Shown here one piece after another: positions 1 through 36,011 of a stretch of 36,011 nucleotides of DNA. The notes under the pieces were generated by a model. That model made no database searches. It was not told the DNA's origin and saw only the letters and a list, made by a program, of their open reading frames with translations. The DNA is from Hyphomonadaceae bacterium (lineage in GTDB: Bacteria > Pseudomonadota > Alphaproteobacteria > Caulobacterales > Hyphomonadaceae): NCBI GenBank assembly GCA_022760335.1, contig JALEGE010000002.1:1-36011 (forward strand). Reading direction: 5' to 3'. Every line of letters starts with the position of its first letter. Position 1 is the first letter of the stretch. Position numbers and translations under genes: made by a program.

Positions 1-159
1 GCTGTTGCGTATTGAGCTGCCGCTTGGAGCGCTGCTCTAATGCTTTTCCTGGTAACTACAGAAATAGCCGTCGCAACTGGATTAGAGGATGGTATCGGGG
101 GCGTGGAACCTAGCTTCAGAAGTGATCTGTTGGGTATGGTTAGACTTTGGTTAGTGCCT

Positions 160-408
160 CTACGCATCCCGATCCTGCATCTCAGTATGGTTAGGCGTCC
201 ATTGAGGCTGACGATTGAGCCAGTCCAGGCTTACCTCGACATCGATGAGCGTCCTGCGGCCGATACGGATTGCTCTCAAGGAACCGCGACCGAGGAGGTC
301 ATAGGTCTTGGTGCGCGAGAGGCCTGAAAGTCGTATCCACTCGTTGACGCTGACATAGGCGGGGCGGCTGGCCGGCCCGGAGCCCGCATTCGTCTGCGCT
401 TTGTCCAT
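160..408 (-). CDS. AlpA/excisionase-like HTH protein
   Basis: An 82-residue protein with a winged-helix/MerR-like HTH in residues 18-68. The pattern is a short strand followed by 'SVNEWIRLSGLSRTKTYDLL', then 'LRAIRIGRRTLIDVEVSLDWL', typical of the helix_turn_helix_17 / AlpA group. Such proteins act as excisionases or as transcriptional activators of the adjacent integrase in P4-like islands. The ATG at 408 has an AGGAG ribosome site 7 bases upstream (416-420). It lies 178 bp downstream of the integrase on the same strand, which fits an integration/excision module. It could equally regulate unseen cargo genes to the left. The family assignment is fairly safe; the role is inferred from position. 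Confidence 0.75.
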   Translation of the reverse strand: MDKAQTNAGSGPASRPAYVSVNEWIRLSGLSRTKTYDLLGRGSLRAIRIGRRTLIDVEVSLDWLNRQPQWTPNHTEMQDRDA

Positions 409-586
409 GAGAATGCTCCTGTTCGCTGCTGAAGGAGCTGGGACTCTTATTCACCGATGATTTTACCGTCCAATACACGATCCGGATTCCTGATCCATCG
501 AACCATGTCTTGGCGTGCAACAATCCCCGATCCGGCTGTCCAGGCCCCAAGGGGGGTGAACTCTGGTAGGCCCCGGGAGCGGGTAG

Positions 587-1744
587 TCAGGCGTTGTTGT
601 GCACTTGAGTGCAGCATTGTCTGACCTGCGCCTCAATGGCCTGGACCACATCGCATTTCTCTGGTTGAAATTTGTGCTGGGTATAGACTCCGATGACACC
701 GTTGGTCTTGTGCTGGGTGAGGGCGCGTATTGCATCCAGGTTACAGCCTGCCCGCTGTGCAAGTGTGACTGCGGTTCGACGCAGGTCATGCAGACGCCAG
801 TCCGGATTGCCGAGCTCCCGACGAAGGCCCTCCATGCCATTCGAACTGCCAGCATAGGGTTTTTCGCCATCGCTTCCCACGCCGAATAGATAGGGGCCTT
901 TGCGGCGCGGCCAGCCCTGAATCAGGGTCATTGCGGAGGCACACAATGGAACAGTATGCAGTTTCCCCGACTTCATGTTCGCGCCGGGGACAGTCCAGAT
1001 TTTCCTTACGAAATCGATCTTGTCCCATCTCATCGCCTCGACCGAGCCCTTCCGCTGAGCGGTCAGCACGCAAAGCTTTGCAATCGTCGCCATCGCACCT
1101 GTCTGATTCCAGAGAGCCGCGATCTCGGAATCTGCCAGGACGCGCTCGCGAGACGCTCCCGGCTTGGGCGGTTTTAGATCACCCGCTGGGTTGGTCTCGA
1201 CGAATTCACGCTCAACGCACCAACTGAAGAAGTGATTGAGATAGAGATAGAGCTGCCGACGCATGGCGGGGCGATCGTCCAGATCGTCCAGCAGTTCTGC
1301 AATGGCCTTCCGGTTGATGTCCCCAATAGGCTGTTTGCCCCATGCCGGAAGCAGGTGCACGTTGAACGCAGATCGTTTTGACTCCAGTGACTTTGGAGAA
1401 TTGTTGGTCGCGCACCAGTGAAGATATTTTTTCGAGGCGATGATCATCGTCACATCACGGGTTCGCGTCTTTGTTGCCAGCCCGGCCTTCGGGTCCTCGC
1501 CACCGGCAGCCATGGCCAACATGTTGTGGGCGCGTATCCGCGCCTCGGCGAGCGTGAGACCGGGATACCTGCCCAAGGACATTGATCTGCGCCTGGAAGA
1601 GCCTGGCAGCCGATAGAAGAGGCGCCAGGACTTCGTGCCGCTTGCAGATACGACGAGCTGCAGTCCAGGGGCTCCGCCAACAAAAGCAGGCTCCTGAAGG
1701 CGTTGGACCTCCACAGCAGTCATTGGTTTTAGTCGGCTTGTCAT
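587..1744 (-). CDS. P4-type tyrosine site-specific integrase
   Basis: A 385-residue tyrosine recombinase, full length for the P4/CP4-57 integrase family. Residues 1-90 are the DUF4102 arm-binding domain (the 'SLGRYPGLTLAEAR' signature), about 95-190 the core-binding SAM-like domain, and 200-370 the catalytic domain. Visible catalytic residues are Arg231 (TAQRKG), His319 and Arg322 (HDLRR), His345, and the nucleophile Tyr354 (GVYTQH). The enzyme would catalyse recombination between attP and a tRNA 3' end. A tRNA-Val fragment lies 164 bp upstream of its start, which supports that target. All catalytic positions are present, so it is probably functional. Its base composition is less GC-rich than the sugar genes to the right, as expected for an acquired element. 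Confidence 0.93.
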   Translation of the reverse strand: MTSRLKPMTAVEVQRLQEPAFVGGAPGLQLVVSASGTKSWRLFYRLPGSSRRRSMSLGRYPGLTLAEARIRAHNMLAMAAGGEDPKAGLATKTRTRDVTMIIASKKYLHWCATNNSPKSLESKRSAFNVHLLPAWGKQPIGDINRKAIAELLDDLDDRPAMRRQLYLYLNHFFSWCVEREFVETNPAGDLKPPKPGASRERVLADSEIAALWNQTGAMATIAKLCVLTAQRKGSVEAMRWDKIDFVRKIWTVPGANMKSGKLHTVPLCASAMTLIQGWPRRKGPYLFGVGSDGEKPYAGSSNGMEGLRRELGNPDWRLHDLRRTAVTLAQRAGCNLDAIRALTQHKTNGVIGVYTQHKFQPEKCDVVQAIEAQVRQCCTQVHNNA

Positions 1745-1908
1745 AATGGCACCTCATAAATCGTGCCAAATACGTGCCAAATCCATAAGATGCAGGCAAC
1801 CAAAATCGAACGGCGGAGGACAGTTATTTCAAAATAGCGATGTAAAAACAATATAATACAGAACGGCGTTGAACGTCCACGAATATGCTGGAACAATGGA
1901 CCATCTAA

Positions 1909-1953
1909 TTTACACCGAGAGGGTCAGCGGTTCGAACCCGTTACCGCCCACCA
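1909..1953 (+). other. tRNA-Val(TAC) 3' fragment, attachment site
   Basis: The sequence folds position by position as the 3' part of a tRNA. It has the anticodon loop with TAC (1911-1913), the 3' anticodon strand CGAGA, variable loop GGGTC, T arm AGCGG/CCGTT around loop TTCGAAC, acceptor strand ACCGCCC, discriminator A and encoded CCA (1951-1953). The bases before 1909 do not restore the 5' anticodon strand (TCTAA instead of TCTCG), and no D arm or 5' acceptor strand precedes it. It is therefore not a functional gene but the copy of the tRNA end left at an integration junction (att site). Anticodon TAC reads GUA, hence Val. Confidence 0.85.
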
Positions 1954-1981
1954 TTCAAAACCGGTTCAGCCCGAAGCGGTG

Positions 1982-2004
1982 AAAAAATCGATCCGGGGGA
2001 TCGA
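1982..2004 (-). terminator. Minus-strand hairpin with U-tract
   Basis: A perfect 7-bp stem TCGATCC/GGATCGA with a 3-base loop (1988-2004) is preceded on the plus strand by six A residues. Read on the minus strand this is a hairpin followed by a run of T, the form of an intrinsic terminator. It would stop transcription coming from the right before it enters the tRNA fragment and the element. No convincing minus-strand gene immediately to the right needs it. Confidence 0.5.
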
Positions 2005-2207
2005 CTTCAGGTCTTGAATGCCCCGGCAGGGGCTAACAAAGGCTCATCGCTCCCTTTCGGTTTTGAATGGAGTCCTTGTTTGTCTCCGTATCGGTCCGCT
2101 CACACGAGACGCGCTCAAGGTAGCACGCCACACACCGACCGAGCCCGTCATGATGTATATTTACGCACTTATCCGACCGACTTGCTCCAGCCTGCAAACT
2201 TCCGCCC

Positions 2208-2720
2208 ATGAAAGCGCTCGCCGATCCTTTCTCCCGTGTGCATCCGCTGTTCTGGCCGGTGCTGTGGGTTTCCTTGCGGGCCTTTGCAGCCTGGACGGGA
2301 AAGTTGATCGAAGACGGGTATGGCTATGCCGAGCTGAGCATCGAGATCACTTGGTATGGCTGGATCCGTGTCGTGCACCTGGATCTCTCCCCTGAGCGCG
2401 CGGCGCTGTATCGGCATCTGGCCGGCGTGGCGGAGGCGGATTGGCGCGATGTGTTGACCAAGGCGAGGCAACGCGTGGCGGGTCTTCTGAGTGGCGAACC
2501 CTCGCCCTTTTACGGGGGAGGTGGTCGGCGAAGCCGCTCGGGGAGGGGAAGCGTCAAGCCGAGCTGTCTCGGCAGATCCGCCCTTCAACCCGCATTCGGC
2601 GAAGCGTTGGGAGGAAAACACTCGCCGCGTTTTCTTGCCTCCTCACTCCTCCGCAAGCGGGGGAAGATTGTACGCCGACGGGATAGTGCTCAGTGGCAAA
2701 CAGGCCCACCTTCCCCGTAA
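2208..2720 (+). CDS. Hypothetical protein, C-terminus in a repeat
   Basis: I do not recognise a family. The first ~95 residues look like a genuine small protein: hydrophobic near the N-terminus (HPLFWPVLWVSLRAFAAW), then mixed and charged, ending around 'RQRVAGLLSGE'. From about residue 97 the reading frame enters a palindromic GC-rich intergenic repeat, and the composition changes abruptly to Gly/Arg/Ser/Pro. The last ~75 residues are therefore probably a read-through tail added when the repeat removed the original stop. There is no clear ribosome site before the ATG at 2208. It may be a chromosomal gene next to the island junction, possibly degraded. Confidence 0.45.
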   Translation: MKALADPFSRVHPLFWPVLWVSLRAFAAWTGKLIEDGYGYAELSIEITWYGWIRVVHLDLSPERAALYRHLAGVAEADWRDVLTKARQRVAGLLSGEPSPFYGGGGRRSRSGRGSVKPSCLGRSALQPAFGEALGGKHSPRFLASSLLRKRGKIVRRRDSAQWQTGPPSP

Positions 2721-2735
2721 ACGGGGAAGGTGAAG
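2498..2735. repeat. Palindromic intergenic repeat element
   Basis: A block bounded by GC-rich inverted motifs. It begins with 'CGCCCTTTTACGGGGGAGG' (2503-2521) followed by 'CGGCGAAGCCG' and 'CGGGGAGGGG', and has 'CTCCGCAAGCGGGGGAAG' internally (2649-2666). It ends with a perfect 12-bp inverted repeat, CACCTTCCCCGT (2707-2718), AA, ACGGGGAAGGTG (2721-2732). Such 'CCCCGTAAACGGGG...GGCGAAGCC' elements recur between genes in alphaproteobacterial genomes. The two ends resemble each other, suggesting one composite element. The terminal hairpin lies 65 bp past the stop of the minus-strand nitrilase gene and might end its transcript, although there is no T-run. Confidence 0.6.
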
Positions 2736-2796
2736 GCTCATTCCTTTGATAGACCGCCCTTGCCGCAGCGCCCTACGCGCCTTGCGGGCGCCGGTG

Positions 2797-4344
2797 CTAC
2801 TTCCCCTTCCACACCGTCTTGTAGAGGTCAAAGCGCCGGTCCCTCAGATTCTGCACCGTGCCTTGCGCGCGGGCCCAGGAGAGGTCTGTGAGATCAAGAT
2901 CGGCGATGGTGACGGTTTCGACATTCTCGCTGGCTTCGGCGGCCACGCCGTCGCGGGCGAAGGGGAAATCGCAGGGGGTGAGGATGGCCGACTGGGCATA
3001 CTGGATGTCCATATTCTCCACGCCCGGCAGATTGCCGACATTGCCGGACATGACGACATAGAGCTGGTTCTCGATGGCGCGGGCCTGGCTGCAATAGCGC
3101 ACGCGCAGATAGCCCTGGCGATTATCGGTGCAAAACGGCACGAAGAGAATGCGCGCGCCTTCATCGGCCAGGCGCCGGGCGAGCTCGGGAAACTCGCTAT
3201 CATAACAGATCAGCACGCCGATGGGGCCACAATCGGTGAGAATGGTGGAAACCTCATCGCCGCCCTGTATCGCCCACCAATGACGCTCATTCGGAGTGGG
3301 ATGGATCTTTTCTTGTTCATGAACAGAGCCGTCGCGCAGGAAGACATAGGCGACATTCTGGATCTCGCCATCTTCGGTGCGAGTTGGGTGAGAGCCGCCT
3401 ATGATATTGATATTATAGCTGATTGCCATCTGGCGCAGCGCTTCAATGAAGCGCGGCGTATAGGCTGTCAGTGCCTCAATGGATTGCGAGGGACTAAGTG
3501 GTTCAGGCTCCAATGCCAACAATTGCAACGTGAAAAGCTCAGGGAACACCACGAAGTCACAGCGATAATCGGCGCAAACATCGACGAAATATTCCACATT
3601 CGAGATAAACTCTTCGAAGCTGGAAATCATGCGCTGTTGAAACTGCACCGTGGCGACGCGCACCGCTTCCTTCTGGCCGTGCGAAAGTGTGGATTTGGAT
3701 TCGACCTCTTCCGCATAGGGGTTGTGCCAGACCATATGTGCCGCCCAGCCGCCGGAGGCAGCGTCATAGGGCATATAGTTCTTCAACACGCCGATTGGCT
3801 CGAAGCCCTGGCGCAGATGAAAGTTGACGATCGGATCGACCACCTTCTTGTCGCGCACGGCCTGCACATAATCGAGCGGATCGGGATAGTCCTTCTTCCG
3901 CTTGGCCCAGTTCGGCATCCGCCCGCCAAAAACGATGCCCTTGAGATATTCCGCCTCGCAATATTCCCGGCGCGCGTCGTAGAGGCGCTGTCCGATGCGC
4001 AGGCGCCGGCGCTCGGGATCGACGCAGACTTCCATGCCATAGAGCCAGTCGCCATTCGGGTCGTGGCGCGAGGCATAGCCCCCACCGGTGATCTCGTCCC
4101 AGGAATGCGGGCTGAGGGCGAGATTTTCCGAGATGCGGAAACTGGAGGCATAGCCAACAAGCTCGCCTTCATATTCCACCACGAACTGCCCCTCGGGAAA
4201 GTTCGCGATATGGCCTTTCAGCATACCGGGTGGGTAAACCCCCATGCCCGGAAAGGCGCGGGCGGAGAGATCGATGATGGCCGGGATGTCGGCGGCAGTG
4301 GCGTTGCGGACAGCCAATGCCGCGCGTTGGGATTTGTTGCTCAT
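2797..4344 (-). CDS. GNAT acetyltransferase-nitrilase fusion
   Basis: A 515-residue fusion. Residues 10-210 are a GNAT acyltransferase domain, with the acetyl-CoA loop region around 'VDPERRRLRIGQRLY' (108-122). Residues 226-510 are a carbon-nitrogen hydrolase with the full nitrilase triad: Glu269 (FPEL), Lys346 (EKIHP) and Cys380 (LICYDSEF). RimI-like plus nitrilase fusions form a recognised branch of the nitrilase superfamily, but no substrate is established that I can name. It is presumably a cytoplasmic amidase coupled to N-acyl transfer. It begins 36 bp after eda on the same strand, so it may ride on the sugar operon, although no functional link is obvious. All three catalytic residues are intact. 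No signal peptide is present. Confidence 0.9.
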   Translation of the reverse strand: MSNKSQRAALAVRNATAADIPAIIDLSARAFPGMGVYPPGMLKGHIANFPEGQFVVEYEGELVGYASSFRISENLALSPHSWDEITGGGYASRHDPNGDWLYGMEVCVDPERRRLRIGQRLYDARREYCEAEYLKGIVFGGRMPNWAKRKKDYPDPLDYVQAVRDKKVVDPIVNFHLRQGFEPIGVLKNYMPYDAASGGWAAHMVWHNPYAEEVESKSTLSHGQKEAVRVATVQFQQRMISSFEEFISNVEYFVDVCADYRCDFVVFPELFTLQLLALEPEPLSPSQSIEALTAYTPRFIEALRQMAISYNINIIGGSHPTRTEDGEIQNVAYVFLRDGSVHEQEKIHPTPNERHWWAIQGGDEVSTILTDCGPIGVLICYDSEFPELARRLADEGARILFVPFCTDNRQGYLRVRYCSQARAIENQLYVVMSGNVGNLPGVENMDIQYAQSAILTPCDFPFARDGVAAEASENVETVTIADLDLTDLSWARAQGTVQNLRDRRFDLYKTVWKGK

Positions 4345-4380
4345 GGATTTCGCGTGCGCCAGCTGCGGGCCGGCGTCAAG

Positions 4381-5025
4381 TCACGACCGTATCGCCTTCG
4401 CCGCTTTCAGCGCATCAGCCGCGCGCGCAGCAATGCCATCCCAATCTCCGGCCACGAGATGCTCCGGTTTGGCGATCCATGTCCCGCCTACGGCATAGAC
4501 ATTCGGCAGGGAGAGATAGTCGGCGAGTGTGTCGAGCGTCACCCCGCCGGTGGGCATGAAGCCCATATCCTGCAGCGGGCCGCCGAGCGCCTTGATCATC
4601 GGCGCGCCGCCGACAAGGCTGGCGGGAAAGAGCTTGACCCGTTTGATGCCGGCAGTCCGTGCGGCGATGGCTTCGCTCGGTGTGGCGATGCCCGGCATCA
4701 CCGGCACGGGGCAGGTGGCGAGTTTCGACAGCAAGCTGCCATCAAAGCCCGGCGAGACGATGAAGTCCGCACCGGCACTTACGGCTGTCGTCAGGTCCTG
4801 GGAGTTCAGGATAGTGCCGGCGCCGGTCACCATGCCCGGGCAGGCGGACTTGAAGGCGGCGATGGCGCCGAGCCCGGCCGGCGTGCGCAGCGTGATCTCG
4901 CTGACGGTAATCCCGCCCTCGGCCAGGGCAAGGGCCAGTGGTTCGGCATGTTCCGGCTCGGGGATCGAGAGGACCGGCACGATGGGGCAGGCGTCCAGCG
5001 CCTCGAGAATGCGGGTCCAGTCCAT
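4381..5025 (-). CDS. eda: KDPG aldolase (Entner-Doudoroff)
   Basis: A 214-residue 2-dehydro-3-deoxy-6-phosphogluconate aldolase, class I. It splits KDPG to pyruvate and glyceraldehyde-3-phosphate in the cytoplasm, the last step of the Entner-Doudoroff pathway. The base Glu43 with Arg47 (SEITLRT) and the Schiff-base Lys131 (VKLFPAS) are present, as is the phosphate loop 'GAGTI' near 68-72 and 'PTGGV' later. Length matches the family. The start lies 18 bp after the stop of the upstream GH13 gene, so it is almost certainly cotranscribed with the maltodextrin enzymes. The other pathway genes (zwf, pgl, edd, glk) sit in a separate operon at 21343-26358, so the pathway is split within one locus. 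Confidence 0.96.
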   Translation of the reverse strand: MDWTRILEALDACPIVPVLSIPEPEHAEPLALALAEGGITVSEITLRTPAGLGAIAAFKSACPGMVTGAGTILNSQDLTTAVSAGADFIVSPGFDGSLLSKLATCPVPVMPGIATPSEAIAARTAGIKRVKLFPASLVGGAPMIKALGGPLQDMGFMPTGGVTLDTLADYLSLPNVYAVGGTWIAKPEHLVAGDWDGIAARAADALKAAKAIRS

Positions 5026-5043
5026 GGGGGCTCTCCGAGTAGC

Positions 5044-6408
5044 TCAGTTGGAAGTGAGGTACACCCGATACCCCCAGGCCGGCAAGGTCAGTCTGATATC
5101 GCTATCAAACGTTGCGATGTCGCCGGAAAACACATCTCGATACGTCCCGTGATGTGGCCCGGCTCCGAAGCTGGCGGTCAGCGATTCGGGCGAGAGGTTC
5201 AATACGACGAACACGCCGCCAGCCTCATCTTTGCGAACGAATGAGAGGAGCTTTTCAGGCATGTCGTTTTCAACATGCACCATGCGCGCGCCGGCCGCGC
5301 CGTTCCAGAGTGCCGGGGTTTCGGTTTTCAGGTCGATCAGCGCGCGAAAGAGATCCTCAATTGGGTGCTCGCGCCACTCGATCGGGTCCTTCTCGAAGAA
5401 TTCCAGCCGTTTCTCGTTGAAGGCCTCCTGGCCATTATAGATCAGCGGGATACCCTCGCCGGTGAAGGAGAGCACAATCGCGGCTTCATAGGCCGGGCCA
5501 TAGATTTCCGGCGCCGTGCCATCCCAGGAGTTCTGGTCGTGATTGGCTGTGTAGACCATGCGATAGGCATCCGCCGGCCAGGCGCTCTCGTTGCCGGAAT
5601 AATATCCGTTGAAGGCAAAGGCGTTGGCCTCGCCCCGCGCGACCGCCTGCATGGCATCCTTCCAGCCCCAGGCATAGGTGGCGTCGAAGGCGCGGGCATG
5701 GACATCGCGCTGGTCCCATTCAGCCAGCATGAAGACCGGCTTGATGGTGTCGAGCTCGGCGCGCACATCCTCCCAGAAATCGAGCGGGATATAGCCGGCG
5801 ACATCGCAGCGGAAGCCGTCCACGCCGACCTCGCGGACCCAGTAGGCCATGCTCTCGGCCATGTATTCGCGCAGGGGCTGGTTCGAGTAATCGAGATCGA
5901 TGATATCCGACCAGTCCCACCAGGGCGTCGGGCGGAAATCGCCCTTCCAGTCGCGCTCATACCAGTCGGGATGGGCCTCAACGAGCCAGTTGTCCCAGGC
6001 GGTGTGATTGGCGACCCAGTCGAGGATGACATGCATGCCGAGGCTGTGGGCCTCGTCGACGAAGGCTTTGAGGTCGTCCACCGTGCCGAATTCCGGGTTC
6101 ACGGCGCGATAATCCTTCACCGAATAGGGCGAGCCGAGGCTGCCCTTGCGGTTTTCCTCGCCGATGGGGTGTATGGGCATCAGCCAGAGAATGTCGATGC
6201 CCATTTCGGCGAGGCGCGGCAGTTGCTCTTGCGCTGCGGCGAATGTGCCTTCGGGCGTGAACTGACGCGTGTTGATCTGGTAGATCACAGCATCGCGCGT
6301 CCAGTCCGGGTGGGTGATCTGGACATAAGGTTCGGGGGTGTAGTCCGGCGCGGTGGCGCAGGCGGCGAGGACGAGGCCGGCAAGGGCAGCCGCGAGAAAG
6401 CGGATCAT
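5044..6408 (-). CDS. GH13 alpha-amylase-family lipoprotein
   Basis: A 454-residue protein starting at the ATG of 6408, chosen because it gives a clean lipoprotein signal (hydrophobic core and lipobox LAAC, Cys17) and overlaps the upstream stop by ATGA. A longer frame upstream lacks a signal. GH13 TIM-barrel motifs are complete: region I DWVANH (130-135), region II GFRCDVA with nucleophile Asp202, acid/base Glu230 (LAEWD), and NHDQ with Asp291. It should hydrolyse alpha-1,4-glucans or maltodextrins at the periplasmic face of a membrane. It sits between the sugar porter and eda in the maltodextrin operon. The exact subfamily and product profile cannot be read from the motifs. Confidence 0.92.
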   Translation of the reverse strand: MIRFLAAALAGLVLAACATAPDYTPEPYVQITHPDWTRDAVIYQINTRQFTPEGTFAAAQEQLPRLAEMGIDILWLMPIHPIGEENRKGSLGSPYSVKDYRAVNPEFGTVDDLKAFVDEAHSLGMHVILDWVANHTAWDNWLVEAHPDWYERDWKGDFRPTPWWDWSDIIDLDYSNQPLREYMAESMAYWVREVGVDGFRCDVAGYIPLDFWEDVRAELDTIKPVFMLAEWDQRDVHARAFDATYAWGWKDAMQAVARGEANAFAFNGYYSGNESAWPADAYRMVYTANHDQNSWDGTAPEIYGPAYEAAIVLSFTGEGIPLIYNGQEAFNEKRLEFFEKDPIEWREHPIEDLFRALIDLKTETPALWNGAAGARMVHVENDMPEKLLSFVRKDEAGGVFVVLNLSPESLTASFGAGPHHGTYRDVFSGDIATFDSDIRLTLPAWGYRVYLTSN

Positions 6409-7985
6409 GACGTCTCTCCCAGCGGTTCGGGGCTCGCATCCTCCGGCGCGTCCTTCACGCGCAGAACGGCAATCGCCGCGATCACCCACCCGGCTGCGGC
6501 AAGGGCAAAGGCCCAGATCGGCTCATTGGAAAAGAAGGTGCGCAACAGGAAGCCGAGCAAGGTGGCGGCGACCAGCTGGGGCACCACGATGAAGATGTTG
6601 AAGATGCCCATATACACGCCCATTTTCCGCGCCGGCACGGAGCCGGACAGGATGGCATACGGCACCGAGACGATGGCCGCCCAGGCCACGCCCACAAGCA
6701 CCATAGGCGCCCAGAGTGGGGCCGGAGATTTGATGAGGATCATCCCCACAAAGCCCGCCGCGCCGGCCAAGAGGCATCCGGCATGCAGCCAGCGCCGGTC
6801 CATCCGCGAGGCCAGCCAGATGATCGCGAGGGCGGCAATGGCGGCCGTCCCGTTGCGCACAGAGCCGAGGACGCCCCACCAGTTGCCGGCGGCCTGGAAG
6901 GCCTCAGATGTCGGGTCGGAGGCGCCGTAATGATACTCCGCCAGTGCGCTGGAGCCGAAGATCCACATGGCGAAGAGGCCGAACCAGGTGAAAAATTGCA
7001 CGACAGCCAGCTGGCGCATGGTGACAGGCATGTTGAAGAGGTCCGAGACGATTTCCATGAAGCCGTTCCGGTCCTTGCCGGCCGAGCGCATCATGCCTGC
7101 CACGATCTGCACAAACCCAAAGCCCGCGATCAGGCCGGCCAGCACATAGAGATCCTGCTTGAACTCGGTGGCACCGAGAAAGGCGAGCGCGTCGGGGCGC
7201 GGGTCCATCCGTCCGGCCCAGACAAAGGCGAAGAGGGCTGCACCGACAATGAGCCAGATGAGCCCGCCGGAGAAGAAGGCGCCTGCCGGGCGGGGCGGCG
7301 TGTGGGGTTCGGCAACAGCCTCGCCAAGCTCGGCCTGCCGCGCAGCTTCGAAGGCTTCTAGCTGCTCCGGCGAATACTCTTTCGTGGTGAGCACAGTCAG
7401 CAGAATGGCGAGGAACAGCGCCGCACCGCCGACATAGAAAGCGAGATGCACACTCATCGGGATCTCGCCTTCCGGCGCGGTATTGGCGACGCCGAATTCG
7501 GTCAGCAGCCAGGGCAGGGCGCCAGCCAGGACGGCGCCGAGGCCGATGAAGAAGCTCTGCATGGCATAGCCGGTGGTACGCTGACTGTCGGGCAACATGT
7601 CGCCGACGAAAGCGCGCGTCGGCTCCATGGTGGTGTTGAGCGAGGCGTCGAGAATCCAGAGCGTGCCGGCCGCGACCCAGAGCGCCGGTGCGTTCGGCAT
7701 CACGAAGAGGGCGAGGCTGGCGAGGATTGCCCCGGCCAGGAAATAGGGCCGCCGGCGTCCCAGCGGCCCCCAGGTCTTGTCGGAGACATAGCCGATAATC
7801 GGCTGCACGATCAGGCCGGTCAGCGGCGCGGCGATCCAGAGGATCGGCAGGTCGTCAATGCTCGCGCCAAGGGTCTGGAAGATGCGACTGACATTGCCAT
7901 TCTGCAGGTCAAAGCCGATCTGGATGCCGAGGAAACCGAACGACATGTTCCAGATCTGGCCGAAACTCAGCTTGGGTTTCTGCAT
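6405..7985 (-). CDS. SLC45/GPH-like sugar porter (MalY-like)
   Basis: A 526-residue integral membrane protein of the major facilitator superfamily with about 12 hydrophobic segments. The N-terminus 'FGQIWNMSFGFLGIQIGFDLQNGNVSRIFQTLG' region and the cytoplasmic loop 'GPLGRRRPYFLAGA' are typical of the SLC45/sucrose-maltose porters. In Caulobacter crescentus a protein of this type (MalY) takes up maltose across the inner membrane, paired with the receptor MalA. Here it most likely imports maltose or short maltodextrins with protons. It lies 57 bp after the GH97 gene and overlaps the next GH13 gene by 4 bp, implying translational coupling. An internal charged insert (EYSPEQLEAFEAARQAELGE region) separates the two halves. 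Confidence 0.9.
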   Translation of the reverse strand: MQKPKLSFGQIWNMSFGFLGIQIGFDLQNGNVSRIFQTLGASIDDLPILWIAAPLTGLIVQPIIGYVSDKTWGPLGRRRPYFLAGAILASLALFVMPNAPALWVAAGTLWILDASLNTTMEPTRAFVGDMLPDSQRTTGYAMQSFFIGLGAVLAGALPWLLTEFGVANTAPEGEIPMSVHLAFYVGGAALFLAILLTVLTTKEYSPEQLEAFEAARQAELGEAVAEPHTPPRPAGAFFSGGLIWLIVGAALFAFVWAGRMDPRPDALAFLGATEFKQDLYVLAGLIAGFGFVQIVAGMMRSAGKDRNGFMEIVSDLFNMPVTMRQLAVVQFFTWFGLFAMWIFGSSALAEYHYGASDPTSEAFQAAGNWWGVLGSVRNGTAAIAALAIIWLASRMDRRWLHAGCLLAGAAGFVGMILIKSPAPLWAPMVLVGVAWAAIVSVPYAILSGSVPARKMGVYMGIFNIFIVVPQLVAATLLGFLLRTFFSNEPIWAFALAAAGWVIAAIAVLRVKDAPEDASPEPLGETS

Positions 7986-8042
7986 TTTGTCCTCCCGGCC
8001 GGAGCAGGCTCTGCCGGCCCGCCTGCCGCCATATGTGTCTAT

Positions 8043-10151
8043 CTACTCCGCCGCGGCGGCAAAGCGAATGGCCGCGCCGCCACCTGCGGCCATCCAGAAG
8101 CCGAGGGAGTCTTCAGACGTCACTTCCTGGCTTTCAATCCGGATGGAATAGGGGTTGGTGTCCCAGTCCGCGCCGGGGCCGTCGAGATACATTTCCGCGC
8201 GATAGGTCAGGCCGGGTGTGAGGAAATCCAGGTCGAGATCGACCTTGCGCTCATACTCGTCCGTCACTGCGCCGAGATACCAGTCCTGCCCGCCGCGCTC
8301 CTGGCGTGCGGTGACGACGAAATCGCCGACCTCGCCCTGGAGCGTGATGGACTCTTCCCAGTCCGTCGGCACGTCACGGATGAACTGGAAGGCGTCTGGA
8401 TGTGCGGCATAATTCTCCGGCAGGTCGGCAGCCATCTGGATCGGCGAATAGATCGTCACATAAAGCGCGAGCTGCTTCGCGAGTGTGGAGGGCACGCGGT
8501 TCTGATCCTCCTCGCCATTCGGCATCAGGTCGAAAATGCCCGGCGTGAAATCGAAGGGTCCGGCCAGCATGCGCGTGAAAGGCAGGATGGCCTGGTGCTC
8601 GACCGTGTTGGGCGGCGTGCCCCAGGCATTGAACTCCATGCCACGCGCGCCCTCGCGGGAGACGGCATTAGGGTAGGTGCGGCGCAGCCCGGTATCGCGT
8701 GCCGGCTCATGGGCGTTGATGGCAATCTGGTGGCGGTGGGCGGCTTCCAGGACGCGGATATCGTGCTCCACCCGCTCCTGGCTGTCATGCCAGGTGTAGC
8801 GGGCAAATCCGTCTTCATCGACCAGTTTCAGGTCGCTGCCATCGGCGACATAGCCAGTCTTTACGGTGTGGATGCCATTGGCTTCATAGAGCGCGTAGGC
8901 GTCCTCCATCTGGTTTTCGTAATTGGTGATATTGCCCGAGGTTTCGTGGTGGCCGATCAGTTCTACGCCGCGCTCGGCGGCGTAGCGGCCAAGCTCTTCA
9001 ATGTCGAAATCGGGGTAGGGTTCGCCGAAACGGAAGAGATCGCCATTGTTGAACCAGTCGCCATCCCAGCCGACATTCCAGCCTTCCACCAGCACGCCGG
9101 AGAAGCCGTTCTCGGCGGCGAAGTCGATATAGTCCTTGGTGTTTTCCGTCGTCGCACCATGCTCCGGGCCGGAGCCCCAAGTGTAGGTTCCGATATGCAT
9201 TCCCCACCAGATGCCGACATATTTTCCGGGGGTGAAATAAGAAACATCGCCCAGCTTGTTGGGCTCATTCAGGTTCAGATAGATGTCGGTGCCATTGGCG
9301 AGGCCGGCCGCGTCATCAGCAATCTGGATCACCCGCCAGGGTGTAACGAAGGCGCCATCCAGGCGCGCCTTCACGCCGTCATGGCGCGGGGCGAGGTCGG
9401 CCTCCAGCTCGCCGCCCCGGCGCTGGTCGATCCACATCCCGGCATAGTTCACCAGCGCGGCCTCGTGGATGGCGAGATGCGTGCCGTCTTCCAGACGCAG
9501 GGTCAGCGGCGTGTTGGCGCGCGGGACCTCCGAGACCGGGGTGGTCTTGTAAGTGTATTCTAGGCGGTTGAATTCCCCCGCCGGTGTCCACCAGGCGGTG
9601 GCATCGCCATCGACATTGAAGCGCGTGATTTCGTCCACCACGGCACGTGGGCCGGTGTCGGGCACCTCATAGCGGAAGCCGACGCCGCTATCGAAAGCGC
9701 GAACGCGCAGATCATAGCCATGCGTGCCGCCATCTGCATCGCGCAGGGCGATAAGCAACTCATTGTGCTCGTCGCGGACCAGCCGACGCTCGCCCCAGGG
9801 CTGTTCCCAGGTCTCGTCAGCGGAAGCCTCCGTCACGGCAGTGATGATCAGCCCCTCGTCGAGATCGGCGCCCTCGGCAAAGCGCAGGCCGAGCCGGGAG
9901 GGGGCGACGATCTCTGCCCCGTCCAGGGTGACGGCATAAGCCGGCTGACCATTGGCGCTGGTGAGTTCAAGGCTTATCCGGCCATTGGGAGATGTAATTT
10001 GCGCGCGCTCCAGCGAGACGATTGTTTCGGTAACAGGCCTTGGTGTGGCCACTTCGGATTCAGGATTGGCGGGGTTGACGGCGCAACCAGCCAGTATCAG
10101 GCCGGCCAGGCAGGCTAGCCTGGGCTTGATGTGTATGTGATTTGCGAACAT
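8043..10151 (-). CDS. GH97 alpha-glucosidase lipoprotein (SusB-like)
   Basis: A 702-residue GH97 glycosidase. The start at 10151 is chosen because a GGGAGG ribosome site lies 8 bases upstream and the product opens with a lipoprotein signal (LAGC, Cys23); the frame stays open further upstream without these. Order: N-terminal beta-sandwich (about 50-290), catalytic barrel (about 300-600), C-terminal beta domain. The motif 'INAHE' followed 24 residues later by 'GMEFNAW' matches the spacing of the general-base and acid glutamates of inverting GH97 enzymes such as Bacteroides SusB, so an inverting alpha-glucosidase is likely. It would release glucose from maltooligosaccharides in the periplasm or at a membrane. 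It is the first gene of the minus-strand operon, with an operator-like site at 10214-10230. Confidence 0.93.
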   Translation of the reverse strand: MFANHIHIKPRLACLAGLILAGCAVNPANPESEVATPRPVTETIVSLERAQITSPNGRISLELTSANGQPAYAVTLDGAEIVAPSRLGLRFAEGADLDEGLIITAVTEASADETWEQPWGERRLVRDEHNELLIALRDADGGTHGYDLRVRAFDSGVGFRYEVPDTGPRAVVDEITRFNVDGDATAWWTPAGEFNRLEYTYKTTPVSEVPRANTPLTLRLEDGTHLAIHEAALVNYAGMWIDQRRGGELEADLAPRHDGVKARLDGAFVTPWRVIQIADDAAGLANGTDIYLNLNEPNKLGDVSYFTPGKYVGIWWGMHIGTYTWGSGPEHGATTENTKDYIDFAAENGFSGVLVEGWNVGWDGDWFNNGDLFRFGEPYPDFDIEELGRYAAERGVELIGHHETSGNITNYENQMEDAYALYEANGIHTVKTGYVADGSDLKLVDEDGFARYTWHDSQERVEHDIRVLEAAHRHQIAINAHEPARDTGLRRTYPNAVSREGARGMEFNAWGTPPNTVEHQAILPFTRMLAGPFDFTPGIFDLMPNGEEDQNRVPSTLAKQLALYVTIYSPIQMAADLPENYAAHPDAFQFIRDVPTDWEESITLQGEVGDFVVTARQERGGQDWYLGAVTDEYERKVDLDLDFLTPGLTYRAEMYLDGPGADWDTNPYSIRIESQEVTSEDSLGFWMAAGGGAAIRFAAAAE

Positions 10152-10213
10152 GTGCTGGCCTCCCGGGTGCGAACCTTTGGCAGGTTTCTTTCTCGATGCG
10201 AGAAGACCATAGA

Positions 10214-10230
10214 TGCGCAATTTATTGCAA
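10214..10230 (-). promoter_or_regulatory. Operator-like site 1 (GH97 side)
   Basis: Read on the minus strand the site is TTGCAATAAATTGCGCA, an inverted repeat GCAAT-AA-ATTGC. It lies 63 bp before the GH97 start in the divergent promoter region and matches three other sites in the locus. Probable binding site of the local LacI-family regulator. Confidence 0.65.
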
Positions 10231-10359
10231 GCCACTTTTTTTCGAAAATCACGGCTGTGAATATTATAATAAATCTTTGTTCTGCAATAAATAAAGGAGA
10301 TTGAGGGTTGATTGTATGTTTTTGCCTTGCCGCGGTGCAAAAACCATGATTTCCTTGTT

Positions 10360-10376
10360 TTGCAAAAACTTGCGAA
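10360..10376 (+). promoter_or_regulatory. Operator-like site 2 (GH13 side)
   Basis: TTGCAAAAACTTGCGAA, an imperfect inverted repeat GCAAA-AA-CTTGC, ends 27 bp before the start of the plus-strand GH13 operon that also contains the LacI gene. Its position suits repression and autoregulation. It shares TTGCA....TTGCGAA with the site before the TonB-dependent receptor at 15244. Confidence 0.65.
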
Positions 10377-10403
10377 GCCGTGTCGACTTACGCGAGGTGG
10401 AGG

Positions 10404-12290
10404 ATGAAAGTAATTCATGCATGTCTTGCGAGGCTGTGCGGGTTCGTTCTTGCTGGTGCCGTGAGTGTTGCGGGCTGTGCGGTCAGTACCGCTAATTCGC
10501 AAGGTATTTCCGATCTAGACCGTCCGCCTGAAGACGAGGTCATCTATTTCGTGATGCCCGACCGGTTCGAGAATGGCGATCCGTCCAATGATCGCGGCGG
10601 GCTTGAGGGCGGACCGCTGGAAACCGGCTTCGATCCCACTCACAAGGGCTTCTATCATGGCGGGGATCTCGCCGGCCTTACCGCTCGGCTCGGCTATATC
10701 CAGGGGCTTGGCGCGACGGCGATCTGGCTGACACCGATCTTCGAGAACAAGCCGGTGCAGGGCCCGCCAGGGCTCGAATCTTCCGGCTATCACGGTTACT
10801 GGATCACCGATTTTACCAATGTGGACCCGCATCTTGGCACGCGCGAGGAGTTCCGCGCTTTTGTCGAGGCCGCTCATGCGCGCGGCATGAAAGTCTATAT
10901 GGACATCATCACCAACCACACCGCCGATGTGATCAAGTATGCCGAGTGCCATGGCCCGGATGCGCTGGCGGACTACCGCGAGCAGGGCATTTGCCCTTAT
11001 CGCAGCCTTGGCGACTATCCCTTCACGACGGTGGGCGATGCGAACGGCACGCCGATCAATCATGGCTTTCTCGGCCTGGGGGCGGGCGACCTGACAGGCG
11101 AGAATTTCGCCCGGCTGACGCGTCCTGATTATGCCTACACGCCCTATGTGCCGCGCGAGGAGCGGGACGCGAAAACGCCGGCCTGGCTCAATGATCCGAT
11201 CCATTATCACAATCGCGGCGACACGCGCTTTGAGGGCGAGAATTCCCGGCTTGGCGACTTTGCGGGCCTGGATGACCTGATGACCGAAAGCCCGGTTGTG
11301 GTCGACGGCATGATCGAGATCTACAAGCAATGGATCACGGACTACCGCGTGGACGGCTTCCGCATTGATACCGCCCGGCATGTGAATCCGGAATTCTGGC
11401 AGCAATTCATCCCGGCGATCGAGACGCATGCGCGCGCTGAGGGCATCGACCATTTCCACATTTTCGGCGAGGTCTATGAATTCGATCCCGGCCAGCTTGC
11501 CGTGTTCACCACGCGCGACCAGCTGCCGACCGTGCTCGATTTCGCCTTCCAGGGCCGGGTGCGCGGCCTGCTGGTGGATGGTGCGCCGGCGCGCGAGCTG
11601 GAACGTCTGTTCGAGGTGGATGCGGTCTATGCGGGCGGCGAGGCCACCGCGCGCCGGCTGCCGACCTTTCTCGGCAATCACGATATGGGCCGGTTCGCCG
11701 GCATGCTGGCTGAGGCCCATCCGGAGATGGCGGCTGAAGAACAGCTTGCACGCGTGCGGCTGGCCCATGCCGTCATGATGTTCTCGCGCGGTGTGCCGAC
11801 CATCTATTATGGCGACGAGCAGGGCTTTGTGTCCGATGGCGGTGACCAGGCCGCGCGCGAGGACATGTTCGCGAGTGAAGTTGCCTCCTATAATGACAAT
11901 GCCCTGCTCGGCACGGATGCGACGACGGCTGAGCGCAATTTCGATAGCCAGCACCCGCTCTATCGCGCGATTGCCGAACTGGCCGCCATCCGCAGCGCCC
12001 ATACGGCCCTGCGTCAGGGGCCGCAGGCGGTGCGCCATTCCGACCTGGAGGGCGGTCTCATCGTGCTGTCGCGTTTCGCGCCGGACCGGAATTCCGAATA
12101 TGTGATCGCCTTCAATGCCGATCTCACCGAGCGCCAGGTCAATATCCCGGTCGATGGCCGCGCGCGCGACTGGGTGTCGGCACATGGTGTTTGCCAGCCG
12201 ACTTCGCCGACGCCGGGGGCCTATTCGCTCACCGTTCCGGCGCTTGATTTCCTTGTCTGCCATGCCGAGTTTGTGGAGCCGGTTGAATGA
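10404..12290 (+). CDS. GH13 alpha-amylase-family lipoprotein
   Basis: A 628-residue GH13 enzyme. The ATG at 10404 follows a GAGGTGGAGG ribosome site and gives a lipoprotein signal (VAGC, Cys25); an earlier in-frame start adds eight unlikely residues. Motifs: region I DIITNH (167-172), nucleophile Asp322 in GFRIDTA, acid/base Glu356 in FGEVYEF, and NHDMGRF with Asp427. The N-terminal 'VIYFVMPDRFENGDPSND' is typical of secreted alpha-amylases and cyclomaltodextrinase-like enzymes. Probable role: endo-cleavage of starch or dextrins in the periplasm or on a membrane. It overlaps the next gene by ATGA and is the first gene of the plus-strand operon. Subfamily not assigned. Confidence 0.92.
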   Translation: MKVIHACLARLCGFVLAGAVSVAGCAVSTANSQGISDLDRPPEDEVIYFVMPDRFENGDPSNDRGGLEGGPLETGFDPTHKGFYHGGDLAGLTARLGYIQGLGATAIWLTPIFENKPVQGPPGLESSGYHGYWITDFTNVDPHLGTREEFRAFVEAAHARGMKVYMDIITNHTADVIKYAECHGPDALADYREQGICPYRSLGDYPFTTVGDANGTPINHGFLGLGAGDLTGENFARLTRPDYAYTPYVPREERDAKTPAWLNDPIHYHNRGDTRFEGENSRLGDFAGLDDLMTESPVVVDGMIEIYKQWITDYRVDGFRIDTARHVNPEFWQQFIPAIETHARAEGIDHFHIFGEVYEFDPGQLAVFTTRDQLPTVLDFAFQGRVRGLLVDGAPARELERLFEVDAVYAGGEATARRLPTFLGNHDMGRFAGMLAEAHPEMAAEEQLARVRLAHAVMMFSRGVPTIYYGDEQGFVSDGGDQAAREDMFASEVASYNDNALLGTDATTAERNFDSQHPLYRAIAELAAIRSAHTALRQGPQAVRHSDLEGGLIVLSRFAPDRNSEYVIAFNADLTERQVNIPVDGRARDWVSAHGVCQPTSPTPGAYSLTVPALDFLVCHAEFVEPVE

Positions 12291-13981
12291 GTGACGTGAT
12301 TTCGACCGCATCTGATACGAGCCTTGCCGGCACTGCCGAGCCGTCCGGCGAGCCCTGGTGGAAGGGTGCGGTCATCTACCAGATCTATCCGCGCAGCTAT
12401 CGCGACACGACGGGCGATGGCATCGGGGATCTGAAAGGCATTTGCGAGAAGCTGGACCATGTCGCCTCCCTCGGCGTGGATGCCATCTGGCTCTCGCCTT
12501 TTTTTACTTCGCCCATGCATGATTATGGCTATGACGTTGCCGATTATTGCGATGTCGATCCGATCTTCGGCACGCTAGAGGATTTCGATGCGCTGGTCGA
12601 AAAGGCGCACAGGCTTGGCCTGAAAGTGATCATCGACCAGGTCTACAGCCACACCTCAGACGAGCATCCCTGGTTTGCCGAAAGCCGGGAAGACCGCACC
12701 AATCCCAAGGCCGACTGGTATGTCTGGGCCGATGCGAAGCCGGACGGCTCGCCGCCCTCGAACTGGCAGTCGGTCTTCGGTGGGCCAGCCTGGCAATGGG
12801 ATGCGCGCCGCAAGCAGTATTACATGCACAATTTCCTCACTTCCCAGCCGGACCTCAACCTGCACAATCGCGCGGTTCAGGATGTCTTGCTGGATGCCGC
12901 GCGCTTCTGGCTCGATCGCGGCGTGGATGGCTTCCGGCTGGATGCGATCAATTTCGCGATGCATGATCGGAAACTGACCGACAATCCGCCCTCGGGCTTG
13001 CCCATGGACCGCGTGACACGCCCGTTTGACATGCAGCGTCACGTCAACAGCATGTCCCAGCCGGAGGTGCCCGCCTTCCTGGAGCGGATCCGGGCACTGC
13101 TGGACCAGTATGGCGTGCGGTTCACCGTGGCCGAGGTTGGCGGGCCGCAGCCGCTCGGCGAAATGAAAGCCTTCACCGAGGGCGAAGCTCGGCTCAACTC
13201 GGCCTACAGTTTCGATTTTCTCTATGCCCAGGACCTCACCATCGGAACGGTGCAGGATTCCCTGTCGGCCTGGAGCGGAGCTGAGGGTGAGGGTTGGCCG
13301 TCCTGGGCCTTTTCCAATCACGACGCCCCGCGCGCGGTGTCGCGCTGGAGCGGCGCGCATGACCAGCGCCAGGTCTCGCGTCTCCTGATGCTTCTGCTGC
13401 TCAGCCTGCGCGGCAATGCCTTCATCTATCAGGGCGAGGAGCTTGGTCTGCCGCAGGCCGATGTTCCGTTTGAGGCGCTGAAGGACCCCGAGGCGATCGA
13501 AAACTGGCCGCACACGCTGGGCCGCGATGGCGCGCGCACGCCGATGCCCTGGACGGATGATGCGCCGTTCTTTGGTTTCTCGCGGGGTGATGCCTGGCTG
13601 CCTCCGGATCCTGCACATGGTCCGCTCTGTGTGACCAGTCAGGAGGCCTCGCCCGGCTCGTGTCTGAATGTAACGCGGCAGCTGCTACGTCTCCGCCAGG
13701 ATGCGCAGGCCTTGCGAATTGGGGCGCAATCATTCCTGCACGGATCGAATGCCATATTGGCATTTGAACGCTCAGTTGAGGATGACTTAATTGTGTGTGC
13801 CTTCAATTTGGGGGATGTCGAAGCTGTCTGGCGTCCTGAGGGCGGTGGTGAGAAGTGGCAAGTCCTGGCAACGCAGGATGGTGTTGTCGATTCTGCTGCC
13901 GCATTTCCGGGGCGGCTGGCACCGAAGACGGGATACTGGGCAAGGCGCAAACGCCTCAGTGCGGACAATGAGTTGGATTGA
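12287..13981 (+). CDS. Cytoplasmic GH13 alpha-glucosidase
   Basis: A 564-residue exo-alpha-glucosidase of the oligo-1,6-glucosidase/alpha-glucosidase branch of GH13 (probably subfamily 23). There is no signal peptide, so it is cytoplasmic. Motifs: QIYPRSY near 32-38, region I DQVYSH (117-122), QPDLN (187-191), nucleophile Asp219 (GFRLDAIN), acid/base Glu283 (VAEVGG), and NHD with Asp346. The residue after the nucleophile is Ala rather than Val, which in this group goes with alpha-1,4 rather than alpha-1,6 preference (family knowledge). It would convert imported maltose and maltodextrin to glucose for the glucokinase encoded at 25378. It overlaps the upstream GH13 gene by 4 bp, and the LacI gene follows 19 bp after its stop. 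Confidence 0.94.
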   Translation: MSDVISTASDTSLAGTAEPSGEPWWKGAVIYQIYPRSYRDTTGDGIGDLKGICEKLDHVASLGVDAIWLSPFFTSPMHDYGYDVADYCDVDPIFGTLEDFDALVEKAHRLGLKVIIDQVYSHTSDEHPWFAESREDRTNPKADWYVWADAKPDGSPPSNWQSVFGGPAWQWDARRKQYYMHNFLTSQPDLNLHNRAVQDVLLDAARFWLDRGVDGFRLDAINFAMHDRKLTDNPPSGLPMDRVTRPFDMQRHVNSMSQPEVPAFLERIRALLDQYGVRFTVAEVGGPQPLGEMKAFTEGEARLNSAYSFDFLYAQDLTIGTVQDSLSAWSGAEGEGWPSWAFSNHDAPRAVSRWSGAHDQRQVSRLLMLLLLSLRGNAFIYQGEELGLPQADVPFEALKDPEAIENWPHTLGRDGARTPMPWTDDAPFFGFSRGDAWLPPDPAHGPLCVTSQEASPGSCLNVTRQLLRLRQDAQALRIGAQSFLHGSNAILAFERSVEDDLIVCAFNLGDVEAVWRPEGGGEKWQVLATQDGVVDSAAAFPGRLAPKTGYWARRKRLSADNELD

Positions 13982-14000
13982 GGAAAGTCAGGGCGTGAGC

Positions 14001-15029
14001 ATGGCGGATGACAGTGATTCCAAGCGGCGCAATGTGCGTCTGGAAGACTTGGCCAAACAGGCTGGAGTCTCGATCTCGACTGTTTCGCGGGCGCTGAATG
14101 ATAGCCCGGCAGTGAATCGGCGCACCAAGCAGGCGATCTGGAAATTGGCGCGTGAACTGGATTATCCCTTTCGCCGCTATATGCCGACCGGACCGATCGG
14201 GGCGGATGCCACTATTGCGGTTGTTGTGCCTGTCCCGCAGGCGCGCGATGCGCACATCCACGACCCGTTTTTCTTCGAGTTGCTTTCCGGGATTGGTGAT
14301 GCGGCGCGCGAGCGAGGCTGTGATGTTCTGATCAGTCATACCACGCCGACAAGCTATGATGACCTTGCCTATGCAATGAGCACGAGCCGCGCAAATGGGG
14401 TGATCTTCATTGGTCAGTCCAGTCTGCACCGCGAGTTCAACCGCCTTGCCGAGGCGGAGGACCGGTTTGTTGTGTGGGGCGCAGAACTGCCCGAACAATC
14501 TTACTGTTCTGTCGGCAGTGACAATGTTCAGGGTGGGCGGCGCGCGACATCCCATCTTGCTCGGTTGGGGCGCAAGCAGATCGCCTTTTTGGGGGATACG
14601 ATTGCGCCTGAGGCTATGCAGCGCTTTCGCGGATACCAGGAGGCGTTGGAGCGCCATGGTCTGGAGCAGAATCCGCAATTGGCTGTTCCGGCACATTTTG
14701 AGGTCGAGTCTGCGGAGGCTTCGGTCCAGAGCATGATCGAGTCCGGTCTCGAATTTGATGGCATTGCGGCAGCGAGCGACCTGATTGCGCTGGGTGCTGT
14801 GCGCGCATTGCACAAGGCTGGGCGCAGTGTGCCGGGCGACGTTTCGGTTGTCGGCTATGACAATGTGCCTTTCAGCCGTTATTCCTCACCAGCCCTGACC
14901 ACGGTTTCGCAGGATGTCGGCACCGCGGGGCGGATCCTTGTTTCCAAGATCCTGGATTCCTCGGGCGCGATCAGTCGGTCTGAGCGAACCTCTACCGACC
15001 TCATTGTCCGCCAGTCTTGCGGAGCTTAG
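14001..15029 (+). CDS. LacI-family regulator of the maltodextrin locus
   Basis: About 342 residues. The N-terminal LacI HTH (about 12-60) contains 'VRLEDLAKQAGVSISTVSRALNDSPAVN' features and the hinge helix region. The rest is a periplasmic-binding-protein-like effector domain ending in 'DVSVVGYDNVPFSRYSSPALTTV'. I chose the ATG at 14001; a GTG at 13995, 7 bases after AGGAAAG (13981-13987), is equally plausible and adds two residues. It is the last gene of the GH13 operon, so it is probably autoregulated. The expected effector is maltose, a maltodextrin or glucose, by context. It is the natural candidate to bind the inverted GCAAN-NN-NTTGC sites at 10214, 10360, 15076 and 15244. Confidence 0.93.
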   Translation: MADDSDSKRRNVRLEDLAKQAGVSISTVSRALNDSPAVNRRTKQAIWKLARELDYPFRRYMPTGPIGADATIAVVVPVPQARDAHIHDPFFFELLSGIGDAARERGCDVLISHTTPTSYDDLAYAMSTSRANGVIFIGQSSLHREFNRLAEAEDRFVVWGAELPEQSYCSVGSDNVQGGRRATSHLARLGRKQIAFLGDTIAPEAMQRFRGYQEALERHGLEQNPQLAVPAHFEVESAEASVQSMIESGLEFDGIAAASDLIALGAVRALHKAGRSVPGDVSVVGYDNVPFSRYSSPALTTVSQDVGTAGRILVSKILDSSGAISRSERTSTDLIVRQSCGA

Positions 15030-15075
15030 CCTGATGCGTTGAGGTTATGCGGGCGAAGATTGTTTGCGCATGATT

Positions 15076-15092
15076 TTGCAAAAATTTGCATT
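15076..15092 (+). promoter_or_regulatory. Operator-like site 3 (receptor promoter)
   Basis: TTGCAAAAATTTGCATT contains a perfect 14-bp inverted repeat TGCAAA-AA-TTTGCA. It lies in the AT-rich 279-bp gap between the LacI gene and the receptor gene. A further TTGC half-site lies 12 bp upstream. It matches sites 1, 2 and 4. Confidence 0.65.
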
Positions 15093-15243
15093 TCTTTTTT
15101 GTTATCGATGCGTGACTCTTGGTTTGTGGCGAAAATATTACAGTTTAGCCGAAGAATTTGCGACGTTAGGTGATTTTGGGAGAGGTTTTCACGCGCTTTA
15201 CATTGCGGCGCAGCGTAATTTTGGGTTGTGTTTTGCTGTAACT

Positions 15244-15260
15244 TTGCATTAATTTGCGAA
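15244..15260 (+). promoter_or_regulatory. Operator-like site 4 (receptor leader)
   Basis: TTGCATTAATTTGCGAA lies 48 bp before the receptor GTG start. It shares TTGCA, a central AA and TTGCGAA with site 2. Together with site 3, 168 bp upstream, it could allow looping by a LacI-type tetramer. Confidence 0.6.
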
Positions 15261-15308
15261 AAGCAGTTCACGCCGCATAGAAAATCAAAAGCGGCACGGG
15301 AGGACGTT

Positions 15309-18107
15309 GTGAACACCAAGCATCTGAATCTGAGCCAGTATTTGCTGAACGGTGCCGCCACAGGCTTGGCGCTCGCGGTTATCTTCGGCAGTCCGGCCAT
15401 CGCCCAGGAAACCGACGCGCCCGAAGTTACACAGGCTGCGGATGAGGATGAAGCCATTCTGCGGACCGTGACGGTCACCGGTATCCGTAGTTCGATTCAG
15501 AACTCGCTGGCGACCAAGCGGAACGCAACGTCGATCGTCGAGGCGATTTCCGCAGAAGACATCGGCAAACTGCCCGATCTTTCCATCGCCGACTCCCTGG
15601 CGCGCCTGCCCGGCGTGACGGCCCAGCGTGTGCGCGGCCGCTCCCAGCAGATCTCGATCCGCGGCCTGGGTCCGGATTTTTCTCTCGCACTTCTGAATGG
15701 GCGTGAAGTGGTTTCTTCGGGCAATAATCGCGGTGTAGAGTTTGACCAGTTCCCGTCCGAACTCATCGCGCAAGGCGTGGTCTACAAGACGCCGGACGCA
15801 ACGCTCGCGGCAACAGGCATTGCCGGATCGGTGGATCTGCGCACCGTGCGTCCGCTGGACTATACTGATCGTCGCATCAATCTGTCGGGCAAATATGTGC
15901 TCAACGACAATGGCGCGCTGAACCCCGATTTCGACGAAGACGGCTATCGCCTCTTCGGCTCCTATATCGACCAGAATGCCGAAGGCACGATTGGCTGGTC
16001 GCTGGGCGTGACGGTGCAGTCCAACCCGACCCATTTCTTCTCGCGCGAGCTGAAGACGAATTCCGGGCAGGTTTCCATCGACCCGGCGACGGGCCTCGTT
16101 TACCCCGCTGACAATCCGCGTACCGGTGTCGTCTCGCGTGAGTTTAAACGCACTTCGGTTGCCGGCTCGCTGCAGTTTGAGCCGACGGATCGCTGGCAGA
16201 CCAGCATTGATGGCTTTTACACAGATACCGAAGACGCTGGCATTTTCCGCGGCGTGGAAACGCCGCTTGCCTCCTGGTCGAATTCCGATCCGCAATTGAC
16301 CGGGATCACCGGCGACACGGGCTTTGCAGACAGCGCCACGTTCAGCAATGTAAACCCGATCCTGCGCACCGATACCGAGGGCAATACGGCGGAAATCTGG
16401 GCTTTGGGCATCAACACATCCTACGAGGTGTCCGACCGTCTCACGATCATGGGAGATCTCAGCCGGTCTGAACTTGATCGCTCGGATGTGGATTACGAGT
16501 CCTATGCTGGCACCGGATTTTCCGGCATGGGGCCCTATGACACCATGACCTTCACTCTGCCGGGCAGCGGCGAGTACTCCATCGACCATGATCTGGATTA
16601 TACTGATCCCTCGGTCATGCTGCTCACTGATCCGGGCGGCTGGGGCCAGGTCGGCTTTGTGCGCGAGCCGGATATTGAAGACGAGCTGACCCAGCTGCGC
16701 CTGCAGGCCGAGTATGATCTCGATGTGCCCTTCATCTCCGGCCTGACGGGTGGTGTGTTGATCACCGATCGCGAGAAATCCTTCACCGACAATGCCTATT
16801 TCGTGCGCGCTGGGGCTGGTTTTGTCGACGGCTCGCTGATGATCCCGGCGGACTCGATTATCGGTGTGACCGATAGTGGGTCCATCGGCTTTGATATCAT
16901 TGCCTATGACCCTTCCGGCCTGCGCAATGATGGCACCTATGTGCTGGAAGAGACCTCGGCCACGGCCTGGGTTGTCGATGAGGATATCAACACCTGGTAT
17001 GCCATGGCGGGTATCGATTACAGTTTGGGCCAGGTGCCGGTGACCGGCAATGTCGGCTTCCAGTATGTCGATGTCACCCAGGCCTCCACCGGCACGCTGG
17101 CTGGCTCGGGCGAGCAGACGGTTGAGTACAGCTATGAGGATGTTCTGCCGAGCCTGAACCTCAGCTTCGAGGTTGCCGACAGCACCTTCCTGCGCTTTGC
17201 CGCCGCGAAGACCGTGACCCGGCCGCGCCTGGATCAACTTGCTGCGAACCAGAGCTTTGAGCGCAATCCGGTGGTGTGTGGCGATAGCAATGCTGACGGC
17301 GTTCCAGATGGTGTGGCCGGCCAAAATCCGCCAGCCCAAACGTGCTATACCTTGAAAGGCGGTAACCCTTTCCTGGAGCCGTATCGCTCGACTTCATTCG
17401 ATGCCGCTGTCGAGAAATATTTCGGCGATGCCAGTGCGGTCTCCTTCGCGGTGTTCCACAAGGATCTGGAAGACTGGGTGATCGACCGTGTCGTCGTCGT
17501 GGATGCCACTCAGCAATATGGTGCTATCGGGCTCAGCGATTTCCTTGCGGCGAATCCGGAGATCGCGGCCACCCGTCTGGAAGGGCCGGTGAATTTCGCC
17601 GATGGGTCCATTTCCGGCTATGAGGCGACGTTGCGTCTGAGCCTGGACGATGTCCTGCCGGGCACGCTGGAGGGCCTGGGCTTCGGTGCCAGCTACACCT
17701 ATGCCGACAATGGCCTGGAAGACGAAAATGGAAATGAAATCAGTATTCCAGGCTATTCCGACACAGTCTGGTCAGGCGATGTCTATTATGAAAACTTCGG
17801 TTTCCGCGGGAAACTGAGTGCGCGCTATCGCTCCGGCTTCCTTTCGGAAGTCCAGCAATTCAATGGCATGCTTGATAATGCCCAGGCCGTTGAGGAGACC
17901 ATCATCGATGCCCAGATCGGGTATGAATGGGAGAGCGGCCCGCTGGAAGGCTTCTCGGTGAACCTGGAAATCTTCAACCTGACCGATGAGCCCTTTGCCA
18001 CTGAGAACGACATCTTCAACGCAAATGGAGATGGTGTGGGCACCTTTGTCAGCCGCCATGAGCTGTATGGCACGACCTACAACTTCACGGTCGCCAAGCG
18101 GTTCTGA
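15309..18107 (+). CDS. TonB-dependent receptor (MalA-like)
   Basis: A 932-residue outer-membrane receptor. The GTG at 15309 is chosen because GGGAGGA lies 5 bases upstream and the product opens with a signal peptide ending near 'AIAQE'. A TonB-box-like 'TVTVTGIRSS' is followed by the plug domain (about 65-190; 'ISIRGLGPDFSLALLNGREV') and a long beta barrel ending in the terminal Phe of 'VAKRF'. The architecture fits the large Xanthomonas/Caulobacter receptor family, whose member MalA transports maltodextrins in C. crescentus. Here it should bring alpha-glucan oligosaccharides into the periplasm for the GH97 and GH13 enzymes. Two operator-like sites precede it, and an intrinsic terminator follows it. 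Confidence 0.94.
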   Translation: MNTKHLNLSQYLLNGAATGLALAVIFGSPAIAQETDAPEVTQAADEDEAILRTVTVTGIRSSIQNSLATKRNATSIVEAISAEDIGKLPDLSIADSLARLPGVTAQRVRGRSQQISIRGLGPDFSLALLNGREVVSSGNNRGVEFDQFPSELIAQGVVYKTPDATLAATGIAGSVDLRTVRPLDYTDRRINLSGKYVLNDNGALNPDFDEDGYRLFGSYIDQNAEGTIGWSLGVTVQSNPTHFFSRELKTNSGQVSIDPATGLVYPADNPRTGVVSREFKRTSVAGSLQFEPTDRWQTSIDGFYTDTEDAGIFRGVETPLASWSNSDPQLTGITGDTGFADSATFSNVNPILRTDTEGNTAEIWALGINTSYEVSDRLTIMGDLSRSELDRSDVDYESYAGTGFSGMGPYDTMTFTLPGSGEYSIDHDLDYTDPSVMLLTDPGGWGQVGFVREPDIEDELTQLRLQAEYDLDVPFISGLTGGVLITDREKSFTDNAYFVRAGAGFVDGSLMIPADSIIGVTDSGSIGFDIIAYDPSGLRNDGTYVLEETSATAWVVDEDINTWYAMAGIDYSLGQVPVTGNVGFQYVDVTQASTGTLAGSGEQTVEYSYEDVLPSLNLSFEVADSTFLRFAAAKTVTRPRLDQLAANQSFERNPVVCGDSNADGVPDGVAGQNPPAQTCYTLKGGNPFLEPYRSTSFDAAVEKYFGDASAVSFAVFHKDLEDWVIDRVVVVDATQQYGAIGLSDFLAANPEIAATRLEGPVNFADGSISGYEATLRLSLDDVLPGTLEGLGFGASYTYADNGLEDENGNEISIPGYSDTVWSGDVYYENFGFRGKLSARYRSGFLSEVQQFNGMLDNAQAVEETIIDAQIGYEWESGPLEGFSVNLEIFNLTDEPFATENDIFNANGDGVGTFVSRHELYGTTYNFTVAKRF

Positions 18108-18132
18108 TCGTGCCGGCCTGGATTGAAACGGG

Positions 18133-18160
18133 AAGGCTCGCCCAGGTGGCGGGCCTTTTC
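18133..18160 (+). terminator. Intrinsic terminator after the receptor gene
   Basis: A 10-bp stem AAGGCTCGCC/GGCGGGCCTT (one G-U pair) with a 5-base loop is followed by a short T tract. It sits 25 bp past the receptor stop and 21 bp before the first halogenase-like gene. It probably reduces, rather than abolishes, transcription into that gene, as no separate promoter is obvious in the remaining gap. Confidence 0.7.
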
Positions 18161-18181
18161 CATTTCCGGTAGGAATAACCC

Positions 18182-19693
18182 ATGCAAACCCAGCATATTC
18201 AGCGTGTGGTGATTGTCGGCGGCGGTACGGCTGGCTGGATTGCTGCAGCCGCCATGTCGAAACTGCTCTCGTCGAATGTCTCGATCACGTTGGTGGAATC
18301 CGAGGTCATCGGCACAGTCGGGGTGGGTGAGGCGACGATCCCGCAGATCCGTCGGTTGAACGGCATTCTGGGTCTGAGCGAGGATGAGGTGCTGGCCGCC
18401 ACTCAGGGTACGTTCAAGCTGGGCATCGAATTCAACAATTGGGGCCGGATTGGCGATCGTTATCTGCACACATTCGGCGATGCGGGCATCAACCTCGCCG
18501 GCTTGCACTTTCACCAATACTGGCTGCGCGCGCGGGCGGAAGGCGGCACGGCGAGCCTGTGGGACTATTCGTTTCATCACAGGGCCGCCTATGCCCATAA
18601 ATTCGGCCGGTTGGAGCGGGTTGGCAACACACCGATGACGGGCCTTGCCTATGCCTTCCATTTCGATGCCGGGCTCTATGCGCGCTATCTGCGCTCCTAT
18701 GCCGAAGCCAGGGGCGTTACGCGCATTGAAGGCAAGGTGGTGGATGTCGCGCTGGAGCCTGAGCGCGGACATATCGCCTCTGTCACGCTGGAAAGCGGCG
18801 CGCAGGTGGAGGGGGAGCTGTTCGTCGATTGCTCCGGCTTTCGCGGCCTGTTGATCGGCGACGCACTTGGTGTGGAGTATCAGGACTGGAGCCACTGGCT
18901 ACCGTGCAATCGTGCATTGGCCGTGGCGAGTGCGCGGACGGAACCGCTGCTCCCTTACACCAGATCCACCGCCCATGAGGCCGGATGGCAATGGCGCATC
19001 CCCCTGCAACACCGCACGGGCAATGGCCATGTGTTCTGCGACAGCTTTACCAGCGAGGATGCCGCCGCCAGCACGCTACTCGCCAATCTCGATGGCACGC
19101 CACTTTCAGACCCGCGGCCGTTGCGCTTCACCACGGGGCGGCGCGCGGTTTTCTGGGAAAAGAACTGTGTCGCGATCGGGCTTTCGAGCGGCTTTCTGGA
19201 ACCTCTGGAATCCACCAGCATTCATCTCATCCAGTCGAATGTCTCGCGCCTGATCGAGCTCTTTCCCACGCGCGCATTTCATCCGGCCCATGCGGCGCTG
19301 TACAATGAGCAGACCGCCCATGAGATCGAGCTGGTGCGCGATTTTCTGATCCTGCACTATCATCTCAACCAGCGAGACGATTCCGAGTTCTGGCGCTATT
19401 GCGCCAATATGGACATTCCGGATTCCCTGCAGGCCAAGATGGACCTGTTTGCGGCCACGGGCCTTCTCCACAAAGAGCCGGAAGATCTGTTCCGCGAATC
19501 AAGCTGGGTGCAGGTGATGCTGGGGCAGAATCTGATGCCGGCGGGCTATCACGAAATGGCAAACCGGCTGCGTCCGGACCAGCTTCGCGACTTCCTTGCG
19601 CAGGTGCAGACCATCATCGCCAAGGCCACAAGCGGCCTGCCGGCCCATGGCGACTTCATTGCGGCTCACTGCAGGACGCCGGCCGCGCAATAG
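18182..19693 (+). CDS. Tryptophan-halogenase-family flavoprotein 1
   Basis: A 503-residue FAD-dependent halogenase-family protein. It has the FAD motif GGGTAG (13-18), GEATIP (49-54), the catalytic Lys79 (TFKLGI), the WQWRIP box (269-274) and the Glu of PLEST (Glu343). The Lys and Glu match the two catalytic residues of the tryptophan 7-halogenase PrnA almost by number. Members next to TonB receptors and glycosidases are common in Caulobacter, Brevundimonas and Xanthomonas; some purified relatives halogenate (mostly brominate) free indoles, but the native role is unknown. An AGGA ribosome site precedes the ATG. It follows the receptor gene after a terminator and overlaps the convergent paralogue by 28 bp. 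No flavin reductase gene is nearby. Confidence 0.92.
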   Translation: MQTQHIQRVVIVGGGTAGWIAAAAMSKLLSSNVSITLVESEVIGTVGVGEATIPQIRRLNGILGLSEDEVLAATQGTFKLGIEFNNWGRIGDRYLHTFGDAGINLAGLHFHQYWLRARAEGGTASLWDYSFHHRAAYAHKFGRLERVGNTPMTGLAYAFHFDAGLYARYLRSYAEARGVTRIEGKVVDVALEPERGHIASVTLESGAQVEGELFVDCSGFRGLLIGDALGVEYQDWSHWLPCNRALAVASARTEPLLPYTRSTAHEAGWQWRIPLQHRTGNGHVFCDSFTSEDAAASTLLANLDGTPLSDPRPLRFTTGRRAVFWEKNCVAIGLSSGFLEPLESTSIHLIQSNVSRLIELFPTRAFHPAHAALYNEQTAHEIELVRDFLILHYHLNQRDDSEFWRYCANMDIPDSLQAKMDLFAATGLLHKEPEDLFRESSWVQVMLGQNLMPAGYHEMANRLRPDQLRDFLAQVQTIIAKATSGLPAHGDFIAAHCRTPAAQ

Positions 19694-19720
19694 CGCGCGA
19701 TGAAATCCTCATGGGCCGGC
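19639..19720. repeat. Inverted repeat at the halogenase gene junction
   Basis: Perfect 11-bp arms GCCGGCCCATG (19639-19649) and CATGGGCCGGC (19710-19720) flank the overlapping gene ends. They arise because both convergent paralogues encode the same C-terminal motif (PAH.DFIA..C). The structure could form a stem in both transcripts and help end transcription, but lacks a T tract. Confidence 0.6.
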
Positions 19721-21183
19721 ATGGCGGCGACGGCCTCGGCCATGGCCCGGCGAATATCGGCCAGGCGCTCAGCTGCGGGAACCAGTGTGCGCATTGAGGC
19801 GAGCGCAGGCGCGCGCGCGGGCACAATGCCCTGGCCGAGATAAACAGCGATCCAGCTGGGATTGTGGAACAGCTCCCGCTCATCAGACACCAGACGGCCC
19901 TCACGCCGGAAATGGTCGATCTTGTAGGCCAGGCGCTCCGGGATCTCCATCTCGGCGCAATAGCGCCAAAGCGCGCTGTCGCGACGTTCGGTGGCCTTGT
20001 AGTGCAGGATCAGAAAGTCGCGGATGCGCTCATACTCGGCGATGGTGAGCGCGTTGTATTCCTCCGCCAGCAGGGGCGACATGTCCTTGCCGGGGAAGAG
20101 CGCGAGGAGGCGCATGATGCCATACTGGATCAGGTGCAGGCTGGTGGATTCCAGCGGCTCCATGAAGCCGGCGGAAAGCCCGATGGCGACGCAGTTCCCG
20201 TTCCAGAATTTCTTCCGCCGCCCTGTGGTGAAGCGCAGCTGGCGCGGCTCACCCAGCGGGGCGCCGTCGAGATTATCCAGCAGGGTGGCTGTCGCCTCAT
20301 CCTCGCTGATAAACCGGCTGCAATAGACATAGCCGTTTCCGGTTCTGTGCTGCAGGGGGATGCGCCATTGCCAGCCGGCCTCGCGCGCAGTGGATCGGGT
20401 ATAGGGCAGGGCATGACTGGTCTTCTCGCATCCTACCGCGACAGCCCGGTTGCAGGGCAGCCAGTGGCTCCAATCCTCATATCCGGTTTCCAGAGTCTGC
20501 TCGATGAGACGGCCGAAAAATCCCGTGCAGTCCACGAACAACTCGCCGGGATAAGATTGGCCGCTCTCAACCCGTACCGCTGAGATATGCCCTGTCTCGC
20601 CATCGCGGAGCACCTCCACAACCCGCCCTTCAACGCGCGTCACCCCGCGCGCTTCGGCATAACCGCGCAGATACTGCGTATAGAGCGTGGCGTCGAAATG
20701 ATAGGCATAATCGAAGCTGGACTGGATCATCCGTTTGTCGCGCGCGGGATGGTCAAACTTGCCGGCTGTCGCGGCCGCCCAAGCCATGGAATAGGCATCG
20801 ATCGGTGTCGGATCGCCCGCCAGATGTTCGCGCATCCAGTAATGATAGAAGGGCACCTGGTCGAACTCGGCGCCATATTGGCCAAAGGGGTGGAAATAGC
20901 TGTCTCCGAGCTGTGCCCAGTCGGCAAACTGGATGCCCAGTTTGAATGTGCCCTGGGTTTCGCGCACGAAGGTGGCCTCATCAATGCCCAGGCGTTGGTT
21001 GAAATACTTGATCGGCGGGATCGTGGCCTCGCCTACACCCACTGTGCCGATGGCCTCTGATTCGATCAGCGTGATCTTGCAGGCCGGGCCAACCGCATGT
21101 GCGAGCGCTGCGGCGGTCATCCAGCCGGCAGAACCGCCTCCAACGATGACAATTGAGCCGATATTGCGCGATGAGGCCTGCAT
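19666..21183 (-). CDS. Tryptophan-halogenase-family flavoprotein 2
   Basis: A 505-residue paralogue of the gene at 18182. It has the FAD motif GGGSAG (15-20), GEATIP, catalytic Lys81 in TFKLGI, a WQWRIP box and PLESTS with the catalytic Glu. An insertion near residues 115-150 (around 'HLAGDPTPIDAYSMAW') is longer than in its partner and lies where substrate-binding differences would be expected. The ATG at 21183 has an AGGAG ribosome site. It reads toward its paralogue and shares 28 bp with it at the 3' ends. Its promoter lies in the 21184-21342 gap shared with zwf. The biological substrate is unknown; association with alpha-glucan uptake is by location only. Confidence 0.92.
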   Translation of the reverse strand: MQASSRNIGSIVIVGGGSAGWMTAAALAHAVGPACKITLIESEAIGTVGVGEATIPPIKYFNQRLGIDEATFVRETQGTFKLGIQFADWAQLGDSYFHPFGQYGAEFDQVPFYHYWMREHLAGDPTPIDAYSMAWAAATAGKFDHPARDKRMIQSSFDYAYHFDATLYTQYLRGYAEARGVTRVEGRVVEVLRDGETGHISAVRVESGQSYPGELFVDCTGFFGRLIEQTLETGYEDWSHWLPCNRAVAVGCEKTSHALPYTRSTAREAGWQWRIPLQHRTGNGYVYCSRFISEDEATATLLDNLDGAPLGEPRQLRFTTGRRKKFWNGNCVAIGLSAGFMEPLESTSLHLIQYGIMRLLALFPGKDMSPLLAEEYNALTIAEYERIRDFLILHYKATERRDSALWRYCAEMEIPERLAYKIDHFRREGRLVSDERELFHNPSWIAVYLGQGIVPARAPALASMRTLVPAAERLADIRRAMAEAVAAMPAHEDFIARYCAAGVLQ

Positions 21184-21268
21184 CGCTTCTCCTCTCCCGT
21201 GTTTTTCTTTAGTTTAAAGCAGAACTCAACTGTGTGGCGAGAGCTGTGCTGGTCTACCAGCTATGACC

Positions 21269-21284
21269 TCGCAACCAGTTGCAA
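21269..21284 (-). promoter_or_regulatory. Operator-like site 5 (zwf/halogenase gap)
   Basis: A perfect 12-bp inverted repeat GCAAC-CA-GTTGC (21271-21282). Read on the minus strand it is TTGCAACTGGTTGCGA, keeping TTGCA.....TTGCGA of the four sugar-gene sites, with a different centre. It lies between the divergent halogenase 2 and zwf genes and could bring the Entner-Doudoroff operon under the same or a related LacI regulator. Confidence 0.5.
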
Positions 21285-21319
21285 ATCCGGTGTAGTTTCC
21301 GCATAGGAATGCGAGATAA

Positions 21320-21336
21320 ATGTTGTGCGCTAACAT
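21320..21336. promoter_or_regulatory. Second inverted site before zwf
   Basis: ATGTTGTGCGCTAACAT has 5-bp inverted arms ATGTT/AACAT around GTGCGCT. This resembles the ATGTTA..TAACAT operators of several sugar-acid LacI/GntR-type repressors. It lies just before the possible zwf starts. Weak on its own. Confidence 0.35.
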
Positions 21337-21342
21337 CCAGCT

Positions 21343-22839
21343 TTGAAGCGGTGCGCCCAACCAGAGGAGGACATCCCCATCGCCGAGTTCATACCTGTAG
21401 ATCTGTTCGAGATCGTCATCTTCGGAGGAACCGGTGATCTGTCCCAGAGAAAGCTTCTGCCCGCGCTCTTCCACCGCTGGAAGGACGGGCAGGTGCCGGA
21501 GGGAAGCCGGATCATCGGATCGGCCCGTACCGACATGGATACAGACGGCTATGTCGCCTTTGCCAAGGAGGCTTGCCAGCGTGCCCAGGGCGAGGATTGG
21601 AAAGAGAGTGAGTGGACCGAATTCGCCAAACTGCTCGACTATCAGGCCCTTGATGCCACCGACCCCAAGGCAGATTGGAAGGAGCTGAAAGGCAAGCTTT
21701 CAAAGAATGTCCCGGTGCGTGTGTTCTATCTGGCCACATCGCCGCGGCTATATGTCGAGATCTGCGGGGCTGTGTCACGCGCCGGGCTGATTACGCCCGA
21801 TACACGTGTTGTGCTGGAAAAACCGATTGGCACCAATCTCGCCTCGGCTCAGGAAATCAATGAAGGCGTCTGCGCTTATTTCGACGAACATCAAATCTAT
21901 CGGATCGATCATTATCTCGGCAAGGAAACGGTACAAAACCTGATGGTGCTGCGTTTTGCCAATCTCCTTATGGAGCCGGTCTGGAACCGCGCAGCGGTGG
22001 ATCATGTGCAGATCACCGTGGCCGAGGATCTCGGGCTGGAAGGCCGGGCAGGGTATTATGACCGCTCCGGTGCCCTGCGCGACATGGTGCAAAACCACCT
22101 CCTGCAATTGCTCTGTTTGACGGCCATGGAGCCGCCGGCCACGCTGGAAGGCGATGATGTCCGCACCGAGAAGATCAAGGTGCTGCAGGCCCTGCGCCGG
22201 TTCACGCCCGCCATGGCGGAGAAGAACTCGGTGCGCGGGCAGTACACGGCCGGTATGGTGAAGGGTAAACCTGTGAAAGGTTACCTGGAAGAACTGGAAG
22301 ATGGGCAGAGCGATACGGAGACCTTCGTAGCCATCAAGACCGAGATCGAGAACTGGCGCTGGGCCGGCGTGCCCTTTTATTTGCGTACGGGCAAGCGCAT
22401 GGCCTCGCGCCGGTCTGACATTGTCATCCAGTTCAAGCCCGTGCCACACTCGATCTTCGGCGACAGCGAGACCCAGGCCAACCGGCTGGTGATCCGCCTG
22501 CAGCCCGATGAAGGCGTGCGCCTGTTCGTGCAGATCAAGGAGCCGGGCCCTGGCGGGCTGCGCATCAAGTCCCTGCCGCTGAATCTCTCCTATGCGGAGA
22601 ATTTCACGGTGCGGTACCCAGATGCCTATGAGCGGCTTTTGATGGATGTCGTGCGTGGCAATCTCGCCCTGTTCATGCGCCGCGATGAGGTGGAGGCGGC
22701 CTGGGCCTGGATCGACGAGCTGATCGAAGCCTGGGAAGAGAAGGAGTTGCAGGTGGAGTCTTACGCCGCCGGTAGCGACGGGCCGGTGTCTTCGGCTGTC
22801 ATGATGGAACGCGACAGCCGCAAATGGTGGGGCCAATGA
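21343..22839 (+). CDS. zwf: Glucose-6-phosphate dehydrogenase
   Basis: A glucose-6-phosphate 1-dehydrogenase that oxidises G6P to 6-phosphogluconolactone with NAD(P)+. From the first conventional start it is 498 residues. The Rossmann motif GGTGDLS is at 28-34, and the active-site signature RIDHYLGK at 187-194. The frame has no ATG or GTG near the family's normal N-terminus. The only standard start is a TTG at 21343 without a ribosome site. A perfect AGAGGAGG (21363-21370) points instead to an ATC at 21379, which would give the expected N-terminus (AEFIPVDLFEIVIFGGTGDL). I list the TTG as the outer limit and consider 21379 more likely. First gene of zwf-pgl-edd-glk; overlaps pgl by ATGA. Confidence 0.96.
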   Translation: MKRCAQPEEDIPIAEFIPVDLFEIVIFGGTGDLSQRKLLPALFHRWKDGQVPEGSRIIGSARTDMDTDGYVAFAKEACQRAQGEDWKESEWTEFAKLLDYQALDATDPKADWKELKGKLSKNVPVRVFYLATSPRLYVEICGAVSRAGLITPDTRVVLEKPIGTNLASAQEINEGVCAYFDEHQIYRIDHYLGKETVQNLMVLRFANLLMEPVWNRAAVDHVQITVAEDLGLEGRAGYYDRSGALRDMVQNHLLQLLCLTAMEPPATLEGDDVRTEKIKVLQALRRFTPAMAEKNSVRGQYTAGMVKGKPVKGYLEELEDGQSDTETFVAIKTEIENWRWAGVPFYLRTGKRMASRRSDIVIQFKPVPHSIFGDSETQANRLVIRLQPDEGVRLFVQIKEPGPGGLRIKSLPLNLSYAENFTVRYPDAYERLLMDVVRGNLALFMRRDEVEAAWAWIDELIEAWEEKELQVESYAAGSDGPVSSAVMMERDSRKWWGQ

Positions 22840-23540
22840 CCGGCACGCCAGCATTTGCGGTCTGCGACAGTCGTGAAGCAGCAGCCGATCATATCGCCTA
22901 TCTGCTTGAAGGCGCACTGCGGGCGCAACTCACTCTGCAAGGTCGGGCGAGCCTGCTTTTATCCGGGGGCTCCACGCCCGGGCCAGTGTTCGACCGGCTC
23001 GCAACCGTCGAGCTCAACTGGAGCGCTGTAACGGTCGGCCTGGTGGATGAACGCTGGGTGCCTGATGAGCTTGGTGGCTCAAATGCAGCCCTGTTGCGTC
23101 AAACCTTGCTGACCGGGCGGGCCGAAGCGGCCCGTTTTGTGCCCATGTACAATGGAGCGGCGAGCCCTGCTGAGGGGCTCGTGGAGGCGGAGGCGGCCTA
23201 TGCGCCCTTGTTTGAGGTGCCGCCGCTGGTCTTGTTGGGCATGGGGCCGGATGGCCATACCGCATCCTGGTTTCCTGGCGCCAAGGGTCTGGTTGAAGCC
23301 TTGGACACAGGCCACTCTCATATGCTGGCTGCCATTGATGCCACGGGTGCGCCCGTCGCGGGTGACATGCCTCATCGCATGACGGTAACAGCTGCTGCGA
23401 TTGCGCGCGCCTGTTTCGCTGTGTTGTACATTACCGGAGAGGAAAAGCGTGCCGTCCTTGAAAACACGGGCGCGAACCTGCCGATCCATCATGCCGAGCG
23501 TGTGCTCGGCGACAAGCTGAAGGAGGTCTGGGCGCCATGA
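22836..23540 (+). CDS. pgl: 6-phosphogluconolactonase
   Basis: A 234-residue DevB/SOL-type 6-phosphogluconolactonase that hydrolyses the Zwf product to 6-phosphogluconate in the cytoplasm. Signature elements are '[13 protein letters not shown]', '[10 protein letters not shown]' and '[16 protein letters not shown]'. The start at 22836 forms an ATGA overlap with the zwf stop; an upstream in-frame start would overlap zwf further and adds four residues without support. Coupled both upstream (zwf) and downstream (edd), so expression should be stoichiometric with them. Confidence 0.96.
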
Positions 23541-25381
23541 GCGAACCGCAAAAACTCCACCCCACCGTCGAAGAGGTGCTTGCCCGCATCGAGGCGCGCT
23601 CTGCCGATAGTCGCGCGGCTTATCTGGAGATGATCCGCGCGCACAAGCCGGAAAAGTTCGCACGCAAGCAGCTGACAGAGGGTAACCAGGCCCATGCCAG
23701 CGCTGGCTGCGCGGTCATCGACAAGATGCAGCTGCTTGGCGACGCCTGGCCGAATATCGGCATCGTCACAGCCTATAATGACATGCTCTCGGCGCATGCG
23801 CCGTTTGAACATTATCCGGAGATCATCCGCGCCGCCGCGCGCGAGGTTGGCGCCACGGCGCAGGTCGCCGGCGGTGTGCCGGCCATGTGCGATGGCGTCA
23901 CCCAGGGCCAGGCGGGCATGGAGCTGTCGCTCTTCTCGCGCGATGTCATCGCGCTCGCCTCGGCGGTGTCTCTCAGCCATGACACGTTCGATGCCGGCCT
24001 GCATCTTGGCGTGTGCGACAAGATCATTCCCGGCCTCGTGATTGCTGCCCTGCGCTTTGGCTGGCTGCCGCATGTCTTCGTGCCCGCCGGGCCGATGCCG
24101 TCCGGCCTGCCCAACCCTGAAAAGGCGCGCGTGCGTCAGCTCTTCGCAGAAGGCAAGGTCGGGCGCGAGGAACTGCTCAAGGCGGAGTCCGAGAGCTATC
24201 ACAGCCCCGGCACCTGCACTTTCTATGGCACAGCCAACTCCAACCAGATGATGATGGAAGTGATGGGCCTTCACGTCCCCGGCGCGGCCTTCGTCAATCC
24301 CGGCACACCATTGCGCGATGCCCTGACAAAAGCCGCCACCCAGCGCGCTGCCGAGCTGACCATCAAGGGCGAGTATACGCCCGCTGGCGAGATGATCGAT
24401 GCGCGCAGCTTCGTGAACGCGATTGTCGGCCTTATGGCGACTGGCGGATCGACCAATCATGCCCTGCACATCCCGGCCATGGCGGCGGCGGCGGGTGTGC
24501 AGATCACGCTCGATGATTTCAACGACCTGTCCGCCGTTACCCCGCTACTCTGCCGGATTTATCCCAATGGCGTGGCCGATGTGAACCATTTCCACGCCGC
24601 TGGCGGCATGGGCTTTGTAGTGCGCGAACTGGTGGATGCCGGTCTCATGATCGGCGAAGCGCGCGGCGTGGTCGGCTGCATCGCCGGCTATTCCGACGAG
24701 CCCTATCTGGAAGATGGCAAGGTGGCTTGGCGTCCGGCGCCGAGCGAGAGCGGCGATCTCGATATCCTGCGTCCGGCCAGCGATCCCTTCTCAAAGGATG
24801 GCGGCCTGCGCCTGATGGAGGGCCCGCTCGGGCGCGGCGTGACCAAGGTCTCTGCCGTGAAGCCGGAAAACCGCATCGTCGAGGCGCCGGCGCGTGTCTT
24901 CGATAGTCAGGAAGCCCTGAAAGAAGCCTACAAGGCCGGCGAGTTGACCCGCGATGTTGTGGCCGTTGTGCGCTTTCAGGGGCCTGGCGCCAATGGCATG
25001 CCAGAGTTGCATTCCCTCTCGCCTGTGCTGGGTGCGCTACAGGACGGAGGACACAAGGTGGCACTTGTCACCGATGGGCGCATGTCTGGCGCTTCCGGCA
25101 AGGTGCCCTCGGCAATACATATTGGTCCGGAGGCGGCCAATGGTGGCCCGCTCGCGCGTGTGCGCGATGGCGATATCATCCGCGTCGATTGCGAGCATGG
25201 GCAGCTGGAATTGAAAGTCGATCCGGACGAGTTTGCGGCGCGCGAACCTGTGCCCTTCCGCCCGAATCAGAGCCATATCGGGCTCGGGCGAGAGATGTTC
25301 GGTGCATTCCGGGCCGGTTCTTGCAATACCGAGGCGGGGGCGTCCCTGTTTGACTTTCTGATGCCTGGCGCTGGAGTATGA
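23537..25381 (+). CDS. edd: 6-phosphogluconate dehydratase
   Basis: A 614-residue IlvD/Edd-family dehydratase, normal length for Edd. It converts 6-phosphogluconate to KDPG and needs an iron-sulfur cluster; the cluster cysteines are in '[10 protein letters not shown]', 'GVCDKIIPG' and the '[15 protein letters not shown]' segment. The last motif and the position between pgl and glk make Edd far more likely than the dihydroxy-acid dehydratase IlvD. ATGA overlaps tie it to both neighbours. Its product is the substrate of the aldolase encoded at 4381-5025. Confidence 0.97.
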
Positions 25382-26358
25382 ACCAAACAGTTCTGATTGG
25401 AGATGTCGGCGGAACCAGTATCCGCTTCGCGCTCGGCCGCCGTGGCCCGGGCGGGGTCGAGATATCCGAGTTCGAAAAGATCTCTGATCCGTTCGACCGG
25501 TTTTCAGATGCGCTCGCGCAGTATCTCGAAAGGCACGATATCAGGGTTGAGCGTGCGCTATTTGCGATTGCCGGCCCGGTGGCTGAGGACGGCACAGTCA
25601 CCATGACCAATCGGCCAGACTGGCCAACGATTTCGCCAAGAGATCTCCAGTCCAGAGTTGGCCTGACAGAGGTCACCCTCGTCAATGATTTCGCCGCGAT
25701 GGCGCGCGCCATACCGGAGATGAAGCCGGAAGATTTTGTCGAAGTCCTTCCTGGTAAGCCGGCTGTAGGGGCGCCGATCATTGTCACTGGCCCGGGCACG
25801 GGCTTTGGCGTCTCAACTTTGCTGCCCGAGCATGACGGATGCTGGCGGCCTGTCACTGGGCAGGGCGGGCACACCGCCTACGCCCCGCGCAGTGTCCGCG
25901 AGGCTGAAATGGCAGAGCGTATAGCGGCTGAGCACGGTTATATTTCTACAGAGATGGTGGTTTCTGGCATCTGGCTACAGTCGGTTTTCGATGTGATCAG
26001 CGATATGCATGGGCAATCTCGTGAGAAGGTTTCGGCTGGTGAGATTTTGCGCCGCGCCGAAGCAGATGATCCGGTTGCGCGTGAGGTGTGCCTGGTGCGC
26101 GCGTGCGGGATCATGGGGGCCGCCGGCGATTTGGTCTTCATCAATGGCGGGCATGGCGGAGTTGTGCTTACCGGCGGTGTTGCCGAGCGCATGGTTTCTT
26201 GGTTGAAAAGCCCCGAAGCGGTGCGCCGTTTCCGCGAGCGTGGCACGGAATCCTACTATGTCGCCGATGTGCCGGTGCGTGTGCTCATGAACCATGAGGC
26301 CCCGCTGGTCGGCGCGGCCGCGCTGCTTTTTGATCGTATCCAACGCATCTGCGCGTGA
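25378..26358 (+). CDS. glk: Glucokinase
   Basis: A 326-residue Glk-type glucokinase of the ASKHA fold. It phosphorylates glucose with ATP, feeding Zwf. Phosphate-binding motif [12 protein letters not shown] at 8-19, catalytic-base region 'LVNDFAAMA', adenosine-side '[11 protein letters not shown]' and '[11 protein letters not shown]'. The ATG overlaps the edd stop. As the last gene of the operon it takes the glucose released by the cytoplasmic alpha-glucosidase (12287) and by GH97 in the periplasm. No obvious terminator follows in the 120-bp gap before adhC. Confidence 0.96.
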
Positions 26359-26478
26359 CGCAAACAGGGTCATTTTCGTCGCGGATGTGATTGCACGGGG
26401 GGCTGCTATCGGGCAGACGCTGGTGCAGGATAGGGCATGATCAAAGCCCCCGTCAGACCGACAATAGGAGTACGCCTC

Positions 26479-27585
26479 ATGAAAACCCGCGCCGCCGTCG
26501 CCTTCGAGGCGAAGAAGCCGCTTGAAATCGTTGAGCTGGATCTAGAAGGGCCGAAAGAGGGCGAGGTTCTGGTCGAGATCATGGCGACGGGCATCTGCCA
26601 TACTGATGCCTACACGCTCGATGGGCTCGATTCAGAGGGGCTGTTCCCTTCCATTCTCGGCCATGAGGGCGCCGGGATTGTGCGCGAGGTCGGCGCGGGG
26701 GTGACCAGCGTGGCGCCGGGCGATCATGTCATTCCGCTCTACACGCCCGAATGCCGCCAGTGCAAAAGCTGCCTCTCCGGCAAAACCAATCTTTGTACGG
26801 CCATTCGCGCCACGCAGGGCAAGGGCCTGATGCCCGATGGCACCTCGCGCTTCTCCTATAAGGGCGAGACGATCTACCATTATATGGGGTGCTCGACCTT
26901 TTCCAATTTCACCGTCCTGCCCGAAATTGCGGTCGCAAAGATCCGAACCGATGCGCCTTTCGACAAGGCCTGCTATGTCGGATGCGGTGTAACGACGGGT
27001 GTCGGCGCGGTGACCAATACGGCCAAGGTACAGGTCGGCGACAATGTTGTCGTGTTCGGCCTTGGCGGCATCGGCCTGAATGTGCTGCAGGGCGCGAAGA
27101 TGGCGGGCGCTGACAAGATCATCGGTGTGGACATTAACGCCTCCAAGAAGGAGTGGGGCGAGAAGTTCGGGATGACGCATTTCGTCAATCCGCGCGAGAC
27201 CGCAGATGTGGTGGCTCACCTGGTGGAGCTGACTGATGGTGGCGCCGATTACAGTTTCGACTGTACGGGCAATACGGAGGTTATGCGTCAGGCGCTGGAA
27301 TGCTGCCATCGTGGTTGGGGCACATCGGTGATCATCGGCGTGGCAGAGGCCGGCAAGGAAATCAGCACACGTCCCTTCCAACTGGTGACGGGCCGCAACT
27401 GGCGCGGCACGGCTTTTGGTGGCGCGAAAGGGCGCACCGATGTGCCGAAAATCGTCGACTGGTACATGAACGGCAAGATCCAGATCGACCCGATGATCAC
27501 CCATGTCATGCCATTGGACGAGATCAACAAGGCGTTTGACTTGATGCATGCGGGCGAGAGCATTCGCTCCGTAGTGGTGTACTGA
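26479..27585 (+). CDS. adhC: S-(hydroxymethyl)glutathione dehydrogenase
   Basis: A 368-residue class III zinc alcohol dehydrogenase (also called frmA/flhA), which oxidises the formaldehyde-glutathione adduct to S-formylglutathione with NAD+. Catalytic zinc ligands: Cys in GICHTDAY, His-Glu in GHEGAG, and Cys in YVGCGVTTG. The four structural zinc cysteines are in [15 protein letters not shown], followed by the coenzyme motif '[18 protein letters not shown]'. The ATG at 26479 has AGGAG (26466-26470) 8 bases upstream, so I prefer it over an ATG 42 bases earlier. It opens the detoxification cluster with the VOC gene and fghA. Confidence 0.96.
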
Positions 27586-27609
27586 TATTGCCGAACAAGG
27601 AGGTTGGTG

Positions 27610-27990
27610 ATGTTCTCTCATGTTATGCTCGGCTCAAACGATATTGAGCGGTCCCGTAGCTTCTATGATGCGCTCTTTGCCGTGCTCGGCGGCGAGCCAG
27701 TTCTTGGTGATCCGAAAGGCCGGCTGATCTATCTTTGCAGAGGCGGGAAGTTCATCGTCACACCACCGATCGATGGCGCGGCGGCCACTCATGGCAACGG
27801 TTCAACCATCGGCTTCGCCATGGCTTCAACAGAAGAGGCTGATGCCTGGCATGCGGCGGGTGTCGCGGCGGGGGGGACAAGCATTGAGGATCCGCCCGGT
27901 TGGCGCGAGCGCCCTTCGGGCGCGATGTATCTGGCTTATCTGCGCGATCCCGACGGCAATAAGCTCTGCGCCTTGCATATGAAGGATTAG
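27610..27990 (+). CDS. VOC/glyoxalase-family protein
   Basis: A 126-residue single-chain VOC-fold protein (two beta-alpha-beta-beta-beta units), starting 'MFSHVMLGSNDIERSRSFYDALF' and ending 'YLRDPDGNKLCALHM'. Potential metal ligands are the His near the start and the His and Glu positions typical of the fold, but I cannot assign a reaction. AAGGAGG 6 bases before the ATG at 27610 decides the start. Its place between adhC and fghA, 24 bp after adhC, suggests a glutathione-linked role in aldehyde detoxification; similar neighbours occur in other alphaproteobacteria. Lactoylglutathione lyase activity is possible but unproven. Confidence 0.88.
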   Translation: MFSHVMLGSNDIERSRSFYDALFAVLGGEPVLGDPKGRLIYLCRGGKFIVTPPIDGAAATHGNGSTIGFAMASTEEADAWHAAGVAAGGTSIEDPPGWRERPSGAMYLAYLRDPDGNKLCALHMKD

Positions 27991-27996
27991 GCATAT

Positions 27997-28033
27997 CTGG
28001 TGTCATGCCGATCCGCTTGCGCGATGACGCCAG
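27997..28033. repeat. Hairpin, possible REP-like element or terminator
   Basis: Arms CTGGTGTCAT and ATGACGCCAG (one G-U pair) enclose 17 bases, starting 6 bp past the VOC stop. The form resembles short palindromic intergenic repeats. It could also stabilise or end the adhC transcript, but there is no T tract. Confidence 0.45.
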
Positions 28034-28041
28034 AAAGGCAC

Positions 28042-28072
28042 TTGTGCTCAACCTAGGTTGAGGTCCTATCGA
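28042..28072 (+). promoter_or_regulatory. MerR/SoxR-type promoter candidate
   Basis: A perfect 16-bp palindrome CTCAACCTAGGTTGAG (28047-28062) lies between a -35-like TTGTGC (28042-28047) and a -10-like TATCGA (28067-28072). The spacer is 19 bp, the unusual length seen at MerR-family promoters. The CTCAA/TTGAG arms match those of the E. coli SoxR box. The -10 is a poor match. It would drive the 51-aa ORF and fghA. Confidence 0.5.
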
Positions 28073-28075
28073 AGG

Positions 28076-28102
28076 GCTCCTTGCATCATGCAAAGAAGGA
28101 GC
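28076..28102 (+). other. Leader hairpin covering a ribosome site
   Basis: GCTCCTT (28076-28082) is the exact complement of AAGGAGC (28096-28102), with an inner TTGCATCATGCAA palindrome. The 3' arm contains the AAGGAG Shine-Dalgarno of the ORF starting at 28110, so the stem would hide that ribosome site. It lies right at the start of the transcript predicted from the promoter above. Confidence 0.45.
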
Positions 28103-28109
28103 TCGATTG

Positions 28110-28265
28110 ATGAAACCGATCCGCAAACCGCAAAGAAACCAAAGTGTTCCTTGCAAATTCAGCCCGGACCACAAGCCCGTTCGTGGACGCCGCGAGACAC
28201 GCGCGGCGCCGAAATGGTGGCAGGCCTTTACAGAGCTGGCGCGTCGCGGGATGCCCTATAAGTGA
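28110..28265 (+). CDS. Unrecognised 51-residue basic protein
   Basis: An intact 51-codon frame: ATG at 28110, TGA at 28263-28265. It has an AAGGAG site 9 bases upstream and ends 29 bp before fghA. The product is strongly basic (Lys/Arg rich: 'KPIRKPQRNQ', 'RGRRETRAAPK') and ends with an aromatic 'WWQAFTELARRGMPYK'. There is one cysteine and no transmembrane segment. I do not recognise a family. In favour of it being real: the ribosome site, a candidate promoter immediately upstream, and a protein-like C-terminus. Against: its small size. Possible roles (nucleic-acid binding, translational coupling to fghA) are guesses. Confidence 0.5.
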   Translation: MKPIRKPQRNQSVPCKFSPDHKPVRGRRETRAAPKWWQAFTELARRGMPYK

Positions 28266-28294
28266 CGTAATGTGAAACCCAAAGGAAGGTGGCC

Positions 28295-29131
28295 ATGGAA
28301 ACCCAATCCATCACGCGTAGCCATGACGGCGCACAAGGTGTGTATACGCACACATCCTCTGTGACCGGTACTGAGATGGCATTTTCCGTTTTCGTCCCCC
28401 AGCATGCCGAGGGCGCGAAGCTGCCAGTACTGTGGTATCTTTCGGGGCTCACCTGTACGCATGCCAATGTCACCGAGAAGGGGGAGTTTCGCCGCGCTTG
28501 TGCCGAAAATGGAGTGATCTTCATCGCGCCGGACACCAGCCCGCGCGGCGAGGGCGTGCCGGATGATTCCGAGGGGGCTTATGATTTTGGGCTGGGCGCT
28601 GGCTTCTATGTGGACGCGACGCGTCCTCCCTTCGCTCAGCACTATAAGATGCGCAGCTATGTTGAGCAGGAGCTGCCCACCTTGATCGCGGAGCACTTTC
28701 CGGCTGACATGACGCGCCAGTCGATCACCGGCCATTCCATGGGCGGGCACGGCGCACTGACTATAGGTCTGCGCAATCCTGGACGTTTCCGCTCGATTTC
28801 GGCCTTTGCACCGATTGCCTCGCCACTGAATTGTCCCTGGGGTGAAAAGGCGCTGACGGGATATCTTGGTGAAGATCGCGCGGCCTGGCGCGAATATGAT
28901 GCCTGCGCGCTGATTGAGGATGGCGCGCATGTGCCGGAAATCCTGGTGGATCAGGGCGAGGCTGACAGCTTCCTGGAAACCCAGCTGATGCCAGAACGGT
29001 TGTCGAAAGCCTGTTCAAAGGCCGGGATCGACCTCACCCTGCGGCTGCAGCCGGGGTATGACCATTCCTATTATTTCATTTCCACCTTCATGGCCGAGCA
29101 TGTGGAATGGCATGCGGCTCGGCTGAAGTAG
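28295..29131 (+). CDS. fghA: S-formylglutathione hydrolase
   Basis: A 278-residue esterase-D-type alpha/beta hydrolase that cleaves S-formylglutathione to formate and glutathione, following AdhC. The nucleophile Ser lies in GHSMGGHGAL. The family signature 'GLTCTHANVTEKGEFRRAC' and 'APDTSPRGEGVPDD' are present, and the active-site His is in 'PGYDHSYYF'. The ATG at 28295 follows AGGAAGG. Cytoplasmic; normal length. It may be read both from the adhC side and from the candidate promoter at 28042. Confidence 0.95.
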   Translation: METQSITRSHDGAQGVYTHTSSVTGTEMAFSVFVPQHAEGAKLPVLWYLSGLTCTHANVTEKGEFRRACAENGVIFIAPDTSPRGEGVPDDSEGAYDFGLGAGFYVDATRPPFAQHYKMRSYVEQELPTLIAEHFPADMTRQSITGHSMGGHGALTIGLRNPGRFRSISAFAPIASPLNCPWGEKALTGYLGEDRAAWREYDACALIEDGAHVPEILVDQGEADSFLETQLMPERLSKACSKAGIDLTLRLQPGYDHSYYFISTFMAEHVEWHAARLK

Positions 29132-29134
29132 AGA

Positions 29135-29812
29135 CTACTCGACGCTGAGATTGATTTGTTCGAAGCCTGCGGTGACGAAGGCCACAATATGGGTGTAGGC
29201 GGCTTCCAGGTCTTCCGAGCTGCAAACCCCGCCTGAAAGCTTGTCCAGACGCCCGGTCTGGGCAAAGGCCAGGGTCAATGCGCCGGAGAGACAGTGATAG
29301 CCCCAAAACAGGGCCTCTTCCGGCGCATTTGGAAGCGCCTTGCGCAGGGCGTCGATAAACCGGTCCACCATCGGGTTGAAGAAGCGCGACATCAGTTTGC
29401 CACCCCATTCGGTGGAGTTGTTCACATAGGCCACCAGGGCGTAATAGCTGCGCCAGGCTGGATCTGACAGGTGTGGTCCGTGCAGCAATGGGTAGAGATA
29501 AGCATCCATGATCGCGCGCACGCTGGGGGCCTCTGGCGCGGCTGAGGCGATGGCCTCGTCGAGGGCTCGGATGCGCCAGCGATTGAGCAGTTCGGCACGG
29601 CGCATAAACGTGGCTTCGAAAAGCTCATGCTTGCGCCCAAAATGATAATTGGCGAGCGCCACATCGACATCTGCTTCCCTGGCGATGGCCCTAAGTGTGA
29701 CGCCATCATAGCCATGTTCGGCAAAGAGTTTCTCGGCAGCGTCCAAAATCCGTGTGCGCCGGGATTCCAAACGCGCACCATCCTGCGGTGATGAGACCGA
29801 GACACTATCCAT
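29135..29812 (-). CDS. TetR-family repressor
   Basis: A 225-residue TetR/AcrR regulator. The HTH spans about residues 14-60, with the family pattern 'RILDAAEKLFAEHGYDGVTLRAIAREADVDVALANYHFG'; the rest is an all-helical ligand domain. I chose the ATG at 29812, which has GGAGGA upstream, over an earlier in-frame start. It faces away from an alpha/beta hydrolase-MFS pair, and a perfect palindrome (29917-29932) lies in the shared gap. It therefore probably represses that pair, and possibly itself. The inducer is unknown. Its stop lies 3 bp from the convergent fghA stop. Confidence 0.93.
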   Translation of the reverse strand: MDSVSVSSPQDGARLESRRTRILDAAEKLFAEHGYDGVTLRAIAREADVDVALANYHFGRKHELFEATFMRRAELLNRWRIRALDEAIASAAPEAPSVRAIMDAYLYPLLHGPHLSDPAWRSYYALVAYVNNSTEWGGKLMSRFFNPMVDRFIDALRKALPNAPEEALFWGYHCLSGALTLAFAQTGRLDKLSGGVCSSEDLEAAYTHIVAFVTAGFEQINLSVE

Positions 29813-29916
29813 CCTGTTCCTCCATGATCGCAAAGCTAACGCTTTGTCTTGTTCTGGCAAAGGCCGTGACGTCGCACAGCGCTTTACGGTTGCGAATGCC
29901 AGATCAAATGCTAGGC

Positions 29917-29932
29917 TTCAACAATTGTTGAA
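29917..29932. promoter_or_regulatory. Perfect palindrome, likely TetR operator
   Basis: TTCAACAATTGTTGAA is a perfect 16-bp palindrome in the 140-bp gap between the TetR gene and the hydrolase gene, 20 bp before the hydrolase start. Size, symmetry and position match a TetR-family operator. Confidence 0.65.
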
Positions 29933-29952
29933 TGGGGCAAGGAAACACCAAA

Positions 29953-30822
29953 ATGGCAACCCAAATCGAGTACACGTCAAAAGACGGGCTCAAACTGTAT
30001 GCCACATCGCGGGGGCCGTCTGATGCGGCGCTGACCGTGCTGTGCATGCATGGCCTGACCCGTAACGCCAAGGACTTCGATCCCATGATCGATGCCATTG
30101 GCGAGGATAGATATCGCTTCATAAGTGTGGATGTGCGCGGGCGTGCGCGCTCACAATACGATCCCAATCCAGAGAATTATACACCGCCGACCTATGTTGG
30201 GGACATGTCAGTTCTGCTGGATCAGTTGGGCCTGCGAAAGGTCGCTTTGATCGGCACTTCGATGGGCGGGCTGATGTCCATGTTGATGATGAAGGCGATG
30301 CCGGAACGGATTGCCGGTGTGGTGATCAATGACATCGGTCCACAAGTGGAGTTGGCAGGGCTTGCCCGGATCGGTGGCTATGTTGGCGCCGTTGAACCGC
30401 TGGAAAGCTGGCAGGCGGCGGCGGATGCCGTTGCGCGTGTTCAGGCCGATGCTTTTCCAGGCAAGGACGGCGCCTTCTGGATGGAGTTTGCGCGGCGCAC
30501 TTTTCGTGAGCGGGAAGATGGCCGGGTTATTCTCGACTATGATCCGGCAATTGCCCGTTCTCTGAGGAAGATCAAGGCGGGAATGGTCATGCGGTTTGTC
30601 ATGTGGCGCCTGTTCACGGCGATGAAGAAAGCGCCGCTTCTGGTCGTGCGCGGCGAGATTTCCGATCTGTTTTCGGCCAGGACTGCGGCGCGCATGGTGA
30701 GCCGCCACCCGGCTGCGTCTGAAGTGGTTGTCCCGAATGTCGGCCATGCCCCGATCCTGGATGAGCCTGAGGCCGTGGCAGGAATCTCTGCCTTCCTTGA
30801 AGGGCTGGAGGCGACTCAATGA
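29953..30822 (+). CDS. Alpha/beta hydrolase
   Basis: A 289-residue alpha/beta hydrolase. Oxyanion-hole region 'CMHGLTRNAKDF', nucleophile elbow GTSMGG, and the C-terminal catalytic His in 'VGHAPILDEP'. No signal peptide, so cytoplasmic. The ATG at 29953 is preferred because an AAGGA site lies 9 bases upstream; an ATG at 29932 would start inside the operator palindrome. It overlaps the MFS gene by ATGA. With the divergent TetR gene this looks like a small inducible unit for an imported or exported ester, lactone or similar compound; the substrate cannot be told from sequence. Confidence 0.9.
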   Translation: MATQIEYTSKDGLKLYATSRGPSDAALTVLCMHGLTRNAKDFDPMIDAIGEDRYRFISVDVRGRARSQYDPNPENYTPPTYVGDMSVLLDQLGLRKVALIGTSMGGLMSMLMMKAMPERIAGVVINDIGPQVELAGLARIGGYVGAVEPLESWQAAADAVARVQADAFPGKDGAFWMEFARRTFREREDGRVILDYDPAIARSLRKIKAGMVMRFVMWRLFTAMKKAPLLVVRGEISDLFSARTAARMVSRHPAASEVVVPNVGHAPILDEPEAVAGISAFLEGLEATQ

Positions 30823-32177
30823 ACGAGTTGAACACCGGCCCGGTCGCAGAATCTGCAAGCCGACAACGTGGGCGAACTTACACCCTTCTGATCTTGATGT
30901 TGGTCTACGCCTTCAACCACATCGACCGGCAAGTGCTGATCATTCTGCAAGAGGATATCCAGCGCGAGTTCAGCCTTTCCGACAGCCAGCTTGGCTTGCT
31001 GACAGGCATTCTCTTTGCCGCTTTTTATTCCACACTCGGCATTCCGGCAGCGATCTGGGCTGACCGTGGCAATCGCAAGACCATCATTACCATTGCTCTG
31101 GCAATCTGGTCGGGCATGACGGCCCTTTCAGGTATGGCGATGAACTTCATCCATATTGCGCTGGCGCGTATGGGCGTCGCGGTTGGCGAGGCTGGCTGCA
31201 CCCCGCCAGCAACCTCCATCATTGCCGACCTGTATCCGCCAAAGGAGCGAGCCACCGCTATGGGCATCTATACGCTGGGTATCGGCGTAGGTGTGCTGGT
31301 CGGATTGGCGTTGGGAGATTTCGTTGCCGACCGGTATGGCTGGCGGGTCGCCTTTTTCGTCGCCGGCATTCCCGGTCTCGTACTGGCCGTCCTGGTCTGG
31401 TTCACGGTGCGAGAGCCCGAGAGGGGCGCATCGGAGGCGCGCCGAACGGATGAAATCGCTCCTTCTGTGTCTGAGACCTTCGGCTTTATCCTGACGCAGC
31501 CGAGCTTTGTGGCTCTGCTGATTGGCTGCACGCTGATCTGTATTTCAGCGAATGCCTTTCTTGCATGGGTGCCGGTCCTGATGGGGCGGACCTATAGTTT
31601 CGCTGATGGAGAACTGGGCCTGGCGCTTGGGCTTCTGATCGGTGGTTTTGGGTGTGCTGGGGCGATCCTGATCGGAATGATTACCGACCGACTTTCCGCG
31701 CGTTCGCTGTCCTGGCGACCTCTGATCATTGCCGTGTGCGGCGGAGTGTCGATTCCCTTCGTGTTTTTCGCGCTCGGCGCAGAGACGAAGTGGGCATTCT
31801 ACCTGCTCTATATTGTGCCGAGCTTTGTGGGACTGATCTATGCCTCCATCGCGTATACCGCCGCGCAGGAATTGGTCAGTGTGCGCATGCGTGCATTCGC
31901 GGCGGCCTTTTCACTGTTGTGCCTCACCTTGCTCGGGATCGGTCTCGGTCCATGGGTGACGGGGCTGATTTCTGACATGTTCCTGGCCCAGATGACACCC
32001 GCTGGCGAGGGGGGCGGTTTCAGCCCGGTCCAGCAGGCAGATGCCCTGCGCCGCGCACTGTACATCATTCTTGGACTGAATGTTCTGTCCATCCCGCCGC
32101 TCCTGCTCTCTGCACGGACATATGTCCGCGATGTCGCGCGGGCGGCAGAGGGGCTTAGCGCACGGGCATTTGCATAA
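30819..32177 (+). CDS. MFS transporter (spinster-like)
   Basis: A 452-residue inner-membrane transporter with about 12 transmembrane segments. The first segment 'LMLVYAFNHIDRQVLIIL', the loop 'GIPAAIWADRGNRKTII' and the 'GVAVGEAGCTPPATSIIADLYPPKERATAMG' stretch are typical of the spinster-like MFS group widespread in Sphingomonadales and Caulobacterales. Coupled to the hydrolase gene by a 4-bp overlap and probably repressed by the TetR protein. Direction of transport and substrate are unknown. Its 3' end overlaps the convergent purN gene by 23 bp, with no room for a conventional terminator between them. Confidence 0.9.
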   Translation: MNELNTGPVAESASRQRGRTYTLLILMLVYAFNHIDRQVLIILQEDIQREFSLSDSQLGLLTGILFAAFYSTLGIPAAIWADRGNRKTIITIALAIWSGMTALSGMAMNFIHIALARMGVAVGEAGCTPPATSIIADLYPPKERATAMGIYTLGIGVGVLVGLALGDFVADRYGWRVAFFVAGIPGLVLAVLVWFTVREPERGASEARRTDEIAPSVSETFGFILTQPSFVALLIGCTLICISANAFLAWVPVLMGRTYSFADGELGLALGLLIGGFGCAGAILIGMITDRLSARSLSWRPLIIAVCGGVSIPFVFFALGAETKWAFYLLYIVPSFVGLIYASIAYTAAQELVSVRMRAFAAAFSLLCLTLLGIGLGPWVTGLISDMFLAQMTPAGEGGGFSPVQQADALRRALYIILGLNVLSIPPLLLSARTYVRDVARAAEGLSARAFA

Positions 32178-32742
32178 GGGCCTGCTTCAAGGCCTGGGGG
32201 TACAGCTCGTGCTCTCGCGGCAGGATCCGGGCGGCAAGCGTCTCTGGCGTGTCGCCCGGCAAAATGGGGACACGGGCCTGGTCGATGATCGTGCCTTCAT
32301 CGACACCTTCATTGACATAGTGCACCGTGCAGCCGGCTTCGGCATCTCCGGCTTCAATGGCGCGGGCATGGGTGTCGAGACCCTTGTACTTCGGCAGAAG
32401 AGATGGGTGGATGTTGATCAGACGCCCGGCCCAGCGATGCACGAACCAGGGTGTCAACACGCGCATGAAACCGGCAAGCGCGACGAACTCTGCGCCGGCC
32501 GCGCGCAAGGCTGCATCCACTTCACGTTCAAAGGCTTCGCGGTCCTTCTTGAAGACACGGTGATCGATGCAAAGTGAAGGCACGCCGTGTGCGCGTGCAG
32601 CGAGCAGGCCACCCGCATCCGGCTTGTTTGAGAGAACCAGGACAGGCAGTCCGGGAAAGTCCTCATCCTCCGCAGCGCGCAACAGAGCGATCATGTTCGA
32701 GCCGCGCCCGGAGATCATGACGGCGAAGGGGATACGTGTCAT
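32155..32742 (-). CDS. purN: Phosphoribosylglycinamide formyltransferase
   Basis: A 195-residue GAR transformylase (10-formyl-THF dependent), third step of purine synthesis. 'ISGRGSNM' near the N-terminus binds phosphate. The catalytic trio is visible in 'INIHPSLLPKYKGLDTH' (Asn, His) and the Asp of the 'GVDEG' loop region. Normal length. Overlaps purM by ATGA, the common alphaproteobacterial purM-purN pair, so translationally coupled. Converges with the MFS gene. Confidence 0.96.
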   Translation of the reverse strand: MTRIPFAVMISGRGSNMIALLRAAEDEDFPGLPVLVLSNKPDAGGLLAARAHGVPSLCIDHRVFKKDREAFEREVDAALRAAGAEFVALAGFMRVLTPWFVHRWAGRLINIHPSLLPKYKGLDTHARAIEAGDAEAGCTVHYVNEGVDEGTIIDQARVPILPGDTPETLAARILPREHELYPQALKQALMQMPVR

Positions 32743-33764
32743 GAGGCGGCAAGCTCACCGATCAGTGTAGGAATCTCACCTGCCGCGCGCAGGCTTTCGA
32801 GCACATGATCCGCATCGGTCTTGTCGACCGCCAATACCATGCCAATCCCGAGATTGAAGGTGCGCCGCATTTCCGTATCCTCGATCCCGCCTTCAGTGGC
32901 GAGCCAGTCGAAAATTGCCGGTGGGCTCCATGCCTCATAGTCGATACTGGGAGCCAGATGTGCCGGGCACATGCGTGGAGCATTCTCAGTCAGGCCGCCG
33001 CCGGTGATATGGGCAAGGCCTTTCACCAGGCCCGCCTTGATGAGTGGCAGCACCGGCTTGGAGTAAAGCCGCGTCGGCGACAGCAAAACCTCGCCCCATG
33101 TTCCTGATGCGAAAGAACAGGGCGCGGCGAGATCCACACCAGCGCGCTCGACCACTTTGCGGATCAGGCTGTAGCCATTCGAATGCGGCCCGGAACTGGT
33201 GAGGCCGATCAGCACGTCGCCGGCGTGCATGGCATCATGGCGCGGCAGCATGCGATCGCGGTTCACCGCCCCGACAACAAAGCCGGCGAGGTCATAATGT
33301 CCAGGCGGGTACATGCCTGGCATTTCCGCCGTCTCGCCGCCGATCAGGGCGCATCCAGCCTGGCGGCAACCCTCGGCGATGCCCGAGACCACCTGCTCGG
33401 CCACGCCGGCCTCCAGTTTGCCCGTGGCGAAATAGTCCAGGAAGAACAGAGGCTCTGCGCCCTGTGCCAGCACATCATTGGCGCACATGGCCACCAAGTC
33501 TATGCCAATCGTATTGTGGTGCCCGGTCGCAAAGGCAAGCATCAGCTTTGTGCCGACACCATCTGTCCCCGAGACGAGAACCGGATCGTCATATCCAGCC
33601 GCTTTCAGGTCGAACAGCGCGCCGAAACCACCAAGTCCGCCCATCACGCCCGAGCGCGCGGTCGCCTTCGCCATGGGGCCAATCGCATCCACGAGTGCGT
33701 TTCCGGCTTCGATATCGACGCCAGCATCGCGATAGGTGAGAGGTTTATTCTGTGAGTCTGTCAT
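32739..33764 (-). CDS. purM: Phosphoribosylformylglycinamidine cyclo-ligase
   Basis: A 341-residue AIR synthetase, fifth step of purine synthesis (FGAM + ATP to AIR). Signature stretches 'YRDAGVDIEAGNALVD', 'VSGTDGVGTKLMLA', 'GGETAEMPGMYPPGHYDLAGF' and 'HITGGGLTENAPR' cover the whole fold. The ATG at 33764 is chosen; an in-frame TTG directly before it is less likely. I see no strong ribosome site. First gene of the purM-purN pair, divergent from the DUF2066 gene. Confidence 0.97.
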   Translation of the reverse strand: MTDSQNKPLTYRDAGVDIEAGNALVDAIGPMAKATARSGVMGGLGGFGALFDLKAAGYDDPVLVSGTDGVGTKLMLAFATGHHNTIGIDLVAMCANDVLAQGAEPLFFLDYFATGKLEAGVAEQVVSGIAEGCRQAGCALIGGETAEMPGMYPPGHYDLAGFVVGAVNRDRMLPRHDAMHAGDVLIGLTSSGPHSNGYSLIRKVVERAGVDLAAPCSFASGTWGEVLLSPTRLYSKPVLPLIKAGLVKGLAHITGGGLTENAPRMCPAHLAPSIDYEAWSPPAIFDWLATEGGIEDTEMRRTFNLGIGMVLAVDKTDADHVLESLRAAGEIPTLIGELAAS

Positions 33765-33875
33765 CAAAACGACGCGATACCATGGGGAAAAATAGGGCGC
33801 CAGTGCGGGTAAGCGGTTCTAAGCAGCGCCGCAGCCTGCTAAGGCGTGGATGAAGTTTCTAGGAGCGCTGCTGAC

Positions 33876-34886
33876 ATGATTCGCACCATCCTTCTGGCTC
33901 TTGCCGCATTTCTCGTTATCGCGCTTCCAGCATTGGCCGATACACGCTCGGTCTATACGATCACCGACATTCCCGTGGACCGGCGCGCGCCCAGCGTAAT
34001 CGAGGCCCAGCAGCTGGCCTTGGCTGATGCCCGGCGGCTTGGCGCGGAAGGTCTGATTGCCAAGATCACACTGCCGGAAGATCTGGCTGCTGTGGGCGGT
34101 GTGGTTATCACCAATGAGGTGGCTGACCGGCTTGCCGCTGCGGTAGATGTGCAGGAAGAAAGCCGTGGTGGTGGGCGCTATCGCGGCGTGCTCTCGGCTG
34201 TGCTCAACCCGCTTACGGTGCGTGCATTTCTGGAAGAGCAGGGCATCCCTTATGTCGACAGCCAGGCGCCTATGGCGATGATCATTCCGGTTGGCAACGG
34301 AAACTCCGATTTTGCCTGGAGCGCGGCCTGGCCCGAACGCGATGATGGCGAACTTGCGCCCTTTATTACATCGCCCAATGTGCCTGTCGGACCGATTCTT
34401 GGCTGGCAGGATATTGAAACCGATATCCGAATTCTGGGGGCTGAGCGTGGCATCATCGCAGAGCTGCGGGGCAGTCCCGGCGCCTATGCAGTGGATCTGA
34501 CGCTGGTTACGCGCGCCGGGCTGACCGCGATAGGCCGCACTGACTATGCCGCCACCTTGCCTGAAGCTGCCGAGGCCGCTGCCGCTCTGCTCAGCGAGAC
34601 TTGGAAGCGCAGTGCCATCATCCGTGACGAGACCCGCACAATCATCGCCGCCAATGTGCTCTACACTTCAATTGTCGAGTGGAACACGTTGCGTGGCGCT
34701 TTGGCCCGGTCTCCTTTGGTGTTCGAGTTTCAAACCCAGGCGATTGCGCGTGATGGCGCACTGGTGCGCTTTGCCTATGCCGGAACCCATGAGCGGTTGA
34801 TCCACGACTTGCGACAGCGCGGGGTCGAACTGGACACCGACCCGGCTGGTTGGGTCCTGACCTCAGCCCTGACGATTGCGCCGTGA
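33876..34886 (+). CDS. DUF2066 exported protein
   Basis: A 336-residue protein of the DUF2066 family. The start at 33876 gives a clear signal peptide (ILLALAAFLVIALPALA, cleavage near residue 21) and has TAGGAG about 10 bases upstream; an earlier in-frame ATG would mask the signal. The mature part is mixed alpha/beta with no catalytic motif that I can recognise, and is predicted periplasmic. Its partners downstream are hdaA and ppk, an arrangement familiar from other Caulobacterales-like genomes. The stop overlaps the GTG start of hdaA. Function unknown. Confidence 0.85.
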   Translation: MIRTILLALAAFLVIALPALADTRSVYTITDIPVDRRAPSVIEAQQLALADARRLGAEGLIAKITLPEDLAAVGGVVITNEVADRLAAAVDVQEESRGGGRYRGVLSAVLNPLTVRAFLEEQGIPYVDSQAPMAMIIPVGNGNSDFAWSAAWPERDDGELAPFITSPNVPVGPILGWQDIETDIRILGAERGIIAELRGSPGAYAVDLTLVTRAGLTAIGRTDYAATLPEAAEAAAALLSETWKRSAIIRDETRTIIAANVLYTSIVEWNTLRGALARSPLVFEFQTQAIARDGALVRFAYAGTHERLIHDLRQRGVELDTDPAGWVLTSALTIAP

Positions 34887-35608
34887 GCAGGGGAGGGGAC
34901 CGGATCGGCACGCCGCTGGTCCAGTCCAGCTTCGAATTTGCCGCGCCACCGCAAAGCTTCGAGGCGCTTGATCGGGGCGCGTCGAATACGGGTGCCATTG
35001 CCTTTCTTCAACAGGCGGCCGACTGGCCTTTTCCGGTCGCCTGCCTGACCGGGCCGCCACGTTCAGGCCGCACGACCCTTGCCCAAGCCTGGGCCAACAG
35101 TCTGGGCGGCCGTGTCCTGGAGCCGCAAGAGGTCAGCGGGATGGATGTGGATGCGGTTCTTTCCGGCGGCGCGTTGGCGATTGATCCGGGTGACCGCGGC
35201 TTGCCCGAGGATTTCCTGCTCAGCCTTGTCAATCGTGTCGGGGAGATGGGGGGGCGGCTGTTATTGACGGCAGATGCTCCGCCATTGGCCTGGCCGGTCG
35301 AGAACAGGGATCTTGCGTCCCGGCTGGCCGCCATGCCCACAGTTGAACTGGAGCGCCCCGATGAGGAGATGATCGGCATTCGCCTGACCAGTCTCCTGGC
35401 GCGTAAATTCCAGACCTTGCCGCAGGAAGTTGTGCGGTATCTTGCACCGCGCCTGAAACGCACCTTTGCAGACATCGAGGCGTGTGCCACACGATTGGCC
35501 GGGCAGGCGGGGCCAGGGCGTGATCTCACGGTTCTGCTCGCCAGGAGCGTGATTGAAGACATGTATGGCCAGGATGACGAGACTGGCGAGGGCATAGGCG
35601 ATGGCTGA
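34883..35608 (+). CDS. hdaA: DnaA-related replication regulator HdaA
   Basis: A 241-residue Hda-type protein with DnaA domain III but no DNA-binding domain IV. It promotes ATP hydrolysis by DnaA on the sliding clamp (regulatory inactivation of DnaA). The start is taken as the GTG at 34883, which overlaps the previous stop (GTGA). The P-loop reads GPPRSGRTT, with Arg in place of the usual Lys, as also occurs in E. coli Hda. An N-terminal 'QSSFEF' fits a clamp-binding motif (inference). The end overlaps the ppk start by 8 bp, so the two are coupled. Confidence 0.88.
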   Translation: MSRGGDRIGTPLVQSSFEFAAPPQSFEALDRGASNTGAIAFLQQAADWPFPVACLTGPPRSGRTTLAQAWANSLGGRVLEPQEVSGMDVDAVLSGGALAIDPGDRGLPEDFLLSLVNRVGEMGGRLLLTADAPPLAWPVENRDLASRLAAMPTVELERPDEEMIGIRLTSLLARKFQTLPQEVVRYLAPRLKRTFADIEACATRLAGQAGPGRDLTVLLARSVIEDMYGQDDETGEGIGDG

Positions 35609-36011
35609 TTCTGCGACACCCACCCCGGCAAAGCCCCGCAAGAAGAAGCGGAACATGATGGAATTGCCAGAGCGGTTTCTGAACCGCGAACTCTCATGGC
35701 TGCAGTTCAATGAGCGTGTGCTGGAGGAAACCGCCAATCCAGACCATCCGCTTTTGGAACGCCTGCGTTTCTTGTCGATTTCGGCCAGCAATCTCGATGA
35801 ATTTTACATGGTACGCTATGCCGGCCTGCGCGAGCAGGTGCGCGCTGGGCTCAGCCGGCCCGGCCAGGACGGGCTCACGCCAGCCCAGCAGGTCGCGCGG
35901 ATCGAGGAAGCGGCCGGTAAACTGATGGAAGACCAGCAGGATCGCTGGCAGGCGCTGCGTCAGGAAATGGCGGATGAAAACATCCATGTCCTGGCGGGAA
36001 GCGATCTCAAC
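35601..36011 (+). CDS. ppk: Polyphosphate kinase 1, N-terminal part
   Basis: The first 137 residues of polyphosphate kinase 1; the gene runs off the right edge with no stop. After a basic leader (AKPRKKKRN), the family's opening signature is clear: 'RFLNRELSWLQFNERVL', 'HPLLERLRFLSISASNLDEF' and 'MVRYAGLREQV'. PPK1 reversibly transfers the terminal phosphate of ATP to polyphosphate. The catalytic histidine region is outside the window. The ATG at 35601 lies within the end of hdaA, implying translational coupling. Confidence 0.93.
   Translation, partial: MADSATPTPAKPRKKKRNMMELPERFLNRELSWLQFNERVLEETANPDHPLLERLRFLSISASNLDEFYMVRYAGLREQVRAGLSRPGQDGLTPAQQVARIEEAAGKLMEDQQDRWQALRQEMADENIHVLAGSDLN

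Follow-up and report, generated by a model that had tools for sequence, protein, structure and literature searches.

Why should a locus devoted to starch uptake carry two halogenases? The question arises from a 36,011-nucleotide stretch of a Hyphomonadaceae genome (contig JALEGE010000002.1, positions 1 to 36,011; hereafter the window), in which two genes, encoding proteins that we call HalA and HalB, lie between a TonB-dependent receptor gene and zwf. The following features make up the locus.

5044-6489, minus strand: GH13 alpha-amylase-like enzyme (PF00128, E 8.5e-33; start uncertain)
6405-7985, minus strand: MFS sugar transporter (PF07690 and a GPH/sucrose-type match)
8043-10502, minus strand: GH97 glycosidase (PF10566, PF14508 and PF14509; the real start is probably nearer 10.1 kb)
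10380-12290, plus strand: GH13 alpha-amylase-like enzyme (PF00128, E 3.7e-62; start uncertain)
12287-13981, plus strand: GH13 alpha-glucosidase-like enzyme (PF00128, E 2.5e-117)
14001-15029, plus strand: LacI-family regulator (PF00356 and PF13377; start placed by inference inside ORF 13791-15029)
15309-18107, plus strand: TonB-dependent receptor of the TIGR01782 type, with a signal sequence (TIGR01782, 525 bits for a cut-off of 310; start at 15309 inferred from GGAGG and GTG)
18182-19693, plus strand: HalA, flavin-dependent halogenase of 503 aa (PF04820 over the whole domain, E 3.3e-190)
19666-21183, minus strand: HalB, flavin-dependent halogenase of 505 aa (PF04820 over the whole domain, E 3.3e-192)
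21343-26358, plus strand: zwf-pgl-edd-glk, for Entner-Doudoroff glucose catabolism, divergent from HalB (edd, PF00920; glk, PF02685; zwf and pgl assigned by their sequences and not by profile match)

This is a TonB-receptor carbohydrate utilisation cluster for starch, as the original prediction had proposed: the receptor is accompanied by three GH13 enzymes, a GH97 glycosidase, an MFS carrier and a LacI regulator, so that the receptor, glycosidases, inner-membrane carrier and LacI regulator expected of a starch locus are all present, with synteny in relatives. HalA starts 74 bp 3' of the receptor gene on the same strand, HalA and HalB are convergent with 3' ends overlapping by 28 bp, and 159 bp separate HalB from zwf. 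A gene for a ribosomal peptide precursor was considered and ruled out between the receptor, HalA, HalB and zwf, where these gaps and the overlap leave no space for one. The window genes scanned include no PKS, NRPS, prenyltransferase or other natural-product gene, in agreement with the predicted absence of a biosynthetic cluster. A search for defence systems with PADLOC returned no match, and sigma-70 promoter and terminator scans of positions 18000-21400 gave matches not above chance. Elsewhere in the window, a phage-type integrase is encoded at the left end (587-1744) and a fusion of a GNAT acetyltransferase with a carbon-nitrogen hydrolase at 2797-4344; the window contains no tRNA genes.

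Both halogenases were predicted to be catalytically intact, and their sequences bear this out. The GGGxxG dinucleotide-binding motif, the WQWRIP box and the Glu of PLEST (E343 in HalA) are intact in each, and the catalytic lysine is found at Lys79 in HalA and Lys81 in HalB. By sequence, HalA and HalB are thus complete, non-degenerate flavin-dependent halogenases. The Lys, the Glu and the WxWxIP motif are all retained in 151 of 161 homologues from related loci, across three classes. The two paralogues are 52% identical overall and only 29% identical over HalA residues 113-153, which confirms the divergence noticed around residues 115-150 and supports the suggestion that they differ in target; they probably act on different substrates or different sites.

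Structure prediction, one of the checks originally recommended, gave an AF2 model of HalA with a pLDDT of 93. The nearest structures to this model are those of Xcc4156, BrvH and a Pseudoalteromonas halogenase (9luq), at 46-48% identity and TM scores of 0.94-0.95, followed by PyrH, PrnA and RebH at 30-36% identity. Xcc4156 and BrvH are also the top matches to HalA by sequence. The substrate lid in the model is a short inter-helix loop (residues 427-438) with no insertion relative to BrvH, and the long Trp-binding lid of the PrnA/RebH type is absent from it.

The neighbourhood of these enzymes was then compared across relatives, using one genome per species and assigning the neighbours of the best 80 HalA relatives (from alpha-, beta- and gammaproteobacteria) by profile search. 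A TIGR01782-like receptor accompanies 74 of these 80, mostly immediately 5' and on the same strand, and an Oar-type TonB receptor occupies the same place in two more, which brings TonB-type receptors to 76 of the 80. Missing co-occurrence in relatives had been named in advance as evidence against the original prediction; the comparison clearly contradicts that outcome, and the observed recurrence is broader than the Caulobacter- and Xanthomonas-type bacteria it mentioned. Two of the four remaining relatives adjoin a pullulanase, and GH13 genes lie near 48 of the 80. The two Oar-type outer-membrane proteins (L123:6819-9905 and L125:6852-9881) combine CarboxypepD_reg and OMP_b-brl_4 domains and sit directly 5' of the halogenase.

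To avoid the bias of starting from halogenases, we also ran a reverse search from the receptor. Among its 32 loci, the window included, a halogenase lies within 1.5 kb in 23 and about 2 kb away in two more. In 61 genomes of order-level relatives, 127 halogenase genes form 79 clusters, at least 55 of which have a listed TIGR01782 receptor no more than 8 kb away, where random placement would give 2.2. The starch genes, the receptor-HalA pair and the convergent HalB recur, rearranged, in about ten genomes. The receptor-halogenase module is therefore conserved across three proteobacterial classes. Since the same module occurs in starch, GH43/GH5 and GH43/GH3 loci, it is the glycan that varies and the receptor that stays constant.

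Halogenase distances follow receptor distances (r 0.75-0.90) more tightly than those of any other locus gene. The partial correlation of halogenase with receptor, controlling for LacI, GH13, MFS or GH97, remains at 0.71-0.86, whereas those with LacI, GH13, MFS or GH97, given the receptor, range from -0.20 to 0.20; these values come from a sample whose positives were picked for having a halogenase and in which related rows cluster. On the receptor tree, the label "has halogenase" requires 4 changes against 27.9 after shuffling, again with positives picked for the halogenase. Such co-divergence of neighbours could stem partly or wholly from adjacency or joint transfer.

LacI-type palindromes lie at the following places in the locus.

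15076-15091: LacI-type palindrome TTGCAAAAATTTGCAT, 5' of the receptor-HalA pair
10360-10375 and 10215-10230: copies of the palindrome GCAANNNNTTGC, at the divergent GH97/GH13 promoters
21269-21284: copy of GCAANNNNTTGC in the divergent HalB-zwf intergenic region, where it could serve either gene

A CG-centred LacI operator was sought and is absent from the intergenic regions; GCAANNNNTTGC was adopted in its place. The window contains five copies of it where 1.03 would be expected, a number that none of 100 shuffles attains, and four of the five fall at GH97/GH13 (two), before receptor-HalA and in the HalB-zwf gap. Similar palindromes are found 5' of the receptor in several relatives. This distribution fits control by the LacI regulator, short of proof.

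The genome itself holds further examples of the pairing. Only five of its receptors pass the TIGR01782 cut-off, and three of these adjoin halogenases: the one in the window and those on contigs C63 and C88. The C63 locus (L010) has four halogenase-family genes together with Cupin_8, GH5, GH43 and LacI genes, and the C88 locus (L011) has SapC, Cupin_8 and one halogenase. The latter forms a receptor-SapC-Cupin_8-halogenase cassette (L011:1800-8340) with no adjoining glycosidases; SapC and Cupin_8 recur in the sister loci L061, L063 and L074. Between the intact halogenases of C63 lies a shorter Trp_halogenase-like protein devoid of the catalytic Lys and Glu (L010:8589-10022). Similar proteins recur elsewhere (L058:11054-12487 and L060:10393-11694), and a role as non-catalytic partner is possible. 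Weak partial Trp_halogenase matches in the same genome (C156:193-429 and C203:221-652, loci L008 and L009) are probably fragments or other flavoproteins. In the halogenase tree, HalA and HalB fall in separate clades, each of which covers several families. Xcc4156 is placed beside the SapC/Cupin_8-linked paralogue in L011 and not with HalA or HalB, and BrvH sits on a long branch of its own close to L010:7021-8583, a C63 paralogue, in a grouping that may be a false long-branch join.

What, then, could the two enzymes be doing beside a receptor? We tentatively propose, with a probability of about 0.35, that HalA and HalB halogenate a Trp or Tyr side chain of a polypeptide of the locus, foremost the receptor precursor before its export. 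They would be cytoplasmic, FADH2-dependent halogenases of the BrvH/Xcc4156 type serving the TonB receptor and not a natural-product pathway. In the presence of maltodextrin, the LacI regulator would release the receptor-HalA pair. A housekeeping flavin reductase would supply FADH2; flavin reductase genes are present elsewhere in the genome. The flavin hydroperoxide would react with halide to give HOBr (or HOCl), which would pass through the tunnel to Lys79, and Glu343 would steer electrophilic halogenation of the indole or phenol ring. Such chemistry, with FADH2, O2, halide, Lys and Glu, is what membership of the family and the retained residues imply. The modification might tune the sugar-binding surface of the receptor or its recognition by phages or toxins, and HalB might serve a second site or a second partner. 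A side chain of the receptor precursor is favoured because the receptor is constant and the glycan variable, because the locus has no scaffold or peptide precursor gene and because the lid is short. The open site of the model and the linkage to the receptor likewise suggest that these could be peptide or protein halogenases. Little time would be available for the reaction, since the receptor is Sec-exported and the enzyme cytoplasmic.

Receptor sequences, compared for a common target residue, do not lend support to this proposal. Trp445 lies in the LTDPxGWG loop of the receptor model; all 63 halogenase-linked receptors of the starch clade carry it, and it is a candidate sugar-contact residue. 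Four of the seven receptors that have no halogenase next to them also retain this Trp, one of the four (G057) coming from a genome in which Trp_halogenase gives no match at E 1e-40, and the remaining linked receptor clades lack it. A local-pair alignment of linked and unlinked receptors revealed many clade-specific residues and no aromatic residue common to all linked receptors and lost where the enzyme is missing. A fold search with the receptor returned general TonB receptor similarity only (11-15% identity), and the literature searched contains no report of a halogenated TonB receptor.

Other targets have to be weighed against the receptor. One target suggested in the original prediction was a glycan-bound plant or algal aromatic. 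This idea finds no support, since the clade is tied to starch loci and starch is free of aromatic decoration; the steadiest neighbour is the receptor, not any glycan or esterase. A related view, which we consider rather unlikely, is that the target is an aromatic small molecule (a plant or algal phenol or indole) that enters with the glycan or signals it, and that is detoxified, marked or prepared. Cytoplasmic halogenases would encounter imported compounds, the divergence of HalA and HalB around 113-153 can be read in this way, and free indole or indole derivatives are substrates of BrvH and of the Xanthomonas enzymes (PMC5945002, PMC7336383). Against it, the receptor stays while the glycan changes between starch, GH43/GH5 and GH43/GH3 loci, starch offers no aromatic groups, and no recurring aromatic-degradation, export or esterase partner was found among the neighbours examined. 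Hypohalous acid is a general intermediate of the halogenase family, and its release, or that of a diffusible halogenated product, could serve competition or signalling during feeding on the glycan. A competition role has been proposed for Colwellia halogenases in a metatranscriptome study (PMC11337851). We regard this as unlikely here: the neighbours examined show no recurring scaffold, exporter or resistance gene, up to four halogenase copies behind one receptor would be left unexplained, and it is with the receptor that the halogenases co-diverge.

It is improbable that HalA and HalB have given up halogenation to hydroxylate or oxidise their target, as QhpG does on a protein tryptophan. There is a weak similarity to QhpG, and Cupin_8 oxygenase-like genes are present in sister loci, which would suit such chemistry; every halogenase-specific residue is nevertheless retained, and bromination by the related BrvH is proven and depends on the same catalytic lysine (PMC5945002). 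Least probable, in our estimate, is that the halogenases have no role in uptake and merely travel with starch loci that move as blocks. It is true that the genes of the locus move together and that not every starch receptor has a halogenase, yet receptors of several TIGR01782 clades and of the Oar type show the pairing, alongside differing glycosidases, and the catalytic residues are retained over three classes.

A receptor substrate would mean a new type of protein modification in bacteria. A more general form of the receptor-substrate proposal, which we hold to be doubtful, is that of a widespread system in which halogenases, together with the Cupin_8 oxygenase-like and SapC proteins of the sister loci, act on aromatic residues of their cognate TonB receptors by halogenation or oxidation ahead of export, altering how the receptor binds sugar or concealing it from phages or toxins. 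BrvH and Xcc4156, and perhaps the halogenases carried by phages, would on this view modify proteins. The recurrent place directly behind the receptor ties a group of characterised, substrate-orphan halogenases to nutrient uptake rather than to antibiotic making. The bromide-preferring BrvH and Xcc4156 are known as pure, crystallised proteins with no native substrate assigned, and the module narrows the search from aromatic chemistry at large to the receptor, its ligand and the proteins of the locus. To our knowledge, the only measured activities of the BrvH/Xcc4156 group are the bromination, slow for BrvH, of free indole and of indole derivatives.

Among known systems, BrvH from Brevundimonas BAL3 (PDB 6FRL) has the fold, catalytic residues and short open lid of HalA, at 46% identity. 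It brominates indole weakly, has a halogenase neighbour and is a substrate orphan; its lid spans residues 432-444, against 440-467 in RebH, and its authors liken the open active site to that of MibH, which chlorinates a Trp within a peptide (PMC5945002). TonB goes unmentioned in that paper (PMC5945002). The predicted kinship with BrvH nevertheless extends to its genomic setting: a genome from the same order encodes a 97% identical copy immediately 3' of a TIGR01782 receptor gene, together with another halogenase and a LacI gene and near GH3 and GH43 genes. As opposed to HalA, BrvH thus belongs to a GH43/GH3 locus and not to a starch locus, and occupies its separate long branch. Xcc4156 of Xanthomonas campestris (PDB 6Y1W) is 47% identical to HalA and differs from both HalA and HalB in its place in the tree, with the L011 paralogue; it too is a substrate orphan, and the Xanthomonas enzymes are reported to brominate exclusively (PMC7336383).

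PrnA, RebH, PyrH and Thal share with HalA the fold and the catalytic Lys and Glu, at 30-36% identity. They act on free Trp, grip its amino and carboxyl groups with a long lid and are encoded in biosynthetic clusters, whereas HalA has a short lid and a receptor for neighbour. MibH and the peptide brominases SrpI and MppI (PMC12615548) target a Trp in a ribosomal peptide, for which the HalA/HalB locus has no precursor gene, and MibH is distant from HalA and HalB (about 190 bits or less). The locus itself resembles the CUT loci described with TonB receptors in Xanthomonas and Caulobacter, which combine receptor, glycosidases, inner-membrane carrier and LacI-type regulator for maltodextrin, and in whose description halogenases are unmentioned (PMC1790865). 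In the mainly open literature searched, we found no description of halogenases in connection with TonB carbohydrate loci; an earlier mention is possible, and annotators may well have seen this genomic neighbourhood already. HalA and HalB belong to a known kind of enzyme, and the new element would be the receptor-halogenase module that they form in glycan loci.
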